64,000 bases of DNA, taken from assembly GCA_040902655.1 (NCBI GenBank), contig JBBDWV010000026.1:34219-98218 (forward strand). The letters are read 5' to 3'. The notes under the pieces are model-generated. The model did no database searches. It was not told the origin of the DNA and saw only the letters and a program-made list of their open reading frames with translations. Source of the DNA: Mycobacteriales bacterium. GTDB taxonomy: Bacteria; Actinomycetota; Actinomycetes; Mycobacteriales; SCTD01. Of this stretch, positions 1 to 64,000 are shown one piece after another. A program made the translations under genes and the position numbers. Position 1 is the first letter of the stretch, and each line of letters starts with the position of its first letter.

Positions 1-27
1 GTGCGGACCGCCGAGTCGGGGCTGTGA
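1..27 (+). CDS. 3' end of an upstream gene (partial)
   Basis: The frame is open from the window edge to a TGA at 25-27. The TGA overlaps a GTG at 24-26, the usual GTGA coupling layout, so this is probably the tail of a co-transcribed upstream gene. Eight codons are too few to identify it. In many actinobacteria a zinc-ribbon protein precedes the RNase H/phosphatase gene, but that is knowledge of other genomes and is not visible here. Confidence 0.3.
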   Translation: MRTAESGL

Positions 28-55
28 GCCGGCGGTCGGGGCTGTGAGCCGGCGG
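16..55 (+). repeat. 20-bp perfect tandem duplication at a gene junction
   Basis: Two adjacent identical 20-mers (16-35 and 36-55) each carry the CTGTGAGCC stop/start overlap. Translation from the first copy's GTG ends after seven codons. Only the second copy's GTG (44) opens the RNase H frame. The duplication therefore uncouples the upstream stop from the downstream start by 20 bp. Confidence 0.9.
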
Positions 56-1207
56 CTCGTCGTCGAGGCGGACGGCGGCTCCCGGGGCAACCCCGGTCCG
101 GCCGGCTACGGCGCCGTGGTGCGCGACGCGGTCACCGGTGAGGTGCTCGCCGAGCGGGCCGCCGGCCTCGGCACGGCCACCAACAACGTCGCGGAGTACG
201 GCGGGCTGATCGCGGGGCTGACCGCTGCCCTCGAGCTCGACCCTGCCGAGGTCGAGGTGCGGATGGACTCCAAGCTCGTCGTGGAGCAGATGAGCGGTCG
301 CTGGCAGGTCAAGCACCCGTCGATGAAGCCCCTTGCCCGCGAGGCGGCTTCGCTCGTGCAGCGGCTGCCGCGGGTCCGCTTCTCCTGGATCCCGCGGGCG
401 CAGAACTCCCACGCAGACCGGCTCGCGAACGAGGCGATGGACGCCGCCGCCCGCGGCGAGGTGTGGCGGGTCGGCGGCGACAGCGGCCCGGCCGATGCCG
501 CCGACGCGTGGCTGGCCGAGCACGAGCCGACCGCCTCCCTCGCCGCGACCGGCCCGGCGCCGAACCGGCTGCACGGCTGGATGGATCCCGCGGCGCCCCC
601 CACCACGACGCTGCTGCTGCGGCACGGCGAGACAGCCCTGTCGGTCGACAAGCGCTTCTCCGGCATTGGTGATGCGCCGTTGACCGGGACCGGCCGGGCG
701 CAGGCCGCGGCGGCCGCCGCGCGGCTGGCCGGCAGTGGAGCCGTCGCGGTCGTGAGCAGCCCGCTGCAGCGGGCCCGCTCGACCGCCGAGCTGGTCGCCG
801 CGGCGCTCGGTGTCGAGGTCGCCGTGGAGCCGGGCCTGCGGGAGACCGACTTCGGCGACTGGGAGGGCCACACCTTCGCCGAGGTCCAGGCGAAGTGGCC
901 GCGGGAGCTGGCCGCCTGGCTGGCCGACACCGCGGTCCCGCCGCCGTTCGGGGAGAGTTTCGACCAGACCGCGACGCGTGTCCGGCAGGCCCGCGACCGG
1001 GTGCTGGCGGCGTACGGCGGGCGGACGGTCGTGCTGGTCAGTCACGTCACACCGATCAAGACGCTGCTCCGCCTCGCGCTGGACGCACCGCCGGCCGCGC
1101 TCTACCGGATGCACCTGGACCTGGCGAGCGTGTCGCAGGTGCAGTGGTTCGCCGACGGGCCGGCCGTGGTGCGCTCGATGAACGACACGGGTCACCTGGC
1201 GCAGTGA
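44..1207 (+). CDS. bifunctional RNase HI / histidine phosphatase (phosphoglycerate mutase-like)
   Basis: The 387-residue protein has two domains. Residues 1-135 are RNase HI, with acidic residues D10 (EADGGSRGNPG), E51, D75 (MDSK) and D125 (HADRLANEA), and should cut RNA in RNA:DNA hybrids. Residues 187-385 are a histidine phosphatase domain with LLRHGET (H194 is the phospho-acceptor), ETDFGDWEG and a late VSHVTPIK histidine. This fusion is well known in actinobacteria, where the C-terminal half has acid phosphatase activity (for example the Rv2228c type). The GTG start is fixed by the RNase H beta-strand that follows at once, and it lies inside the second copy of a 20-bp tandem repeat. A cytoplasmic housekeeping enzyme. 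Both active sites look intact. Confidence 0.95.
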   Translation: MSRRLVVEADGGSRGNPGPAGYGAVVRDAVTGEVLAERAAGLGTATNNVAEYGGLIAGLTAALELDPAEVEVRMDSKLVVEQMSGRWQVKHPSMKPLAREAASLVQRLPRVRFSWIPRAQNSHADRLANEAMDAAARGEVWRVGGDSGPADAADAWLAEHEPTASLAATGPAPNRLHGWMDPAAPPTTTLLLRHGETALSVDKRFSGIGDAPLTGTGRAQAAAAAARLAGSGAVAVVSSPLQRARSTAELVAAALGVEVAVEPGLRETDFGDWEGHTFAEVQAKWPRELAAWLADTAVPPPFGESFDQTATRVRQARDRVLAAYGGRTVVLVSHVTPIKTLLRLALDAPPAALYRMHLDLASVSQVQWFADGPAVVRSMNDTGHLAQ

Positions 1208-1242
1208 CCTGCCCCTGACCGCTCCCTCGTTCGCGGCTTCTC

Positions 1243-1284
1243 GTTCTCGGTGCTCTCGTTCTCGGTGCTCTCGTTTTCGGTGCC
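1243..1284. repeat. 15-bp minisatellite (2.8 units)
   Basis: Units GTTCTCGGTGCTCTC occupy 1243-1257 and 1258-1272, and a partial, slightly diverged third unit runs to 1284. The repeat lies between the RNase H gene and rnpB. Read on the minus strand it would encode a T-E-N-E-S repeat, but I see no coding support for that. Confidence 0.85.
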
Positions 1285-1358
1285 GCCAGCGGCGCCGTTC
1301 GGCGCGCCGGTTGCACCGAGAACCGCGGAAGGATCAGGCACTGGCCTATCCTCGAGGA

Positions 1359-1747
<389 letters not shown>

Positions 1748-1814
1748 CCTACTTATCCACAGGTCGCCGTACGTGCCCGACACGCCTGCTGACCTGCAGT
1801 AATCACGTTTTGTA

Positions 1815-1841
1815 GTTGACCGGCAACATCTCCTGTTGACC
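1815..1841 (+). promoter_or_regulatory. candidate operator: two GTTGACC direct repeats
   Basis: GTTGACC occurs at 1815-1821 and 1835-1841, a 20-bp step that places both on the same helical face. They sit about 150 bp upstream of the DUF433-type antitoxin. A promoter or autoregulatory role is inferred from position only. Confidence 0.3.
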
Positions 1842-1986
1842 CCCTGTGGCCGGACTCTCACGGCCCAGAGACGGCCCAGGCGATCTTGAACCGGGCTCCG
1901 CTGGGGGCCTCTCGTGGACTCGCCGAGACGGGCCGGGACCGGATGCGCGGGCCGACGTCGGACAGGAGTGCGAGACTGGCGCGGCG

Positions 1987-2688
1987 ATGACGGACGTGGC
2001 GCTGCTCGAGCGCGAGATGTACGCCGAGGCCGAGGCGGCCCGGCTGCTCAACGTTGCCCAGAGCACGCTGCACTACTGGCTCGAGGGCAAGACCGGGCGA
2101 GGCGGCAAGGTGCACCGCCCCGTGATCCGTCAGGAGCCCAAGGGCACCGGCGCCGCGGTCACCTGGGCGGAGTTCGTGGAGGCCGGCTTGCTGCGTCAGT
2201 ACCGCCGCGAGCTCAAGGTTCCGCTGCCCGAGCTCCGTGCCTTCATCGGCCTGCTTCGCGAGCGGTTCGACGTTCCCTACCCACTGGCCGACCGGCGCCC
2301 GTACGCCAGCGGCAAAGCGCTGGTGCTGGAAGCGCAGGAGCAGGCCGGCTTGCCTGGCGAGCTGTGGCTTGTCACGGTGGCCGGCGGACAACTGCTGCTC
2401 ACACCACCGTCGGAGTCGTTCCTGCGGCGCGTCCGCTGGGAGGGCGAGGTCGCCACCGGGTGGCGGCCGCACGAGGACCAGGACTCTGTCGTTCTCATCG
2501 ACCCGGCCGTCCGGTTCGGCCGACCTGCCGTCGGGGGCATCAGCACCGAGGTGATCTGGGAGCACTCAGAGGACGGCGAGGATGACGACGAGATTGCCGA
2601 GGTCTACGGCCTGACGCCGCGCGATGTCGCCTGGGCGCTGGCATACGAGAAGCCACGACGGGCTGAGGCGAGGCAGCGCATCGCGTGA
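1987..2688 (+). CDS. antitoxin with DUF433 domain (MerR-like N-terminus)
   Basis: Predicted antitoxin of a type II TA pair, 233 residues from the ATG at 1987. The N-terminus (YAEAEAARLLNVAQSTLHYW) resembles a MerR/helix-turn-helix DNA-binding segment. The C-terminus (DEIAEVYGLTPRDVAWALAYE) is a DUF433 signature. Proteins of this architecture usually sit upstream of a PIN-like DUF5615/VapC45-type toxin, and the next gene, overlapping by 4 bp (GTGA), is such a toxin with a frameshift. The frame is open further upstream, but that extension is arginine-rich low-complexity sequence and I reject it. With its toxin broken, the antitoxin may be an orphan that still regulates DNA. Confidence 0.78.
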   Translation: MTDVALLEREMYAEAEAARLLNVAQSTLHYWLEGKTGRGGKVHRPVIRQEPKGTGAAVTWAEFVEAGLLRQYRRELKVPLPELRAFIGLLRERFDVPYPLADRRPYASGKALVLEAQEQAGLPGELWLVTVAGGQLLLTPPSESFLRRVRWEGEVATGWRPHEDQDSVVLIDPAVRFGRPAVGGISTEVIWEHSEDGEDDDEIAEVYGLTPRDVAWALAYEKPRRAEARQRIA

Positions 2689-3123
2689 GCGCCGCCAAGC
2701 CGGCGGTCGTGCGCTTCTACCTCGACGCCGACGTCCTCGGCCTGCCATGTCGTCGCCGCGCTCCGCAACGACGTGACGTACCCAGGAGACCCAGGCGCGA
2801 TCATCAAGAGGCGACAGCGCCCTCCTTGCCCCGTCACGGACCCGGCCACAAGGGACGACGTCTGGATCCCGGAGGTCGCCTCACGCGGCTGGCTCATCCT
2901 CACGCGGGACAGCCGCATTCAGCAGCACCCCGCCGAGATCGCCGCAGTGAAGTCCAACAACGCCCGGATGGTCGCCCTGTCCGGGGACGAGGCGCGAGGG
3001 ACGTGGCAGCAGCTCGAAGTCCTCATGCGCCACTGGCGCGCGATCGAAGCGCTGGCGACGCGACCCGGCCCCTTCGTCTACACCGCCAAACGGGGCTCGC
3101 TCAAGTCAGTTGATCTTGGCTGA
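2685..3123 (+). pseudogene. PIN-like toxin (DUF5615/VapC45 type), frameshifted
   Basis: The N-terminus starts at GTG 2685 as MSAAKPAVVRFYLDADVLGL, which carries the expected first acidic motif. After about 19 codons the homologous frame changes. The remaining protein (HVVAALRNDVTYPGDPGAI onward, including GWLILTRDSRI) continues in another frame to 3123. Restoring the family-like LGLAHVV junction needs about two extra bases near 2742, so this looks like a 2-bp deletion. The product, a presumed RNase toxin of the upstream DUF433 antitoxin, should be inactive unless this is a sequencing error. Family membership rests on motif recognition and on the antitoxin neighbour. Confidence 0.68.
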
Positions 3124-3425
3124 ACCGACAATGTCTCCCCAGTCAAGGAGGCCGACGAAGCGTCGCCGGTTCAGGACGGGGACGCGGTCAGGCTCGGTGT
3201 TGTACCCAGCGACGCTGGCCGCTGCGCTGCGTCGTAGCTCAGACCTACCCCGGCTACGCCCCGCGATAGGCCGGCCGCAGCAGCCTCGCCAAGTGCTTGC
3301 ACCCTGGCGAGTGCGATCACATCAGTCGGCGCCGCCGACGGCGCCCGAACGGCTGGCTTCTCGCGGCGCACGTCTCATGGAACGGCGCCTACCCGCGGCG
3401 GGTGGCGTGGGCGTGGCGTGCACGC
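3124..3425. other. intergenic stretch without a recognisable gene
   Basis: About 300 bp between the broken toxin and the sigma-factor remnant. The open frames here are arginine/proline-rich shadows. I see no RNA gene, clear hairpin or family motif. Confidence 0.5.
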
Positions 3426-3620
3426 TCAAGCCGTCTCCGCCGCTGCATGGGCACGCAGAAGTTCGTCGCGGGCGCGGGCTACGCGGGAACGGATCGTGCC
3501 GACGGGGACACCGCACGCCTCGGCGGCTTCGGCGTAGGTGAGCCCGAGGAGCTGGGTGAGCACGAACGCGGCGCGCCGGTCAGGATCAAGCGCGGCGCGG
3601 GGCGAGCGCCGCTCGCGCCG
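3426..3620 (-). pseudogene. C-terminal fragment of an ECF sigma factor (region 4)
   Basis: The minus strand encodes about 65 residues ending in [20 protein letters not shown] and [18 protein letters not shown]. This is the sigma-70 region 4 helix-turn-helix that contacts the -35 element, close in style to SigC-like ECF factors. Regions 2 and the linker are absent. Upstream the frame runs into unrelated sequence opposite the Phd remnant. A complete ECF factor has about 170-200 residues, so this is a truncated relic. It may still be translated as a fusion with upstream codons, but it could not act as a sigma factor. Confidence 0.65.
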
Positions 3621-3674
3621 GTTGACGTACCGAGCACTACTCGACCAGTTGGTCAACCGGCGGACCCTCGCCGT

Positions 3675-3830
3675 ATGACGCAGGTCAACGTGGCCGAGGC
3701 CAAGGCGAAGCTGTCCGACCTCCTGGAGCGGGCCGCGGCTGGCGAGGACATGGTCGTCGCTGCTCGGCACGACGTCGTGCTGTGGTGGCTGGCGCAGGAA
3801 CCGCTGGCGGAGGCCGGTGACGTCGCTCCT
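3675..3830 (+). pseudogene. collapsed Phd antitoxin / PIN toxin remnant
   Basis: From ATG 3675 the first 25 or so codons ([20 protein letters not shown], then AAGED) match the N-terminus of Phd/YefM antitoxins. The frame then passes into [16 protein letters not shown], which resembles the LLDTHVVLWWLADDP start of the PIN toxin normally encoded just downstream. An internal deletion appears to have joined the head of the antitoxin to the head of its toxin. Beyond about 3830 the frame continues only as antisense of the next gene. A non-functional TA relic; the PIN part is the less certain call. Confidence 0.55.
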
Positions 3831-3860
3831 GACGGACGGCTCGTGCGAGGCACACGTCAG

Positions 3861-4664
3861 TCAGAACAGCGACTCCTGGTCGGTCCGCCGGCCGACGCGG
3901 TCCCGAACGGACTGGTCAGCATCGTCGGCGGCCAGCCGTGCGGCGCGCTCGGGATCCCCACGCTCGATCAGCCGGTCCAGGGCAGCCACCCGGACGGCCT
4001 TCGCGGGCCAGCCGAGCGCCGTCTCGAGCAGCTGCTCGCCCTCGTCCGCAGGCAGGGTCTCCAGCTCGTCGACCATCCCCCGGACGGTCTCGCCAGCGGC
4101 GCGAGCCGGCAGCTCGTTCAGCAGCGCGAACAGGTCGGGGGCCGAGAGCAGCGAGCGCCGGACGGCCCGCGCTGCGGCCCACCGGCGCAGCGGGGGAGGG
4201 ATGTACCGGAGCGCGACGAGCTGCCCGTCGGCGGCCGGCGTGTCGTCGTCGGGGCCGTCGTCCAGCCTGTCCGGACCAGGCAGCTCCACACTGATCCCGC
4301 CGGTGAACACGTCCTCGGCCCGGTAGACCAGCCACTCATCTGCGAGCAGCTCGAGAGCCAGTGCGTCGAGGTCCTCGTCCGTCAACAATCCCGTACGGAC
4401 CAGGCCGTGCACCAGTTTGCCGGACAGCCGCTCCCAGCGTCGGTCGGTGAGCAGCAGCCGGGCGGTGTCCAGCGCACCTGGAGCTGTGCCGTGGTGGGTG
4501 CGCAGCAGCAGCTCGGCGTCCACGCAGCTGCTGCGGCGCGGTCCGGCCGACAGCAGCAGGCGCCGCAGCTCGTCGACCGAGCCGGCGGACAACAGGCCGA
4601 CACCGTCTTCGCCCAGGTCGCCGGCCAGCTCGGCCAGGTCGCGCGGTCCGCTGTCACCGGTCAC
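3861..4664 (-). CDS. hypothetical protein, helical repeat-like
   Basis: 267 residues from a GTG start that overlaps the stop of the upstream minus-strand fragment (GTGA), so the two are translationally coupled. I do not recognise a family. The sequence is rich in Leu, Ala, Asp and Glu with short amphipathic helices (RRLLLSAG, LALELLADEWLVYRAED, ETALGWPAKAVRVAALDRL), and the C-terminal third resembles HEAT-type helical pairs (AVRVAALDRLIERGDPERAA). There is no signal peptide or membrane segment. Codon usage looks like that of a real gene. It may have belonged to the same locus as the helicase-related fragment before it. Confidence 0.6.
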   Translation of the reverse strand: MTGDSGPRDLAELAGDLGEDGVGLLSAGSVDELRRLLLSAGPRRSSCVDAELLLRTHHGTAPGALDTARLLLTDRRWERLSGKLVHGLVRTGLLTDEDLDALALELLADEWLVYRAEDVFTGGISVELPGPDRLDDGPDDDTPAADGQLVALRYIPPPLRRWAAARAVRRSLLSAPDLFALLNELPARAAGETVRGMVDELETLPADEGEQLLETALGWPAKAVRVAALDRLIERGDPERAARLAADDADQSVRDRVGRRTDQESLF

Positions 4665-4975
4665 GTGTCGATCCTCCTGTGCTCGTCACCAGTCGGTGTG
4701 CGCCAGCTGCCGGGCGAGGTCGCCACCTGCCGCAGCTGCAGCCGGCTCAGCGTACGGGTGCGCACCACCTCCTCCGTCAGGGCGGAATCGGCGCATCGCA
4801 GGTAGCAGCCGGCGGCGCCGATCCGCACCCGGCCGTGCTGTCGCTCCACGTCGCGGATGAGGTAGTCGAGCGTCTGTGGCACGCCGTGCCGGGCCGTCGT
4901 CGACGACCGGTCCAGCAGGTCGGTTCGGCGCAGCAGCGGTGAGGCGGCCACGAGGTTGGACCGTCGCCTCGCCAT
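4661..4975 (-). pseudogene. fragment of an XPB/helicase-associated-domain protein
   Basis: 104 residues. The stretch VPQTLDYLIRDVERQHGRVR and the following IGAAGCYLRCADSAL and EEVVRTRTLSRLQLRQVA match the C-terminal part of actinobacterial helicase-associated proteins (Helicase_C_3/XPB-like N-terminal family, normally more than 700 residues). After this the expected continuation is lost and the sequence ends within about 20 codons. The ATG lies in the palindrome at the VapB start, so this is an arbitrary in-frame Met and not a natural start. I read it as a relic, although it may still be expressed and coupled to the next gene. Confidence 0.55.
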
Positions 4976-4994
4976 GTGCTACCACTAGCACATG
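4973..4994. promoter_or_regulatory. 22-bp palindrome over the VapB start codon (candidate operator)
   Basis: Perfect 9-bp arms CATGTGCTA (4973-4981) and TAGCACATG (4986-4994) around a 4-bp centre. The right arm ends in the antitoxin ATG, and no Shine-Dalgarno sequence precedes it, which suggests a leaderless transcript with the operator at or across +1. TA antitoxins commonly repress their own operon through such palindromes. That this is the site is inference. Confidence 0.6.
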
Positions 4995-5267
4995 ACGACG
5001 GTCGGTGTCCGAGAGCTCCGGCAGCGGGCCAGCGAGTTGCTGCGCCAGGTCGCGCAGGGCGAGACGATCGAGATCACCGACCGCGGACGCCCGGTGGCGC
5101 TGCTCGGCCCGTTGGCGGCCGGGGACGAGCTGACGCGGCTGCGCGCGGCGGGCCAGGTCAGCGCGGCCGAGGGGGACCTGACCGACCTGCCTGAGCCCCT
5201 CGAGTTGGAGCCCGGCCAGGAGACGCCCTCACAGGTGCTGGCCGGGCTGCGCCGAGATGACCGCTGA
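4992..5267 (+). CDS. VapB/Phd-type antitoxin
   Basis: 91 residues. The N-terminal MTTVGVRELRQRASELLRQV and ETIEITDRGRPVALLGPL form the Phd/YefM (prevent-host-death) DNA-binding and dimerisation fold. The acidic C-terminal tail (LTDLPEPLELEPGQE) is the kind of segment that wraps the toxin. It overlaps the VapC gene by 11 bp, the classic TA arrangement. The start codon is inside a perfect palindrome, so self-repression with VapC as co-repressor is likely. It should bind and neutralise the PIN RNase encoded next. It appears intact. Confidence 0.9.
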   Translation: MTTVGVRELRQRASELLRQVAQGETIEITDRGRPVALLGPLAAGDELTRLRAAGQVSAAEGDLTDLPEPLELEPGQETPSQVLAGLRRDDR

Positions 5268-5661
5268 ACGCGCGGTCTACCTGGACCCCTCTGCGCTCGT
5301 GAAGCTGGCGGTGGCCGAGCCGGAGTCCGCCGCGCTGCGGGCGTATTTGCGTCGGCGCCGGCCGCTGGTGTCCAGCGCGCTGTCGCGAACGGAGGTCGGC
5401 CGGGCGCTGCTGCCGCTCGGCCCGCGCGCCGTGCAGCGCGGTGCGCAGGTGCTGCGTCGCCTCGAGCTCGTCCGGATGAGCGACCGGACCCTCGAGCTGG
5501 CTGGCACGCTGCTGCCGCCGGAGCTGCGGTCGCTGGACGCCGTTCACCTCGCGACGGCACACCAGCTCGGCGCGTCCCTCAGTCGCCTGGTCACCTACGA
5601 CGAGCGCATGGCCGGGGCAGCCGGCGCCCTGGGCTGGACCGTGCACGCTCCGGGCCGCTGA
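5257..5661 (+). CDS. VapC-type PIN-domain toxin ribonuclease
   Basis: 134 residues, a full-length PIN domain. The four acidic positions are present: D in YLDPSALVKL (N-terminus), E in LSRTEVGRAL, D in LRSLDAVHLATA and D in VTYDERMAG. PIN toxins cleave RNA (often tRNA or rRNA) with Mg2+ or Mn2+ and are held inactive by the cognate antitoxin. The ATG lies inside the antitoxin gene, 11 bp before its stop, so translation is coupled. This is the only TA pair in the left zone with both partners intact in one place. The cellular target cannot be read from sequence. Confidence 0.92.
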   Translation: MTAERAVYLDPSALVKLAVAEPESAALRAYLRRRRPLVSSALSRTEVGRALLPLGPRAVQRGAQVLRRLELVRMSDRTLELAGTLLPPELRSLDAVHLATAHQLGASLSRLVTYDERMAGAAGALGWTVHAPGR

Positions 5662-5821
5662 CCCGACACGTTCCGCGTACGCGGGCAGGCACCCACGTCC
5701 ACTGACTGCAGCGTGCGGCGGACGCGGTGGATAGCGCTTGTCGGGAACCCGCCCTGTGGACGAACGCTGAAACTGTCGGACCCGTTTAGCAGCGTGCGTG
5801 GCCCGTGACGAGGAGGCCCCG

Positions 5822-6205
5822 ATGTGCCAATTGTGCGACCTGCCCGACCTGACCCCCGAGGAGTACGACGACCGCATCCGCGCGCTGGTCGACCAGCATC
5901 GGTTCGCCGTCCAATCCGTGGGCGGTTCGCGCTGCCGCGCGGAGTTCAGCTACACCGTCGGCCTGACGGCGCACGGGCTGCCCGAGCTGGTCGTGATCGG
6001 CGTGCGCGTGGCCGACGCCGCCCGGTTGCTCCAGCACTGGGGCGACTACCTGCTCGACAAAAGCCTGGTGCTTCCCGGCGAGACCCTCGAGTGCGGGCCG
6101 TGGTTGATGGAGGCGGTTGAGGTCGAGCGGCGCTGTGCCCGACGCGTGGTCGTGCTGCTCCTTGTGAGACGGGTGGTATACGAGTCGCGCGCCGTCCGCC
6201 GCTGA
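5822..6205 (+). CDS. DUF4262 protein, C-terminally truncated
   Basis: 127 residues from the ATG preceded by GGAGG with 5-nt spacing. An upstream in-frame GTG at 5798 is possible but less well placed. MCQLCDLPDLTPEEYDD, RHRFAVQSV-like and FSYTVGLTAHGLPELVV segments match DUF4262, a family of unknown function. Complete members carry a further block ending in a LQLVWADDRGRWPW-like motif. Here the sequence after MEAVEVE turns into an Arg/Val-rich tail with no family resemblance, so the 3' end has been lost or shifted. It is convergent with the broken HNH gene that follows. Confidence 0.7.
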   Translation: MCQLCDLPDLTPEEYDDRIRALVDQHRFAVQSVGGSRCRAEFSYTVGLTAHGLPELVVIGVRVADAARLLQHWGDYLLDKSLVLPGETLECGPWLMEAVEVERRCARRVVVLLLVRRVVYESRAVRR

Positions 6206-6244
6206 GCGCGGCGGAGCTATTTCGCTGATGCGACGCCATCCGCG

Positions 6245-7154
6245 TCAGGCGGTGAACGCCTCCCACCGCGCTGCCAGCGCATCGCGATCCGGCCGGTCCT
6301 GCCGCCGGGCCGGCAGGTGCAGGTGCCGCCCGTGCATCTCCTGCAAGCCGTACCGCAGCATCGGGCCATCTACCTCGGACAGCACGTCGTCACGCAACTG
6401 CACCGTGTAGTCCGGCTTGACGCCGAGGATCTTCCGGTCGTACGCCGCGTGGTGGATCTTGCACAGTGACAGGCCATTCGAGACCACCGGCTGGCCGGAC
6501 TCCGCATCGCCGAGGATGTGCGCCGCGTCGAGCAGATCCGCATGCCGCAGCCGGCATACCGCACACGCAGTGTCATACGCCCGGATGACGCGGGCACGGA
6601 AGACCGGCTGGTGCAGGCGTAGGTTCACAAGGCCGCTCGGCATACCGCCGCTGGTCCTCGGTGACGGCGTCCGGGGTGAGGAAGCGCAGGGACTCGTCGA
6701 CCGCGAGTTTCACGAAGCGACCAACTGGGTCGTCGTCCACGACGTAGACCGGGCAGCGCGGAACGAAGACGCCCGTGGCGATCCCCTGTAGCAGGATGAC
6801 GGGCAGTTGGAGCCGCGCTGCCTCACGCAGCTTCCTGTTGTCGCCTGCGTCGGGTGCCTGGTCCCGGTAGGCGTAGCGCAGCAGCCCGTCAGCCGGGTCC
6901 AGGTCGTCGTCGTAGCGACCCTGCGGCTGGCTGAGGATCGACAGGGTGGCGGCCAATTCGCGCGGGTTTCGGATGCCGCGGCTCTGGTCGATCAGCTTGA
7001 GCGGCTGACCGCCATAGCGGAATCCCTCCAGCTCGGCACGCGTGATTACGCCACCCGACGCCTCGCTGCGCTCCACGACGTACGACATCGCGGTTCGGCG
7101 GACATCGAGCTCGTCGAGCGGCACGCTGCTGTGTAGCAGCTCGCGCCGGCTCAA
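6245..7154 (-). pseudogene. HNH restriction-type endonuclease, frameshifted
   Basis: The N-terminal part (from ATG 7154; VITRAELEGFRYGGQPLKLI, TGVFVPRCPVYVVDDDPVGR) runs to about 6630. The C-terminal HNH_2 domain (VFRARVIRAYDTACAVCRLR, DAAHIL, SNGLSLCKIHHAAYDRKILG) continues in a different frame to 6245. One surplus C in the run CGGCC near 6629-6634 explains the break: removing it restores AERLVNLRLHQ. The HNH residues themselves are intact, so this looks like a recent mutation or a sequencing error. The family includes orphan restriction enzymes that attack foreign or modified DNA. It is divergent from the NERD gene and convergent with the DUF4262 gene. Confidence 0.8.
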
Positions 7155-7186
7155 GTCAGGGGTGCGGCGGTGCCGAGGGGGAGCGG

Positions 7187-8023
7187 ATGGACGAAGGCCT
7201 GACGGTCAAGCCGTGGAAGCGCTACGGGAAGAACCGCGACTACGTCGTGGACGGGGGCGGCCGGAGCCTGGGCTTCCGCGACAACGCCAACGACTCCGTG
7301 CACGTGGTGGTCGAGGAAGACCGGCCTGCGGTCCTACGTGCCCTCGGCATTGCGTTGCCGGGGCAGCGGCCAGCGCAGGAAGACTACGCCGTCACGATCG
7401 ATCGATTCGCCGTCGACCTCGGTGACAATGCGGCCGGGGCCGGGGCCAAGGCCCTTGCGCAGGAACACCGCGAGCAGGCACCGGTACGAACCCTGCTAGC
7501 ACGCGTGCTCGGCGTGCACACCGACGAGCGGGCTTGGCGGGTCGGTGCCAAGGGAGAGGAGACGGTCGGCCGCGAGCTCGAGCGGCTCGGGGAGGCCTGG
7601 ACGGTCGTGCACGACGTGCCCGTAGGAGAGCGTGGCGCCAACATCGATCACGTGGTCGTCGGTCCGGCCGGCGTCTTCACCGTCAACAGCAAGTGGCACG
7701 CCGGCAAGGGCATTTGGGTCGGCGGCGACGTGGTCATGGTCGACGGCCACCGGCAGCCCTACGTCCGCAACGCGCGGCACGAGGCGCGGCGGGCGAGCCG
7801 GTTGCTGTCCGCGGCCTACGGTGCGCCGGTGCCCGTGCTGGGGATCGTCGCCATCCTCGCGCAGGGGTGGACCGTCCGGGAGCAGCCCCGCGACGGCGAG
7901 GTCCTCGTGACGACGCCGCGGACGGCGCGGAAGCACCTGCAGAAGCTACCGGCGCGATACGCGGTGCACGAGGTGGACCGGCTGGCCCTGTGGGCGCGGC
8001 GCAGCACGACCTGGCAGCCCTGA
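7187..8023 (+). CDS. NERD-domain (nuclease-related) protein
   Basis: 278 residues. The C-terminal half carries the NERD fold, which belongs to the restriction-nuclease-like superfamily: RVGAKGEETVGRELERLG, then ANIDHVVVGPAGVFTVNSKW, with D and the N-S-K-W lysine at the expected active-site strand. The N-terminal 110 residues (MDEGLTVKPWKRYGKNRDYV onward) are a separate small domain I do not recognise. NERD proteins are presumed to act on DNA, often as orphan or defence-associated nucleases. The gene is transcribed away from the HNH gene across 32 bp. The start is the ATG after GGGGGAGCGG. The biochemical role is inferred from the fold. Confidence 0.85.
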   Translation: MDEGLTVKPWKRYGKNRDYVVDGGGRSLGFRDNANDSVHVVVEEDRPAVLRALGIALPGQRPAQEDYAVTIDRFAVDLGDNAAGAGAKALAQEHREQAPVRTLLARVLGVHTDERAWRVGAKGEETVGRELERLGEAWTVVHDVPVGERGANIDHVVVGPAGVFTVNSKWHAGKGIWVGGDVVMVDGHRQPYVRNARHEARRASRLLSAAYGAPVPVLGIVAILAQGWTVREQPRDGEVLVTTPRTARKHLQKLPARYAVHEVDRLALWARRSTTWQP

Positions 8024-8097
8024 GCTCGGACGCAGAAGGCGGCAGCGGAAGCCGAATCATGCGGCGGCGGTGGACAAGCTCGCCACCTTCTGATCGG

Positions 8098-8421
8098 TCA
8101 GGCGGGCTCGGTTCGCACGAGGAATAGCCCCTCGTCGAAGCCGCCGTGACGCTCGCGCTTCTCGTCGGCCAGGTGCGCGATCTCCGCCATCGGCAGGCCC
8201 AGGTCGCGCGCGAGCGCGCGCACCACCTCGAGCACGTCCGCCAGCTCCTTCGGCAGCTCCTGCTCTGACGCCGCAGCTGCCTCCGACGCCTCCTCCACAA
8301 GCTTTGCCAGCAGGGCCGGCCGCAGCTGCTCGCGGGTGAGCACCTCGACGATCGGTGTCTTGCCGTCCGCGGTGATCACGTGCGGGATCTTGTCCCTGAC
8401 CAACTTGCGGAACTCCGTCAC
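8098..8421 (-). CDS. MazG-like nucleoside triphosphate pyrophosphohydrolase
   Basis: 107 residues from the GTG giving MTEFRKLVRDKIPHVI. This start overlaps the upstream HNH stop by 4 bp (GTGA). The all-alpha NTP-PPase signature is visible: KLVEEASEAAAA, then ELPKELADVLEVV (the ExxE...ExxD metal site). Such short MazG-like proteins hydrolyse NTP or dNTP to NMP and pyrophosphate, often for house-cleaning. Coupling to an HNH nuclease gene suggests a shared role. An in-frame upstream extension to 8571 only overlaps the HNH gene and is not needed. Well supported as a gene; the substrate is unknown. Confidence 0.88.
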   Translation of the reverse strand: MTEFRKLVRDKIPHVITADGKTPIVEVLTREQLRPALLAKLVEEASEAAAASEQELPKELADVLEVVRALARDLGLPMAEIAHLADEKRERHGGFDEGLFLVRTEPA

Positions 8422-9413
8422 GTCGCCTCCAGCATCGGCAGCACGTCGAGCAGCCGCGCGCGGTCGAGCACGGTGTAGACGCCGGGCTCCTGCCACAGGG
8501 CACTGCCTTCGGGCAGATGCGCGTACAGACCGCGGGCGACCTGCCTCGACCGGCTCAGCTGCAGCGGCCACGCTGCGGCGTGTGCCACCTGGGTCAGAAC
8601 CTTCTCCGGCCGACCGGCCCAGCGGGCCAGCAGCTCCAAATCGGCGTAGTGGTCACGCTTGCCGTTGTTGCAGCGTCGGTCGGCCAGTACCAGGTTGCCG
8701 AGCGCGTCGTTCGGTAGCCGCGACCACGGCACGAAGTGGTCGACCTTCACCTCGCCGGCGGGAAGCTGACGGCGGCAGTAGAAGCACAAGCCCGCCTGTG
8801 CTTGCCGCAGCCCAGGTTCCACAGCACGGAGCGCGATCCGGTCGGTGCCGAACAGGAAATTGCGCAGGTGCTCCGCCGGCAGCTGCTCATTGCTGAAGGT
8901 CGCCACCGCACGTGTCCAGTGCAGCTCCACCAGCGGGCGCAGCAGGCCGCCGAGGCTGACCAGCCAGTCGCCGACGTTCGGCTTCAGCACCACGTCCAGC
9001 GGCCGCGTACGCAGCTGCCGCGTAGTGACGCTCTCGTGGAAGGGCGCGTCGTCGTACAGGAAGCGCGGGTAGTCGGCGGCGCCGCTGGCGGAGTACCCGG
9101 ACGGCCGCTGGAGCTTCCCGAGCGGCATCTGCACGAGGTTGAGCTCGATGACCGAGATCGTCTGGGCATAGGCCGCGGGGAGCGCTCGCTCTGCTGCCGC
9201 TGGGCTGTGCGCGCCGGCTGCTGCGGCCATCTCGCGCAGCGCACGCACTGCATCGACGGTGACCGCCTTCGGCCGGCTGGACTGCTTGAGCAGCGGTGCT
9301 CCGTCACGACGGGCGTACGGGCGGACCTGCGGCCAGTAGAACTCCAGCACCCGCACGGCCAGGTCGCGGCCGGGAACACTGGCGGGAGCCTGACCTTGAT
9401 CGTCGGCGGTCAT
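8418..9413 (-). CDS. HNH endonuclease family protein (probably truncated at the N-terminus)
   Basis: 331 residues from the ATG at 9413. The HNH nuclease core is CFYCRRQL, VDHFVPWSR and NLVLADRRCNNGKRDH near residues 210-265, with zinc-binding-type cysteines and the catalytic His. The middle region (RDLAVRVLEFYWPQVRPYAR) belongs to a family whose members normally begin earlier with a GRRTATYKLALLLALID-like helix. That helix is found just upstream in another frame, so the natural start has been cut off by a frameshift. The gene overlaps the MazG-like gene by 4 bp. A two-gene HNH/MazG unit could be a defence or repair module; this is inference. Confidence 0.85.
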   Translation of the reverse strand: MTADDQGQAPASVPGRDLAVRVLEFYWPQVRPYARRDGAPLLKQSSRPKAVTVDAVRALREMAAAAGAHSPAAAERALPAAYAQTISVIELNLVQMPLGKLQRPSGYSASGAADYPRFLYDDAPFHESVTTRQLRTRPLDVVLKPNVGDWLVSLGGLLRPLVELHWTRAVATFSNEQLPAEHLRNFLFGTDRIALRAVEPGLRQAQAGLCFYCRRQLPAGEVKVDHFVPWSRLPNDALGNLVLADRRCNNGKRDHYADLELLARWAGRPEKVLTQVAHAAAWPLQLSRSRQVARGLYAHLPEGSALWQEPGVYTVLDRARLLDVLPMLEAT

Positions 9414-9427
9414 CGCGCAGCAGTCGA

Positions 9428-9541
9428 TCAGGGCGAGGAGAACGCGAGCTTGTACGTCGCCGTGCGCCGGCCCTCGTCGAGGATCGCCAGGAGGAGCTGG
9501 GCCCAGGCCGCGGCGTTTCCCGCACTCGAGTCGCCGTCCAA
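9428..9541 (-). pseudogene. detached N-terminal codons of the HNH gene
   Basis: From a TTG at 9541 the minus strand reads DGDSSAGNAAAWAQ and LLLAILDEGRRTATYKLA, then meets TGA at 9428. One missing base after the YKLA codons would join it to the LLALIDCCAM frame that leads into the HNH protein. A weaker start (TTG) and the missing base make this a degraded 5' end. Confidence 0.55.
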
Positions 9542-9970
9542 GCCGCTCCCTTCATGCCGTCCTCAGTCCGACGTCGGGCTGCAACTGCCGCGGGGATGTT
9601 GGGATCATCCCACGCGCGGCACCTCGGCGAACCGCCCGTATTGGTCCTACAGGTGCACGACGATGCGGGTCACGGTCTTGCGCGGCTCCGCGTCGCGACG
9701 AGGCCGCACATTCAGGCGCAGCGGTCAGCACGCGACGAGGTCGGCGCTTGCCTGGCGCGGCTACCGGATGTGGTGGGTGAGCCGATTGACATCTTCCGCA
9801 GTCGCCACCGCGGATGAGATGCCGGTTGAGGCGCCTTCAACGTTATCCGTATTGCCCATTCCGGCAGCTCGGGAGATGTCGGTCGACCAGCGGGAGCAGG
9901 CGTAGGTAGAACACGCACGCGACCGCAGCCGCTCCACGCCGCTATCCCGGTAAGCGGCCGAGCAGCGCCC
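9542..9970. other. intergenic region, one possible 32-residue ORF
   Basis: About 430 bp without a recognisable gene. The minus strand holds a short ORF (9761-9859) beginning MGNTDNVEGASTGISSAV and ending THHIR. It looks protein-like but matches no family I know and could be a relic. No hairpin or RNA gene is evident. Confidence 0.4.
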
Positions 9971-10561
9971 TCAGAAACCCCTGGCGCGCTGGTCGCGGAT
10001 GATGCGGACGACGTTGAGCGGGTTCGCCTTGCGCCAGGCCCCGAGAGCGGCGTGCTGCTCGGCGGCGGTCGCCGGCTCGACGCCGGTGCGCTGCTGGTGC
10101 CAGCTGAGGGCGTCGGCGGCGTACCAGACGTTGGCGCACGGCCGGGCGGCGCGGATGGCGGCGATCGCCTCGACCGGGTCCCAGCCCTGGGCGAGCAGGA
10201 TTGCGAAACCGAGCGACGGGCCGCGGTTGATGCCCATGTGGCAGTGGGCGAGCACGACGGCCTCGGGTCCGGCCGACTCGATCCAGCTGACCGCCTGCTC
10301 GAACCAGTCGTACGGGACGGTCTGGCCGGCGTCGTCCATGCCGTGGTGCAGGTAGCCGATGTCCGGCGCCGACTGGGCGAAGACGTCCAGGTCCGACCAC
10401 TCCAGGCGGACGTCCACAATGTGGGTGATGCCGAGCGAGCAGATCTCCGCGAACTGCATCGCGGCGAGCTCGTCGTCGTAGGCGCTGATGTCGCCGCCGA
10501 TGGCGAGCGCGGCGGTGACGAAGTGGAGGTTGGCGAACTCGGCTGCCGGAAGGGTGTGCAA
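9971..10561 (-). CDS. dual-specificity/tyrosine protein phosphatase family protein
   Basis: 196 residues. The P-loop HCHMGINRGPS matches HCxxGxxR, with Cys as nucleophile and Arg as phosphate-binding residue, followed by an AI-LLAQGWDPVEAIAAIR helix typical of dual-specificity phosphatases. An upstream Asp in HHGMDDAGQ is the likely general acid. A TTG start is chosen because GGAG lies 6 nt before it and MHTLPAAEFANLHFV follows. The gene is divergent from an XRE regulator across a 69-bp gap, suggesting shared control. The substrate is unknown. It is probably cytoplasmic, with no signal peptide. Confidence 0.85.
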   Translation of the reverse strand: MHTLPAAEFANLHFVTAALAIGGDISAYDDELAAMQFAEICSLGITHIVDVRLEWSDLDVFAQSAPDIGYLHHGMDDAGQTVPYDWFEQAVSWIESAGPEAVVLAHCHMGINRGPSLGFAILLAQGWDPVEAIAAIRAARPCANVWYAADALSWHQQRTGVEPATAAEQHAALGAWRKANPLNVVRIIRDQRARGF

Positions 10562-10630
10562 GGGGTGCTCCGATCTGTATGCTCACAGCAGAGTCGCACA
10601 CACTGCAGATTTATGTAAAAGGAAGATTCC

Positions 10631-11056
10631 ATGGGTCGAGAGCTGGGGCGGTTCCTGGAGCACCGGCGGCGGGAGCTCGGGCTGTCGCGGCGTGACCTGG
10701 CGGAGCAGTCGGGGCTGTCCTACCCGTACGTCTCGCAGCTCGAGACCGGGGACCGCGAGCCGGCGCTGAAGGCGATGCGGGCGCTGGCGCCGGTGCTGGA
10801 GGTGCGACCCGAGGAGCTGGCGGCGCTGGTTGCCGGCGGGGACTGGGCGACGACGGGCACGAGCTCGTACGCCTCGGCGCCGGAGCTGATGAGCGTCGGC
10901 TCCATGTCGGACTCGCCGTCGTACAACAGGGACAAGGTGCTGCTGTCGCTGGAGCGGCGGTTGCGGGACGTGCCGCCGCTGGAGCGGATCGCGCTGCTGA
11001 ACCAGATGATTGCGGCGGCGGTGGAGGAGCTGGCGGGGGAGCGAGAAGGGTCGTAG
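10631..11056 (+). CDS. XRE-family helix-turn-helix regulator
   Basis: 141 residues. The N-terminal HTH (FLEHRRRELGLSRRDLAEQS, LSYPYVSQLETGDREPAL) is a Cro/C1-type DNA-binding domain. The C-terminal part (LLSLERRLRDVPPLERIALL) is a predicted amphipathic helix, probably for oligomerisation. A good ribosome site (AAGGAA, 6-7 nt) precedes the ATG. The gene is divergent from the phosphatase gene and may regulate it and itself. Part of a paralogue survives at 53569-53691, where VRPEELAALV and the TGTSS segment recur. An IS256 element is inserted shortly downstream. Confidence 0.9.
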   Translation: MGRELGRFLEHRRRELGLSRRDLAEQSGLSYPYVSQLETGDREPALKAMRALAPVLEVRPEELAALVAGGDWATTGTSSYASAPELMSVGSMSDSPSYNRDKVLLSLERRLRDVPPLERIALLNQMIAAAVEELAGEREGS

Positions 11057-11157
11057 GGACGGCAGCCTCCGCGAGCGTCTCGAGCTGGCTGAAAGGAGCA
11101 GCCGCCTCCGGGCGGCTGTGGACACCAGGCCGTGCTCCACACCTCAGGCAGGGCTGA

Positions 11158-11179
11158 GTCCCTTGGAGTGGTGTAACTC
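11158..11179 (+). repeat. left terminal inverted repeat of the IS256 element
   Basis: Begins GTCCCTTGGAGTGGTG. It pairs with the right-end repeat with two mismatches. The interrupted transposase gene starts about 110 bp inside. Confidence 0.8.
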
Positions 11180-11288
11180 CGGCTCTTGATCTTGACCTCG
11201 TTCGTGTCGGTCACGGACGTTGAGGGGCCACCGCGTGAGGCTGTGTGAGTAACCGACCAAAGTTGCTCACAGACAAGGACTTCACGCG

Positions 11289-12549
11289 ATGGCCCTAGAC
11301 GATTCTGCCCTGCTCGAGATGATCGAGATGCTCCGCACCGCCGACGGCGGCGAACTCATGCGCCGGCTGCTCGGCGGGATGCTCCAAGCCGTTGTTGACG
11401 CCGAGGCGACCGCGCACATCGGTGCCGGCGTGCATGAGCGCAGCGACGCTCGCACGACCCAACGCAACGGCACCCGCGACAAGCTCGTCACGACCGCCGC
11501 GGGCGACCTGACGGTCAAGATCCCGAAGGTCCGGACCGGGTCGTTCTTCCCGGCGCTGCTGGCTCCTCGCCGGCGCATCGACGTCGCGCTGCACGCGGTG
11601 GTGATGCAGGCCTACGTCGAGGGCGTCAGCACCCGCCGCGTCGATGACCTGGTGATCGCGATGGGCGGCACCGGGATCAGCAAGAGCGAGGTGAGCCGGA
11701 TCTGCGCGCAACTCGACAGCGAGGTCGCGATCTGGCGCACCCGCCCGTTGGACCACATCGCGTTCCCCTACGTGTTCCTGGACGCCACCTACTGCAAGGT
11801 CCGCCTGAGCGGCCGGGTCGTGTCCCAGGCCGTCGTGATCGCAACCGGCGTAAGTGCCGACGGCCGAAGGGAAGTGCTGGGTTGCGCGACCGGCGACAGC
11901 GAGACCGAAGCGTTCTGGACGGAGTTCCTGCGCGACCTGCGTGACCGCGGCCTGACCGGCGTCCAGCTCGTGATCAGCGACGCCCACAGCGGCCTGGTCA
12001 AGGCCATCGGGACGGCCCTGCAGGGCGTGAGCTGGCAGCGCTGCCGTGTGCACTTCATGCGCAACGTGCTGGCCAAGGTCAGCAAGGGCCACGACGAGAT
12101 GGTCGCCGCGACGATCCGCACGATCTTCGCCCAGCCCGGCCAGGCCGAGGTCCGCGCGCACGTGGACCGCGTCGCCGACATGCTCACCAGCCAGTTCCCC
12201 GCCGTCGCCCAGATGCTCCTGGACGCCAAAGCCGACCTGACCGCCTTCGCGGACTTCCCGCACGCCCACTGGCGCAAGATCTGGAGCACCAACCCCATAT
12301 CGAGCGCCTCAACCGAGAGGTCAAGCGCCGCACCGACGTCGTCGGGATCTTCCCCAACCCCGACGCACGGCTCTCCGCCTGTCCAGCTGCGTGCTCATCG
12401 AGGCCCACGACGAGTGGCAAGACAACGACCGCCGCTACCTGTCCGAGGAGTCCATGGCCCTGCTCAACCCACCCGCACCCACCATCCTGGAGCCCAAGAC
12501 GACCACCCCGGACACGACCCCCCGCAAGGAGATCGCCGCTACGGCATAG
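11289..12549 (+). pseudogene. IS256-family transposase with two frameshifts
   Basis: A DDE-type Mutator-like transposase that would move the IS. The first 336 codons are intact and include the first two catalytic Asp motifs (FLDATYCKVR, VISDAHSGL) and the H-R-C-x-x-H-F-M-R-N segment. At STNPI an extra AT (near 12297-12300) shifts the frame. The segment with the catalytic Glu (IERLNREVKRRTDVVGIFPN) is in the second frame. A further surplus TC near 12371 shifts it again before SSCVLIEAHDEWQDNDRRYL and the natural TAG at 12547. Both lesions look like 2-bp duplications. Read through without them, the protein would be about 418 residues. It is inactive in cis but might be mobilised by a related transposase. 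Confidence 0.9.
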
Positions 12550-12579
12550 TTGCTCTCACTCGCACAGCACCAACGCGAC

Positions 12580-12601
12580 GAGCTACACCACTCCCAGGGA
12601 C
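12580..12601 (-). repeat. right terminal inverted repeat of the IS256 element
   Basis: The sequence GAGCTACACCACTCCC and its continuation are the reverse complement of the left end apart from two mismatches. It lies about 30 bp after the transposase stop. Confidence 0.8.
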
Positions 12602-12658
12602 GCGACCTCAGGCAGGCTGGCCGCAGCGGCCGCTCGGCTCTGTCGCACCGCGTGCGGA

Positions 12659-12870
12659 TGCCTCCTACCCTTGCCGTCGTCGCCGCAGCCATCGATGCAG
12701 AACGAGATCCCGCTCGCCGCGCCGAGCTCGACGAGCTCGCCGTCCGCCTCCTCCTGCTCGGCATCCTGGACCGGCAGGTCGCCCTGCTGCGAGCGCGCTT
12801 GTGCCGGCTGACGCTGGACGAGCGCAGTCTCGGAGGTGACGATGACCGTCGTGACGCTGCTGCAGCATGA
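12659..12870 (+). CDS. possible small hypothetical ORF
   Basis: 70 codons beginning MPPTLAVVAAAIDAERDPAR, with a helical LAVRLLLLGILDRQVALLRA centre and an Arg/Asp/Ala tail. It overlaps the start of the Uma2 gene in another frame, and the overlapped tail looks spurious. I recognise no family. It could be the truncated end of the gene the IS element landed in. Confidence 0.22.
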
Positions 12871-13387
12871 CGGGGACTGGACCGTGGAGGACCTGCGCGG
12901 GCTCCCGGACGACGGCTTGCAGTACGAGCTGGCCGACGGGGTGCTCCTCGTGAGCCCCTCGCCGCGGCCGGCGCACCAGCGCGCGCTGGGACAGCTGTTC
13001 CTCCAGCTCAGTGCGGCGTGTCCACCCGAGCTCGAGGTTTTCGTCGCGCCCCTGGACTTCCAGCCGATGCCTCGACGCAGCCTTCAGCCGGACCTGCTGG
13101 TCGTGCGTAAGGAAGATGTGGGGCCGCTCGTGATCGAGCGACCACTGCAGCTGGCAGTAGAGATCCTGTCGCCCCCGACCCGCGCGAAGGACCTGCTGGT
13201 CAAACGCGTCCTCTACGAGGACAGCGAAGTCGCGTCGATGTGGGTGGTGGATCTGGACGTGCCGTCCATCACTGGGTGGGTCCTGCGCGACGGGAGGTGG
13301 AGCGAGGAACGCCATGCGCGCGGTGAGGAGGTCTTCTACGCCGACCTGCCGTTCCCGGTTGCGGTGCGACCCGTGGACCTGTTGTAG
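12842..13387 (+). CDS. Uma2-family endonuclease-like protein (copy A)
   Basis: 181 residues from the ATG 5 nt after GGAGG. An in-frame GTG 6 bp earlier is less well spaced. The Uma2/DUF820 fold belongs to the PD-(D/E)XK nuclease superfamily. Visible marks are WTVEDLRGLPDDGLQYELAD, the SLQPDLLVVRKED strand with Asp, LAVEILSP with Glu, and a following K-R-V-L-Y-E. Uma2 proteins are widespread and mostly uncharacterised, presumed DNA-acting. This copy is closest to copy D at 57620 (shared SLQPDLLVVR and CP-ELEVF-AP segments). It lies just downstream of the dead IS256 element. Confidence 0.85.
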   Translation: MTVVTLLQHDGDWTVEDLRGLPDDGLQYELADGVLLVSPSPRPAHQRALGQLFLQLSAACPPELEVFVAPLDFQPMPRRSLQPDLLVVRKEDVGPLVIERPLQLAVEILSPPTRAKDLLVKRVLYEDSEVASMWVVDLDVPSITGWVLRDGRWSEERHARGEEVFYADLPFPVAVRPVDLL

Positions 13388-13492
13388 CGCTGACTCCGCG
13401 AGACCGGACGGTTCACCTCGAACTCGAGACACCTCGGCCGGCACCGAGTTCGCGCGAGCCGATCGTGCTCGCCCGTTTCGCCCCTCGTGCGT

Positions 13493-13936
13493 TCAGATCG
13501 GCCGGACCCGCACCCGTGCAGCGTTCTCCACCTGCCCGACAAGCCGGGTGAGGTCTGCGACGTCAGAGGTGTAGACGCTGACCCGGCGTGTACACGCTTG
13601 GCTCTCAGCTGCTTCAGCAACGGTCGCAGCCACGGCTGTCGCCGTCGCAGCGGCAGCGAGGGCGACGCAGCGGTCCGCTCTGGTCCCGTCGAGCGCAACG
13701 TCCTGGACGTTGAAGCGGCCGAGCGTGGCCGTCGGAGCTGCCTGGCGAGCGACCAGCGCCTCGACCCGCACCGCGGTCGGTGTCACGACTCGCACGCTGG
13801 CGCCGCGCCGGCTCTCGTACTTCACCGCCGCGACCTTCTCGAGCATCACGCGGTGCTTGGCGTGGTGTCGATCCGCCAGCGCCTGCAGTGCCTCGTTGTC
13901 CAGCACCAGAGTCGCGGGCCAGCCCCCGCCTGCCAC
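13493..13936 (-). CDS. PIN-type toxin of a duplicated TA cassette (intact copy)
   Basis: 147 residues from the GTG 5 bp after the antitoxin stop. PIN-like acidic motifs are visible: D and E in LVLDNEALQAL, E in VRVEALVARQ, D in NVQDVALDGTRADRCVAL, and two Asp in VYTSDVADLTRL near the C-terminus. A PIN fold implies a metal-dependent RNase. The antitoxin precedes it and both should be co-transcribed from the palindrome-containing promoter near 14402. All but about the last 23 codons are repeated identically at 46053-46427, where the end is lost. The exact PIN subfamily is not certain. Confidence 0.78.
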   Translation of the reverse strand: MAGGGWPATLVLDNEALQALADRHHAKHRVMLEKVAAVKYESRRGASVRVVTPTAVRVEALVARQAAPTATLGRFNVQDVALDGTRADRCVALAAAATATAVAATVAEAAESQACTRRVSVYTSDVADLTRLVGQVENAARVRVRPI

Positions 13937-14399
13937 CGCGGCTACGCCTGAACGCGCCGGCGCCGCGGCCCTGTCGCCTTCGGGTCGACGCGGTGCGTCT
14001 GCATGCTCAAGGCCCACACCAGCACGTCATCAGCGGTGGCATCAGGCTTGACCGTGATGATGTCGTCCGCGGCCGCGCGAATCAGATCCGGTGAATCGGC
14101 CAGCGCGTCATGCCGCAGCTCGGCGACGGCCACGGACACGCCGCCGAGGTCCGGCGTCAGCTGAGGGTGCTCGGAGAGGTGAGCGTCCAGCGCGGCGCCG
14201 AGCGCGAACGCCTCCAGGTCGTCGCGGAGGGCACGGTTGGCCCCCTCGTTGGCGTTCGGAGCCCATCCCATCGCCACGGCGGCCTGCACCGCCGCGTCAA
14301 GGGATCGAGGTCGCCGCACGGATGTCACCTTGGATCCCTCCTCCTCGGCGCGCAGCGCCTGAAGAAGATCATCGAGCTGTTTCACGGGGACCTCCTGGG
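13562..14399. repeat. long direct repeat, copy A (TA cassette)
   Basis: 838 bp that appear identical to 46053-46890 (constant offset 32491), covering the antitoxin, its ribosome site and most of the toxin. Identity starts at GTCAGAGGTGTAGACGC and stops abruptly at both ends. A second identical block of 49 bp (14450-14498 against 46946-46994) follows after a diverged promoter segment. I compared the copies by eye and through their identical translations. Confidence 0.92.
13942..14385 (-). CDS. antitoxin of a duplicated TA cassette (copy A)
   Basis: 147 residues. The GTG start is chosen because AGGAGGT lies 5-6 nt before it and the sequence VKQLDDLLQALRAEEEG follows. A longer frame to 14412 would run into the promoter palindrome. 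The protein has a basic N-terminal section (KVTSVRRPRSLDAAVQA), an acidic helical middle, and a C-terminal RRRRVQA tail. I do not recognise a named family, and its role as antitoxin comes from its position 5 bp before a PIN-type toxin. It is identical to the protein encoded at 46433-46876. Confidence 0.75.
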   Translation of the reverse strand: MKQLDDLLQALRAEEEGSKVTSVRRPRSLDAAVQAAVAMGWAPNANEGANRALRDDLEAFALGAALDAHLSEHPQLTPDLGGVSVAVAELRHDALADSPDLIRAAADDIITVKPDATADDVLVWALSMQTHRVDPKATGPRRRRVQA

Positions 14400-14401
14400 C
14401 C

Positions 14402-14420
14402 GTAGTACTCAATGTACTAC
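14402..14420. promoter_or_regulatory. palindromic operator of TA cassette A
   Basis: Perfect arms GTAGTAC (14402-14408) and GTACTAC (14414-14420) around a 5-nt centre, just upstream of the antitoxin ribosome site. The same arms with a different centre occur at 46893-46911 in front of the second copy, so the arms have been conserved while the rest of the promoter diverged. This supports a bound operator. Confidence 0.65.
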
Positions 14421-14460
14421 GACATGTCGGCCTGCGGTCGCCGGGCGAACCGGCCGTCGA

Positions 14461-14841
14461 TCAGCTGGCAGCGCGACAGCGGCACGGTGTTGTAGCGGTG
14501 AGCTGGCCGAGCAGGACGGCCCGCTCGGCGAGGGTCCTCCCTGAGACGCCGAGGGAGCGGGCGACGCGTTGCAGCCGCTCGGCGACCGCGAGCATCACCT
14601 CCGACTCGCGGCAGTGCACGCAGACAGCCGCGGGTGCGGACGTGCCCAGGGCATCGGCCTCGCGGCGCAGGATCTCGGCCTGGCTGCGTAGCAGTGCGCG
14701 TCGCACGCTGCCGCCGGCCGAGTGCGGGAGGGCGAGCGACAGCGACAGCGGGGGAGGCACCCGCGTCGTAGGACCAGGACACAGCCACCTGCAGACCTGG
14801 CTCCTGCCGGCGCCGGGCAGTCGGACGTGAGCGACGATCAT
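14461..14841 (-). CDS. hypothetical protein, uncertain
   Basis: About 126 residues from an internal ATG. The C-terminal two thirds (SVRRALLRSQAEILRREADA, ESEVMLAVAERLQRVARSLG, VSGRTLAERAVLLGQL) look like genuine helical protein, with a CVHC pair between them. The N-terminal part is proline-rich and less convincing. The 3' end overlaps the 49-bp block shared with the second TA locus, so the gene may have been truncated or extended by that recombination. No family recognised. Confidence 0.35.
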   Translation of the reverse strand: MIVAHVRLPGAGRSQVCRWLCPGPTTRVPPPLSLSLALPHSAGGSVRRALLRSQAEILRREADALGTSAPAAVCVHCRESEVMLAVAERLQRVARSLGVSGRTLAERAVLLGQLTATTPCRCRAAS

Positions 14842-15035
14842 CCCAACCGACATCCGGGCGCTGGTTCGGCAGCTGACCGAACAGCTCGCGCCGTCCACCG
14901 CTGCGCATGTGTACGGGCTACTTTCGACGACCCTGGGCCGCGGTCGAGGACGGCTACTAGCGAGGAATGATCGCTACCATCGAGACTGGCGTCCACAGCT
15001 TGTAGCAGCACCGCGAGTGTCGAGAGCTGCGAGCT

Positions 15036-15052
15036 GATCCCCGATCGGGATC
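15036..15052 (-). terminator. weak hairpin after the CoA-transferase operon
   Basis: Arms GATCCC and GGGATC with a 5-nt loop lie about 10 bp beyond the stop of the minus-strand CoA-transferase beta gene. There is no U-tract, so this is only a possible terminator. Confidence 0.25.
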
Positions 15053-15062
15053 ACAAGGCGAC

Positions 15063-15698
15063 TCAGCCGAGTCGAACGACCAGCTCCGGTTCGGTAGCGG
15101 AGCGGACGTCGTCGACGCTGACGCCCGTGGCCGTCTCGCGCAGCACGAGCCCGCCCCGCTCGACGTCGATCACGGCGAGGTCGGTGATGATCCGTTGCAC
15201 GCAGTGCAGTCCGGTCAGCGGCAGCGAGCACTCGCGCACGATCTTGCGGGCGCCGTCCTTGGCTGTGTGCTCCATCATCACCAGCACCCGCTTGGCGCCG
15301 TGCACCAGATCCATCGCCCCGCCCATCCCCTTGACCATCTTCCCAGGGACCATCCAGTTCGCCAGGTCGCCGGCCTGCGAGACCTGCATCGCGCCCAGGA
15401 CGGCGACGTCGACGTGTCCGCCGCGGATCATCGAGAAAGAGCTCGCGCTGTCAAAGTACGACGCCCCGGGCAGGACCGTGACGGTCTCCTTCCCGGCGTT
15501 GATCAGGTCCGGGTCGACCCGCTTTTCGGCTGGGTAGGGCCCGACGCCCAACACGCCGTTCTCGGACTGCAGAACCACGTGCACCCCGACCGGGACGTAG
15601 TTCGGGACCAGCGTCGGCAACCCGATCCCGAGGTTGACGTAGGCCCCGTCCGGCAGTTCCTGGGCGACCCGCGCCGCCAGCTCCTCACGCGTCAGCAC
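15063..15698 (-). CDS. 3-oxoacid CoA-transferase, beta subunit-like
   Basis: 211 residues from a GTG that overlaps the alpha-subunit gene by 14 bp. Family I CoA-transferase beta subunit: [20 protein letters not shown], then the catalytic Glu in [12 protein letters not shown], and [20 protein letters not shown]. These enzymes move CoA between succinyl-CoA or acetyl-CoA and a 3-oxoacid or related acid through a glutamyl-CoA intermediate. It forms an obligate complex with the product of the adjacent gene. It is the last gene of a minus-strand run starting with the acyl-CoA dehydrogenase. A 3-oxoadipate or a more unusual acid could be the substrate; the sequence does not say. Confidence 0.9.
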
Positions 15699-16440
15699 GC
15701 GCCACCGTCCTCTTCTCGATCCGCTTCTCGACACCGGGCACGTGCACGACCCGCTGGACGAAAATCCCCGGCGTGTGCACCAGCGCCGGATCCAGCTCGT
15801 CCGGGTCGACCAGCTCCTCCACCTCGGCGATCGTCACCCGACCGGCCGCGGCGCAAAGCGGGTTGAAGTTCTGCGCCGACTTCTCATAGACCAGGTTGCC
15901 GTGCCGGTCACCGTACCGGGCGTGCACCAGGGCGAAGTCGGTCCGGATCGCCCGCTCCAGCACGAACTCCAGCCCGTCGAACTCGCGCACCTCCTTGGGC
16001 TCGGAGGCCTGCGCGATTCCACCCGAGCCGTCGTAGCGCAGCGGCAGACCGCCGTCGGCGACCTGCGTGCCGACCCCGGCCGGGGTGAAGAACGCCGGAA
16101 TGCCGGCGCCGCCAGCGCGCAATCGCTCCGCCAGCGTCCCCTGCGGCACCAGCTCGACCTCCAGCTCGCCGGCCAGGAACTGCCGCTCGAACTCCTTGTT
16201 CTCCCCAACGTAGGACCCGGTCGTGCGCCGGATCCGGCCGGCCGACAGCAGCATCCCTAGACCCCACTGGTCGACTCCACAGTTGTTACTCACCGTCTCC
16301 AGCTGATCGGCACCGGACTCCAGCAACGCCTCGATCAACACTGACGGGATCCCGCACAACCCGAAGCCGCCCACGGCCAAGGACGACCCGCTCCCGACGT
16401 CCGCCACAGCCTCAGCTGCATTCGGCACGACCTTGTCCAC
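15685..16440 (-). CDS. 3-oxoacid CoA-transferase, alpha subunit-like
   Basis: 251 residues. The N-terminal [20 protein letters not shown] and [32 protein letters not shown], and [20 protein letters not shown] are hallmarks of the ScoA/AtoD-type alpha subunit, which binds CoA. With the overlapping beta gene it makes a complete two-subunit CoA-transferase. It lies 30 bp after the acyl-CoA dehydrogenase gene in the same direction, so CoA transfer and dehydrogenation are probably steps in one pathway. No sign of damage. Confidence 0.92.
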
Positions 16441-16470
16441 TACCTGCTCCTCTTCATCGGGGTGCTGCGC

Positions 16471-17622
16471 TCAGGACTTCCTGGGGAACAGGCTCTTGCC
16501 CACGATGTGCTTCATCACTTCGATGGAGCCGCCGCCGATCCGGGTCATGCGCGCGTCCACGAAGGCGCGGGCGATCGGGTATTCCGTCACGTAGCCGTAG
16601 CCGCCGAACAGCTGGACGCACTCGTCCATGACCCGTCCCTGCAGCTGCGTGGTCGTCATCTTGGCCATGGCCGCATCGAGCGAGTCCAGTCCTCCGGCGA
16701 CGTGCAGCTCGAGGCAGCGGTCCACCAGGACGCGCTGCGCCAGCACGTCGGCGTGCAGCTGCGCGAGGGTGAACTGGGTGTTCTGGAAATCGGCCAGCGT
16801 CTGCCCGAACATCTCCCGCTCGCGTACATAGGTGACCGTCCAGGCCAGCGCGGCCTCGCACGAGGACACCGCGCGCACGGCCTGCACAAGTCGCTCCTGC
16901 GCGAGCTCCTCCATCAGGTGGTAGAAGCCGCGACCCGCACCGCCTAGCAGGTTGGTCGTCGGGACGCGGACGTCGGAGAAGAAGAGTTCTGCCGTGTCCT
17001 GCGCCTTGCAGCCGATCTTGTCCAGGCTGCGCCCGCGGGTGAAGCCCGGCCGATCGGTCTCGACGAGCAGCAGACTGACGCCCTTGGCGCCGGGCACCTC
17101 CTCGGTGCGGCAGGCGAGCACGAGCAGGTCTGCGGTGTGCCCGTTCGTGATCCATGTCTTCTGGCCGTTGACGACATAGTCGTCCCCGTCGCGGACGGCG
17201 GAGGTGCGCAGGTTCTGCAGGTCGCTGCCTCCCGAGGGCTCCGACATGCAGACCGCCGCGACGACCTCTCCGGACACCATCCCGGGCAGCCAGTGCTGCT
17301 TCTGCTCCTCGCTGCCGAAGTGCACGAGGTACGGCGCCACGATGTCGGACTGCAGGTAGAAGGTGGGAGCTACGGCGCCGACCCGGGCCATCTCCTCGGT
17401 CACGACCGCGCTGTACAGGAAGTCGCTGCTGCCGCCGCCGTACTCCTCGGGCACCATCGGGCACAGGATCCCGACTGCTCCGGCCTTGAGCCACACGTCC
17501 CGCGGGACCATTCCAGCCTTCTCCCACTCCGCGTAGTGCGGGGAGATCTCGGCCGCGATGAAGCGTCGGACGGTGTCGCGGAACATCTCGTGCTCGGCGG
17601 AGAACAGGCTCCTAGGGATCAC
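16471..17622 (-). CDS. acyl-CoA dehydrogenase family flavoprotein lacking the usual catalytic base
   Basis: 383 residues, full length for the family. The order is an N-terminal helical domain, the beta-domain with MSEPSGGSDLQNLRTSAV (FAD-binding region), then a C-terminal helical domain with LFGGYGYVTEYPIARAFVDA. These enzymes desaturate acyl-CoA and pass electrons to ETF. The position of the MCAD base (IYEGT) reads I362-G-G-G-S, and the alternative LCAD-type base (A-L-E-W-T in relatives) reads L-A260-W-T. Both usual glutamates therefore seem absent. It may be a variant using another residue, or a non-classical enzyme. It is divergent from a thiolase gene across a region with a 23-bp palindrome. 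Confidence 0.93.
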   Translation of the reverse strand: MIPRSLFSAEHEMFRDTVRRFIAAEISPHYAEWEKAGMVPRDVWLKAGAVGILCPMVPEEYGGGSSDFLYSAVVTEEMARVGAVAPTFYLQSDIVAPYLVHFGSEEQKQHWLPGMVSGEVVAAVCMSEPSGGSDLQNLRTSAVRDGDDYVVNGQKTWITNGHTADLLVLACRTEEVPGAKGVSLLLVETDRPGFTRGRSLDKIGCKAQDTAELFFSDVRVPTTNLLGGAGRGFYHLMEELAQERLVQAVRAVSSCEAALAWTVTYVREREMFGQTLADFQNTQFTLAQLHADVLAQRVLVDRCLELHVAGGLDSLDAAMAKMTTTQLQGRVMDECVQLFGGYGYVTEYPIARAFVDARMTRIGGGSIEVMKHIVGKSLFPRKS

Positions 17623-17723
17623 ATCGTCCTTCCGGGCCAGCGCGAAATTGGTAGAACTCTTCCGTTACTCGAATCTCGCATTGCCATCGGCTGGCTGTCA
17701 ACTCGCGCCTGCTTGGGCTCAGC

Positions 17724-17746
17724 CACGTCAAGGGGACCTTGACGTG
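17724..17746. promoter_or_regulatory. 23-bp perfect palindrome in a divergent promoter region
   Basis: 10-bp arms CACGTCAAGG (17724-17733) and CCTTGACGTG (17737-17746) around GGA. It lies between the acyl-CoA dehydrogenase gene (minus strand, starting at 17622) and the first thiolase gene (plus strand). This is the expected place for a dimeric repressor controlling both operons. The cognate regulator is unknown; the IclR protein at 39449 is the only regulator in the block, and a TetR-type repressor elsewhere is equally possible. Confidence 0.7.
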
Positions 17747-17873
17747 ACTGCCGCGCCCATGTCACTGTTCGACTATTGGAAGATTTGTTCAGTACCTTGG
17801 AAGGCACGTGACGCCGGTACTCCTGCGGAGGACCGCGCTCAGCAGGCGTCCCAGACGCCGGGAAGGCACGCCC

Positions 17874-18992
17874 TTGAGCACAGCAGCAGTGGCACTGGTC
17901 GGGGTCGGACAGACCCGCCTGCAACGGGACGTCGCGCATCAGAGCCTGGAAGAGATGGTCTTCGACGCCTCTCGCGCCGCCCTCGCCGACGCGGGCCTCA
18001 CGATCGCCGACATCGATGCGGTGATGCTCTCCACGACGGATCAGGTCGAGGGCCGGGTGATCGAGAGCATGGTCACCAACGGCGCGGCCGGCGGTGTCGG
18101 ACGAGACGTCACCACCATCACGTCCGCCGGCGAGCACGCCCTCATCTACGGCTACCTGCGATTGCGGGCGGGGCAGTCGCGACGCGTGCTGGTCGTGGTC
18201 TGGAGCAAGGAGTCCGAGAGCATGGACTCCGCCCACGCAGATCTGCTGGGCGCCGAGCCCTTCCTGCTGCGGCCGCTCGGGATGACGTCCGTCGTGGCAG
18301 CCGGGCTGCAGGCAAGTGCCTACGCCGCGCGCCACGGGCTGGAGGAGGCGGTCGTGCAGGGCGTGCGTGAGGCCAGCGCACGCCAGACCGCTCGTGTGCA
18401 CCCGGACCTGGGCTCCACGACGGACGGGCATGTCGCGGCGTGGCCGCTCACCGACGCCGATCTGCCGCAGGGCTGCGACGCGGCGTGTGCCGCCGTGCTC
18501 GTGGTCGCCGACGAGGTTACCGCCGAGCACGTGCCGGCCTGGATCTCCGGCGTCGGCTGGGTGACCGAGCGCTACGACCTGGGCGGGCGGGACCTGACCC
18601 GCTTCGAGGCGCTCGAGGCGGCGACCGAAATGGCCCTGGGAGCTGGCGGTTCCGCTGCCTCGGCCGATGTCGTCGAGGTGCAGCAGATCAGCTCGGTGGG
18701 GCTGCTTGCCGCGCTCGAGGCGCTCGGCCTGGCCCCGGACGGCAAGGGCGCCGATGTGGTGACGCGCAGCGCCCCGGTCGTGAACCCCTCGGGCGGCAAC
18801 CTGTTCGCGAACCCCGGCAACGCCGCAGGTGTGCTCAGGCTGCTCGCGGCGGCCCAGCAGGTGCGGGGCCGGGCGGGTGAGGTGCAGGTCACCCCCCAGC
18901 CGACCAGCGCCGTCGGTGCGGCCCTCCACGGGCTGGCCGGCCAGGGCGCCGCAGTCGTGGCGTTCACCTCCGAGCAGGGAGCGGCAGCCTGA
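17874..18992 (+). CDS. thiolase-superfamily protein (SCP-x/Ltp2-like), no catalytic Cys
   Basis: 372 residues from a TTG with GGAAGG 7 nt upstream. A GTG at 17808 in the same frame would add an unlike Arg-rich leader. The thiolase fold is visible: VALVGVGQTRLQRDVAHQ, LEEMVFDASRAALADAGL, and the late NPSGGNLFANPGNAAG. The nucleophilic Cys of thiolases is replaced (TITSAGEHALIYG), and the GHP histidine reads A-N-P. Such proteins include aldolases like Ltp2, which cleave beta-hydroxyacyl-CoA side chains together with a DUF35 partner. The next thiolase gene overlaps by 1 bp and a DUF35 gene follows. Confidence 0.85.
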   Translation: MSTAAVALVGVGQTRLQRDVAHQSLEEMVFDASRAALADAGLTIADIDAVMLSTTDQVEGRVIESMVTNGAAGGVGRDVTTITSAGEHALIYGYLRLRAGQSRRVLVVVWSKESESMDSAHADLLGAEPFLLRPLGMTSVVAAGLQASAYAARHGLEEAVVQGVREASARQTARVHPDLGSTTDGHVAAWPLTDADLPQGCDAACAAVLVVADEVTAEHVPAWISGVGWVTERYDLGGRDLTRFEALEAATEMALGAGGSAASADVVEVQQISSVGLLAALEALGLAPDGKGADVVTRSAPVVNPSGGNLFANPGNAAGVLRLLAAAQQVRGRAGEVQVTPQPTSAVGAALHGLAGQGAAVVAFTSEQGAAA

Positions 18993-20188
18993 TGGGCAAC
19001 GTCGGGATCGTGGGAGTCGGGCAGACCGCCTTCCAGAAGACGCGCACGGACGTCACCTACCCCGAGCTCGTCCGCGAGGGCGCGATGCTCGCCCTCGACG
19101 ACGCGGGTCTGACGATGGACGACGTCGAGGCGGTCGTGGTCCCGCTCGCGCCCGATGCGCTCATCGGCATCGGCAACGGCGAGCGCTGGTGCATCGATGC
19201 GCTCGGGGCGCAGGGCAAGCCCTTCATGCGGGTGAACACCGGTGGCGCCACCGGCCTCACCGCCGTCCAGGCCGGCTACATGCAGGTCGCCTCGGGCATG
19301 TTCGACGTCGTGCTGGTGACCGGCGCCGACCGGGTTTCGGAGTCCAACTCCGCGCAATCGGTGCTCAACAAGATGTGGGACGTCGCCTACGAGCGGCCGT
19401 TCCCGCTGAACACGATCACCATGCTGGCCCTGTCCGCTCAGCGCTACAACGCGATGTACGGCGCGGACGAGCGGGACATGGCGCGCGTCACGGTGAAGAA
19501 CCGCCGGCATGCATCACTGAACCCCAAGGCCCATCTGCGCAAGACCATCACTGAGGACGAGGTGCTCGGCACCCGGATGATCTCGTGGCCGCTGAAGCTC
19601 GCCGACCTGTGCCCGTCCTCGACAGGCGCCGCCGCTGTGGTCCTGGTCAGCGAGCGATATGCCCGCCGGCTGGACAAGCCGGTCGCCTGGGTGCGGGGTA
19701 TCGGCCAGAGTAGCGAGACGTTCTGGATGGGTGACCGGGTGGGACCAGCGAACGTCGGCGACCACGCCGATGCCGACGCGCTCGGCGACGCGATCCAGAG
19801 CGCTTACGACCAGGCGGGCATCAACGACCCTTGCTCGCAGATCGACGTCGCCGAGTTGTACGCGCCGTTCTCGAGCGTTGAGCTTCATGCCATCGAGGCC
19901 GCCGGCCTCTGCGGCAAGGGCGAGTCCTTCGGCCGCATCGCCGCGGGGGAGTTCGCACTCGGCGCAGAGGGGCCCGTCGTGAACCCTTCCGGCGGCACGC
20001 TGGCGACCAACCCGATCGCCGTCACCGGACTTGTCAGGGCGGCTGAGGTCGCTTTGCAGGTGACCGGACGGGCAGATGCCCACCAGGTGCCCGGCGCCTC
20101 GGTGGGTCTGGCCACCGCCATCGGTGGCGACCACCAGTTCTACGCATCCCTGGTCCTGGCCAACCACCTCGAGGAGATCGCCCGATGA
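18992..20188 (+). CDS. thiolase-superfamily protein, no catalytic Cys (second copy)
   Basis: 398 residues. N-terminal MGNVGIVGVGQTAFQKTRT and LVREGAMLALDDAGLTMDD; centre VNTGGATGLTAVQAGYMQ, where ordinary thiolases have the active Cys; C-terminal VNPSGGTLATNPIAVTG, where the usual GHP histidine is Asn. VAELYAPFSSVELHAIEAAG corresponds to the DCFS-ELL-EALG segment of SCP-x thiolases. It probably pairs with the preceding protein and the DUF35 protein in a multi-subunit aldolase or acyltransferase complex. Both flanking genes overlap it by 1-4 bp, so the three subunits are translationally coupled. Confidence 0.88.
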   Translation: MGNVGIVGVGQTAFQKTRTDVTYPELVREGAMLALDDAGLTMDDVEAVVVPLAPDALIGIGNGERWCIDALGAQGKPFMRVNTGGATGLTAVQAGYMQVASGMFDVVLVTGADRVSESNSAQSVLNKMWDVAYERPFPLNTITMLALSAQRYNAMYGADERDMARVTVKNRRHASLNPKAHLRKTITEDEVLGTRMISWPLKLADLCPSSTGAAAVVLVSERYARRLDKPVAWVRGIGQSSETFWMGDRVGPANVGDHADADALGDAIQSAYDQAGINDPCSQIDVAELYAPFSSVELHAIEAAGLCGKGESFGRIAAGEFALGAEGPVVNPSGGTLATNPIAVTGLVRAAEVALQVTGRADAHQVPGASVGLATAIGGDHQFYASLVLANHLEEIAR

Positions 20189-20706
20189 CCGTCACTACGC
20201 CGCAGACCACGTCCGAGCCGGTGTTCTTCGAGCAGACCTGGGACCTGTCCTACCGGCACGCCCTGGGCGAGACCGTCGGTAGCTTCCTGCAGGGCGTCAA
20301 GGACAAGAAGCTCCTCGGGCGTCGGTGCCCGGTGTGCACGCGAGTGTTGTTCCCGGCCCGGTCCTTCTGCGACCGCGATCACGTCGCCACCGAGGAGTAC
20401 GTGGAGGTCGGCCACACCGGTGTACTGGAGATGTTCACCATCGTGTACGAGGCCTTCCCCGGCATGCGGGTGGCACCGCCGTACGTGCTGGCGTACGCGC
20501 TGCTCGACGGGGCGGACACCGCCGTCGTGGGCTACGTGAAGGGTATGGACCTCTCGGACGTCAAAGCTGCCTCCGGCCGGCTGACCGTCGGGACCCCGCT
20601 GGTCGTGCGCTTCCAGGAAAAGCCGGAGGGCGCGGTCACAGACTTCTGGTTCGAGCTGGCCGATTCGGGCGAGGAGACTGCCGGCGCCGCGCCCGACCTC
20701 GGATGA
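20185..20706 (+). CDS. Zn-ribbon/OB-fold DUF35 protein
   Basis: 173 residues. A rubredoxin-like zinc ribbon (RRCPVCTRVLFPARSFCDRD; C-x2-C and a later Cys) is followed by the OB-fold (VEVGHTGVLEMFTIVYEAFP, PPYVLAYALLDG). DUF35 partners bind thiolase-like proteins and hold the acyl-CoA substrate, as in Ltp2-ChsH2 and archaeal thiolase complexes. The N-terminal extension of about 45 residues (YRHALGETVGSFLQGVKDKK) is typical for this group. It overlaps both neighbours by 4 bp. A structural or substrate-channelling subunit of the complex with the two preceding proteins is the best reading. Confidence 0.9.
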   Translation: MTVTTPQTTSEPVFFEQTWDLSYRHALGETVGSFLQGVKDKKLLGRRCPVCTRVLFPARSFCDRDHVATEEYVEVGHTGVLEMFTIVYEAFPGMRVAPPYVLAYALLDGADTAVVGYVKGMDLSDVKAASGRLTVGTPLVVRFQEKPEGAVTDFWFELADSGEETAGAAPDLG

Positions 20707-22010
20707 GCTGCAGCGCACGCGTCGCGGTCATCGGCGCCGGGGCAGCCGGTCTCAGCTCTGCGCGGCACCTGCTGGAGGCCGGGCACGAGGTGACCGTGTT
20801 CGAGTTGGGCTCCTACGTCGGCGGCCTTTGGGTCTACGACAACGACAACGGGCTCAGCGCGGCGTACGCCTCGCTGCACATCAACTCCGAGCCTCGGGTC
20901 ACCCACTTCCGCGGCCTGCCGTTCGAGGACACGTCGTCGCTGTTTCCCTCGCACCGGGAGGTCAGCGACTACCTCGACCGGGTGGCGGACGTGTGCGGGA
21001 TCCGCCCGCACATCCGCTTCAACTGCCGCGTCGTCGACGTGTCACCGCTCGGTGGAGCGCCCGAGGCGGGCTGGGCGGTGCGCCTCCAGGACGGGAGGAC
21101 GGAGGAGTTCGACGCCGTCGTCGTCAGCTCCGGTCATCAGGGCGTGCCGGCGCACCCGGAGTGGGCCGCGCAGTTCGCGGGCGAATACCTGCACTCGCAC
21201 GACTACCGCGAGCCCGAGCCGTTCCGCGGCAAAACCGTGCTGGTCGTCGGCGTCGGCAACAGCGGGCTCGACATCGCAGCGGACCTGGCGCCGGTGGCGG
21301 CCCGCACGTACAGCGCCGCTCGCTCACCGGTCCTCATCATGCCGAGGATGATGTTCGGCGTGCCGACGGCGCGCGTGCTGGCCAAGGTCATGAAGCCCTG
21401 GATGCCGTGGGTCGTGCAGCGCCAGGTCCTGCGGACGATCAGCCGCATCTTCAACGGCCCCATGGAGAAATGGGGCTTTCGCACCCCGGTGACGCGCACC
21501 CACCCGGCGAGTAGCGCCACCTACATGTCCTACGTCGCCTACCGCAAGATCCTGGTCAAGCCGGGCGTCATGGGGGTCTCGGGACGGACGGTGACCTTCA
21601 GCGACGGCGACAGCATCGACGTCGACGTGGTGATCGGTGCGACGGGCTACGAGGTGGACCTGCCGTTCCTGTCGCCAGAGATCTCACCCGTCGTGGGTCG
21701 ACGGCTGGAGGCCTACCGGCGCATCGTGCACCCGGACTGGCCGGGCCTATACTTCGTCGGCTTCTTCAACGTCAGTGGAGGGGCGAACATCTCCATGATG
21801 GACGTGCAGACGCAGTGGCTGGCCCGGCTCGTGAGCGGGGAGGCCGAGCTGCCCTCGCGCGATGAGATGCTGGCCGACATCGCTGCTGAGCAGGCCTTCC
21901 TGTCCAGCCACTACCCAGGGGCGGCGCGGTACGGACTGGAGCTGGATCCCGTGCGCTACCGCAAGCAGATGGCCCGCGAGCTCGAGTCCTCTGCACGGGC
22001 GGGTGTCTGA
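20703..22010 (+). CDS. flavin-containing monooxygenase (class B, FMO/BVMO-like)
   Basis: 435 residues from the ATG that overlaps the DUF35 stop. FAD Rossmann motif VAVIGAGAAGLSSARHL; FMO signature region FAGEYLHSHDYREPEPFRGK directly before the NADPH Rossmann motif VLVVGVGNSGLDIA; later VIGATGYEVDLPFL. Such enzymes use NADPH and O2 to insert oxygen into ketones (Baeyer-Villiger) or to hydroxylate N or S. Its place between two thiolase/DUF35 modules suggests oxidation of a keto-acyl intermediate or a ring ketone. A longer frame upstream is only the shadow of the DUF35 gene. The substrate is not deducible. Confidence 0.9.
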   Translation: MSCSARVAVIGAGAAGLSSARHLLEAGHEVTVFELGSYVGGLWVYDNDNGLSAAYASLHINSEPRVTHFRGLPFEDTSSLFPSHREVSDYLDRVADVCGIRPHIRFNCRVVDVSPLGGAPEAGWAVRLQDGRTEEFDAVVVSSGHQGVPAHPEWAAQFAGEYLHSHDYREPEPFRGKTVLVVGVGNSGLDIAADLAPVAARTYSAARSPVLIMPRMMFGVPTARVLAKVMKPWMPWVVQRQVLRTISRIFNGPMEKWGFRTPVTRTHPASSATYMSYVAYRKILVKPGVMGVSGRTVTFSDGDSIDVDVVIGATGYEVDLPFLSPEISPVVGRRLEAYRRIVHPDWPGLYFVGFFNVSGGANISMMDVQTQWLARLVSGEAELPSRDEMLADIAAEQAFLSSHYPGAARYGLELDPVRYRKQMARELESSARAGV

Positions 22011-23169
22011 AGTGTCCTTGCGCGCAGCCGCGGCCGTCGTCGGGATCGGCGAGACCGAATACACGCGCCGGAGCGCGAAGACCTCGATGGAACTGCAGTT
22101 CGAGGCGTCGCTCACGGCTGTGGCCGACGCCGGACTGACGCCCCGGGACATCGACGGCGTCATCCCCGTCGGGATCACCGGAGCGCCGGCCGAGCAGTAT
22201 GTCGCCAACTTCGGGATCGAGGACCTGCGCTTCTCGGCGCTCATCCCGCACGGTGGGGCCAGCGGCATCGGAGCACTGCAGGCCGCAGCCGCCGCGATCG
22301 CGACCGGCGTGTGCGAGACCGTGCTCGTCGCGGCCGGGCGCAATGTCAGCTCCGGCGCCAGGGCAGGCGTCCGCATCCACTCGATGCCGCAGTTCCACCT
22401 CGTCACCGAGTTCGAGCGGCCCATCGGCGCCACAGCACCGGCGCAGCTCTACGCGCCGATGGCCCGCCGCCACATGGAGCTGTACGGCACGACCAGCGCG
22501 CAGTTCGGCGAGATCGCCGTGACCATGCGCGAACACGCGCTGCTGCACGGCAACGCGGTGATGACAAAGCCGATCACGCTGGAGGACCACCAGCAGTCAC
22601 GGATGATCGCCGATCCGTTCCGCCTGCTCGACTGCAGCCTGGAGAGCGACGGTGGAGCCGCCTTCGTGGTCACCTCGGCCGAGCGCGCGAGGGACCTCCG
22701 CCAGCCCAGCGTCGAGCTGCAGGGGGTAGCCATGGGGCACCCGCACTCGCCGAGCTCCATCACGCAGCGCGACGACATGACGAGGATCGGCATCGCCAAG
22801 GCGGCGCCGGTTGCCTTCGGGATGGCCGGGCTCGGTCCCGAAGACATGGACGTCGCCGAGATCTACGACTGCTTCACCTACGTGGTGCTTTGCCAGCTGG
22901 AGGACCTGGGGTTCTGCGCCAAGGGCGAGGGCGGCCGCTTCGTCGAGGGCGGTCGGCTGCGGCTGGACGGCGCGCTGCCCACCAATACCCACGGGGGGCT
23001 GCTGTCGCAGGGGCACATGCTGGGGATGAACCACATCGTGGAACTCGTCCGACAGCTGCGTGGGCAGGCCGGGCGAGCGCAGGTGGCGGGTGCCGAAGTG
23101 GGTCTGGCCACCGGCTACGGCGACATGGGCGACGGCGGACTGGCCGTCATGGCACGGGGACGCGGATGA
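22003..23169 (+). CDS. thiolase-superfamily protein (third copy)
   Basis: 388 residues from GTG 22003, overlapping the monooxygenase stop. A second GTG at 22012 is an alternative start. AAAVVGIGETEYTRRSAKTS opens the fold. The nucleophile region reads PHGGASGIGALQAAAAAI without Cys. Unlike the first two copies it keeps the C-terminal histidine in LLSQGHMLGMNH and has AEIYDCFTYVVLCQLEDLGF. It therefore resembles SCP-x/Ltp-type proteins more closely and may have a distinct function, for example aldol cleavage. It is followed with a 4-bp overlap by a second DUF35 protein, making a second module. Confidence 0.87.
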   Translation: MSEVSLRAAAAVVGIGETEYTRRSAKTSMELQFEASLTAVADAGLTPRDIDGVIPVGITGAPAEQYVANFGIEDLRFSALIPHGGASGIGALQAAAAAIATGVCETVLVAAGRNVSSGARAGVRIHSMPQFHLVTEFERPIGATAPAQLYAPMARRHMELYGTTSAQFGEIAVTMREHALLHGNAVMTKPITLEDHQQSRMIADPFRLLDCSLESDGGAAFVVTSAERARDLRQPSVELQGVAMGHPHSPSSITQRDDMTRIGIAKAAPVAFGMAGLGPEDMDVAEIYDCFTYVVLCQLEDLGFCAKGEGGRFVEGGRLRLDGALPTNTHGGLLSQGHMLGMNHIVELVRQLRGQAGRAQVAGAEVGLATGYGDMGDGGLAVMARGRG

Positions 23170-23585
23170 GCGACGGAGGGCCGGTGGCCGGACTGGCAGC
23201 GGACTACTGGAGGGGCGCCGAGCGGGGGGAGCTCGTGCTCCAGCAGTGCTTGCACTGCGGGCTGGTGCGGCACTACCCGCAGGTGCTGTGCCCGCGGTGC
23301 ACGTCCTTCGAGGTCGGGCCGCTGGTCGCGACTGGACGCGGGACGGTGCACAGCTGGACCGTCGCGCACCATCCCTACGACCCGGTATTCGCAGACGAGG
23401 TGCCGTACGTCCTGCTCACGGTCGACATGGAGGAGGGCGTGCGCGTGCTGGGGCGCTTCCCGGAGGCTGACGGGCTGTGTCTGGGCCTGCCCGTGCAGCT
23501 GGGCTTCACGCGCGACGGCACCGCTCAGCCGCGCCCGGTCTTCTCCCGCCGCGTCGCTGACGCCGGCGCAGCAGCGGGAGACTGA
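23166..23585 (+). CDS. Zn-ribbon/OB-fold DUF35 protein (second copy)
   Basis: 139 residues. The zinc ribbon is complete, with two C-x2-C pairs (LQQCLHCGLVRHYPQVLCPR and the following CT); the OB-fold includes GRGTVHSWTVAHHPYDP and VPYVLLTVDMEEGVRVLG. It is shorter than the first DUF35 protein and lacks its long N-terminal helix. It should partner the thiolase-like protein just upstream, whose stop it overlaps by 4 bp. The enoyl-CoA hydratase gene follows after 5 bp, so hydration and cleavage may be consecutive reactions as in steroid side-chain degradation. Confidence 0.9.
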   Translation: MSDGGPVAGLAADYWRGAERGELVLQQCLHCGLVRHYPQVLCPRCTSFEVGPLVATGRGTVHSWTVAHHPYDPVFADEVPYVLLTVDMEEGVRVLGRFPEADGLCLGLPVQLGFTRDGTAQPRPVFSRRVADAGAAAGD

Positions 23586-23590
23586 GCACC

Positions 23591-24358
23591 ATGCCGACAC
23601 CCAAGGTCCTGGTGGACGTCCACGACGGGTTGATGGTGATCACTCTCAACCGGCCCGAGGTGAAGAACGCCATCGACCGCGATGTGTCGTACGGCGTCTG
23701 CGCCGCCGTGGACGAGCTCGACGCGCGGGATGACCTGCGCGTCGGGATCCTCACCGGCGCCGGCGGGACCTTCTGCTCGGGAATGGACCTGGTGGCTTTC
23801 CTGCGCGGAGAGTCCCCGCGGGTGAAGGGCCGGGGGATCCTGGGCATCGCGCGCACGCCACCGGACAAGCCGCTCATCGCCGCGGTCGAGGGGTACGCGC
23901 TGGCCGGGGGGTTCGAGGCCGTCCTGGCCTGCGACCTGGTGGTCGCCTCGAGCGAGGCGCAGTTCGGCCTGCCAGAGGCCCGTCGCGGCCTGGCGGCCGC
24001 GGCGGGCGGGCTGATCCGGCTGCCCCGCCTGGTCCCGCAGCGCGTGGCGATGGAGCTCGCCCTGACGGGCGCCCCGGTCGATGCTGGGCGGCTGCACCAC
24101 TTCGGCCTGGTGAACCGGATCGTCGCGCCGGGGCAGGCGCTGGCCGAGAGCAGACTGCTGGCCGAGCAGATCATCGCGAACGCGCCGCTGTCGGTCGCGG
24201 CCAGCAAGCGCGTGATCCTGGCTCAGCGCGACTGGTCAGCGCAGGACAGCTTCGACCGCCAGGACGAGATCACCGCTGAGGTCCTGGCGTCCGAGGACGC
24301 GCGCGAAGGGGCCGCCGCCTTCGCCGAGAAGCGGCCGGCCCGCTGGACCGGTCGCTGA
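23591..24358 (+). CDS. enoyl-CoA hydratase/isomerase (crotonase family)
   Basis: 255 residues. VITLNRPEVKNAID, TFCSGMDLVAFLRGE (oxyanion-hole region), ALAGGFEAVLACDLVVASSE and AQFGLPEARRGL show the crotonase fold. Both glutamates used for hydration are present (AGGFE and LPE). Acts on 2-enoyl-CoA to give 3-hydroxyacyl-CoA, or carries out a related isomerisation. It is the last gene of a seven-gene plus-strand run that starts with the first thiolase gene, and it is convergent with the ferredoxin reductase gene 27 bp on. Confidence 0.92.
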   Translation: MPTPKVLVDVHDGLMVITLNRPEVKNAIDRDVSYGVCAAVDELDARDDLRVGILTGAGGTFCSGMDLVAFLRGESPRVKGRGILGIARTPPDKPLIAAVEGYALAGGFEAVLACDLVVASSEAQFGLPEARRGLAAAAGGLIRLPRLVPQRVAMELALTGAPVDAGRLHHFGLVNRIVAPGQALAESRLLAEQIIANAPLSVAASKRVILAQRDWSAQDSFDRQDEITAEVLASEDAREGAAAFAEKRPARWTGR

Positions 24359-24385
24359 CCGCTCGCCCGAGCCTCCGGGCCCGGC

Positions 24386-25591
24386 TCAGGCGGCGACCGC
24401 TTGCAGCGCGTCGGCGCGGGCGACCAACTCGGCGCGGTGGGGGAGCAGACTTTTGACCGCCCCCAGTCCGGCGACGCCGACGAGGGTGCCGTCGAGGTGG
24501 TAGCCGACGACGAGCTCGTGGTCCGGCCCCTCGTGCAGCACCCGCGTGTCGTGCAGCCCTGAGGCGGGGTTCCCGAAGGCCTGCAGCCGAAGGTCGTACT
24601 GGTCGGTCCAGAACGAGGGGATCGGCACGAAGGGCTTGTCGGGCGCAGAGCCGTAGCCCATTTCGGCGACGAGCGAGTGGGCGGCCCGCTTGGCCGTCTC
24701 GGGGACCATGTTCCAGTGCTCGATCCGACGGGGCCGGTCGCCGTAGAGGGGATGGGGGAAGCGGGCGACGTCGCCGACGGCCACCACCCGGTCCCCCCCT
24801 ACAGCCCGCAGGGAATTGTCACACAGGACCCCGTCCTCGAGGTCGAGCCCGTTCCCCGCGAGCCAGTCAACGTTGGGTTTCGACCCGACGGCCTCGACGA
24901 CCACGTCGGCGGCGAGCACGTCGCCCGACCCGAGCACGACGCCCTCGACGCGATCCTCGCCCCGGAGGCCAACGACGGCCTGCTCGGTACGGATCTGCAC
25001 GCCGTGCCGGGCGTGGCGCCGCGCGACAACGTCGGCCAACTCGCCGCCGAGGTGCTGCTCGAGCGGGCGCCGCTGAGGGATGACCAGCGTGACGTCGGAC
25101 CCTCGGACTGAAGCGGACGCAGCCACCTCGCAGCCAAGGAAGCCGCCGCCGACGACCACGACTCGGGCCCCCGGCGATAGGACACGGCGCAGGGCGCGCG
25201 AGTCACCCGCGGTGCGCAGGACATACCGGCCGGCGGCGGGCCCCGGAGCGGCCAGCCGGCGGGGACGCAGACCGGTGGCCACGACCAGGCCGTCGAACGG
25301 AATTTGCTCGCCGTCGGCGAGGTCGAGCTGGCCGTCGCCGATCGCTGCGCCAACGACCGCGCGACCCAGCCGCCACTGGATCCGGTCCCAACTGGGCTTG
25401 CGCCGGAAGAGCTCGAGTTCGTAGGCCTCCGCCTGCGTGAGCGCCTGCTTGGACAGGGCGGGCCGGTTGTACGGCTGCTCCGGCTCCTCACCGATGACGG
25501 TGACGGTGCCCGGGAAGCCTGCCGCCAGCAGCGACTCCGCCGCCCGGAGCCCCGAGAGAGACCCGCCGACGACGACGAGCTGGTCGACCAC
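24386..25591 (-). CDS. FAD-dependent ferredoxin reductase
   Basis: 401 residues. Two Rossmann motifs (VVVGGSLSGLRAAESLLAAG for FAD, VVVVGGGFLGCEVAASA for NAD), PYNRPALSKQAL, LVVATGLRPRRL and AVGDVARFPHP place it with the rubredoxin/putidaredoxin-reductase type of oxygenase-coupled reductases. It passes electrons from NAD(P)H to a ferredoxin. The ferredoxin gene is 2 bp upstream in the same operon. It is the last of eight minus-strand genes reading from the Rieske protein gene at 31104. No P450 or oxygenase alpha subunit is in the window, so the final electron acceptor is elsewhere or unusual. Confidence 0.93.
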   Translation of the reverse strand: MVDQLVVVGGSLSGLRAAESLLAAGFPGTVTVIGEEPEQPYNRPALSKQALTQAEAYELELFRRKPSWDRIQWRLGRAVVGAAIGDGQLDLADGEQIPFDGLVVATGLRPRRLAAPGPAAGRYVLRTAGDSRALRRVLSPGARVVVVGGGFLGCEVAASASVRGSDVTLVIPQRRPLEQHLGGELADVVARRHARHGVQIRTEQAVVGLRGEDRVEGVVLGSGDVLAADVVVEAVGSKPNVDWLAGNGLDLEDGVLCDNSLRAVGGDRVVAVGDVARFPHPLYGDRPRRIEHWNMVPETAKRAAHSLVAEMGYGSAPDKPFVPIPSFWTDQYDLRLQAFGNPASGLHDTRVLHEGPDHELVVGYHLDGTLVGVAGLGAVKSLLPHRAELVARADALQAVAA

Positions 25592-25593
25592 GG

Positions 25594-25779
25594 CTACTCC
25601 TCGAGGGAAATGGCCTGGACGGGGCAGGCATCGATGGACGCCTCGACGTCGTCGAGCAGGTCAGGACCCGGGTCGGCGTCGTACTCCAGGCCCTCCTCGG
25701 CCAGCGTGAAGACCTTCGGGGCCGCCAGGGTGCACTGGCCGTGCTCCTTGCAGAGCTCTCGATCGACAACGACTCTCAT
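25594..25779 (-). CDS. 3Fe-4S (or modified 4Fe-4S) ferredoxin
   Basis: 61 residues. MRVVVDRELCKEHGQCTLAA and ACPVQAISLEE. The cluster ligands are C10, C16 and a third Cys in CPVQA, while the usual second Cys is H13 (C-x2-H-x2-C). This pattern is typical of single-cluster ferredoxins that serve cytochrome P450s in actinobacteria. The upstream neighbour is an MBL-fold gene and the reductase gene follows. Its presence implies a P450 or another oxygenase as partner, not found here. Confidence 0.93.
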   Translation of the reverse strand: MRVVVDRELCKEHGQCTLAAPKVFTLAEEGLEYDADPGPDLLDDVEASIDACPVQAISLEE

Positions 25780-25834
25780 GTGTCCTGGTCCTCCGTCATC
25801 GTGCGGATCGGCGTGTACAGCGGAACACCCGGTG

Positions 25835-26686
25835 TCACGACGCGAGATCGGTCAGGACCTCGAGCACCGCCTCCACGTGCTGGTGCACCACGTCGCGGCC
25901 CTCCAGGACGAGCCCGTGGGCCGGGGCGATGCGGCCGACGTCGTACTCGTCGAATAGCGCCCGCACCCCGTCGAGCAAGGTTGTCGTTTTGGCGTGGCGC
26001 AGCCATTCGAACTTCGAGGTGAGGTGACCGGCGACCTGCGTCGGGTCCTGTTGCGCAGGCATCGCCGCGGTCAGCCGGCGTGGGCCGTCCGCCAGCTCGT
26101 TCAGGGTGTGCGTGAAGGAGTCCGACGTGAACAGGGTCGCGGTGGCGGCGTCGTAAGCCCACCAGGTCGCCAGCAGCCGGAGGCTGGGCGGGATCACCTG
26201 GAGGTCCCGGGCCGGACCAACCGGCATCCGGAAACCGGCTGGCATGCGCTCGAGCTGGATGCGCTCCCGCCGGTCGCCGAACTGCACCTCCCCGGCTGCC
26301 TCGAAGGAGTCGAACGGGTTCGGGCCGCCCCCGGCATAAAGGCGGTCCACCGGGAATGCACGGGCGATGGCGCCGATGCCGCCGGTCGTGTCCGGCTCCG
26401 CTCGCGTGACGAAGATGCTTACCGGTGAGCCGGCAGGGAGCAGCTGCTGCAGCTGCTCGACCACGACGTCGCCGAGCACCGCCGGTCCGGGGTCTACGAC
26501 CAGGCAGTGACCGTCGTCGAGCAGCACGTAGCAGTTCGACGGCTGCCACCCGCGGGCCTCCGGAGGTACCCAGCTGATCCGTCCGTCCAGCGCGATGCTG
26601 CTGCCCAGGAGGTAGAGCGCGTCGGGCACCAGCTCCACCAGCGCCGCCGCGGTCTCGGTCGAGGCCTCCGTCTGGGTAGGGCTCAT
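25835..26686 (-). CDS. MBL-fold protein with degenerate metal site
   Basis: 283 residues. The metallo-beta-lactamase fold is recognisable from CYVLLDDGHCLVVDPGPAVL, the FTSDSFTH strand and the C-terminal IAPAHG. At the metal motif, normally HxHxDH or HxExDH, it reads V-T-R-A-E-P-D-T-T-G-G, so the histidines are missing and only E and D remain. This resembles flavodiiron-type MBL domains that have lost ligands. A hydrolase or oxidoreductase role is therefore uncertain; a binding or scaffold role is possible. It is in the eight-gene operon, and a relative with a better metal site is encoded at 27431. Confidence 0.8.
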   Translation of the reverse strand: MSPTQTEASTETAAALVELVPDALYLLGSSIALDGRISWVPPEARGWQPSNCYVLLDDGHCLVVDPGPAVLGDVVVEQLQQLLPAGSPVSIFVTRAEPDTTGGIGAIARAFPVDRLYAGGGPNPFDSFEAAGEVQFGDRRERIQLERMPAGFRMPVGPARDLQVIPPSLRLLATWWAYDAATATLFTSDSFTHTLNELADGPRRLTAAMPAQQDPTQVAGHLTSKFEWLRHAKTTTLLDGVRALFDEYDVGRIAPAHGLVLEGRDVVHQHVEAVLEVLTDLAS

Positions 26687-26744
26687 CGGAGCCGTCCTCT
26701 CTTCCAGCTGCCGGGGCTCGTTGTCACGGGTCGTCGGGTGGTGG

Positions 26745-27398
26745 TCACAGCTCGACGACGAAGCGCACGGGGGACCCGTCCGAGCCGTCGATCCTCAGCG
26801 GGAAGGCGAAGGCCCGGCCGCGGCGTCCGACGACGAGTTCAAGGTCCTTGAGGTGTTCGGCGATCAGGACGCCGGCGCCGAGAAGCGTGTGATGGACGGG
26901 GAAGTCGAACCCCTCCGGCCGCAGGTGCTCAGGCCGGTCGGGGGACGGGACGTCGATAGCCACCATCTTCAGCTGCTGGTCCACCAGCCAATGGGCGGCG
27001 TCGTGGCTCAGCCAGGGGTGCCGGCGGTAGGTCTCGCGATCGGTCGAGAAGTACTGCGACCAGCCGGTGCGCAGCAAGAGGATGTCGCCGGGCTGCAGAC
27101 CTGGATCGGCAGTCCGGAGCTCGTCGGCGGTGATCTCGTGATCAGGGCCGCACGCCACGGCCATGCCGATCGCCGGTCCGCTGACGCGGTCGAGGGACAG
27201 CTCCTCGATGCTCTCGGCTCCCGGGATGAAGTGCGCGGGCGCGTCGAGGTGAGTGCCGGAGTGGACGGCGCAGTCCAGGTGCGTGACGTTCACGCCGTGG
27301 CTGTCCAGAGACTTCAGCCGGGTCACCCGGATCGGGGGGAGGGTCGTGAGCCCGAACATGCCGTCGGTGAAGTGGTGCGTCAGGTCCACGAGCTGCAC
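26745..27398 (-). CDS. cyclase-family hydrolase (kynurenine formamidase-like)
   Basis: 217 residues. MQLVDLTHHFTDGMFG and the metal-binding signature HSGTHLDAPAHF are diagnostic; RTGWSQYF and VAIDVPSPD follow at the usual spacing. Members hydrolyse amides or lactones, or open cyclic imides and isatin-like rings, with Mn or Zn. All metal-binding residues are present. It lies 32 bp after the second MBL gene within the operon. A second cyclase-family gene is at 42137. The reaction may be ring opening, but the substrate is not known. Confidence 0.88.
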   Translation of the reverse strand: MQLVDLTHHFTDGMFGLTTLPPIRVTRLKSLDSHGVNVTHLDCAVHSGTHLDAPAHFIPGAESIEELSLDRVSGPAIGMAVACGPDHEITADELRTADPGLQPGDILLLRTGWSQYFSTDRETYRRHPWLSHDAAHWLVDQQLKMVAIDVPSPDRPEHLRPEGFDFPVHHTLLGAGVLIAEHLKDLELVVGRRGRAFAFPLRIDGSDGSPVRFVVEL

Positions 27399-27430
27399 GC
27401 GGGTCTCCTTCCTCGGGTCGTTGCGCCGGC

Positions 27431-28264
27431 TCAGCCGACGAACGCCTTGCGATGGGCGGCCTTGAGGACCGGCATGATCACGTTGAGGTCGTCTACGACG
27501 CTGCCGTGCGCCGGGGCGAGCAGCCGCGTGGGGTACTTCTCGAGCAGCGCGTCGAACCGGTCGAAGTACTGGTCGATCCGCACGAACCGGCTCCAGAACA
27601 GCGACGACTTCGTCAGGTGGGTGGCCAGGTCCAGGTCCGGCGGGTGGTCGAGCTCACTGGCAAGTAGCGCGCACTCCCCGACCCGGTGCAGCGGCTCGTC
27701 GACGTCGCGCGACGGCTGCGGCAGGTGCCCGTAACCGAGCGCGTCGACCGGGAAGAGCACCTGCTGCTTCTTCTCGTAGCCCCAGACGGTGGAGGGCAGG
27801 TCGCGGATCACGGCCTCGAGGACGACGAACACGAAGCCGCCGCCCAGGTCGATCTCCGTGCCGTGGGGGACCGCCGTCATGCGGTCAGCGAAGTTCGGGA
27901 AGTAGAGGTGGTAGTCGCGCAGGTCGCCCAGCACCTGCGCCTCCGGGTAGGTCGTGAGGACCCGGTCGAGGCTGCCGGCGTGCGGGATTTCGGGGTGGGA
28001 GGGGACGATGTAGTCCAGCGCCCGGCCCTGCAGGACATGCGCCAGGTCGGCCTCGATCTTGTCCCACGCACCGGCCGGGCCGGTGTCGAACAGCAGGGTC
28101 CGGTCCTCGCCCAGGACGAGGTAGGCGGAGGTGTGAAAGTGCACCGGCTCATCGAAGGCCGAGCTCTCGAGGCAGGAGCCGAGCCACCAGACGCCGCTGG
28201 CCAGCTCGCGGGGCAAGCCCGCGCCGCCGGTGGACGGAACCGCTTCTGTCTGGGTCGCGCTCAT
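27431..28264 (-). CDS. MBL-fold protein (flavodiiron-like metal motif)
   Basis: 277 residues from ATG 28264. An upstream extension to 28366 overlaps the amidohydrolase gene and is less likely. The metal motif is V-P-S-H-P-E-I-P-H-A-G-S: two His and Glu of HxExDH are kept, with Pro where Asp is usual. LLFDTGPAGAWDKIE, FPVDALGYGH and LAPAHGSVV supply the other fold elements. It starts MSATQTEAV, similar to the MSPTQTEAS start of the other MBL protein, so the two probably arose by duplication. Likely a metal-binding hydrolase or oxidoreductase in the same pathway. Confidence 0.82.
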   Translation of the reverse strand: MSATQTEAVPSTGGAGLPRELASGVWWLGSCLESSAFDEPVHFHTSAYLVLGEDRTLLFDTGPAGAWDKIEADLAHVLQGRALDYIVPSHPEIPHAGSLDRVLTTYPEAQVLGDLRDYHLYFPNFADRMTAVPHGTEIDLGGGFVFVVLEAVIRDLPSTVWGYEKKQQVLFPVDALGYGHLPQPSRDVDEPLHRVGECALLASELDHPPDLDLATHLTKSSLFWSRFVRIDQYFDRFDALLEKYPTRLLAPAHGSVVDDLNVIMPVLKAAHRKAFVG

Positions 28265-28319
28265 GCCGGATCTCCAGGTGGATTGGACGTCGGTGCCGGA
28301 CTGTCCATTGGTCCCGTGC

Positions 28320-29546
28320 TCACTGCGGGACGGGCGGTTGAAACTGGGTGGGTGCGTCGAGGCCACCGGGTCCGGTCGCGCCGGGGAACTCGCTCCAGTG
28401 CCGGGAGCTGCGGGTGCTGGACAGTCGCAGCTTCTCGATCGCGTTGAGGCCGAGGATCTGGGCGCGGACCTCGCGCGAGACGCCTTGGAAGCCCATTGCC
28501 GTGCTGTAGTCGCCGTCCCAGTGCGGGTAGTCGGTCGCGAACTCGAGCGTCGTGGGCCCGAGCCACTCGATGACGCGCGCCATGTACTTCATGTCGCGCG
28601 GCTCCTCGTAGGGCTGGCGCGTGAACGAGACGTGCTCGCGGACGTAGTCCGACGGCTTCCGCTCGAGCGCCGGCACCTCGGAGCGCAGGGACTGCCAGTG
28701 CTTGTCCAGCCGCCACAGCAGCGGCAGGCACCAGGCGTAGCCTCCCTCGACGAAGGTGAAGCGAAGGTCGGGGAAGCGACCGAAGACGCCCTCCTCCAGC
28801 AGGCTGACCAGGTGAGCGGCGTAGAGCATGGAGAACTGCGCGTGGTTCTCCAGGAAAGTCCGCGGCGCGCCCGACGACGTGAGCAGCGCCGGGCCTGGGC
28901 GCTGGAGCGTGACGTGCGTGCACACGACCAGCCCGGCCCGCGACGCCGCCTCGTAGACCGGCCAGAAGGTCCGGTGCCCGAGCGGGATACCGAGGTAGGG
29001 GTTGAGCATGACCTGCACGAAGTGCGGGTGGCCGGCCCACTTCTCGATCTCGCGCACCGCGAGGTCGGGGTCCGAGCTGACGCGGATCGTGCCCTTGTAG
29101 CGCTCGTGGCCGTTGTACTCGCCGAGCCACGAGCTGGCCAGCCAGGTGTTGTTGGCGGCAGACATCGCCGCCTCGTGCTCAGGGTTGGCGGCGGACTTGT
29201 CGGTGAGCGGGATGATGACCGCCAGGTCCACACCTGCCTCGTCGAACAGCTGCCGGCCGGTCAGCCCTGGATCGGAGCCGGCGGGGCCGCCGTCGCTGCC
29301 GAAGGCGTCCAGCCGCCGTCCCTCGTTGGGAGGCGCGAAGATGACCGACGCCCCGAGGATGCCGCCACCGTAGAGAAGGTCCTTGAAGTGGGCCCACTCG
29401 GACGGGAGGCTGTCGGCTAGCTCCACGGCGCTGCGCGGGTTCACGTGGATGTCGCTGTCGACGACCTTGACAGGAACCGTCTCCGACGCGCTGGTGCCGG
29501 AGGGGGCGGCCGCTGGCGCGTGCGTGGTCGAGGACAGGCTCGTCAT
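28320..29546 (-). CDS. amidohydrolase family 2 (ACMSD-like decarboxylase/hydrolase)
   Basis: 408 residues. VVDSDIHVNPRSAVELA has the N-terminal Asp and His metal ligands (D32, H34). VVCTHVTLQ and the C-terminal FATDYPHWDGD supply further ligands, and FTFVEGGYAWCLPLLWRLDK is typical of the group. Members include ACMSD, gamma-resorcylate decarboxylase and related C-C cleaving hydrolases of aromatic catabolism. All key ligands look intact. The gene overlaps the upstream paralogue by 4 bp. The two products share architecture, but only this one keeps the metal site, so a heteromer with one active subunit is plausible. Confidence 0.88.
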   Translation of the reverse strand: MTSLSSTTHAPAAAPSGTSASETVPVKVVDSDIHVNPRSAVELADSLPSEWAHFKDLLYGGGILGASVIFAPPNEGRRLDAFGSDGGPAGSDPGLTGRQLFDEAGVDLAVIIPLTDKSAANPEHEAAMSAANNTWLASSWLGEYNGHERYKGTIRVSSDPDLAVREIEKWAGHPHFVQVMLNPYLGIPLGHRTFWPVYEAASRAGLVVCTHVTLQRPGPALLTSSGAPRTFLENHAQFSMLYAAHLVSLLEEGVFGRFPDLRFTFVEGGYAWCLPLLWRLDKHWQSLRSEVPALERKPSDYVREHVSFTRQPYEEPRDMKYMARVIEWLGPTTLEFATDYPHWDGDYSTAMGFQGVSREVRAQILGLNAIEKLRLSSTRSSRHWSEFPGATGPGGLDAPTQFQPPVPQ

Positions 29547-30715
29547 CGGTCTCCTCCGGTGGGCAGGCCGCGGTAGAGGTCGTGAGCATTTTCGAGCAGG
29601 ACCCGGCGGCGCAGGTGCTCGTCAGCGGACGGAAGCAAACCGTCGACCGGCAGGAAGTCCCAGGCGGGGTAGCCACTTCCGTAAAGGAGAACCCTCTCTG
29701 CGTCGGACATGACGGCCCACTCGTCGACCAGCGCGTCGTCGGTCGGTCCCTCGTTGAGGCGGGACACGAAGCGCACGTTGTCCAGCAGGTACTCGGACGG
29801 GAGCCGCGACATCCAGGGCATGTCCGGCCGCATCGGCCGGTAGTCCTTGTCCATCCGCCACATCATCGTGGCGGCGAAGTCCCAGCCGCCGTCGCCGAAG
29901 ACCACGCGGAACTCGGGCAGGTCGTCGAAGACGCCCTCGACCATGAGGCTGGCAAGGTGATTGACCAGCGTCAGCGGCTGGTAGGAGGCGAAGCCCAGGA
30001 AGGTGCGGAAGTAGCCGCTGGCGGAAGGGGCGAACTCGACACCGGTCTCGGCATCGGCCCGGATCATGACGGGCAGTCCGCGCTCGGCGGCAGCCCGCCA
30101 GATCGGCCAGAAGCTGCGCTTGCCGTACGGCTGGAGCGACTGCAGCGGGACGCTGACCTGGACGAACCGCGGATCGTCGGCCCAGCGCTCGATCTCGCGG
30201 ACCGCTGCCTCCGCGTCGCCCGGTGCCACCCGGATGGAACCGCGGTAGCGCTGATCCGCACCGGGACGGTCGAGCCAGGTGCTGGCCAGCCACTCGTTGG
30301 TCGCCGAGCAGATGGCCGTGAGCAGGTCGATGTCGGGGAGCAGCCCCAGGGTCAGCGGGTTGAGCACCGCCATGGTGACCGGGGAGTCCACGAACAGGTG
30401 CCGCTCGAGCAGCTCGGGGTCCGACCCGGGCGGGCCGTCACCGTCGTAGGCCTCGCGCAGGTAGTCGCCCAGCACGTTTGGGTAGTAGTAGCGCTCGCCG
30501 GAGGGCAGCCGCCGGTCACCCCAGACCCGAGGGAGGTACGCGCGCAGGTCGGCCTGCTCGCGCGGCCGGACCTGGACCGAGGCGTCGACGACGTCGTGGC
30601 GGACGGTGCGACCGGAGCCGGCCCGGTCGTGCAGCGAGGTCCGGGCGAGGTCGGCCAACCGTCCGCCGGTGAGCTCGGTGGCGCCGCGCGGCGGTGTTCC
30701 GGTGGGGGCGCTCAT
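29543..30715 (-). CDS. amidohydrolase paralogue lacking metal ligands (pseudoenzyme?)
   Basis: 390 residues from ATG 30715. A longer frame upstream is a shadow of the Rieske gene. It aligns along its whole length with the next gene's product (shared AVLNPLTLG-like centre, NEWLASTWL, RYRGSIRVAP, FWPIWRAAAERG). The metal-binding positions are changed: D32-I-H34 becomes S46-V-Q48, the CTH histidine becomes R in MIRAD, and ATDYPHWD becomes G-S-G-Y-P-A-W-D. It is otherwise well kept with no stop or frameshift, so selection seems to maintain it without catalysis, perhaps as a regulatory or assembly subunit. It overlaps both neighbours by 4 bp. Confidence 0.86.
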   Translation of the reverse strand: MSAPTGTPPRGATELTGGRLADLARTSLHDRAGSGRTVRHDVVDASVQVRPREQADLRAYLPRVWGDRRLPSGERYYYPNVLGDYLREAYDGDGPPGSDPELLERHLFVDSPVTMAVLNPLTLGLLPDIDLLTAICSATNEWLASTWLDRPGADQRYRGSIRVAPGDAEAAVREIERWADDPRFVQVSVPLQSLQPYGKRSFWPIWRAAAERGLPVMIRADAETGVEFAPSASGYFRTFLGFASYQPLTLVNHLASLMVEGVFDDLPEFRVVFGDGGWDFAATMMWRMDKDYRPMRPDMPWMSRLPSEYLLDNVRFVSRLNEGPTDDALVDEWAVMSDAERVLLYGSGYPAWDFLPVDGLLPSADEHLRRRVLLENAHDLYRGLPTGGDR

Positions 30716-31104
30716 CGGGCGACCTCCGCGGCCGCCCGAGCGGCAGGCCGGACCGGCAGGCTCACGACGATCTTCCCGTCCTGTTCGTGCGCCGGGTAGG
30801 TGAGGACCTTGATGGCGGGCTGCGCCACCGTCTCGCCCTCCGGCAGCCGGAACTCCCACCCGTGCCACGGGCAGCGCAGGATCTTGCCGTCGGCCTCCCA
30901 GCGGCGCTGCCCGGGACCGTCCGAGACGACCATGCCCGTGAGCACGCCGCGGCACAGCGGCGCACCTGCGTGCGGACACAGGTTGCGCACCGCGACGTAC
31001 TCGCCGTCGATGTTGTAGATCCCGAACTCGAGCTTGCCGATCGTCACGATCGAACTGCCGCCGGGGGGAACCTCCTGCGCGTCACACACCACGTGCTCGG
31101 TCAT
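30712..31104 (-). CDS. Rieske 2Fe-2S ferredoxin-type protein
   Basis: 130 residues with one Rieske domain. Cluster ligands are in CPHAGAPLC and, 34 residues later, CPWHGWEF (C-x-H and C-x2-H). There is no membrane segment and no oxygenase catalytic domain, so this is a soluble electron carrier like the ferredoxin components of ring-hydroxylating dioxygenases. It is the first gene of the eight-gene operon, so the reductase at its far end could reduce it. A terminal oxygenase alpha subunit is not seen. A palindrome lies about 90 bp upstream of its start. Confidence 0.92.
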   Translation of the reverse strand: MTEHVVCDAQEVPPGGSSIVTIGKLEFGIYNIDGEYVAVRNLCPHAGAPLCRGVLTGMVVSDGPGQRRWEADGKILRCPWHGWEFRLPEGETVAQPAIKVLTYPAHEQDGKIVVSLPVRPAARAAAEVAR

Positions 31105-31193
31105 GCGGTCATCCCGTCCGTCGTGTCGGCCGGCAACGCGCGAGCCCGCGTCCTCTGCAGACAGGTTCTCTCATGCGCGTCAGGCGCTCTTCG

Positions 31194-31219
31194 GGAACTG
31201 GAAACTTATTCCTAGTTCC
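31194..31219. promoter_or_regulatory. 26-bp imperfect palindrome upstream of the Rieske operon
   Basis: Outer arms GGAACT (31194-31199) and AGTTCC (31214-31219), with inner GGAA and TTCC also facing each other. It sits between the Rieske gene start and the end of the TPP-enzyme gene, where the promoter of the eight-gene operon should be. A regulator-binding site is likely, but the protein is unknown. Confidence 0.55.
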
Positions 31220-31271
31220 AGGATACTCGGTCACCCGGCACGGTCAAGAGCCGGCAACGGCGCGATGACGG

Positions 31272-32990
31272 TCACCGACCAGCCACGTGGCCGGACAGGA
31301 ACCCGGCCACGACGTCCGGGCTGACCTTGCAGTCGAGCACGAGCGGGCCCACGCGCCCGGTGGCCAGCAGCGGAGCCAGGGCCTCGAGGTCGGCCACGGT
31401 CCGCACCGTGGCCGCCTCGAGCGCGAACGCCTCGGCCAAGGCGGCAAAGTCGGTGTCGGGGAACATGGCCTGCTTGCCCGAGAACCCGCGCAGCTCGAGG
31501 AAGTGGCGCTCGGCCCCGTAGGCAGCATCATTCATGATCACCACGATGAGCGGCAGGTCCAGGCGCGCCAGGGTCTCCAGCTCACCGAGCGACATCAGCA
31601 TTGCCCCGTCGCCGATGAACAGGACGGTGCAGGTGTCCGGTCGCGCGATCGTCGCGCCCATGGCCGTTCCGAACCCCAGGCCGATCGTAGAGAAGTCGGA
31701 ACTGAGCTTGAAGCGGTCCGGCGACGGCACCCTCATGTGTGGCGGGATGAAGCCGAAGAAGTTGCCGTTGTCGGTTACGACGGCCCGGTCGTCGGGCAGC
31801 AGCCGGTCGAGCTCCAGGATCAGGGTCCGCGGATCGATCGCCCACCGGGTGCTCGCCGCCTCGAAGTCGGCGGCCGGATCGAAGCGGGCGAGCAGCTCAA
31901 TGTTCTCGGCGCTGTGCAACGGCTTGTCCTCCGGGCTGCGCTCCGGCAGCGCGGCGAGGAGCTGCTCGCAGACCACGCGCGCGTCGCCCACCACCGCCAC
32001 GTCGGCCCAGTAGAAGCGCCCGATACTTGCGCGGTCGCTGTCCACGTGCACCACCGGTGCGGTGGGCAGCCCGCTGCCGTCGCTGGTGCTCTTGAGGTTC
32101 AGGCTCGCACCGAAGGTCAGGACGCAGTCCGCCTCGTCCATCAGGCGTCGTCCAGCCGTATGCGACCACGATCCGATCAGGCCGGCGTTGAGCGGGTGCC
32201 CCGCGAACATGCCGATGCCGCGCAGGGAGGTCGACAGGACGGCGCCGATCCTGTCGGCCAGCTCGACCAGCGCCGACGTGGCGCCCGCAGACCAGGCCCC
32301 TGCCCCGGCGACAATCATCGGCCGACGGCTCCGGGAGATCATGGCGACAGCCGCGTCGATGGACTGCTGGCGCGCCGGGAGCGGTGCGGGGGACGGACCA
32401 GGTCCGGTGGCCGTGCTGGCTGGCAGCTCCACGGGAGCCTCGAACAGGTCGCGCGGGATCGTCAGCAGGACCGTGTGCCCGCGCATCGCCGCACCTGCCG
32501 CGTCCAGCACGGCGTGCGGGAGCGACCGGGCGGTCTGCGGCGTGAACGTCGGGAAGCCGCAGCCCGCACCTACGACGGCGATGTCGAGCGCCTTGCCGTC
32601 TGGCAGCAGGACGCTGTTCGCCGGCGGGTGCACCCACTCGTCCCCCGTGATGGCGAGGACAGGAGTGGCGTCGCCCCGGGCCGCGTTGGCCAGGGCGGTG
32701 AGCGCGTTCGTGGTGCCGGGCCCCCGGCTGATGACGCACACGCCGAGAGCACCGGTTGTGCTCGCGTAGCCGGCCGCCATGGCCACGGCGGCGTTCTCGT
32801 GCCGGGCGTCGTGGTACCGGACGCCGCGGTCCACGAGCGCCGACACGAGCCGCACCGTGTCGTCGCCCATGAGCCCGAAGACGTCGTGGACACCCAGGTC
32901 GACCAGCAGCGCGGCCGTGGCCTCGTACGCGGGCTGGAACCCGGTCGGCGCAGCGGCCGACTTGGTGTGGGGCACGGGCATGTCCTTCAT
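31272..32990 (-). CDS. thiamine-diphosphate-dependent enzyme (acetolactate synthase/benzoylformate decarboxylase family)
   Basis: 572 residues, full length. The N-terminal Pyr domain holds the catalytic Glu (E65 in DARHENAAVAMAAGYA); a central domain follows; the C-terminal PP domain has IGDGAMLMSLGELETLARLD and the VIMNDAAYG end of the ThDP motif. Family members decarboxylate 2-oxoacids or form acyloins. The neighbourhood includes a hydroxyacid oxidase, which would make 2-oxoacids, so decarboxylation of an arylglyoxylate-like acid is an attractive guess. It starts next to a promoter region shared with the ABC importer. No sign of damage. Confidence 0.9.
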   Translation of the reverse strand: MKDMPVPHTKSAAAPTGFQPAYEATAALLVDLGVHDVFGLMGDDTVRLVSALVDRGVRYHDARHENAAVAMAAGYASTTGALGVCVISRGPGTTNALTALANAARGDATPVLAITGDEWVHPPANSVLLPDGKALDIAVVGAGCGFPTFTPQTARSLPHAVLDAAGAAMRGHTVLLTIPRDLFEAPVELPASTATGPGPSPAPLPARQQSIDAAVAMISRSRRPMIVAGAGAWSAGATSALVELADRIGAVLSTSLRGIGMFAGHPLNAGLIGSWSHTAGRRLMDEADCVLTFGASLNLKSTSDGSGLPTAPVVHVDSDRASIGRFYWADVAVVGDARVVCEQLLAALPERSPEDKPLHSAENIELLARFDPAADFEAASTRWAIDPRTLILELDRLLPDDRAVVTDNGNFFGFIPPHMRVPSPDRFKLSSDFSTIGLGFGTAMGATIARPDTCTVLFIGDGAMLMSLGELETLARLDLPLIVVIMNDAAYGAERHFLELRGFSGKQAMFPDTDFAALAEAFALEAATVRTVADLEALAPLLATGRVGPLVLDCKVSPDVVAGFLSGHVAGR

Positions 32991-33004
32991 CTAATCGAAT
33001 CGTG

Positions 33005-33171
33005 CTTCGAAATTTGTATCGTCATGTCATCACGCGCAGCGGCACCAGTCAACCCGCGTCACGGCGCGGGGGTGCGCAGAGCCGGCCGGGGTCAGGGGCC
33101 TTGACTTTCGTGCAGGCCACTGTGACCCTGCTCACCGCATGGCTTCGCAGTTTGGGATACGAATTCGAAAG
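33005..33171. promoter_or_regulatory. pair of related inverted sites in a divergent promoter region
   Basis: CTTCGAAATTTGTATCG (33005-33021) and GGATACGAATTCGAAAG (33155-33171) are near reverse complements of each other (GATAC-AATT-CGAA core, one gap). They lie about 150 bp apart between the TPP-enzyme gene and the importer operon. Such a pair could be bound by one regulator that loops or controls both directions. I see no other gene or RNA in the roughly 300-bp gap. Confidence 0.4.
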
Positions 33172-33289
33172 TAGGCCGCTCCGGAAGCGACCGCCGCGTC
33201 TCAGGATCCCGGTCTCGGACTCATGAGCCCGCAGCTGCGACACCCTCGTACACGGCAACTACGCCGTCGACCGAAAGAGAGCGTTTCTG

Positions 33290-34417
33290 ATGAGATCGAC
33301 TATCACGTCGCGCGGAGCTCGTGCTGCTGCCGGCGCCTGCGCCCTCACCCTCACGCTGGTCGCCTGCGGCAGCGAGTCCGACACCGCCGGCGGCGACGGG
33401 AAGACGATCGCGGGGGGCGAGGAGACCACCAGCCTGTCGTTCGGCGTGACCAACCCGGACCTGCCCGGCTCCGCCTACTACGCCGCTGTGCCGACCTACC
33501 TCGAGTACTGGACCGACGAGGGGCTGGACGTCACGTTCGACGCCTACAACGGCACCGGCGAGGTCATGACCGCGGTCGCCACGGGCAAGACGGACGTCGG
33601 CTCCGGCGGCACGATGGGCGCCATGGCCGCCGTCGTCAACGGCGGCGCCGACCTGAAGGTCTTCTACAGCTACATCCCCAACAACCCGTACTGGCCAGTC
33701 GTGATGCCCGACAGCGACATCGACTCGCTCGACGACCTGGTGGGAAAGACGGTCGGCACGTTCAGCCTGGCCGGTGATGGCGCCGGACTGCTCAAGGGCG
33801 TCATGGAAGCCGAGGGCCTCGACCCGAACTCGGTCGACATCGTCGCCGTGGGAGTCGGGGCGGAGGCATACGAGACGCTCAAGTCGGGTCGCATCGCGGC
33901 CTACATCGGCTATGACTCGGTCTACGGCCAGATCGAGGCCCTTGGTCACGAGATCCGGAGGATCGACTCCCCCATCGACGACTTCGGCTGGCTGGGCGGC
34001 ATCGCCGCACCGGCGACAATGATCAAGGGGCAGCGGGAGACCCTGGTGACGTTCGGCCGTGGGCTTGCGAAGGCCGCGGTCTTCACCAAGGCCAACCCAG
34101 AGTGCGCGCTCAAGATCCAGTGGGAGGTCTACCCCGAGTCCAAGCCGGCCGGCGTGGCCGACGACCAGGCCGTGAAGGACGGCGTGGAGTCGTTGATGTC
34201 GCGGCTCAAGAGCCAGTTCCCCGTCGACGAACAGTGGGGCCGTGTCGCGGAGCGGACGGTGCAGGAACGCATCGACATCGCGGTGGAGAGCGGCGAGCTC
34301 GCCAAGCCCCTGCCGGTAGAGGAGATCTGGGACCCCTCGCTGCTCGACGACATGAACGACTTCGACGTCGCAGAGATCGAGAAGGCTGCCGCAGACTGCA
34401 GAATGGTAGAGGGCTGA
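33290..34417 (+). CDS. ABC importer substrate-binding lipoprotein (NitT/TauT, NMT1-like)
   Basis: 375 residues. A lipoprotein signal (basic start, hydrophobic ALTLTLVAC) ends at a lipobox Cys near residue 26, so the protein should be anchored outside the membrane. The mature part (SLSFGVTNPDLPGSAYYAAV, TYLEYWTDEGLDVTF, ATGKTDVGSGGTMG) matches NMT1/SsuA-type periplasmic-binding proteins for sulfonates, taurine, nitrate, pyrimidine precursors and aromatic acids. ATPase and permease genes follow in order, completing the transporter. Given the catabolic context, an organic acid is a likely ligand; this is inference. Confidence 0.92.
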   Translation: MRSTITSRGARAAAGACALTLTLVACGSESDTAGGDGKTIAGGEETTSLSFGVTNPDLPGSAYYAAVPTYLEYWTDEGLDVTFDAYNGTGEVMTAVATGKTDVGSGGTMGAMAAVVNGGADLKVFYSYIPNNPYWPVVMPDSDIDSLDDLVGKTVGTFSLAGDGAGLLKGVMEAEGLDPNSVDIVAVGVGAEAYETLKSGRIAAYIGYDSVYGQIEALGHEIRRIDSPIDDFGWLGGIAAPATMIKGQRETLVTFGRGLAKAAVFTKANPECALKIQWEVYPESKPAGVADDQAVKDGVESLMSRLKSQFPVDEQWGRVAERTVQERIDIAVESGELAKPLPVEEIWDPSLLDDMNDFDVAEIEKAAADCRMVEG

Positions 34418-34449
34418 TGGTCGGGGGCGTTCTGCAGATCAGGAGACCC

Positions 34450-35292
34450 ATGACTGCCAAGAGGAATCCTCTCGGCGACGGCGGACATCCCCTGCCCACC
34501 GACTCCGCGGTGCGCCTGCGGGTCACGGACGTGGATAAGTCCTACGGCGACGACGAGAGCTCCAAGCTCGCCGTGAAGGGTGTCTCCTTCGACGTCCGCG
34601 CCGGTGAGTTCGTGTCCCTCGTCGGCCCCAGCGGCTGCGGCAAGAGCACGATGCTCAAGGCGTGCGCCGGCCTCCTGCCCATCACGTCCGGGACGATCGA
34701 CTACGACGGGACGGGCGGCCCTGCGCTGCCCGGCAGGTACGGGATGGTCTTCCAGACCTCCACCCTGCTGCCGTGGTGGACCGTGCTGCAGAACGTCCTC
34801 CTGCCAGCCCGGGTCCTGCACCTGGAGATGAAGCCCGCGACGAGGCGGGCCCGCGAGTTGCTCGAGCTCGTGGGGCTCGGCGGCACGGAGGACAAGTACC
34901 CGGGGGAGCTCTCGGGCGGCATGCAGCAGCGCGCCTCGCTGGCCCGCGCGTTGCTGCACGAGCCGGACCTCGTCTTCATGGACGAGCCCTTCGGCGCCCT
35001 CGACGCGATCACCCGCGACAGCATGAACACGCTGCTGCAACAGATCGCCCGGGAACTCAGGCAGACGATCCTGTTCGTTACGCACTCCATCCAGGAGGCT
35101 GTGTGGCTCTCGGACCGCGTCCTGGTCATGTCGAGCGGTCCCGGCCGGATCATCGAGGATGTCGAGGTCGACTTTCCGAGGCCGCGCAACCTCGCGCTGC
35201 TCGCCAACGAGCGCTTCCGGACGTTGGAGGTCCAGCTCAAGGAGGAGCTCAACGCGACACTGATGAGCGACTCCGGGAGGGGCCGACCATGA
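34450..35292 (+). CDS. ABC importer ATP-binding protein (NitT/TauT type)
   Basis: 280 residues from the ATG 5 nt after AGGAG. A longer frame upstream is the shadow of the binding-protein gene. Walker A GPSGCGKST, Q-loop MVFQTSTLLPWW, signature LSGGMQQR, Walker B LVFMDEPFGALD and H-loop FVTHSIQEAVWL are all intact. It powers uptake by the permease encoded in the overlapping next gene. An N-terminal extension of about 20 residues precedes the nucleotide-binding domain. It shows the standard features of SsuB/TauB-type ATPases. Confidence 0.93.
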   Translation: MTAKRNPLGDGGHPLPTDSAVRLRVTDVDKSYGDDESSKLAVKGVSFDVRAGEFVSLVGPSGCGKSTMLKACAGLLPITSGTIDYDGTGGPALPGRYGMVFQTSTLLPWWTVLQNVLLPARVLHLEMKPATRRARELLELVGLGGTEDKYPGELSGGMQQRASLARALLHEPDLVFMDEPFGALDAITRDSMNTLLQQIARELRQTILFVTHSIQEAVWLSDRVLVMSSGPGRIIEDVEVDFPRPRNLALLANERFRTLEVQLKEELNATLMSDSGRGRP

Positions 35293-36146
35293 CCCAGTCG
35301 CAGTTGATGAGTCAGCGGTCCGAGGAGACTGCGGTGGGCGCGGCTCCGCCAGCCCGGCGCGCGCGCCGGATGCGCCCGGAGGTGGTCAAGCAGCGCCTCG
35401 GCACCGTGGTGCTCGCACTGGCGATCCTGATCGCGGCGCAGATCGCCTCACGGAACGGCTGGGTATCGGACCTGATCATCCCGGCTCCCACCGACGTCTA
35501 CGCCGCCTTCGTCGACCAGTGGCAGACACCGGGCTTCCGCGAGGACGTTCGCTCGACGGTCAGTGCCACGGTGATCGGCTTTCTGCTGGCCGCGGCGGCG
35601 TCGTTCCTCGTGGCCGCCGTTCTGGTGCTGATCAAGGGGCTCGAGGGGGTGGTGATGCCGCTGATCATCGCCGTCGAGACGATGCCGAAGATCGCAATCG
35701 CGCCGATCATCATCCTGTGGTTGGGCTTCGGTCAGCTCGGCAAGACGGTCATCGTCGCGCTCGTCACCTTCTTTCCCATCCTGATCAACACGCTCCAGGG
35801 TCTGAAGGTTACTAACCGGGACGAGTACGATCTGCTGCGGTCCCTCGGGGCCAGTCGCATGCAGCTGTTCCGGTACGTCCGGCTGCCCCGCTCTTTGCCC
35901 TACGTCTTCGCGGGGCTGCGGGTGGGCTCGGTGTTCGCGCTCATCGGGGCGATCGTGGCCGAGTTCGTGGGGTCGCGGAACGGTCTGGGCGCCCTGATCA
36001 TCCTGGCCCGTTCGCAGTTCAACGTACCGGCGGTCTGGGCGCTGCTGTTCAACCTCATGGTGATGGGCGTGATCATCTACGCCGCGACGTCGTGGATGGA
36101 GCGCAAGCTGTTGTTCTGGTCCAAGGACGTCTCGCTGACCGGGTGA
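35289..36146 (+). CDS. ABC importer permease (NitT/TauT type)
   Basis: 285 residues, about six membrane segments (for example LGTVVLALAILIAAQIA, VIGFLLAAAASFLVAAVLVL, IIILWLGFGQLGKTVIVALV, VWALLFNLMVMGVIIYAAT). The coupling EAA motif that contacts the ATPase is EYDLLRSLGASRMQLFRYVR. It overlaps the ATPase gene by 4 bp, so one mRNA makes the transporter. The first 40 residues are cytoplasmic and basic (PPARRARRMRPEVVKQ). It should form the transmembrane pore for the ligand of the upstream lipoprotein. Confidence 0.93.
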   Translation: MTQSQLMSQRSEETAVGAAPPARRARRMRPEVVKQRLGTVVLALAILIAAQIASRNGWVSDLIIPAPTDVYAAFVDQWQTPGFREDVRSTVSATVIGFLLAAAASFLVAAVLVLIKGLEGVVMPLIIAVETMPKIAIAPIIILWLGFGQLGKTVIVALVTFFPILINTLQGLKVTNRDEYDLLRSLGASRMQLFRYVRLPRSLPYVFAGLRVGSVFALIGAIVAEFVGSRNGLGALIILARSQFNVPAVWALLFNLMVMGVIIYAATSWMERKLLFWSKDVSLTG

Positions 36147-36170
36147 GCGCCTGGCTGGAGCAGGAGTGAC

Positions 36171-36890
36171 ATGAGCAACTCGAAGCAGTACCGGCACCGC
36201 GTCATGGTGCCGCCGCGTCAGGGCACACGACCCGCGGGGCTGGACCCGGGACTGCTCATGCCGTTCCGTTCGACAACGGTGGCCGAGATCTCCGACCTGG
36301 TCGGCCGGCCGTACACGATGGACGGCGGAGTCCGGCCGCTGGTCCGCACGCAGGGCGTCACTGTCGGGTTCGCCCTGACGGCCAAGGCCTGGCCAGGGGA
36401 CAACCTCGCCATCCACGGCGGACTGTCGCTGGCCGAGCGGGACGACGTGCTGGTCGTCGACTGGCACGGCTACCGGGGTGGCGGCGGGTCGGGCTCCCAG
36501 GCGCTCGTCCTGCCGGGCGCCCGCGGGCTGGCCGGCGTCGTCGTCGATGGGTGCTGGCGCGACCTGGTCGAGGTAGAGGCAGTCGGGATCCCCGTGTTCG
36601 GCCGCGGGGAGGCCTCCTTCGCGCCGGCGAAGCGCGAGCCGGGTGAGATCAACGTTCCGGTCAGCTGCGGCGGCGTGGTCGTCGAGCCGGGTGACGTCGT
36701 CGTCGCCGGGGCCGGCGGCGTCGTCGTGGTGCCGCACCGGCACGTGCAGGAGGTCGGTGCGGCGCTCCAGGAACACGCGGCCGCCGTCCCGCCGCCGGGA
36801 GCGGTGCCGCTGACGGACAAGCAGAAGTCGTCAGCCCTGCGTGCTGCCTACCTCGAGGCCTTCGACGCCCGAGCCGGCATCCGCGTGTGA
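36171..36890 (+). CDS. RraA-like family protein (HMG/CHA aldolase-like)
   Basis: 239 residues. The RraA/MenG-like fold is seen in FRSTTVAEISDLVGRPYTMD and the active-site loop GVVVDGCWRDLVEVEAVGIP, with the D-G-x-x-R-D motif of class II pyruvate aldolases (4-hydroxy-4-methyl-2-oxoglutarate/4-carboxy-4-hydroxy-2-oxoadipate aldolase). Such aldolases finish protocatechuate-type meta-cleavage pathways. Other relatives are RNase E inhibitors. In this operon, after an importer and before an FMN oxidase (4-bp overlap), an aldolase or decarboxylase role is more likely. Catalytic residues look intact. Confidence 0.85.
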   Translation: MSNSKQYRHRVMVPPRQGTRPAGLDPGLLMPFRSTTVAEISDLVGRPYTMDGGVRPLVRTQGVTVGFALTAKAWPGDNLAIHGGLSLAERDDVLVVDWHGYRGGGGSGSQALVLPGARGLAGVVVDGCWRDLVEVEAVGIPVFGRGEASFAPAKREPGEINVPVSCGGVVVEPGDVVVAGAGGVVVVPHRHVQEVGAALQEHAAAVPPPGAVPLTDKQKSSALRAAYLEAFDARAGIRV

Positions 36891-38071
36891 CGGCGCTCGC
36901 CACGTTCGAGTACAGGTGGCGCACGCCGGAGACGCTCCTGAGCGTCGAGGACTACCGGGCCGCGGCGCGGCGGCGGCTGCCACACATGGTCTGGGAGTAC
37001 GTGGACGGCGGTGCCGACGACCTGGTCACCCTGCAGGAAAACCGGGCCGCGTTCGCGCGGTGGTCGCTCGTGCCGCGCGTGCTGCGTGCGGTGGGCCAGC
37101 CCGACCTGCGGACCACGGTTGCCGGCGTCGACCTGGAGCTGCCGGTGCTGCTCGCCCCCACCGGCTTCTCCGGCCTGGCGCACTGGCGCGGGGACGTCGC
37201 CGCGGCCCGCGCAGCGGAGCGGCACGGGACCCGGCACGTGCTCAGCACGTCGGCGTCGTGGTCAATCGAGGAGCTGGCCCGGGCGACCTCGGCGCGGCAC
37301 TTCTTCCAGCTCTACCCGAAGAGCGGCGTGCTCACGAGGGACCTGCTGCGCCGGGCCTGGGACGCCGGCACGCGGGTGATGCTCGTGACCGTCGACGTCC
37401 CCGTCATCGGCAACCGCGAGGGCGAGCGCCGGCGAGGCATGGGTCAGCCGCCGGTGTTCACACCGGTGCGCGGTCTGGACGCGCTGCGGCACCCGATCTG
37501 GCTCTACGGGCTGCTTCGGCACGGCCGGGTCGGCGCTCGCAACCTGGTCGAGGACCGCGGGATGCGAGCTGCCGCGGAGTCGGTCGCGATGCAGTCCCGT
37601 GAGCTCATGCAGTCCACGCTCACCTGGGACGACTTGTTCTGGCTGCGGCAGCAGTGGAAGGGCGCGCTGCTCGTGAAGGGCGTCCTGGCGCCGGAGGACG
37701 CAGTGCACGCCGCGGATCTGGGCGTCGACGGAGTCGTGGTGTCCAACCACGGCGGCCGTCAGCTGGACGTGGCCCAGGCGTCGCTCGACGCACTGCCCGG
37801 AGTGGTCGCCGCGGTCGGTGACCGGCTGGAGGTGCTGCTGGACGGCGGCGTTCGCCGCGGCACCGACGTGGTGACGGCCCTGGCGCTGGGGGCACGCGCC
37901 GTACTCGTCGGTCGGCCCTACCTGTACGGCCTGGCCGTCGGGGGAGAGGCGGGGGTGTCGGGCGTGCTGGACGTCCTGAAGACGGAGCTGGAGCGGGCGC
38001 TCGCGCTGCTCGGCGTGCACAGCGCTGCAGGTCTCGACCGGACCGTGCTGACCCGCCGCAACGCCCGCTGA
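36887..38071 (+). CDS. FMN-dependent alpha-hydroxy-acid oxidase/dehydrogenase
   Basis: 394 residues. The TIM-barrel family of lactate, glycolate and mandelate oxidases: MVWEYVDGGADDLVTLQENR, PVLLAPTGFSGLAH, FFQLYPKSG (Tyr), and the catalytic His in VVSNHGGRQLD, then LLDGGVRRGTDVVTALALGA for FMN phosphate. It oxidises 2-hydroxyacids to 2-oxoacids. With the TPP enzyme at 31272 it could form a mandelate-like route (2-hydroxyacid to 2-oxoacid to aldehyde). No membrane-anchoring insert is obvious. The start is a GTG overlapping the RraA stop by 4 bp. It is convergent with the CaiB gene 15 bp on. Confidence 0.92.
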   Translation: MTALATFEYRWRTPETLLSVEDYRAAARRRLPHMVWEYVDGGADDLVTLQENRAAFARWSLVPRVLRAVGQPDLRTTVAGVDLELPVLLAPTGFSGLAHWRGDVAAARAAERHGTRHVLSTSASWSIEELARATSARHFFQLYPKSGVLTRDLLRRAWDAGTRVMLVTVDVPVIGNREGERRRGMGQPPVFTPVRGLDALRHPIWLYGLLRHGRVGARNLVEDRGMRAAAESVAMQSRELMQSTLTWDDLFWLRQQWKGALLVKGVLAPEDAVHAADLGVDGVVVSNHGGRQLDVAQASLDALPGVVAAVGDRLEVLLDGGVRRGTDVVTALALGARAVLVGRPYLYGLAVGGEAGVSGVLDVLKTELERALALLGVHSAAGLDRTVLTRRNAR

Positions 38072-38086
38072 GCCGGGGCGCCCCGT

Positions 38087-39319
38087 TCAGAGCCGGGTGG
38101 CCCCTGCCTCGACCAGCCGTGCCACCTCGGCCGCATCCATCCCGAGCCCGGCCAGCACGTCGGCGGTGTGCTCGCCGAGCCGGGGGGGCAGCGCGCGCAC
38201 GCTCGGTGGGGTCTGCGACATGATGGTGGCCGGGGACGGCACCCGCAGTAGTTGGTGGTCCACGGGGTCCTCACGGATCTGCCAGAACCCGGTGCTGACC
38301 AGGTGCTCGTCGCGGGTCAGGTCTTCGAGCGAGTTGACCACCGCGAACGGGATGTCCTCGCCGCCCAGCAGGGCGGTCCACTCGGCGTTGGTCCGCAGCG
38401 CCAGCTGTGCAGCGATCTCAGCCCAGACCACCGACACCGCCTGCTGCCGGGCTGCGAAGGTCGCGAAGCGCTCGTCCTTCATCACGTCGTCGCGGCCGAT
38501 GAGGTGGAAGAAGCGCGACCACTGGGCGTCGGAGTACGGCAGGAACGACAGGTAGCCGTCCAGGGTCGAGAAGGGACGCCGGGAGGCCGTGCTGACCGAC
38601 TCGTACCCCATGGGCGCCAGCGGGGGCTCGAAGGCGTGGCCCCATAAGTGCTCGTGCATGTTGAAGGCAGCCATGCTCTCGAACATCGGCACCACCACGG
38701 ACTGGCCGTCACCGGTGCGCGCGCGGTGCAGGAGGGCCGAGGAGACGGCGAAGGCGGCCTGCACCGCCGTGACCTTGTCGGCGAAGATCGCCGGCATGTA
38801 GCGCGGGACGCCGGTCACGACCGACTGCAGCACGGCCAGCCCGGAGAGGGCCTGGACGATGTCGTCGTACGCAGGCTTGCCGCCGTACGGACCCGCGTCG
38901 GCAAACCCGGTCAGGTGGCAGTGGACAAGATCCGGTCGGCGGGCGGTCAGCTGCTCGTACAGGAGGCCCAGCCGCTCGGCGGCGCTGGTGCGCACCGAGT
39001 GCAGGAAGACGTCGCTACGCTCCACGAGGCGGCCGAGGACCTCGCGCCCCTCCGGGACCTTGAGGTCGAGCACGATGCTGCGCTTGTTGCGGTTGTTGCT
39101 GAGGAAGAACGAGCCCATCCCCTCCTCCCGGCACGGGCCGATGGCTCGGGTCAGGTCGCCCTCCGGAGGTTCGACCTTGATCACGTCGGCTCCCATGTCA
39201 CCGAGCAGCTGAGCGGTCAGCGGCCCGAGGACGATGGAGGCGCACTCGAGGACCGTGATGCCCTGAAGCGGACCTGGACGGTCGGTGGCGGGACCTGCGG
39301 CTGGCACGTGACTCTCCAT
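38087..39319 (-). CDS. CaiB/BaiF family III CoA-transferase
   Basis: 410 residues. The N-terminal GITVLECASIVLGPLTAQLL and MGADVIKVEPPEGDLTR, and the catalytic Asp region KPAYDDIVQALSG, are standard for family III CoA-transferases, which pass CoA between organic acids (oxalate, carnitine, benzylsuccinate and similar). About 400 residues is the expected length. It is transcribed on its own, with an inverted repeat about 35-65 bp upstream of the ATG. A second member of the family is at 43009. Confidence 0.93.
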   Translation of the reverse strand: MESHVPAAGPATDRPGPLQGITVLECASIVLGPLTAQLLGDMGADVIKVEPPEGDLTRAIGPCREEGMGSFFLSNNRNKRSIVLDLKVPEGREVLGRLVERSDVFLHSVRTSAAERLGLLYEQLTARRPDLVHCHLTGFADAGPYGGKPAYDDIVQALSGLAVLQSVVTGVPRYMPAIFADKVTAVQAAFAVSSALLHRARTGDGQSVVVPMFESMAAFNMHEHLWGHAFEPPLAPMGYESVSTASRRPFSTLDGYLSFLPYSDAQWSRFFHLIGRDDVMKDERFATFAARQQAVSVVWAEIAAQLALRTNAEWTALLGGEDIPFAVVNSLEDLTRDEHLVSTGFWQIREDPVDHQLLRVPSPATIMSQTPPSVRALPPRLGEHTADVLAGLGMDAAEVARLVEAGATRL

Positions 39320-39354
39320 TCCTGGATGTGCGGCCGGCCGGACACCGCAGCCTT

Positions 39355-39384
39355 CGAGAATCCGATAGACATTACCGATTCTCG
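39355..39384. promoter_or_regulatory. inverted repeat in the CaiB promoter region
   Basis: Perfect 8-bp arms CGAGAATC (39355-39362) and GATTCTCG (39377-39384) with a 14-nt spacer, in the 129-bp gap between the CaiB gene and the end of the IclR gene. The spacing suits a dimeric regulator such as the neighbouring IclR protein. Assignment is by position only. Confidence 0.5.
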
Positions 39385-39448
39385 GACTGTAGTGAGGCGG
39401 AGACGGCCCGGCAAGGAACGTGGTGCGGCTGCCGACAGGACTGCGGAC

Positions 39449-40231
39449 TCAGCGGACTTCGTCGTGCCCGAGCCTGCCGAGGTTCTTCTCGACGGACGCG
39501 GCCGTGGCGGTGGTCTGCAGGAGCCAGGCCTCCTCCGTCGTGGGCTCCCAATGCGCGGCCAGCGCGGAGAGGTGGATCGCCGCCACCACCTTGTCCTGGG
39601 TATCCCGCACCGGCACGGCGACGCCGATGATCCCGGTCACCGCCTCCTGGCGGCTGACCGAGTAGCCCTGGACCCGGATCTCCTGCAGCTCCTGCTCGAG
39701 CTCCTCGACCTCGACGAGCGTGGTGGGTGTCAGCCGCTGCCGGTCGCGGCTCATCATCTTCTCGCGGAGCTCGTCGTGGTGGGCGGCAAACAGCTTGCCC
39801 ACGGAAGTCGCATGCAACAGCAGCGACTGCCCCAGCTGGATGTCCAGCTTGATCGGGCGGTGGCCGGCAACCCGGTCGGTGTAGACGATCCGATCGCCGA
39901 AGCGCTCGGCGAGATAGACGTCCTCGCCCAGCAGCTGGGCCAGATCCTGGAGGTGACGGCGGGCGACGGCCCTGAGGTTCAGGCCCTCCATGATCCGGAT
40001 GCCGTAACGCACGGCCCGCCCGCCGATGGAGTAGCGCAGATCGGACGTGACCAGCACGGCTTCGACCTTGACCAGCCGCTGCAGCAGGTTGTGCGTGCTG
40101 CTCAGGGGCAGCCCGAGCTGCTGGCTGATCTCAGTGACCGTCAACCCGGCGGGGTGTGGGGCGAGCAGCTCCAACACGCCGAAAATCCGGGAGAAGCGGT
40201 CCTTCGCGTCGTCGTCCGTCGAGGTGAACAT
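39449..40231 (-). CDS. IclR-family transcriptional regulator
   Basis: 260 residues from ATG 40231. A GTG at 40282 would add 17 His/Pro-rich residues of doubtful value. The N-terminal winged helix (FSRIFGVLELLAPHPAGLTV, ISQQLGLPLSSTHNLLQRL) is followed by the effector domain (LAERFGDRIVYTDRVAGHRP, VGKLFAAHHDELREKM, VTGIIGVAVPVRDTQDKV). IclR proteins sense small carboxylates and repress or activate catabolic operons. It is the only regulator in the block. It is divergent from the acyl-CoA ligase gene, so control of that operon, the CaiB gene and possibly others is likely. Confidence 0.92.
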   Translation of the reverse strand: MFTSTDDDAKDRFSRIFGVLELLAPHPAGLTVTEISQQLGLPLSSTHNLLQRLVKVEAVLVTSDLRYSIGGRAVRYGIRIMEGLNLRAVARRHLQDLAQLLGEDVYLAERFGDRIVYTDRVAGHRPIKLDIQLGQSLLLHATSVGKLFAAHHDELREKMMSRDRQRLTPTTLVEVEELEQELQEIRVQGYSVSRQEAVTGIIGVAVPVRDTQDKVVAAIHLSALAAHWEPTTEEAWLLQTTATAASVEKNLGRLGHDEVR

Positions 40232-40502
40232 GGTCTCGGGCCTTCCGGTGGTGCGGTGCCGGTGGTGCGGTGCCGGTGGCACGCCCGGCCACGGGCGGCG
40301 ATCCTAGTGAGCGCCGCCGTAGCCGCGGGCGGGGTGCGACCGGCCTCGCTCTACTCCTTGACGGACGAACCGTAGTGCGGAACATTTCGTCTATCCGAAG
40401 TAACCTACAAGTTCCAGAAGACGGCGGCAAGAGGGCCGCCCTTCCGCACGTCCCCGGCGGCCCGTCGGGTGCGGGAGGCATGCTCCCCGAAGGAGGCGAC
40501 AG

Positions 40503-42140
40503 GTGACAGCGCTGCAGGACGAGCGTCCCACCAGTACGACGCTGCACGCGCTGCTGCAGGAAAAGGCGGCGCGCGCGCCGCAGCAGGAAGCCCTGCGGAC
40601 GACGAGTTCGTCGAGGACCTATGCGCAGTGGCTCGAGGGCTGCGAGCGAGTGGCTGGGGGCTTGGCCGCTGCGGGTGCGCGTGCCGGTGGCGTCGTGGCT
40701 CTGCTCGCCGACAATCGCTCCGAGTGGCTCGAGACCGCGTTCGGCGCAGCGGCGCTGGGCGCGACGCTGGCCCCGATGAACACGTGGGTGAGGGCGTGGG
40801 ACCTTGACTACCTGCTCGGCCACGCCCGGCCGGACGTCCTCGTCATGGTCGACCGCCTCGGCAAGCAGGACTTCCTGGCTGCGCTCCGCGAGCTGGTACC
40901 GGAGCTGTGGGAGGCCGCGCCCGGGACGTGGCGCAGCTCGCGCTACCCCTTTCTGCGGGCCGTCGTCGTCGTGGGCGACCAGGTACCGCCGGGTGCCCTT
41001 CCGTACGCCGAGTTGCTCGCGCACGAGCCGCTGACGACCAGGTCACCCGCGGGTCCGGACGACGTGGCGATGGTGCTTTACACCTCCGGCTCCACCGCGC
41101 GACCCAAGGCCGTTCCGCTGGTGCACCGGGACCTGATCGAGAACGGCTTCGAGATCGGCGAGCGGCAGGGACTCACGCCGCGGGACCGCGTCTTCCTGGC
41201 TTCCCCGCTGTTCTGGGCCTACGGCGGAGCGAATGCGCTGATGGCCACCCTCACGCACGGCGCCGCGCTGATCCTCCAGTCGACGTTCGAGGCGACCGAA
41301 GCATTGGCGCTGCTGCAGGAGCAGCGGTGCACCGCTCTGTACACGCTGCCGGCCGTGACGCACGCGCTGCTGGACGAGCCGTCCTTCGCGGCCGACCGGC
41401 TCCCTGCGCTGCGACGCGGTCTGACCCTGGGACCGCCGAGTGAAATCACTCTCGTGGCAGACGCTCTCGGAGCCGACCTCATCTGCAACATCTACGGATC
41501 GACGGAGGTCTACGGCAACTGCTGTGTCACGCCGTACGACGCACCCCTGGAGCAGCGTAGGACGTCGCAGGGACCTCCGTTGCCGGGCGTAGAGGTCCGC
41601 GTGGTCGATCCTGACAGCGGGGCCGTGCTCCCGCCAGACGAGCTGGGGGAGATCCTCGTAAGGGGGCGCCTGAGCCCAGGCTACCTCGACGCCGAGGGCA
41701 GGGCGGAACCGCTCACCGACGCCGACGGCTTCTTCCACACCGGAGACCTGGGGGTGCTGTCGGCAGCCGGCTGGCTCTCCTTCGCCTCGCGCAGCACCGA
41801 GATGATCAAGAGTTCCGGCATCAACGTCTCGCCCAGTGAGGTGGAGGACTTCCTGATGTCGCATCCAGACGTCGTGGAGGCCGCGGTCGTGGGGGCCGAG
41901 GACCCGGTGCGCGGCCAACAAGTCGTCGCGTTCGTCCGGTTGTGGCCGAACAGCGACACGACCGCCGCGTCGATCCAGACCTGGTGCCGCGAGACGATCG
42001 CTGGGTACAAGGCACCGCGCGTCGTGCTCGCGGTGGACGAGCTCCCCACGACGAGCACCGGCAAGCTCGCCCGCCGGGACCTGGTGGCCCTCGCCAACCG
42101 GGCGCTCCAGCCGGGCCCGGAGCAGGAGGCGGTGCGATGA
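40503..42140 (+). CDS. AMP-forming acyl-CoA synthetase/ligase
   Basis: 545 residues from a GTG with AGGAGG 5-8 nt upstream. The class I adenylate-forming core is present: LYTSGSTARPKAVP (P-loop), NIYGSTEVYGN, GFFHTGDLGVL, and the C-terminal catalytic Lys in PTTSTGKLARRDL. It activates an acid with ATP to acyl-AMP and then acyl-CoA. The gene heads a plus-strand operon with cyclase, CaiB and MFS genes, each overlapping by 4 bp. The 270-bp gap before it, shared with the IclR gene, contains a TTCG-N6-CGAA motif near 40387. The acid substrate is unknown. Confidence 0.92.
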   Translation: MTALQDERPTSTTLHALLQEKAARAPQQEALRTTSSSRTYAQWLEGCERVAGGLAAAGARAGGVVALLADNRSEWLETAFGAAALGATLAPMNTWVRAWDLDYLLGHARPDVLVMVDRLGKQDFLAALRELVPELWEAAPGTWRSSRYPFLRAVVVVGDQVPPGALPYAELLAHEPLTTRSPAGPDDVAMVLYTSGSTARPKAVPLVHRDLIENGFEIGERQGLTPRDRVFLASPLFWAYGGANALMATLTHGAALILQSTFEATEALALLQEQRCTALYTLPAVTHALLDEPSFAADRLPALRRGLTLGPPSEITLVADALGADLICNIYGSTEVYGNCCVTPYDAPLEQRRTSQGPPLPGVEVRVVDPDSGAVLPPDELGEILVRGRLSPGYLDAEGRAEPLTDADGFFHTGDLGVLSAAGWLSFASRSTEMIKSSGINVSPSEVEDFLMSHPDVVEAAVVGAEDPVRGQQVVAFVRLWPNSDTTAASIQTWCRETIAGYKAPRVVLAVDELPTTSTGKLARRDLVALANRALQPGPEQEAVR

Positions 42141-43012
42141 CCGGCAGCAACTGGGGACGTTGGGGGCCGGAGGACGAAGCCGGGGCCCTCAATCTCATCG
42201 GCAGCGAGCAAGTGCTCCGCGCGACCGCGCTCGTCCGGGAGGGGCGGGTCGTGCGACTCGGGCAGCCGCTCGACCCGCTGGTGCCCGGCGCACCGCACCG
42301 CAAGCGGGTCGAGCGGTTCATGACGCGCGACGGCGGTGATTACGCCGCGGGGGCGCGGCGGCCGCACGGCTTCCAATTCGCCGAGGAGGTCTGGTCCTTC
42401 GCCGCGCACAGCGGGACGCACATGGACGCCCTGGCCCACGTCTGGTGTGAGGACCGCCTGTACAACGGCTACCCCTCGTCCGGCGTGCGCAGCACGACCG
42501 GCGCCCAGCGCTGCGGCGCCGCCGAGCTGCGACCGGTGGTCACCCGCGGGCTGCTGCTGGACGTGGCCGCCGGCCGAGGCCACGCCCTCGTGGCAGGTGA
42601 GGCGGTGACGGCCAGCGAGCTACAGGCCGCGGCCGACTGCGCGCAGGTGCAGCCGGAGCCGGGTGATGCCATCCTCGTCCGCACCGGCTGGCTCGCGGCC
42701 TGCGGCGACGACCTCACTACCTACTTCGCGGCTGAGCCCGGCATCGACAGGGGAGCGGCCCAGTGGCTGGCCGACGCGGACGTAGCCGTCGTCGGGAGCG
42801 ACAACTACGCGGTAGAGGTGCAGCCCTCGGCTCCAGGCACCTCTTTCCCAGCGCACCAGCTGCTCCTGCGCGACCACGGCGTGCCGCTCATCGAGAACCT
42901 TCTGCTCGACGAGTTGGCCCGCGCAGGCGCGACCGCCTTCCTGCTCGTCGCGGCACCGCTGCAGCTGGTGGGCGGCACCGCTGGCCCGCTGAGTCCCGTC
43001 GCGGTGCTGTGA
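42137..43012 (+). CDS. cyclase-family hydrolase (second copy)
   Basis: 291 residues from the ATG that overlaps the ligase stop. The start MTGSNWGRWGPEDEAGALNL is typical of the longer branch of this family. The metal motif HSGTHMDALAH is intact, and RTGWLAACGDD and VGSDNYAVEV follow. It differs from the 217-residue cyclase at 26745 and belongs to a different branch, so the two are not simple duplicates. Probably a metal-dependent amidase, lactonase or ring-opening hydrolase. Translational coupling with the CoA ligase suggests that it acts next to CoA activation. Confidence 0.9.
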   Translation: MTGSNWGRWGPEDEAGALNLIGSEQVLRATALVREGRVVRLGQPLDPLVPGAPHRKRVERFMTRDGGDYAAGARRPHGFQFAEEVWSFAAHSGTHMDALAHVWCEDRLYNGYPSSGVRSTTGAQRCGAAELRPVVTRGLLLDVAAGRGHALVAGEAVTASELQAAADCAQVQPEPGDAILVRTGWLAACGDDLTTYFAAEPGIDRGAAQWLADADVAVVGSDNYAVEVQPSAPGTSFPAHQLLLRDHGVPLIENLLLDELARAGATAFLLVAAPLQLVGGTAGPLSPVAVL

Positions 43013-44175
43013 CGGTCCAGCGTTCCCGGGAGGAGGTGGTGATCGGACCACTCGAGGGGCTGCGAGTGTTGGAGATGGCCGGTGCGGGGCCTGCGCCCTT
43101 TTGCGGGATGCTGCTCAGCGACCTCGGCGCCGATGTCGTCCGTATAGACCGGCCAGCGTCGTTGATTCCACACCCCCCGGATCCCATGGAGCAGGCGGCC
43201 GGCGGTGTCCTGGCGCGCGGCCGGCGGTCGGTGGCACTCGACCTCAAGGCCCCGGCCGGCGTGGCGACCGCCCTCGAGCTGGTGGGGCGTGCCGACGTCC
43301 TGGTGGAGGGCTTCCGCCCGGGCGTGATGGAGCGACTCGGGCTGGGGCCCGACGTCTGCCTCACCCGCCGGCCGCAGCTCGTCTACGGACGGATGACGGG
43401 GTGGGGCCAGCAGGGCCCTCTCTCGCGGGCCGCCGGACACGACCTGAACTACATCGCCCTTTCCGGCGCGCTGGCGCCCGTAGGTCGTCGCGGACAGGCG
43501 CCCCTGCCGCCGCTGAACCTCGTGGGTGACTTCGGCGGAGGGGGGCTGCTGCTGGCCTTCGGAGTGCTGGCCGCTGTGCACAACGTTGGCCGTTCCGGCC
43601 GCGGACAGGTGGTTGACGCGGCGATGGTGGATGGATCCGCGCTGCTGATGACGATGATGTACGAACTGCTCGGGCGGGGCGCCTGGGTGGAGCAGCGCGA
43701 GTCCAACCTGAACGACGGCGGTGCGCCCTTCTACCGCGTGTACGAGGCCGCCGACGGGCGGCACGTCGGCGTCGGTGCGATGGAAGCGAAGTTCTACCGA
43801 GAGCTGCTGCGCGGGCTGGGCCTGCACGAGGCGGACCTGCCGGACCAGTGGGACAGGGTCCAGTGGCCGGTGCTGACGCAGGTCTTCGCGGACGCCTTCC
43901 GCAGGCGGACCCGGGACGCATGGGTCGAGGTGTTCGACGGGGTTGACGCCTGCGTCACGCCGGTCCTGACGATGAGCGAGGCCTCGGCACATCCCCACAA
44001 CCGGTCCCGCGGGACCTTTACGAAGGTCGCGGGGGTCACCCAGCCAGCGCCGGCTCCGCGCTTCAGCCGGACGCCCGCTTCGGACGCTCCGACCGGCCCG
44101 GCCTCCCCGGGCCAGCACACGGCCGAAGTGCTCCGGGAGTGGGGAGTAGACGTCCCGGCTCCCGAGGTCCGGTGA
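43009..44175 (+). CDS. CaiB/BaiF family III CoA-transferase or racemase (second copy)
   Basis: 388 residues from the GTG overlapping the cyclase stop. GTG codons at 43036 and 43039 are alternative starts just after GGAGG. LEGLRVLEMAGAGPAPFCGM, DLGADVVRIDRPASL and the Asp motif AAGHDLNYIALSGAL place it with alpha-methylacyl-CoA racemase-like members of the family. It therefore either transfers CoA or epimerises 2-methylacyl-CoA. It differs from the copy at 38087, which is a more typical transferase. An MFS transporter gene follows with a 4-bp overlap. Confidence 0.91.
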   Translation: MTVQRSREEVVIGPLEGLRVLEMAGAGPAPFCGMLLSDLGADVVRIDRPASLIPHPPDPMEQAAGGVLARGRRSVALDLKAPAGVATALELVGRADVLVEGFRPGVMERLGLGPDVCLTRRPQLVYGRMTGWGQQGPLSRAAGHDLNYIALSGALAPVGRRGQAPLPPLNLVGDFGGGGLLLAFGVLAAVHNVGRSGRGQVVDAAMVDGSALLMTMMYELLGRGAWVEQRESNLNDGGAPFYRVYEAADGRHVGVGAMEAKFYRELLRGLGLHEADLPDQWDRVQWPVLTQVFADAFRRRTRDAWVEVFDGVDACVTPVLTMSEASAHPHNRSRGTFTKVAGVTQPAPAPRFSRTPASDAPTGPASPGQHTAEVLREWGVDVPAPEVR

Positions 44176-45830
44176 CCGGGCCGAGCGGCATGCCGCCGGG
44201 GGTGGCGCCGGCACCGGCCGCTGACCGGTCCACCTGGGCGCCGCTGCGGATGCGCACCTACCGCTTAGTCTGGTTTGCCCAGATGGCTGCACTGACGGGC
44301 ACGTGGATGCACATGGTCGGTGCGCAGTGGCTGCTGGTGCAGCAGTCCGACAGCGCCTTCCTGGTGGCCTTGGTGCAGGCGGCGACTGCCCTGCCCATGG
44401 TCGTCCTGGCCCTGCCTGCGGGCGTCCTGGCGGACGTCGTTGACCGCCGACGGCTCCTCGTGTGCGCGCTCGCCGGGCAGGCGACCGTCGCGGTGACCCT
44501 GACGCTCGTGACGTGGGCAGATCAGGCCACTGCGGTCCTGCTGCTGTCACTGACCTTCCTGCTCGCCGCGGGAGCCGCGCTGGCGCTGCCGGCGTGGCAG
44601 TCCCTGCTTTTCGACCTGGTCCCCAGGGACGCGATTCCGGCCGTCGCCGCCCTGAACGGGGTCAACGCCAACATCGCCCGGGCGGTGGGACCTGCTGTTG
44701 CGGGGCTGCTCATCTCCGCCTCGGGGGCCGAGTGGGTGTTCGCCGCCAACGCGCTCTCCTTCTCTTTGGTGGTCGCGGTGCTCGTCCGTCTGCGGCCCGG
44801 GCCGATCCCGGAAACCTCGCAGGTGCCCGAGGCACTGCTCTCGGCCCTGTGGGCAGGCACGCGCTACCTGCGTCACTCTGCCGTCGTGCGTCGAGCACTG
44901 CTGCGCACGGGGCTCTTCATCTTCCCAGCCGTGGGCCTGTGGGCGCTGCTGCCGGTGCTCGCGACAGGCGCGCTGCAGCTGGGGGCAACTGGGTACGGCG
45001 TGCTGCTGAGCGTCTTGGGCGCCGGCGCGATCGCCGGCGCGTTCCTGCGCCGCCCGCTCGAGGAGCGGTTGGCGCAGGAGACGCTGCTCGGATGTGCGAC
45101 GGCTACCTACACCGGTTTCTCGATGGTGGTCGCCCTGACCGACCAGCCGCTGCTCGCCGGGTCCGCGCTGTTCGTCACCGGTGGCGCTTGGCTCGTAGCG
45201 TTCGCTGTCCTCTCCGGCGTCATCCAGCTGGCGCTGCCTAGCTGGGTGCGCGCTCGCGGGGTCTCGGGCTACCTGCTGGTCGTGATGCTCGGCCAGGCAG
45301 CGGGATCGGCCGTGTGGGGCGGCGTGGCGGACAAGACCGGCGTGCAGGCGGCGCTGATGGCCGCAGCGGGGACGCTGGCGCTCGTCGGCGTACTCGCGCT
45401 ACGACTCCCGCTCATCGCCGACGCACCGGACACCAGTCCCTCCCAGCACTGGCCCGAGCCGCAGCTGTCCTTCGTACCTGCGCCGGACGATGGGCCGGTC
45501 CTCGTGACATCCGTCTACTCGGTGGCGCCGGAGCAAGCCGCGGCGTTCATCGCCGCGATGCGTGACGTTGAGAGGTCACGTCGGCGCACCGGGGCGACGT
45601 GGTGGGTCCTGTCGCAGGACGGCGCTGACCGGGAGCGCTTCGTCGAGATCTACAGCGTGGCGTCGTGGGGAGAGCACCTCCGCCAGCACTCCGGGCGGGC
45701 CACGATGGCCGACCGGGCAGCCGAAGACAGGGCAAAGAGCTTCACAGACGGGCGCGGCGTGGTCGCGACGCACTTGTTCAGTTGTGGGATGCAGCCGGTG
45801 CCACGAGGTATCCAGGAGCCTTCGTTCTGA
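44172..45830 (+). CDS. MFS transporter (MFS_3 type) with C-terminal monooxygenase-like domain
   Basis: 552 residues from the GTG overlapping the CoA-transferase stop. The first 420 residues hold about 10-12 hydrophobic helices (LVALVQAATALPMVVLALPA, VAAVNGVNAN-like loop, LLVVMLGQAAGSAVWGGVAD). The last 110 (VLVTSVYSVAPEQAAAFIAA, RFVEIYSVASWGEHLRQHSG) form an antibiotic-biosynthesis-monooxygenase-like ferredoxin fold. This fusion is usual in the MFS_3 group related to EntS exporters. It may export an intermediate or import a substrate. It is the last gene of the catabolic block before the second TA cassette. Confidence 0.9.
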   Translation: MTGPSGMPPGVAPAPAADRSTWAPLRMRTYRLVWFAQMAALTGTWMHMVGAQWLLVQQSDSAFLVALVQAATALPMVVLALPAGVLADVVDRRRLLVCALAGQATVAVTLTLVTWADQATAVLLLSLTFLLAAGAALALPAWQSLLFDLVPRDAIPAVAALNGVNANIARAVGPAVAGLLISASGAEWVFAANALSFSLVVAVLVRLRPGPIPETSQVPEALLSALWAGTRYLRHSAVVRRALLRTGLFIFPAVGLWALLPVLATGALQLGATGYGVLLSVLGAGAIAGAFLRRPLEERLAQETLLGCATATYTGFSMVVALTDQPLLAGSALFVTGGAWLVAFAVLSGVIQLALPSWVRARGVSGYLLVVMLGQAAGSAVWGGVADKTGVQAALMAAAGTLALVGVLALRLPLIADAPDTSPSQHWPEPQLSFVPAPDDGPVLVTSVYSVAPEQAAAFIAAMRDVERSRRRTGATWWVLSQDGADRERFVEIYSVASWGEHLRQHSGRATMADRAAEDRAKSFTDGRGVVATHLFSCGMQPVPRGIQEPSF

Positions 45831-46052
45831 ACGACGGAAGCAGGCTGCTGCGGTTGCCCTGTGCGCCCTGTGCGCGTCGCTACGGCGACACCCATGTGCG
45901 CTGAGTACTCCGGAGTGACCGCGCAGGCGGAGGGCTTCTGCCTGCTTTGCTCTGGACGCGACCCCATCGACGTTGACCCCGTTCAGGCGCTGCGCGAAGT
46001 TGGGCGGACGGACCCATGGCCGCGGCTCGGGCGGCCCGGCTGCAAAATCAGG
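45831..46052. other. junction between the catabolic block and TA copy B
   Basis: 222 bp with no gene I can support. It separates the MFS stop from the sharp start of the 838-bp repeat. Read on the minus strand, this DNA (PDFAAGPPEPRPWVRPPNFA) becomes an artificial tail of the truncated toxin. It probably holds the breakpoint of the rearrangement that made copy B. Confidence 0.5.
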
Positions 46053-46427
46053 GTCAGAGGTGTAGACGCTGACCCGGCGTGTACACGCTTGGCTCTCAGC
46101 TGCTTCAGCAACGGTCGCAGCCACGGCTGTCGCCGTCGCAGCGGCAGCGAGGGCGACGCAGCGGTCCGCTCTGGTCCCGTCGAGCGCAACGTCCTGGACG
46201 TTGAAGCGGCCGAGCGTGGCCGTCGGAGCTGCCTGGCGAGCGACCAGCGCCTCGACCCGCACCGCGGTCGGTGTCACGACTCGCACGCTGGCGCCGCGCC
46301 GGCTCTCGTACTTCACCGCCGCGACCTTCTCGAGCATCACGCGGTGCTTGGCGTGGTGTCGATCCGCCAGCGCCTGCAGTGCCTCGTTGTCCAGCACCAG
46401 AGTCGCGGGCCAGCCCCCGCCTGCCAC
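46053..46427 (-). pseudogene. PIN-type toxin of TA copy B, 3'-truncated
   Basis: Identical to the toxin at 13493-13936 from its GTG through VSVYTSD, then broken where repeat identity ends. The intact copy continues VADLTRLVGQVENAARVRV and stops. Here the frame enters unrelated DNA and stays open antisense to the MFS gene, to 45576. The last conserved Asp (in SDVADL) and the final strand of the PIN fold are lost, so RNase activity is doubtful. The antitoxin upstream is intact and may guard against the toxin from copy A. Confidence 0.82.
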
Positions 46428-46432
46428 CGCGG

Positions 46433-46876
46433 CTACGCCTGAACGCGCCGGCGCCGCGGCCCTGTCGCCTTCGGGTCGACGCGGTGCGTCTGCATGCTCA
46501 AGGCCCACACCAGCACGTCATCAGCGGTGGCATCAGGCTTGACCGTGATGATGTCGTCCGCGGCCGCGCGAATCAGATCCGGTGAATCGGCCAGCGCGTC
46601 ATGCCGCAGCTCGGCGACGGCCACGGACACGCCGCCGAGGTCCGGCGTCAGCTGAGGGTGCTCGGAGAGGTGAGCGTCCAGCGCGGCGCCGAGCGCGAAC
46701 GCCTCCAGGTCGTCGCGGAGGGCACGGTTGGCCCCCTCGTTGGCGTTCGGAGCCCATCCCATCGCCACGGCGGCCTGCACCGCCGCGTCAAGGGATCGAG
46801 GTCGCCGCACGGATGTCACCTTGGATCCCTCCTCCTCGGCGCGCAGCGCCTGAAGAAGATCATCGAGCTGTTTCAC
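46433..46876 (-). CDS. antitoxin of TA copy B
   Basis: 147 residues, identical to the antitoxin at 13942-14385, with the same GTG start and AGGAGGT ribosome site. Its own promoter region differs from copy A apart from the palindrome arms. The in-frame upstream extension to 47071 has no family support and covers the operator. With its toxin truncated it is an intact antitoxin gene that could neutralise the toxin made from copy A. Confidence 0.78.
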   Translation of the reverse strand: MKQLDDLLQALRAEEEGSKVTSVRRPRSLDAAVQAAVAMGWAPNANEGANRALRDDLEAFALGAALDAHLSEHPQLTPDLGGVSVAVAELRHDALADSPDLIRAAADDIITVKPDATADDVLVWALSMQTHRVDPKATGPRRRRVQA

Positions 46877-46892
46877 GGGGACCTCCTGGGGC

Positions 46893-46911
46893 GTAGTACG
46901 CACTGTACTAC
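46893..46911. promoter_or_regulatory. palindromic operator of TA copy B
   Basis: Arms GTAGTAC (46893-46899) and GTACTAC (46905-46911) around GCACT. The arms equal those at 14402-14420 while the centre and surroundings differ. Conservation of only the arms supports binding by the TA complex. Confidence 0.65.
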
Positions 46912-47012
46912 CCTGGTGCAGACCAGCGGCCGCTGTCCGGGGGAGCCGGCCGTCGATCAGCTGGCAGCGCGACAGCGGCACGGTGTTGTAGCGGCGAGCT
47001 GACCCGTGTCCA

Positions 47013-47384
47013 TCACGAGATGGCGCGCTCGTCTGCTGGGCACCCTTCCATCGTGGCACCAGCGCCGGCACCTGCGGCGGAGCCGACGAGGCCGAGCTTC
47101 CGCGCGGTGGTGAAGACGTTCGCAGCCAGGAGTATCAGCGCGACCGAGCGGCGCTCGTCCACCGACCGGTCGAGTGCCGGGAACCTGTCGGCGTCCTTGC
47201 GCAGCAGGGTCGCCTCGGACCGCATCAGTGCGCGCACGAGTGCGTCGCGCTGCTCGGGTGACAACAGCGGCGGAGAAGCCGTCTCCTCCGCGTCTTCTGC
47301 ACCAACACGGTCAAGCGCGTTCAGCGCGTCGAGGAGCACCTCGACCGGCTCGCCGTGCACTGTCCTGCGTCGTCGGCGTGCCAC
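47013..47384 (-). CDS. hypothetical protein
   Basis: 123 residues from a GTG overlapping or abutting the previous gene's stop. Basic start (MARRRRRTVHGEP), then helical VEVLLDALNALDRVGAEDAE, SPEQRDALVRALMRSEATLL and SVALILLAANVFTTARKLGL. No signal peptide is evident and I recognise no family. It is co-transcribed with the 301-residue protein encoded upstream. Good codon structure supports a real gene. Confidence 0.6.
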   Translation of the reverse strand: MARRRRRTVHGEPVEVLLDALNALDRVGAEDAEETASPPLLSPEQRDALVRALMRSEATLLRKDADRFPALDRSVDERRSVALILLAANVFTTARKLGLVGSAAGAGAGATMEGCPADERAIS

Positions 47385-47385
47385 G

Positions 47386-48291
47386 TCAGCGACCCCACCG
47401 ATCGAGCTGGACGACGTCGCTGTCGTACGGCCGCTCGTACGGCACGTACCTGTCGTACCTCGGTGCCGGCAGCTGCACGCGGTCGGCGGCGGCCGTCAGC
47501 AGCAGGCAGAGGTAGTCCGGCAGCTGCTCGCCCAGCAGGTCCGCCCGCCGGGCCAGCTCCTCGTGCACGCACGTGGACACGGGCACCTCGACGATGCTCG
47601 CAGTCCGTCGGGGATCCCGCTCGCCGGCGTCCTGCGGGCGCAGGTCCTCCGGCAGGGGGAGCAGCTCGCGCAGCGGAGGCAGCGGCGTCAGGAACAGCGC
47701 CGGCTCCTCGACGAGGGCGCTCAGAACCGTCTGGGTGAGGGACGGCCGGTGCTCGTACGACCAGGGGTCGCGGCGCCGGGCCCGCGCGTGCCGGCCGAGC
47801 ACCTCGCGGACGTCGCGTACCCGCTCGGATGCCCCGTCGACCACGTCGTGCACTGCCTCGATGTGCAGCGCCGCGCCGTCCCATCGCAACCCCAGCAGCT
47901 CGCCGGCCGACACGTCGGGCAACCATCCAGGCGGCCCGGTCCAGCTCTCGACCGCACTGGAGCCAGGCCTCATCTCACCTCCCGTGGCCAGCGGCAGGCC
48001 GGACAGGGCAGCGAGCGGGTCGAGGTCTCGGTAGGTCCAGAGCACGCCGTCGCTCATCGACCGGCGCCGCGTCGTGAAGACTTGGCCGCGCAGGAGCCGG
48101 GCAGCGGCGTCGTAGCGACCGTCCGGGCGGATGACGTACTGGGAGGAGGACGACAGCGAGGCGCTGAGCGAAGAGGGGCTCTTGGCCCGGCTGAGACCCT
48201 GCTGGACGGCGAGCGCGTGGAGCTCGGCGAGCGTCAGTGGTCCCTGCTCGAGCAGGAAGTCGGCGGCGGCGGAGGCGAAGGCGCGTGTCAT
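47386..48291 (-). CDS. hypothetical protein with winged-helix-like N-terminus
   Basis: 301 residues from ATG 48291 (MTRAFASAAADFLLEQGPLT). A longer frame upstream is not supported. The first 75 residues (LAELHALAVQQGLSRAKSPS, QYVIRPDGRYDAAARLLRG) look like a winged-helix DNA-binding domain. The rest (DGVLWTYRDLDPLAALSGLP, LLGLRWDGAALHIEAVHDVV) is unlike any family I know. It precedes a small hypothetical gene. It may be a regulator or nucleic-acid-binding protein; this is inference from the fold of the N-terminus only. Confidence 0.62.
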   Translation of the reverse strand: MTRAFASAAADFLLEQGPLTLAELHALAVQQGLSRAKSPSSLSASLSSSSQYVIRPDGRYDAAARLLRGQVFTTRRRSMSDGVLWTYRDLDPLAALSGLPLATGGEMRPGSSAVESWTGPPGWLPDVSAGELLGLRWDGAALHIEAVHDVVDGASERVRDVREVLGRHARARRRDPWSYEHRPSLTQTVLSALVEEPALFLTPLPPLRELLPLPEDLRPQDAGERDPRRTASIVEVPVSTCVHEELARRADLLGEQLPDYLCLLLTAAADRVQLPAPRYDRYVPYERPYDSDVVQLDRWGR

Positions 48292-48579
48292 GCGGGCAGG
48301 TTCACAGCCAACCCGGACGCGCTGCTCACGCTGTCCACAATCCACAGGTTCCTCGAGCCACCTGCTGGGGTGGCAGTGCTGAGTGGGAGCCCTGCACATG
48401 CGCTGTTTCCGTGAGCGCGGGCATGCTTCCGGAGCGGGGTGACATCGGCAGCTACGACGCCGGCCGAACAGATATCCCGGCGGCGGTGGAGGAGCTGTGG
48501 ATCGCTGACCGCGTTCCACAGATCGTGCACTGAGGCTGGGAGGCTGGCCCTGCTGCGGTGACGGTGTCACCATGGCCAG

Positions 48580-49146
48580 ATGGGAGACCCCATGTCCGTC
48601 GCACCTCTGCGCCGCGCAGGTCCGTGGAGCTTCGACGACCTCGACCAGCTCCCCGATGACGGCTGGCGCTACGAAGTCGTGGATGGCGCCCTGCTCATGA
48701 CGCCGCCACCGACGGACCACCACCAGGCCGTCAGCCGGCGGCTGTTCCGCCAGCTCGATCGGCAAGCGACGCCGGAGTGGGAGCCGGTCTACGAGGTCGC
48801 CTTCCGGGTACGCACCGACGGCCGCGTGCCAGACCTCGCTGTCGTACGGGCCGGGCTCGCGGTCCGCCCGCGACAGGTGGCCTATGCGGCCTCGGACTTC
48901 GGGCTGCTGATCGAGATCGTCAGCCCGACCAGTACGGGCATGGACCGGGTGCTCAAGCCCGCGGAGTACGCCGCGGCCGGCGTGCCCTACTACTGGCGGG
49001 TCGAGACGGAACCGACCCTCGAGATCGTGGCGTACGAGCTGGTGGACGGCGCCTACCGCGAGACCGGTCGGCTGAGCGCCGGCTCCGGCGGCCTGTCGGC
49101 TCCCTACCCGGTCGTCATCGACGTCGCGGAGCTCTCGGGCCCGTAG
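48580..49146 (+). CDS. Uma2-family endonuclease-like protein (copy B)
   Basis: 188 residues. A second ATG at 48592 is a possible start. WSFDDLDQLPDDGWRYEVVD opens the family. The active-site-like residues are D in TDGRVPDLAVVR, E in LLIEIVSP, and a K following in RVLKPAEYAAAGVPYYW. It is closer to copy C at 52989 (VPDLAV, RVETEP/DP, YEL/AL) than to copies A and D. Uma2 proteins are presumed PD-(D/E)XK nucleases of unknown biological role. Divergent from the hypothetical pair to its left. Confidence 0.85.
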   Translation: MGDPMSVAPLRRAGPWSFDDLDQLPDDGWRYEVVDGALLMTPPPTDHHQAVSRRLFRQLDRQATPEWEPVYEVAFRVRTDGRVPDLAVVRAGLAVRPRQVAYAASDFGLLIEIVSPTSTGMDRVLKPAEYAAAGVPYYWRVETEPTLEIVAYELVDGAYRETGRLSAGSGGLSAPYPVVIDVAELSGP

Positions 49147-49335
49147 CGGTCACGTCTCAGGACGTCTTGCTAGGCGTTCCGTCACGTGCGCCCCGCAGTG
49201 AACCCGCCGTGCCGCCGTCAGCAACGCGCTCACCTCAGGGATCAACTCGAAGGACGCGATCTGTCTCGAACTCACCCGGCGCACCGGCAAGGCCGACGAC
49301 CACCGATCGGATGGTCGGGTACGGCGCGTTGACCG

Positions 49336-50091
49336 TCAGCGCGCCGTCTCCATGAGCCGGAGCAGCTCCATCGGCACCGGGAACACGATCGTCGAGTTCT
49401 GCTCGGCGCCGAGCTCGAGCATCGACGCCAGCGTGCGCAGCTGCATCGCCGCGGGGTGCTCCTCGAACACCTGCGCCGCGACACCCAGGTTGGCGGCCGC
49501 CTCCTTCTCGCCGAGGGCGTGGATGACCTTGGCCCGGCGGTCGCGCTCCGCCTCCGCCTGCCGCGCCATCGCCCGACGCATGCCCTCCGGGAGGATGACG
49601 TCCTTGACCTCCACGATCGTCACCTTGACGCCCCAGGGGTTCGTCACGTCGTCGATGATCTGCTGCAGCCGCTGGTTGATCTCGTCGCGCTTGGTGAGCA
49701 GGTCGTCGAGGCTGGTCTGGCCCAGGATGCTGCGCAGCGTCGTCTGGGCGACCTGTTGCGTGCCGAAGCGGTAGTCGTCGATGGCCATCACCGACCGGAT
49801 CGCGTCCACGACGTTGAAGTAGGCCACCGCGTTCACGTGGACCGTGACGTTGTCCTGCGTGATGACGTCCTGCGGGGGGATGTCGTAGGTCTGCGTCCGG
49901 AGGTTGACCCGCACCAGCTGGTCGACGATCGGAATGATCATGATGAAGCCGGGCCCCTTGAGCGGCTGGATCCGCCCGAGCCGGAAGATGACCCCGCGCT
50001 CGTACTCCGGCAGGATCTTGATGGCGGCCGAGAGCACGACCGCGACCAGGAGCACGACCAGCCCGATGCCGATGAGTGTGCTGTCGTTCAT
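49336..50091 (-). CDS. SPFH/Band 7 (stomatin-like) membrane protein
   Basis: 251 residues from ATG 50091. One N-terminal membrane helix (LIGIGLVVLLVAVVLSAAI), then the SPFH domain (YERGVIFRLGRIQPLKGPGF, VNLRTQTYDIPPQDVITQDN, DDLLTKRDEINQRLQQIIDD) and a coiled-coil region (AMARQAEAERDRRAKVIHAL). It is overlapped by 4 bp with the NfeD gene, the standard pairing. The NfeD protease and stomatin-like protein form a membrane quality-control or microdomain system. The stretch 49147-49335 after its 3' end holds nothing I can identify. Confidence 0.92.
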   Translation of the reverse strand: MNDSTLIGIGLVVLLVAVVLSAAIKILPEYERGVIFRLGRIQPLKGPGFIMIIPIVDQLVRVNLRTQTYDIPPQDVITQDNVTVHVNAVAYFNVVDAIRSVMAIDDYRFGTQQVAQTTLRSILGQTSLDDLLTKRDEINQRLQQIIDDVTNPWGVKVTIVEVKDVILPEGMRRAMARQAEAERDRRAKVIHALGEKEAAANLGVAAQVFEEHPAAMQLRTLASMLELGAEQNSTIVFPVPMELLRLMETAR

Positions 50092-51455
50092 GTCTGCTGC
50101 TCCTTTGCCTGCAGGGGATCCACCACGAGCACGAGCTCGTCCAGCTCCCGCACCCGCACGTCGTCGCCGACCGCGAGTGGGGGCCCGGTACTGCGGACCG
50201 TCCACCACGCGCCCTCCGCGAACGCGCGCCCGGTTCCGCCGTCTGGGTCCACCGAGCGCACCGTCAGGGTCTGGCCGGTGAGCAGGTCCGCGCTGCTGCT
50301 CGCCGCGGGCTGCCGCCGCGTGCGCACCACCAGCCGACCGGCCAGGACTGCCGCCGCGGCGGCGAGCACGGCGGTCGGCAGAACGGCCATCAGGTCGACC
50401 GAGACCCCCTCGGCGTCGTCGAACAGGAACATCGCCGCCAGGACGAGCACCACCGCCCCGCCGAACGCGAAGCCGCCCACCCCCGGCGCGAAGAGCTCGG
50501 CCACGAGCAGGGCGGCCGCCACCGCGAGCAGCAGGAGCCCGACGACATTCACCGGAAGCACCGACAGGCTGAACAGCGCGAGCAGCAAGGCGATCGCGCC
50601 GGTGGCGCCGGCCACGCCAACTCCTGGGGACGCCAGCTCGTAGATCAGGCCCAGCGTGCCGAGGGTCAACAGCAGGAAGGCGATGTTCGGGTCGGCCAGC
50701 GCCTGCAGGATCCGGCGGATCGTTCCCATGTCGTGCCGGACCACCTCCGCGCCGGCGGTGCGCACCGTCACCTCCTGCTGCGGAGCGACCGTGGTCCGCA
50801 GCCCGTCCGCCGTCGCCAGTGCGACCTCGAGCGACGGCGCGACCGCATCCACGATCTCCAGCTCGACGGCCTGCTCGACGGCCAGGGAGCGTCCGTCGCG
50901 GACCATGTCGACGGCGGCGTCCGCGTTCCGTCCACGCAGCTGGGCCAGTGCCTCGGCCTGCGCCGCGATGTCGTTGACGATCTTGTCGGAGACCTCCTCG
51001 CCCTCCATGCCGACGGGCGTCGCCGCACCGATCGAGGTCCCGGGCGCCATCACGGCGACGTGCGCCGACAGCGTGATGATCGCCCCCGCCGAGGCGGCCC
51101 GAGCACCCTGCGGGCTGACATAGACGACGACGGGGATCGGGCTGGCCAGCACGTCCTCCACGATGTTCCGCGTCGAGGTGACCAGCCCTCCTGGGGTGTC
51201 GAGCTCGAGAACGTAGGCGTCGAAGCCGTCGCTGCTCGCCCGCGCGAGGCCGCTGTGGACCTGGTCAGCCACCACCGGGGTGATCGCCGTCCGCACCTCG
51301 GTCACGAGCACGCGCGGTCCGGGGGAGGGCTCCTCGCCGCCGGCCACCGCGGGCGTGCCGAGCAACGCGCACAGGGCGGTGAGCAGGGCACTGACCACGA
51401 GTGCGCGGCGGGCTCCGGGGGCGTCCCGGCAGGATCGGGCGGAGGTCGACGTCAT
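50088..51455 (-). CDS. NfeD-type membrane serine protease (ClpP-class)
   Basis: 455 residues from ATG 51455. Signal or anchor (ALVVSALLTALCALLGTPAV), then a ClpP-like protease domain with TPGGLVTSTRNIVEDVLASP, the catalytic Ser region ARAASAGAIITLSAH and a Lys in EEVSDKIVNDIAA. After this come several membrane helices (LALFSLSVLPVNVVGLLLLA) and a C-terminal OB-type NfeD domain (GQTLTVRSVDPDGGTGRAFA). Long NfeD proteins cleave stomatin partners, here the overlapping SPFH gene. The active Ser-Lys pair seems intact. Confidence 0.9.
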   Translation of the reverse strand: MTSTSARSCRDAPGARRALVVSALLTALCALLGTPAVAGGEEPSPGPRVLVTEVRTAITPVVADQVHSGLARASSDGFDAYVLELDTPGGLVTSTRNIVEDVLASPIPVVVYVSPQGARAASAGAIITLSAHVAVMAPGTSIGAATPVGMEGEEVSDKIVNDIAAQAEALAQLRGRNADAAVDMVRDGRSLAVEQAVELEIVDAVAPSLEVALATADGLRTTVAPQQEVTVRTAGAEVVRHDMGTIRRILQALADPNIAFLLLTLGTLGLIYELASPGVGVAGATGAIALLLALFSLSVLPVNVVGLLLLAVAAALLVAELFAPGVGGFAFGGAVVLVLAAMFLFDDAEGVSVDLMAVLPTAVLAAAAAVLAGRLVVRTRRQPAASSSADLLTGQTLTVRSVDPDGGTGRAFAEGAWWTVRSTGPPLAVGDDVRVRELDELVLVVDPLQAKEQQT

Positions 51456-51839
51456 CCACCTGGGCCGGACACCACGGTATCGGCATACCTCTGGCCGCTG
51501 CTCCGGGTCGGTCCAGGCAGTCATCGCGCACCTCGTGAGGTTCCCCTGATTCACGGTACGGGAAGAGGGACCGCCGAACCAGGCCGTGGCGGCATCGGCG
51601 TGGACATCGACGCGCCCCGTCGTCCACGCCGGGCGCGGCGAGTCGACGACGGGCTCCGGCTGGTGCTGAGCCTGGGTCGAGGTGTCGCTTGCGGCCTACA
51701 CCGTCAGGTCACACGCGGTCGCGCAGCTCGGTCGTCGCCTCGAACGCCATGTCGTAGTCGTTGTCGCACGTCGCACACCGCCATGCCGTTCTCCTCTCGG
51801 CTGTGCCTTGCTGGAGTCGATCGTGTCGCGCACGCCGCT
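51456..51839. other. intergenic region with a possible broken zinc-ribbon ORF
   Basis: About 380 bp. On the minus strand an AGGAG site precedes ATG 51784 (MAVC), and after a 1-base frame change the sequence reads RCATCDNDYDMAFEATTEL to a stop at 51709. This resembles the CxxC start of small actinobacterial zinc-ribbon proteins and may be a broken small gene. Nothing else is recognised. Confidence 0.35.
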
Positions 51840-52460
51840 TCAGATCCGCTCGGGGACGCGCAGATGTGCCAGCGCCAACTCCATCTCCGCGACGTCGTGG
51901 ATCTCGGCCGCGATTCTCCGCGTCGCCTCCTCCCGCAGCCGCCTGGCTTCCGATCGGCTGCGCTCCATCGCCTCGCGGCTCTCGTAGGTCACGGCGGAGG
52001 TGGCGCGGCCGGTCTCGCGGTTGATCAGCAGGCTGGCGCTGCAGAAGCCCGGGATCATCTCGAGCTGCGGGAACAGCGTCGAGCGGAAGACATCCACCTG
52101 GTGGTCGATCTCGTGGCGGTGGACCTTCAACCAGGTGACCCGTGAGCACGCTCCGGCTCCGGAGATGCTCTCGCGGTGGAGCAGCGCGATCTCCCACTCC
52201 TCCACCTCCGCCGCCCCGCCGAGCTGCTCGGCCGCCCGATCCCTGAGATCCGTGACCTGGTCCCGCGAGCGGATCAGTGCCCGCTCGCTGTCCCAGGCGC
52301 TGGTGACGATGGACGTTCCGTATGCGCGGTCGACCAGCATCGACAGCCCGACCCCGCCCTCCATCTCCTGCAGGACAGGCATCACCGCGTCCCGCACCAT
52401 GGCGATCGCGTCGTCCAATGCCTCGGCATCGCCGCGAACTGTGGTGGACCTGGCGTACAC
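51840..52460 (-). CDS. antibiotic-biosynthesis-monooxygenase-like (dimeric alpha-beta barrel) protein
   Basis: About 206 residues from a GTG with GGAGGG some 10 nt upstream. GTG 52469 or an upstream ATG at 52544 are alternatives. The protein appears to hold two ferredoxin-like repeats: AVYARSTTVRGDAEALDDAI, MVRDAVMPVLQEMEGGVGLS, then HRHEIDHQVDVFRSTLFPQL, EMIPGFCSASLLINRETGRA. The pattern resembles ABM/EthD-like domains. Such proteins bind small molecules or act as cofactor-independent oxygenases. Confidence in the exact family is moderate. It lies between the NfeD gene and a small basic gene. Confidence 0.65.
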   Translation of the reverse strand: MYARSTTVRGDAEALDDAIAMVRDAVMPVLQEMEGGVGLSMLVDRAYGTSIVTSAWDSERALIRSRDQVTDLRDRAAEQLGGAAEVEEWEIALLHRESISGAGACSRVTWLKVHRHEIDHQVDVFRSTLFPQLEMIPGFCSASLLINRETGRATSAVTYESREAMERSRSEARRLREEATRRIAAEIHDVAEMELALAHLRVPERI

Positions 52461-52572
52461 GGCCCCCACTCCCTCCGGTCCGGGGCGGCACTCCGGTGGC
52501 GCCGCCAACGGGTACAGACTGCTCCTCGGCGGCGGGACGGGCAATCCCCATGGGTTGCGGCGACCGCCCGGG

Positions 52573-52719
52573 TCACCGGGTGGCAGGGGGCTTGCGCGGC
52601 GGCACGATCGACGTCGACGTCGGCGGCGGCTGGTGCGCTGCGTGCTTCAGAGCCCGCTTCTGCTTCATCGTCTTGCCGGGCTTCTTGCTCTCGTGACCAG
52701 GGCGCGACTTGGCGTGCAT
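52573..52719 (-). CDS. small basic hypothetical protein
   Basis: 48 residues with a strong AAGGAG site before the ATG. The N-terminal half is very basic (MHAKSRPGHESKKPGKTMK, then QKRALKHAA) and the C-terminal half proline/threonine-rich (HQPPPTSTSIVPPRKPP). It resembles short lysine-rich proteins seen in other actinobacteria, possibly nucleic-acid-binding. No function is known to me. Confidence 0.6.
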   Translation of the reverse strand: MHAKSRPGHESKKPGKTMKQKRALKHAAHQPPPTSTSIVPPRKPPATR

Positions 52720-52988
52720 GACCCGCTCCTTCCCCTGCTCACCGGCCGGCGTGCCGGTCCGACGTCCTCACCCTTTACCTTCCTCCTCGGTCACAGCCGG
52801 CGCAACGGCCAGCGCGCGTGACAGCTCCGCCAGCACTCGCACGAACGCCTCCCGCGGCGCTGCTTCTGCTGGAGCTCGACGGGTGCCTCGTGCTGGTCTG
52901 AGCTGTCCACAGCCTGCTGGCAGACCTTCCGCGGCTGACGTCGCCACGCTGACAGTGGCAGCATGGGCTGCGGCCGAGGAGGCGCGCG

Positions 52989-53546
52989 ATGGACACGACC
53001 CAACTCGAGCACGCTGGCGCCTGGCGCTTCGACCAGCTCGACGGGCTGCCCGACGACGGCCGCCGTTACGAGGTGGTCGACGGGCTGCTCGTCGTGAGCC
53101 CGCCGCCCACCGGCTGGCACCAGCTCGTCGTCGGCGAGCTGCTGGTGCAGCTGGCGAGGCAGTGCCCGCCGCAGTGGCGCGTGCTGCACGAGCTGGGGCT
53201 GCAGCTCGGTACCGATGGACGGGTGCCCGACCTTGCGGTTCTCGACGCCGCCGCGCCGTTGCACACGCCCTTCTTCGCGCCGCAGCACTTCGGGCTGGTC
53301 GTGGAGGTCGTCAGCCCGTCCAGTTGCAAGACCGACCGCTTCGCCAAGCCGGGGGAGTACGCCGAAGCCGGGATCCCGCTGTTCTGGCGCGTGGAGACCG
53401 ACCCCCGCGTCGTGCTGGTGGCCTACGCCCTGTCGGCTGCGTCGTACGAGCAGGTGGCCGTCATCACCGACGCCGGACAGGTGCCCACCCCCTGGGGCGA
53501 CGCGCACATCGACCTGAGCGGCCTGCGCCCTGGCTCTTCCTCGTAG
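52989..53546 (+). CDS. Uma2-family endonuclease-like protein (copy C)
   Basis: 185 residues. WRFDQLDGLPDDGRRYEVVD, TDGRVPDLAVLDAAAP (Asp), FGLVVEVVSPSSCKTDRFAK (Glu and Lys) and PLFWRVETDPRVVLVAYAL define the fold. It is most similar to copy B at 48580. It is followed within 25 bp by a fragment of an XRE-type regulator, so this may once have been an Uma2/regulator arrangement. Activity is presumed but not shown for the family. Confidence 0.86.
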   Translation: MDTTQLEHAGAWRFDQLDGLPDDGRRYEVVDGLLVVSPPPTGWHQLVVGELLVQLARQCPPQWRVLHELGLQLGTDGRVPDLAVLDAAAPLHTPFFAPQHFGLVVEVVSPSSCKTDRFAKPGEYAEAGIPLFWRVETDPRVVLVAYALSAASYEQVAVITDAGQVPTPWGDAHIDLSGLRPGSSS

Positions 53547-53568
53547 GTGGCGTGAACGCCCGCCGTTA

Positions 53569-53691
53569 CTGGACGTGCGGCCGGAGGAGCTGGCGGCGCT
53601 GGTCGCCAGTGGCTGGGTGAAGACGGGCACGAGCTCGCACGCTGGCCCCGCCTCTCTGGTGGTCGCGGACGCTCGACTGGGTCATGGGTGA
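53569..53691 (+). pseudogene. fragment of an XRE-regulator paralogue
   Basis: The frame reads LDVRPEELAALVASGWVKTG, then TSSHAGPASL, to a TGA. This matches the part of the regulator at 10631 just after its helix-turn-helix (LEVRPEELAALVAGG, TGTSSYASAP). The DNA-binding domain and the C-terminal helix are both missing. A remnant of a duplicated regulator gene, or of the same decayed locus. Confidence 0.7.
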
Positions 53692-53877
53692 CGTCCTACA
53701 TCGGAGATGCCCCTGCGCGTACCGGCGAATGCGGGTCGGCTCCTGGAGAGCCTCGAGCAGGCCCACCGCAGCACGGCGTGAGGAGCACGAGCTGTCGGAG
53801 TCGTGAGAGTCGTCTTCTGCGGGCCAGGCGAAACCCAGGCGACCGACGGCGCAAGGCCCCGTACGGTCGGGGCCGCC

Positions 53878-56800
53878 ATGACCCTCCTCGAGCGCGACGC
53901 CGCCGCACCGACGGCGCAGCGGGAGCTCCCGCCGGCGCGCCAGGTGGGGCTCGCCCGCCTGCGCAGCGTGCCGACGGCGTGGGCGCTCGGCGCCGCCGGC
54001 GTCGCCGCGCTCGGCCAGACCGGCGGAACCGTCATCGCCGGACGGCTGGCCGAGTCGCCGACGGCGATGCTCGTCGCCGTGCTCGCGCTCGCGGTGGTGG
54101 GCGCTGCGCTGCTGGACACCGCGGCACGCGCGGTCTGGTGGTCGGCCGTCGACCGGGCGGAGGGCCGGCTGCGGGGCGACCTGCTGGAGGCGGCGCTGCA
54201 GCAGCCGCTGTCTGTGCTGTCCGAGCAGGCCGTCGGCGAGGTGCTCGACCGGGTGGACGACGACACCCACGAGCTCGGCAACCTGCTGCGCCGCATCGGC
54301 TGGGACCTCGTGCGCACGCTGCTGCGCGCCGGGCCGATGTGGGTGATCGCCGGTGTGACGTGGTGGCCGGCCTGGCTGCTCTTCCCGCTCGCCGGCGGCG
54401 TGACGGTCCTCGTCGTCCGGCCGCTGACGGCCGAGGTGGCCGAGCGCAAGCTCGCCGAGGAGATCGCCTGGACCGAGCAGGCCGCTGCGATGGAGGAGGG
54501 GGTGGCGGCCCGCGACGACGTCCGCTCCTCGCTGGGGCAGCCGTTCGTGCTCCGCCGCTGTGCGGAGCTGTCCGCCGAGGTGCATCGGCGGGTCGCCGCG
54601 ACCACCCGCACGGCCAGCCGCATCGCCCGCCGGGCCGGGCTGCTGCTGCACGGGCTGCTCGCCCTCACCGCCTGCGCCGGCGTCCTGCTCGTGATCGGCG
54701 GCCGCCTCACGACGGCCGAGCTGGTCACGCTGTTCCTGGTCACCACGATGTTCGTCGGCAACCTCGACCAGATCAGCCGGCACCTGCCCGAGCTGCAGGC
54801 GGGGCTCGGGGCGCTCACCCGCATCCGCATGCTGCTGGCCGCCGAGCCGGAGCCGACCGGCGGCGAGCCGGTCCCCGCCGGCGCGCTGGACGTCGTGATC
54901 GACGGACTCCGGTTCTCCTACGCCGAGGGCGCCTTCGCGCTGCGCGACGTCGACCTGCAGCTGCCGGCTGGGCAGACCCTGGCGCTGGTCGGCCGTACCG
55001 GCTCCGGCAAGTCGACACTGGCCGCGCTCGTCTCGCGCGCGGTCGAGCCGCCGTGCGGCGCGATCCGGATCGGCGGAGTCGACGTCCGCGACCTCGACCT
55101 GCAGTCTCTGCGAGCAGCCGTCGGCGTCGTCGCCCAGCGCACCGACGTGCTGGCCGGGACACTGCTGGACAACCTCACGCTGTTCGCCGACGTGCCGCGC
55201 GCCGACGTCGTCGCGGCCGTCGCGGAGCTCGGGCTGGACGAGTGGGTCGCCGGCCTTCCGGACGGGCTGGACACCCTGCTGGGGCCGGGCGGCGCGACGC
55301 TTTCGGCGGGGGAGGAGCAGCTGGTCGCGTTCGCCCGGCTGCTGGTCCGCGACGTGCAGCTGGTGGTGCTCGACGAGGCGACGGCGCGGATGGACCCGGT
55401 GACCGAGTCGCGGGTCGTATGCGCCTCCGACCGGCTGCTCGCCGGCCGCACCGGAATCGTCATCGCGCACCGGCTGAGCACGACGGCGCGCGCCGACCGG
55501 GTCGCCGTGCTCGACGGCGGCCGGGTGGTGCAGAGCGGCCCGCGGGCACGGCTCGCCGGGGAGCCGGGTGCCTTCCGCGACCTGCTGACCGCTGCCGGCC
55601 AGGGGGTGGAGCTCGAGACGCCGGCCGGTCCGCCGACCGTCGGCACCGCCCGACGGGCCGGCACCGCGCGCGCCGCGCAGCAGGTGGCCAGCGGGCCGAG
55701 CCTGACCCGGCACACGCTGGCCATGCTGCGGATGCACCCGCAGTGGGGACTCGCCGGTGGCCTGCTCTTCCTGCTCGGTTCGGTGGTCGGCGCCTACGGC
55801 GCCGTCACCGGCTACGTCTGGGGAAGCGTCGTCGAGCAGCTTCAGCGGGGTGAGCGGCCGTTCCTGCAGACGGCCATTCTGACCCTCTCGCTGCTGGCCG
55901 CGCCGGTCCTGCTGGCACTCGCGTTCCGCGTCTACCCGCAGTGGTGGATCGCCGTGCTGCTCAGGGTGCGGCTCGCGGTGCTGCGCGGCCAGACGATGCA
56001 GCACCGGCTGCCGCGGACGCCGCCGGGGGAGGTCGTCGGCCGCGCGCTCGACGCCGACCGCTTCGTCCGTTACGCCGACCGCTGGGTCGACCTGCTCAAC
56101 GGCCTCGCGGTCGTCGTCTTCACCGGGCTGATCGCCCGGAGCGTCCTCGCCGGCGCCGTGCGGCTGGCCGTGATGGTGCTGGCCGCGGCGTCGCCGGCCG
56201 CCGGGTCGCCGGCGGCCGGGCGCTCCGCCATGGCGTCCTCCACCGCGCGGGCACGGTTCGGCCGGTCGCTGGTGTCCGCGCTCGAGTCCGCGCGGACCGT
56301 CAAGCTCGCGGCCGCCACGCCGTACGTGCACCGGCACCTGAGCCGCGTCGACCGGGGCCGCGTGGACGCCGCGGTGAAGGAGCACCGGGTGCAGGCGCTG
56401 CTGGACGGGCTGCCGATCGTGCTCGTGCAGTGCGGTGTCGTCGCCGGCTGGCTGGTGTTCCTGCTCGGCAGCTGGGGCCTGTCGACGGCGCTGCTGGTCA
56501 CCACCGCCGTCAGCGGCTTCGACTGGTTCGGCCGGGTCGCCGGCGCGGTCATCACCGAGGCGCCCGGCACCCGGGCGTGGGCCGCGGAGACGTCCCGCCT
56601 GGCCGGCGGTGTCAACCTCGTGGCGCTGCCACCTGCCGTCGACCTGGTGCGCGGGACTGCTCCGCTGCCGGAGGCGCCGCCGTACGAGCCGCTCGAGCGG
56701 CTGGAGCTGCAGGACCTGACCGCGGTCCACGACGACGGCACCCTCGGCGTGCAGGCGGTCTCGCTGGCCGTGGAGCGCGGCGAGCTGGTGCTGCTGCTCG

Positions 56801-57372
56801 GTCGGACCGGGTCGGGCAAGTCGAGCCTGCTGGCGGCGCTCGCGGGGCTGGTCGACCACACCGGCAGCCTGCGGTGGAACGGCCGAGAGGTCGGCGACCC
56901 GCAGCGCTTCCTGCGCCCGGGACAGGTGGCGTACGTCGCGCAGGTGCCGCGGGTGCTGTCCGGCTCGTTCGCCGGCAACCTGGCGCTCGACCACGCGCGC
57001 GACCCGCGGCTGGCGGTCGAGGACGCGCGGCTGGGTCGCGACGTCGCCGAGGCCGGCGGGCTGGAGGCGATCGTCGGGCACCGCGGCGTGCGGCTGTCCG
57101 GTGGGCAGGTGCAGCGCCTGGCGCTGGCCCGCGCCCTCGCCACCGGCGCGGAGCTGGTGCTCGCCGACGACGTGTCGAGCGCGCTGGACGCACGCACCGA
57201 GGTCGAGCTGTGGCAGGCGCTGCGCGCACGCGGCACCACGGTGCTCGGCTCGACCTCCAAGCGGGCGGCCCTGCGTGCCGCGGACCGGGTGGTCGTGTTG
57301 GAGGCCGGGCACGTCGTGGCGGCGGGGCCGTGGTCGGAGTTGGCTCCGAACTGGGACCACCTGGCCGGTTAG
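53878..57372 (+). CDS. fused ABC exporter with two TMD-NBD halves (asymmetric NBDs)
   Basis: 1164 residues from ATG 53878, about twice the usual half-transporter length: TMD1, NBD1, TMD2, NBD2. NBD1 has Walker A GRTGSGKST (about residue 372), Walker B VVLDEATARMDP with catalytic Glu, and H-loop IVIAHRLST, but a poor signature LSAGEEQL. NBD2 has Walker A GRTGSGKSS (about 975), a perfect signature LSGGQVQRL, and a degenerate Walker B (LVLADDVSSALD, Glu to Asp) with no H-loop His (GSTSKRAAL). One ATP site is therefore canonical and the other degenerate, as in heterodimeric exporters. The substrate (peptide, lipid or drug) is unknown. The long antisense frame opposite is a shadow. Confidence 0.92.
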   Translation: MTLLERDAAAPTAQRELPPARQVGLARLRSVPTAWALGAAGVAALGQTGGTVIAGRLAESPTAMLVAVLALAVVGAALLDTAARAVWWSAVDRAEGRLRGDLLEAALQQPLSVLSEQAVGEVLDRVDDDTHELGNLLRRIGWDLVRTLLRAGPMWVIAGVTWWPAWLLFPLAGGVTVLVVRPLTAEVAERKLAEEIAWTEQAAAMEEGVAARDDVRSSLGQPFVLRRCAELSAEVHRRVAATTRTASRIARRAGLLLHGLLALTACAGVLLVIGGRLTTAELVTLFLVTTMFVGNLDQISRHLPELQAGLGALTRIRMLLAAEPEPTGGEPVPAGALDVVIDGLRFSYAEGAFALRDVDLQLPAGQTLALVGRTGSGKSTLAALVSRAVEPPCGAIRIGGVDVRDLDLQSLRAAVGVVAQRTDVLAGTLLDNLTLFADVPRADVVAAVAELGLDEWVAGLPDGLDTLLGPGGATLSAGEEQLVAFARLLVRDVQLVVLDEATARMDPVTESRVVCASDRLLAGRTGIVIAHRLSTTARADRVAVLDGGRVVQSGPRARLAGEPGAFRDLLTAAGQGVELETPAGPPTVGTARRAGTARAAQQVASGPSLTRHTLAMLRMHPQWGLAGGLLFLLGSVVGAYGAVTGYVWGSVVEQLQRGERPFLQTAILTLSLLAAPVLLALAFRVYPQWWIAVLLRVRLAVLRGQTMQHRLPRTPPGEVVGRALDADRFVRYADRWVDLLNGLAVVVFTGLIARSVLAGAVRLAVMVLAAASPAAGSPAAGRSAMASSTARARFGRSLVSALESARTVKLAAATPYVHRHLSRVDRGRVDAAVKEHRVQALLDGLPIVLVQCGVVAGWLVFLLGSWGLSTALLVTTAVSGFDWFGRVAGAVITEAPGTRAWAAETSRLAGGVNLVALPPAVDLVRGTAPLPEAPPYEPLERLELQDLTAVHDDGTLGVQAVSLAVERGELVLLLGRTGSGKSSLLAALAGLVDHTGSLRWNGREVGDPQRFLRPGQVAYVAQVPRVLSGSFAGNLALDHARDPRLAVEDARLGRDVAEAGGLEAIVGHRGVRLSGGQVQRLALARALATGAELVLADDVSSALDARTEVELWQALRARGTTVLGSTSKRAALRAADRVVVLEAGHVVAAGPWSELAPNWDHLAG

Positions 57373-57619
57373 GAAAATCCTGAAGAAGGGGTTGATCTCG
57401 GGCCGCCTGGAGGCGGTCATGTCGCTTGGTGAAGGTCAGACGGAATTTCTCTGCTTCGACGCCGAACTGCGGCAGTCCGCGGCCCGAGACGGGTTCCTGC
57501 GGGCGGCTCGAGTCTCGCGGCGTCCACAGAATCCGGCCGACGGTACCTGCACGTGGCGAGACGGAGCGACCCTTTGCGTCTGCTGGACCGCGCGACCTCG
57601 AACGGGGAAGATGTGACTC

Positions 57620-58156
57620 ATGCGTGTTCTGCCACGTGACCACCCGTGGACCGTGGCCGACCTCGAGCTGCTGCCCGACGACGGGCTGCGCTACGAGCTC
57701 GTCGACGGCACGCTGCTCGTGAGCGCGGCCCCGAGCAAGCAGCACCAGCGCGTGATCGGGAACCTGCACCTGCTGCTGCGTGCAGCCTGTCCCGCGGAGC
57801 TGGAGGTCTTCCTCGCGCCGACCGATTACCAGCCGACCTCGACGCGCTCACTGCAGCCGGATCTGCTGGTGGTCCGGCGCGATGACCCGGGAGCCAAGGC
57901 GGTGACCGGCCCGTTGGCGCTGGCCATCGAGGTGCTGTCGCCCTCCAGCCGCAGCGTCGACCTGGTCCTGAAGCGCGAGCTCTACGAGCAGGCCGGCGTG
58001 GGCTGCTACTGGGCGGTGGACCCGGACGAGCTCACGCTGCGCGCCTGGAGGCTCCAGCAGGGGCGCCTGGTCGAGCAGCCGGTCCAGCTGGACGGCGCCA
58101 CCGATGTACCAGGGCCGTTCTTGGTCCGCTTCGTCGGCGGCGATCTCGCACGTTGA
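57620..58156 (+). CDS. Uma2-family endonuclease-like protein (copy D)
   Basis: 178 residues. PWTVADLELLPDDGLRYELV, TRSLQPDLLVVRRDDPG (Asp), LALAIEVLSPSSRSVDL (Glu) and VLKRELYEQAGVGCYWAVDP show the family. It is closest to copy A at 12842, including the SLQPDLLVVR strand. In the 247 bp before it (57373-57619) I find nothing beyond a doubtful 65-codon frame. It is convergent with the TetR gene. With copies A-C this makes four Uma2 genes within 46 kb. Confidence 0.86.
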   Translation: MRVLPRDHPWTVADLELLPDDGLRYELVDGTLLVSAAPSKQHQRVIGNLHLLLRAACPAELEVFLAPTDYQPTSTRSLQPDLLVVRRDDPGAKAVTGPLALAIEVLSPSSRSVDLVLKRELYEQAGVGCYWAVDPDELTLRAWRLQQGRLVEQPVQLDGATDVPGPFLVRFVGGDLAR

Positions 58157-58251
58157 CGTTCCCGCTGGGAACGTCACGTCCGGCGCACGAGTGTTCACCC
58201 GCCTGTTCGCCCGCGAGCCCGGCACCGACCTGATCGACAGACCCGTCCGGG

Positions 58252-58899
58252 TCAGGGGTGGGCGGCCGGGAGCAGCTGCTCGCACATCGTGGTGCCGAGC
58301 CACTGCCGGTACCGCTGGTGCGACCAACGGCGCCCGTGGACGAGCCGGCGGTAGTGCTGACTGGAGGCCAACAGCCAGAGCAGGTCGCGGCTGGTGTCCC
58401 GGTCGTGCCGCAGCGGTCCCTTGCCGAGGAGGTCGTCGACGACGACGGTCACCCCGGCATGGCGCTGTGTCTCGTTCGCCTGCCACAGGTCCCGCAGGTC
58501 CCGGTGGGCTCCGGCGGTTTGGTGCAGCACCTCCTCCAGCTGGGCGTACCGCTTCGCGATCTGCGCGACGCCGTCGGCGTACCTGCCAAGGACGCCGGCC
58601 GGCTCCGGGTCGGCCAGCAGTGCGACGAACCAGGCGCGCTCCCGGACCGGCACGGGCTCGTCGTCCCCGGCCAGAGCGCGGTCGCGTAGCTGTGCGAGCA
58701 GCGCGGTCTTGGTGCCGAGGGAGAACACGGTGGGACGGGACACCCCCGCCTGCGTGGCGATCTGGTCGACCGAGGTCAGGGCGAAGCCCTGCGCGACGAA
58801 CAGCTCTTCGGCCGCTGCCAGCACGGCCTCCCGGGTGGCCCGCGCGGAGGCTTCGCGGACCGGCGACCGGTACGCGCGTCGGCTGTTGACAGCATCCAT
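58252..58899 (-). CDS. TetR-family transcriptional regulator
   Basis: 215 residues from ATG 58899 (MDAVNSRRAYRSPVREASAR). An earlier in-frame start would include an unlikely hydrophobic leader that crosses the operator region. The N-terminal helix-turn-helix ATREAVLAAAEELFVAQGFA, LTSVDQIATQAGVSRPTVF is typical. The helical C-terminal ligand domain (LHQTAGAHRDLRDLWQAN) ends LLPAAHP. It is divergent from a cupin gene across about 60 bp and presumably represses it and itself. Confidence 0.92.
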   Translation of the reverse strand: MDAVNSRRAYRSPVREASARATREAVLAAAEELFVAQGFALTSVDQIATQAGVSRPTVFSLGTKTALLAQLRDRALAGDDEPVPVRERAWFVALLADPEPAGVLGRYADGVAQIAKRYAQLEEVLHQTAGAHRDLRDLWQANETQRHAGVTVVVDDLLGKGPLRHDRDTSRDLLWLLASSQHYRRLVHGRRWSHQRYRQWLGTTMCEQLLPAAHP

Positions 58900-58917
58900 G
58901 AGATGAGCATACTCACC

Positions 58918-58932
58918 GTACATCGAACGTAC
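58918..58932. promoter_or_regulatory. possible TetR operator between TetR and cupin genes
   Basis: GTAC half-sites at 58918-58921 and 58929-58932 flank ATCGAAC in the divergent promoter region. Symmetry is partial. Position is the main support. Confidence 0.3.
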
Positions 58933-58957
58933 TAGCAGTATGACGAAAGGGATGAGC

Positions 58958-59446
58958 ATGACGGAACTGAGCGGCTATCACCTCGGCGATGGCGAAGGGG
59001 CGGCGTGGTGGTTCCTGGACACCTTGATGACGGTGAAGGCGGGATCGGCCGAGACGGGCGGCGCCTTCACGCTCATCGACTGCCGGGCCCCGGCCGGGTT
59101 CGGGCCACCGCTGCACGTGCACCACGGCGAGGACGAGGGTTTCTACATCCTGGACGGGCAGCTGGACGTGCAGTGCGGCAAGCAGAGGTGGACCGCGGGC
59201 GAGGGCGCGTTCGTCCTGCTGCCGCGTGGAGTGCCGCACGCCTTCGCCGTCACGGGTGGTCGAGACTGCCGACTGCTGCAGATCACCTCCCCGGCACAGT
59301 TCGACAATTTCGTGGCCGAGGCGGGTCGACCAGCGACGTCGCTGACGCTGCCCGAGCCGTCGGCACCCGACGTGCCGACCTTCGCGGCCGTCGCGGCCAG
59401 GTACGGCAACGAGCTGGTCGGCCCGCCGCTGACGGTGACCTCATGA
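58958..59446 (+). CDS. cupin-domain protein
   Basis: 162 residues from the ATG with GAAAGGG 7 nt upstream. ATGs at 58940 and 58952 are in frame and possible. Cupin motif 1 is PPLHVHHGEDEGFYILDG (His-x-His and Glu metal ligands) and motif 2 is LPRGVPHAFAV. The fold is a metal-binding beta-barrel found in dioxygenases, isomerases and sensors. It is controlled most likely by the divergent TetR regulator, a common pairing for a small stress or quercetinase-like function. Specific activity is not predictable. Confidence 0.88.
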   Translation: MTELSGYHLGDGEGAAWWFLDTLMTVKAGSAETGGAFTLIDCRAPAGFGPPLHVHHGEDEGFYILDGQLDVQCGKQRWTAGEGAFVLLPRGVPHAFAVTGGRDCRLLQITSPAQFDNFVAEAGRPATSLTLPEPSAPDVPTFAAVAARYGNELVGPPLTVTS

Positions 59447-59461
59447 CGTGCGCTGCTCAGG

Positions 59462-61585
59462 TCACCGCTTGCCGCACACGCCCCTGAGCTTCTGCTGCTG
59501 TCCGCGCTCGACCGTCACGAGCGAGCGGCTCCGCTCGACGCCACCGACCTCACAGATCAGCGTCCACTGCTCGACGAGGCCGGTCGTGACCTCGGTCTTC
59601 GCGGCGCCGAACTGGGCGACGTCGACCTGGTAGGTCGGCGTGGCGGAGGCGAAGTTGATCACCCGGGCGACGTAGCTGCCGGGGCTGACGTCCTCGAGGA
59701 ACACCTGCTCCTTGGCGAAGACGAAGCCGCCGGAGCTGCCGACCTTGTGCAGCTCGCCGTCCTTCTTGCGGTAGACCTCGAGGTCCATGTCGTCCGGCGT
59801 CGGCCAGGTCAGGTCCACCTGGACCGCCTGCACCCCGGAGTCGGTGACCTCGAACTCGTGGTCCACGTGCCCGACGATCGGCACGGTCGGGCCGCCCGCG
59901 AAGCTCTCGGTGTGGAGGGGATCGTCCAGCACCTGCAGGCGCCTGGCCATCACCGCGGGACGGGTCGAGGGGTTGACGTGCCACTCGAACCGCCCGTCCC
60001 GACCGACCTTCAGCATGGTCTCCAGCCGGTCGAGCAGGGCCTGCCGGGGACCGGTGGATCCTGTCGGGCTCACCACCGGCGAGGTCAGGGTGGGGAACTC
60101 CTTGACCAGGCGCAGCGTGGCACCTGCCGGGGCCTTGCCCGCGAGCACGCTGTGCAGAGCGGGATCGGCGGTGGCCGCCAGTGCCTCGAAGTACGCCTCG
60201 CGGTTGCCCATGTCGACGAAGTCACCGGCCCCGCGGTCCTCGCCCTCGGTCCCGCCCACGTAGTGCTGCACGACGCGTTCGTACGGCGGGTGGAACTCCT
60301 CGCCGATCTCGAACGTGAAGCCGAGGCCGCCGGTGGCGTAGTAGCTCCAGTCCTCGGTCGTGCCGGTGGTGTCGTAGAGCGCGTACGAGGGCTGGTTGAC
60401 GTAGCCGTTGTGCCGTGACATCCGCGCGCCGAGCGCTTCGTAGACCTTCTCATCCGGCGGCGCGCCCTGTGCGCGCACCCCCGGCGGGCGCAGCACCAGG
60501 TTGCTGAAGGTGTGGTTGGTGATCATCGTGGTCACCTGGCGGGTCGACATCAGGTGCTGGATGTTGCGGGTCTCGGGCTCGGAGAACGGGCCCTCTCCGC
60601 GGTAGGTCGCGCCCGCCGGCTGCGCGTCGGCGCCCGGGCCGCCCCACAGTCCGCCGTAGTTGCGGTTGAGGTCGACGCCGTTGCCGAAGCCGCCCTGCGA
60701 GACCGACAGCGGGCAGGTGCCCTGCGGGATGCTCGTCACGCCGTCCGCCGGCCGGCAGTTCTTGCGCTTGTACGCCGCGCCGGGGGTGCCGAGGATCGAC
60801 ACGGTGCCGCCGTCGTCCACGGCCCGCAGGTCGATCACGCTGCCCCCGGTGAAGGAGTCGTGGAAGCCGTCGGCGTTGACGACCGGTACGACGACGACGC
60901 GGGTCCGCCGCAGCAGGTCCGTCGTCCGCTTGTCGCTGCCGTAGCCCTGCACCAGGTCGTAGGCGAACTCGAGGGCGTGCTCACCCGACGGCCATTCCCG
61001 CGCGTGGTGCAGGCCCATCAGCAGGAAGACCGGCTTGCCGTCCTGCGCCGCGACCTGCTCGGTGATCTCGATGCCGTGAACGGTGCGGCCCTCGATGGTC
61101 TCGTGTGGCAGCTCGAGCGGCTTGACCAGAGTCGGGTAGGTCTTCGCCAGGTCGGCCATCTCCTGCTCGTAGTCCGCGAGTGAGCGGTATCCGGTGCGGC
61201 CGCTCGGCAGCTCCGAGGTGGCGACGCGGGCGGCGTAGGCGGCGTCGAGGCGGGCGCGCTCGCGGCCGCGGTCGGCCAGGTCGGCGATCTCGACGGCGAA
61301 GTCGAGCCCGGCCTCGCGCAGCACCTGTGCGTCGGCGGCGCCGTGCAGCACCACCTCCACGAAGTCCTCGCCGGCGTGTTCGGTGAGGTCGAGCCCGAGG
61401 GTGAGCAGCCGGTCCTTGTCGGCGCGGCTCGGGGTGTCGACGCGGACGAGGCTGACCGTGTCGACGGCCGATGCGGTCGGGGCCGCTCCGGTGGCGGCGT
61501 GGGTGGCGGGGACGGCGAGCGCGCCGGCGGCGAGCGCGAACCCCAGCAGCAGTGCCCTGCGGCGCGTGGCCCTGGTGGGTGACAT
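59462..61585 (-). CDS. secreted M14-family zinc carboxypeptidase
   Basis: 707 residues. The signal region TRATRRRALLLGFALAAGAL with a run of Arg may be a Tat or Sec signal, cleaved near AATHA-type residues. The M14 domain has HHAREWPSGE (HxxE zinc ligands), the substrate-binding VDLNRNYGG, the third ligand His in ITNHTFSNL, and the catalytic Glu in GFTFEIGEEF. The C-terminal 200 residues (VPIVGHVDHEFEVTDSGVQA, PDDMDLEVYRKKDGELHKVG) form a PPC-like beta-sandwich often found in secreted peptidases. Extracellular peptide degradation is likely. The upstream frame beyond the ATG is not part of the protein. Confidence 0.93.
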   Translation of the reverse strand: MSPTRATRRRALLLGFALAAGALAVPATHAATGAAPTASAVDTVSLVRVDTPSRADKDRLLTLGLDLTEHAGEDFVEVVLHGAADAQVLREAGLDFAVEIADLADRGRERARLDAAYAARVATSELPSGRTGYRSLADYEQEMADLAKTYPTLVKPLELPHETIEGRTVHGIEITEQVAAQDGKPVFLLMGLHHAREWPSGEHALEFAYDLVQGYGSDKRTTDLLRRTRVVVVPVVNADGFHDSFTGGSVIDLRAVDDGGTVSILGTPGAAYKRKNCRPADGVTSIPQGTCPLSVSQGGFGNGVDLNRNYGGLWGGPGADAQPAGATYRGEGPFSEPETRNIQHLMSTRQVTTMITNHTFSNLVLRPPGVRAQGAPPDEKVYEALGARMSRHNGYVNQPSYALYDTTGTTEDWSYYATGGLGFTFEIGEEFHPPYERVVQHYVGGTEGEDRGAGDFVDMGNREAYFEALAATADPALHSVLAGKAPAGATLRLVKEFPTLTSPVVSPTGSTGPRQALLDRLETMLKVGRDGRFEWHVNPSTRPAVMARRLQVLDDPLHTESFAGGPTVPIVGHVDHEFEVTDSGVQAVQVDLTWPTPDDMDLEVYRKKDGELHKVGSSGGFVFAKEQVFLEDVSPGSYVARVINFASATPTYQVDVAQFGAAKTEVTTGLVEQWTLICEVGGVERSRSLVTVERGQQQKLRGVCGKR

Positions 61586-61757
61586 GGCAGTCCTTCCGGC
61601 GGCGGGTAGACAGAGATTCGTCGCCGAACGGCAGAGTCCTGCTGCTCGTTGCCGACTTCCAGGTCTGTTCCCCACCGGCGGTTCGCGCGCCGCGCCGGAG
61701 GGGCAGGCACGTCCTGACCCCGCGTCCGAGGGGCCTTCGCGCAAGGAGAGCTGCTGC

Positions 61758-62519
61758 ATGAGCGTGCTGGACATGTTCCGACTCGACGGCAAGGTGGCGA
61801 TCGTCACCGGCGCCTCGTCCGGCCTGGGCGGCGCCTTCGCGCGGGCCCTCGCCGTCTGGGGCGCCGACGTCGCGCTCGGCGCCCGCCGGGTCGATCGGCT
61901 GCAGGAGACCCGCGCCATGGTCGAGTCACTGGGTCGCCGCGCCCTCGCCGTGCAGACCGACGTGGCCGACCCGCAGGACTGCCGGCGGCTGGTCGACGAG
62001 ACGGTCCGGGAGCTCGGCCGTGTCGACGTGCTGGTCAACAACGCCGGCGTCGGCACGGCGGTGCCGGCGACTCGCGAGAGCGTCGAGCAGTTCCGCTCGG
62101 TGATCGACGTCAACCTCAACGGCTGCTACTGGATGGCGCAGGCGTGCGGCCGCGTGATGCAGCCGGGCAGCAGCATCGTCAACATCAGCAGCATCCTCGG
62201 GCTGACCACGGCAGGGCTGCCGCAGGCGGCCTACGCGGCGAGCAAGGCCGGACTGATCGGCCTCACCCGCGACCTGGCCCAGCAGTGGACCGGTCGCAGG
62301 GGGATCCGGGTCAACGCGCTCGCTCCCGGGTTCTTCACCTCGGAGATGACCGACCAGTACGCGGAGGGCTACCTGGAGGCCATGTCCAGCCGGATGGTCG
62401 CGGGGCGTACCGGTGACGAGCGTGAGTTGGCGGCGGCGCTGGTCTTCCTCGCCAGCTCCGCCGGCGGCTACGTGACCGGGCAGACGCTGGCGGTCGACGG
62501 CGGCGTCACCATCACCTGA
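61758..62519 (+). CDS. short-chain dehydrogenase/reductase (SDR)
   Basis: 253 residues from the ATG with AAGGAGAG upstream. NAD(P)-binding TGASSGLGGAFARAL, NNAG, catalytic Ser in NISSILG and the YAASK pair (Y-x3-K) are present; LAVDGGVTIT ends the fold. It oxidises a secondary alcohol or reduces a ketone; relatives include 3-oxoacyl-ACP/CoA reductases. The following gene is an acyl-CoA synthetase in the same direction, so it may act on acyl-CoA intermediates. Confidence 0.93.
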   Translation: MSVLDMFRLDGKVAIVTGASSGLGGAFARALAVWGADVALGARRVDRLQETRAMVESLGRRALAVQTDVADPQDCRRLVDETVRELGRVDVLVNNAGVGTAVPATRESVEQFRSVIDVNLNGCYWMAQACGRVMQPGSSIVNISSILGLTTAGLPQAAYAASKAGLIGLTRDLAQQWTGRRGIRVNALAPGFFTSEMTDQYAEGYLEAMSSRMVAGRTGDERELAAALVFLASSAGGYVTGQTLAVDGGVTIT

Positions 62520-62539
62520 CCCGGCGGGCCGGGCGCCCC

Positions 62540-62555
62540 TGTGACGCAGGTCACA
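62540..62555. promoter_or_regulatory. CRP/GlxR-type binding site upstream of the acyl-CoA synthetase
   Basis: TGTGACGCAGGTCACA is a perfect match to the CRP consensus TGTGA-N6-TCACA, also used by the actinobacterial cAMP receptors GlxR and Rv3676. It lies about 55 bp before the acyl-CoA synthetase ATG, a suitable position for regulation by cAMP. No CRP gene is in the window. Confidence 0.7.
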
Positions 62556-62609
62556 GCAGCGTCTGATAGTCCTCTGGTGTGTCCGGATCCGACCACGTCG
62601 GGAGAGAGC

Positions 62610-64000
62610 ATGGCAGTGACGTCCTTCGAGCCGCTCGACCCGGTGTCCTTCCTCCGGCGCTCGGAACACGTGTACGGCGACCGGCTGGCCGTGGTGGACG
62701 GCGACCGCCGCCTGACCTACGCGGAGTTCGGCGACCGCTGCTGGCGGTTCGCCGGCGCCCTGGACCGGCTCGGGGTCGTGCCGGGCGACCGTGTCGCGGT
62801 GCTCGCGCCGAACGTCGGCGTCATGCTCGAGGCCCACTACGGCGTACCGGCCTCGCGTGCGGTGCTCGTCGCGATGAACACCCGGCTGGCAGACCGCGAG
62901 CTCGCGTACGTCATCGAGCACGCGGAGGCGAAGGTTCTCGTCTACGACCACGACTTCGCCGAGACCGCGCACAAGATCGCTGCCGCAGTGCCTTTCGACG
63001 TCCGGCTCGTGCAGGCCGGCGGCGCCGACGACGAGTACGAGCAGCTGCTGGCCGAGGCGACGCCGCTCTGCCGGCCGCTCGAGGACGAGACCTCGCTGCT
63101 GTCCCTGAACTACACCAGCGGGACGACCGGGCGGCCGAAAGGCGTGATGTATCACCCGCGCGGCGCCTACCTGCAGGCCCTCGCGATGGCCTACCACCTG
63201 CAGCTCACCGCGGACACGGTGTCGCTGTGGACGCTGCCGATGTTCCACTGCAACGGCTGGTGCTTCCCCTGGGCGGTCACCGCCGCGGGTGGGGTGCACG
63301 TCTGCCTGCGCAAGGTGGAGCCCGGCGAGATCTGGCGGCTGATCCGCGAGGAGGGCGTCAACCACTTCAACGGTGCGCCCACCGTCCTGCTGTCGGTCGC
63401 CTACGACCCGGCTGCGGAGGGCGGCGCCCCGCACCGGCTCATCGTCGGCACGGGCGGAGCCCCGCCCTCGCCGGCCATCCTGGGCCGGTTGGCCGATCTG
63501 CAGATCGACGTCACGCACCTCTACGGGCTCACCGAGACCTTCGGCCCCGCCGTGATCTGCGACTGGCGTCCCGAGTGGCGCACCCTCCCGCTCGAGGAGC
63601 AGGCCCGGATCAAGTCCCGCCAGGGGGTGGGGAACGCCGTCGGCCAGCAGTTGCGCGTCCTGGTCGACGGCGTCGACGTCCCCCGCGACGGGACGACCCT
63701 CGGCGAGCTGGCCCTGCGCGGCAACAACGTGATGCTCGGCTACTACCGGGACGAGGAGGGCACCGCCCGGGCGACACCGGACGGCTGGTTCCGGACGGGC
63801 GACCTCGGCGTGCTGCACCCGGACGGCTACGTCGAGATCCGCGACCGCAGCAAGGACGTCATCGTCTCGGGCGGGGAGAACATCACCTCGATCGAGGTGG
63901 AGCAGGCGCTCGCCGAGCACCCGGCGGTCCTGGACGCCGCGGTCGTGGCCATGCCCGACGAGAAATGGGGCGAGCGACCGGCCGCGTTCGTCACCCTCAA
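62610..64000 (+). CDS. AMP-forming acyl-CoA synthetase (partial, runs past the window end)
   Basis: Starts MAVTSFEPLDPVSFLRRSEH after a GGGAGAGAGC site. No stop occurs before the window end, so the protein is at least 463 residues. The adenylate-forming core is LNYTSGTTGRPKGVMYHPRG, with HLYGLTETFGPAV, GWFRTGDLGVLHPDG and GGENITSIEVEQALAEH. It resembles medium- or long-chain fatty-acyl-CoA synthetases (the MYHPRGAYLQAL group). It probably activates a fatty acid for beta-oxidation. A perfect CRP-type site precedes it. The C-terminal catalytic Lys lies outside the window. Confidence 0.92.
   Translation, partial: MAVTSFEPLDPVSFLRRSEHVYGDRLAVVDGDRRLTYAEFGDRCWRFAGALDRLGVVPGDRVAVLAPNVGVMLEAHYGVPASRAVLVAMNTRLADRELAYVIEHAEAKVLVYDHDFAETAHKIAAAVPFDVRLVQAGGADDEYEQLLAEATPLCRPLEDETSLLSLNYTSGTTGRPKGVMYHPRGAYLQALAMAYHLQLTADTVSLWTLPMFHCNGWCFPWAVTAAGGVHVCLRKVEPGEIWRLIREEGVNHFNGAPTVLLSVAYDPAAEGGAPHRLIVGTGGAPPSPAILGRLADLQIDVTHLYGLTETFGPAVICDWRPEWRTLPLEEQARIKSRQGVGNAVGQQLRVLVDGVDVPRDGTTLGELALRGNNVMLGYYRDEEGTARATPDGWFRTGDLGVLHPDGYVEIRDRSKDVIVSGGENITSIEVEQALAEHPAVLDAAVVAMPDEKWGERPAAFVTL

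Follow-up and report, generated by a model that had tools for sequence, protein, structure and literature searches.

An eight-gene locus of a Mycobacteriales bacterium with a probable amidohydrolase-related dinuclear monooxygenase core

We analysed a 64,000 nt stretch of DNA, hereafter the window, from a Mycobacteriales bacterium (SCTD01; GCA_040902655.1, contig JBBDWV010000026.1, positions 34,219-98,218). Judged from sequence, the core of a putative eight-gene operon in this window is very likely a three-component amidohydrolase-related dinuclear monooxygenase (ARO). All eight genes lie on the minus strand, from 31104 down to 24386, where a first-pass annotation had placed them; each has a Pfam match, and their coding signature is that of the high-GC genome. 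The annotation had described an oxidative, multi-component system for ring or chain cleavage. The former is correct; the latter is unsupported as stated, known AROs beginning with C-H hydroxylation. No described pathway with the full gene set was found, in agreement with the annotation, and the locus is best filed as an ARO three-component monooxygenase with new features.

The proteins encoded by AH1 (29543-30715) and AH2 (28320-29546) both match Amidohydro_2 (PF04909; 5e-25 and 4e-30, respectively). When compared with the PDB, AH2 was found to be closest to ARO chains, with 8SM7 the best match (3e-64), SfbO at 2e-53 and AibH2 at 2e-44, in contrast to 2e-5 for ACMSD chains. The closest PDB structures to AH1 are also AROs (9e-55), and no ACMSD match was detected for it in the PDB at 1e-3. 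These values speak against an ACMSD-type decarboxylase for both proteins, and the initial description of the amidohydrolases as ACMSD-like is unsupported as stated. All six metal ligands of AibH2 (three His, two Asp and one Glu) are present in AH2 as D32, H34, H211, E267, D339 and H342, and AH2 is predicted to be the catalytic dinuclear monooxygenase subunit. The corresponding AH1 positions are S46, Q48, R219, D275, G348 and A351, so that none of the six ligands is kept, confirming that one of the amidohydrolases lacks metal ligands. AH1 is accordingly assigned as a metal-less partner subunit on the basis of its PDB ARO matches and lost ligands. The mononuclear metal site of AibH1 (D24, H26, H201, E255 and D328) is likewise absent from AH1, where S46, Q48, R219, D275 and G348 are found instead. 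AibH1 needs this site for solubility, so that its loss counts against the ARO reading and an AH1/AH2 heteromer is at most putative. The puzzle of electron carriers without an oxygenase in the window, as originally posed, is answered because one 'amidohydrolase', AH2, is the predicted oxygenase: it retains the complete ligand set known from the Mn/Fe monooxygenase AibH2, and AROs adjoining a small Rieske protein form a published family (PMC7782822, PMC10401708, PMC10811679). A small Rieske gene adjoins the ARO in 53 of 62 other ARO loci, and the Rieske-AH1-AH2 order recurs in related loci L123-L126.

The alpha-aminoisobutyrate monooxygenase AibH1H2GF of Rhodococcus wratislaviensis (PMC7782822, PMC10401708) resembles this system in its pair of homologous PF04909 subunits, of which one carries all the dinuclear-site ligands, in its small Rieske ferredoxin and reductase, and in its catabolic cluster with a transporter. 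As for an AibH1H2-type heteromer, the partner subunit gene AH1 adjoins catalytic AH2, here with a 4-bp overlap. Identity to the Aib subunits is about 35% for AH2 and about 30% for AH1. AibF is an FMN/2Fe-2S reductase, whereas the reductase here is of the Pyr_redox_2 FAD type, and known ARO systems have one ferredoxin, in contrast to the two carriers of this operon; this departure from known systems counts against the ARO reading. The aib cluster as tabulated (PMC7782822, PMC10401708) lists neither an MBL pair nor a cyclase, and at the operon locus neither the PLP enzyme nor the amino-acid permease of aib catabolism was found. SfbO and the other AROs 8SM6, 8SM7, 8SM8 and 8SM9 (PMC10811679) are the nearest solved structures to AH2, with which this group shares the ligand set and the Rieske gene neighbour; in that study, however, each was produced and characterised as a single protein. 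PtmU3 (platensimycin) and LynB7 (lyngbyapeptin, PMC10127204) are also amidohydrolase-fold dinuclear oxygenases, but these are biosynthetic, lie outside catabolic operons and are distant (PtmU3 1e-8).

Co-transcription of the eight genes is plausible from their layout. The 4-bp overlaps noted at first are real, although there are exactly two rather than several (both ATGA, Rieske/AH1 and AH1/AH2); the remaining intergenic gaps are 2-58 bp, and a purine-rich ribosome-binding stretch precedes most starts. A promoter-like site, TTGACC-16-TATCCT, lies 5' of the Rieske gene (31247-31220, minus strand); it was identified by consensus match only and is the sole one within 24000-33500, where shuffles give a chance expectation of 0.3. 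Immediately downstream of it is an 11-bp inverted repeat, GGAACTAGGAA-TAAG-TTTCCAGTTCC (31194-31219), a possible operator that occurs once in the window and once in the whole genome. No terminator-like sites were found within 24000-33500. The tight same-strand spacing and the single promoter-like site argue against the eight genes being a loose neighbourhood of at least two independent modules (ARO set, MBL pair, cyclase, ferredoxin/reductase) as opposed to one pathway. Their distribution among genomes favours such a neighbourhood: the full eight-gene order was found in the host genome only, MBL pairs and AROs for the most part occur apart from each other, and the closest homologous locus, L068, lacks the cyclase, 3Fe-4S ferredoxin and reductase next to its MBL pair. 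The co-occurrence that the first-pass annotation had proposed as a check is thus seen in part, with Rieske + AH1 + AH2 and MBL1 + MBL2 each conserved as a set. These two modules meet in six other distinct loci, in proteobacteria and haloarchaea, against at most about 1.2 expected (Poisson 0.0015), and we regard a merely loose neighbourhood as unlikely.

By analogy with AibG, the small Rieske [2Fe-2S] ferredoxin (30712-31104; PF00355, 3e-16; CxH...CxxH motif intact) would play an equivalent role for AH2. The second carrier is a 61-aa ferredoxin (25594-25779; PF13459, 2e-11) with three Cys and one His (C10-x2-H13-x2-C16...C52-P), and its cluster is probably of the 3Fe-4S type. For the FAD/NAD(P)H ferredoxin reductase (24386-25591; Pyr_redox_2 PF07992, 2e-52, and Reductase_C), the closest NCBIfam matches, which fall below cut-off, are models of dioxygenase ferredoxin reductases. 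The carriers and reductase might instead serve an oxygenase elsewhere, with the amidohydrolases, cyclase and MBL proteins acting in a downstream pathway as ordinary hydrolases without redox chemistry or as ACMSD-like decarboxylases; PF04909 does also include mononuclear decarboxylases. A P450 as hidden partner was excluded, none being found in the host genome, and a search of that genome with PF00848 (classical Rieske dioxygenase) gave no match. A wider PF00355 search identified several Rieske-domain proteins on other contigs, including three VanA/phthalate-type alpha subunits unlinked to the operon, and the genome therefore cannot be called free of Rieske oxygenases. That these three could in principle use the carriers also counts against the ARO reading. 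VanA/phthalate-type oxygenases are known to receive electrons from FMN/2Fe-2S reductases rather than from Rieske ferredoxins. With the complete dinuclear ligand set of AH2, its far closer match to AROs than to ACMSD, and a Rieske gene adjoining AROs in most genomes, an oxygenase elsewhere appears improbable.

MBL1 (27431-28264; 277 aa; Lactamase_B/ODP 7e-9) is a flavodiiron-like MBL protein that matches FprA at 5e-22 by hmmsearch. FprA is the closest fold to its model (pLDDT 88), and the top Foldseek matches are flavodiiron proteins. MBL2 (25835-26686; ODP 3e-6) is its degenerate partner, with a flavodiiron/ODP fold (model pLDDT 86) and a lost motif (R95, T100), as had been recognised from the outset. 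Across 74 sequences, H90, E92, P94, H95, D155, D174 and H253 of the MBL1 site are invariant or nearly so. The HxE...H, D and H positions resemble the metal site of FprA and ODP, but MBL1 reads HxExPH, then D, D, H, and so departs from the canonical flavodiiron HxExDH...H...D...H set in having Pro for Asp and, in 74 of 74 sequences, Asp for the loop His. It also lacks a flavodoxin domain, consisting of the MBL domain alone over its 277 residues. A further difference from flavodiiron/ODP proteins is that the degenerate partner nearly always adjoins MBL1: 75 such pairs were found, and in 60 loci spread over actinobacteria, proteobacteria and haloarchaea the homologues of both lie side by side with few exceptions; six of the 60 have ARO and Rieske genes next to the pair. 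The 48 genome loci came from a search with a narrower MBL1 alignment, which skews them towards the bacterial type. Organic-acid genes surround the pair, while ferredoxin and reductase genes are missing from the vicinity in most of the 60 loci, with those of Rhodococcus as the exception. MBL1/MBL2 is apparently a separate conserved two-protein module, hitherto undescribed, and we place a hydrolytic role for it at slightly below an even chance. That the pair is a second O2-activating enzyme, with a diiron site like that of flavodiiron proteins or ODP and with electrons from the 3Fe-4S ferredoxin, is suggested by the best sequence and fold matches (flavodiiron proteins and oxygen-binding ODP), the invariant, carboxylate-rich site and the two carriers. 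The operon would then contain two dinuclear-metal enzymes, AH1/AH2 and MBL1/MBL2, each with an active and a metal-dead homologous subunit, the latter a widespread two-subunit metalloenzyme, and would perform two successive oxidations in one pathway; the altered ligands, the missing flavodoxin domain and the scarcity of nearby electron-transfer genes make this quite doubtful.

The remaining gene of the string encodes a cyclase-family hydrolase (26745-27398; PF04199, 1e-31) with an intact HxGTHxDxPxH motif; its relatives in the PDB, isatin hydrolase and kynurenine formamidase, are hydrolases that depend on a metal. Upstream, 167 bp from the Rieske gene, a ThDP-dependent enzyme is encoded on the minus strand (31272-32990), probably as a separate transcript; it has three TPP domains and only a distant similarity to 2-hydroxyacyl-CoA lyase, and its role in the pathway is uncertain. 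Divergent from it, on the plus strand, is an NMT1/SsuA-type ABC importer (33290-36146; solute-binding protein 33290-34417, ATPase and permease), whose position, and only that, suggests a tie to the operon. A sulfonate pathway was considered on account of this SsuA-like transporter and because the ThDP protein weakly resembles Xsc, but that protein scores far below the Xsc and all other equivalog cut-offs and hence provides no evidence for such a pathway. Also on the plus strand are an RraA-family aldolase/decarboxylase (36171-36890; PF03737, 2e-31), with a homologue (47%) beside AROs in L148, and an FMN-dependent alpha-hydroxy-acid dehydrogenase (36887-38071; PF01070, 7e-127), with homologues in five ARO loci, all five of which have a pyruvate-type aldolase. 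By analogy, the recurrence of importer, RraA aldolase and FMN dehydrogenase near other AROs suggests small-acid catabolism ending in aldolase cleavage. A recurrence of gluconolactonase-like (SMP-30) genes near AROs was dropped, at a count of 1 in 62 loci.

Under the ARO reading, NAD(P)H would supply electrons that reach AH2 by way of the FAD reductase and one or both ferredoxins. AH2 would use a Mn/Fe or Fe/Fe site to activate O2 and would hydroxylate a C-H bond of an imported small carboxylic acid or similar anion, with AH1 in a structural role, as is thought for AibH1. Less confidently, the cyclase-family hydrolase and MBL1/MBL2 may act hydrolytically on a lactone, amide or thioester formed later, and the FMN hydroxy-acid dehydrogenase and RraA aldolase, possibly with the ThDP enzyme, may convert the product to a 2-oxo acid that is then cleaved; we propose this exit route only tentatively.

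Among AROs, a recent oxygenase class, is the first Mn-dependent C-H hydroxylase to be firmly demonstrated, and of the hundreds of AROs predicted, hardly any have a known native substrate (PMC10401708, PMC10811679). With its importer, aldolase, hydroxy-acid dehydrogenase and hydrolases, the locus provides an unusually full ARO context for a substrate search. A second lead from the locus is a conserved MBL module of two proteins, present from actinobacteria to haloarchaea, of which we found no description in the open-access literature. Finally, AH1 shows that an ARO partner subunit can be entirely without metal ligands.

The closest solved structures to AH2, one of two PF04909 amidohydrolase-type proteins in the operon (29546-28320), are 8SM7 (3e-64), SfbO 8SM6 (2e-53) and AibH2 6M1W_B (2e-44), all of which are amidohydrolase-related dinuclear oxygenases (AROs). 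ACMSD chains are matched at 2e-5 only. The AibH2 ligands D25, H27, H211, E265, D337 and H340 correspond to AH2 D32, H34, H211, E267, D339 and H342, while the second-sphere AibH2 D342 aligns with AH2 D344. With ARO structures nearest and all AibH2 ligands kept, AH2 is a recognisable oxygenase, and the description in the first-pass annotation of electron carriers but no oxygenase does not hold. The first-pass interpretation is partly supported, in that the system is oxidative. In Rhodococcus, AibH1H2GF hydroxylates alpha-aminoisobutyrate using two PF04909 subunits, a Rieske ferredoxin and a reductase (PMC7782822), with Mn/Fe as the cofactor (PMC10401708), and more AROs have been identified through their Rieske neighbours (PMC10811679). 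The operon core very probably represents a previously undescribed form of three-component ARO monooxygenase.

The second amidohydrolase-type protein, AH1 (30715-29543), has S46, Q48, R219, D275, G348 and A351 at the six ligand positions and retains none of the ligands. While AibH1 has a mononuclear metal site, AH1 has lost even this. Many partner subunits at other ARO loci also have broken ligand sets, hence a metal-dead partner is common in this ARO branch, with AH1 an extreme case.

All eight genes named in the first-pass annotation were confirmed on the minus strand at the positions given there, and each has a Pfam match. The Rieske ferredoxin (31104-30712), AH1 and AH2 are followed by the flavodiiron-like MBL-fold protein MBL1 (28264-27431), a PF04199 cyclase-family hydrolase (27398-26745), MBL2, the degenerate partner of MBL1 (26686-25835), a 61 aa, probably 3Fe-4S ferredoxin (25779-25594) and, last, the ferredoxin reductase (25591-24386). 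All show the coding signature expected of high-GC DNA. The Rieske/AH1 and AH1/AH2 genes overlap by 4 bp, and the remaining gaps are 2-58 bp. The sole promoter-like site within 9.5 kb (TTGACC-16-TATCCT, 31247-31220; a match to the consensus, which does not prove transcription) lies 5' of the Rieske gene, directly followed by an 11-bp inverted repeat (31194-31219) present in a single copy in the entire genome. No terminator-like site was found in the 9.5 kb scanned around the operon. These features fit a putative single eight-gene unit starting at the Rieske gene and leaving out the ThDP gene located 167 bp upstream. An IclR regulator, encoded within 38087-42140 together with a family III CoA-transferase and an acyl-CoA ligase, is a candidate for binding the palindrome.

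A Rieske-AH1-AH2 core with identical gene arrangement is shared by several genomes from the host's taxonomic order (L123-L126). Among 62 ARO loci surveyed (60 from the host's phylum and two from Rhodococcus plasmids), 53 have a Rieske gene near the ARO and about 26 an AH1-like partner. The window's own genome contains a single ARO pair. The operon's electron carriers could in principle serve an unlinked oxygenase, as three large VanA/phthalate-dioxygenase-like alpha subunits, missed by a PF00848 search alone, are encoded on contigs C5, C52 and C24 (L187, L189 and L190); the genome also encodes further Rieske-domain proteins outside the operon. Given that these alpha subunits are on other contigs and that no P450 was found in the genome, AH2 is, on gene content, the sole linked acceptor.

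Divergent from the ThDP gene, the plus strand encodes an NMT1/SsuA-type importer, an RraA-family aldolase and an FMN hydroxy-acid dehydrogenase (33290-38071). Of the 62 ARO loci, 5 have a homologue of the dehydrogenase (43-63%), where genome counts would predict about 0.6, and all five contain a pyruvate-type aldolase (HpcH in L067, L141, L142 and L185; RraA in L148). This co-occurrence has a hypergeometric probability of 3e-6, or 3e-5 after collapsing L141/L185, in a post hoc test on few loci. L148 shares with the window the contiguous arrangement of the RraA and dehydrogenase genes, which at L148 adjoin two AROs and a Rieske gene. The recurrence of both enzymes together supports a predicted route of hydroxylation, alpha-hydroxy acid oxidation and aldol cleavage. 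The L142 cluster (1868-12119) comprises two AROs, a Rieske protein, an FAD ferredoxin reductase, a P450, the HpcH aldolase and the FMN hydroxy-acid dehydrogenase. A second catabolic set, tied to the ARO operon by position only, adjoins it at 15063-24358, with CoA-transferase A/B and an acyl-CoA dehydrogenase on the minus strand, and three thiolase-like proteins, two ChsH2-type OB-fold proteins, an FMO-like flavin-binding monooxygenase and an enoyl-CoA hydratase on the plus strand.

Gene content, ligand sets, folds and conserved adjacency are directly supported by the analysis, and from these we infer the steps of a mechanism. Electrons would pass from NAD(P)H via the FAD reductase and ferredoxin(s) to AH2, which would activate O2 at a Mn/Fe or Fe/Fe site and hydroxylate a C-H bond of a small imported acid; ring or chain cleavage is not ascribed to the ARO itself. 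AH1 would be a structural subunit, the cyclase and/or MBL pair would hydrolyse a product, and exit would proceed via the dehydrogenase and aldolase, perhaps with the ThDP enzyme.

MBL1 relatives gathered from plasmids and 84,980 species genomes revealed 75 adjacent, same-strand MBL1/MBL2 pairs in 60 loci of actinobacteria, proteobacteria and haloarchaea, in either gene order; in the window the two are separated by the cyclase gene. Arthrobacter- and Microbacterium-type loci have two pairs each. At L064, L069 and L072-L084 (Arthrobacter, Sinomonas, Microbacterium) two tandem MBL2-MBL1 pairs flank a solute-binding protein and an isochorismatase-like hydrolase, with no ARO nearby. Family distances of MBL1 and MBL2 correlate with r = 0.95, a value inflated by shared ancestry. 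On this genomic distribution, the pairing is not a chance one; no description of it was found in the open literature. AlphaFold models of both are confident (pLDDT 88 for MBL1 and 86 for MBL2), with flavodiiron proteins and the oxygen-binding protein ODP as best fold matches, although both lack a flavodoxin domain. An alignment of 74 MBL1 sequences shows no variation at H90, P94, H95, D155, D174 and H193; position 92 holds E or D, and 73 sequences carry H253, the other having a gap there. MBL1 thus has HxExPH, with an Asp replacing the loop His, where flavodiiron proteins have HxExDH and a loop His. Bacterial MBL2 has lost the metal motif (R95; position 100 mostly C, S or T), whereas haloarchaeal MBL2 (L111, L113, L114, L065) retains part of it (SHxDYPHSG-like), and degeneration of this partner may therefore have been gradual.

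The MBL pair is adjoined by ARO and Rieske genes at six loci, from a proteobacterial (L068), a Roseomonas (L094) and a Rhizobiales MAG (L095) and three haloarchaea (L111, L113 and L114, the last being the same record as L116). With a density that we estimated from the most ARO-rich genomes, some 1.2 ARO loci would be expected by chance in the 1.1 Mb covered (Poisson 0.0015). L068 is the closest homologue (AH2 66%, AH1 58%, Rieske 51%, MBL1 62%, MBL2 50%); homologues of the cyclase, 3Fe-4S ferredoxin and reductase were sought at this locus and went undetected. At L095 the MBL pair is separated from the ARO by an arylmalonate-decarboxylase-family protein (7615-8373). Elsewhere, the pair neighbours organic-acid genes: tripartite tricarboxylate, TRAP or ABC transporters, CoA transferases, HMG-CoA lyase or CitE/HpcH proteins, and aconitase-like hydratases. 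Electron-transfer genes are generally missing at these ARO-free loci (the exceptions being Rhodococcus L061 and L087, each with a ferredoxin), which favours a hydrolytic rather than redox role for the MBL pair. The conserved MBL1/MBL2 module is the most interesting by-product of this analysis.
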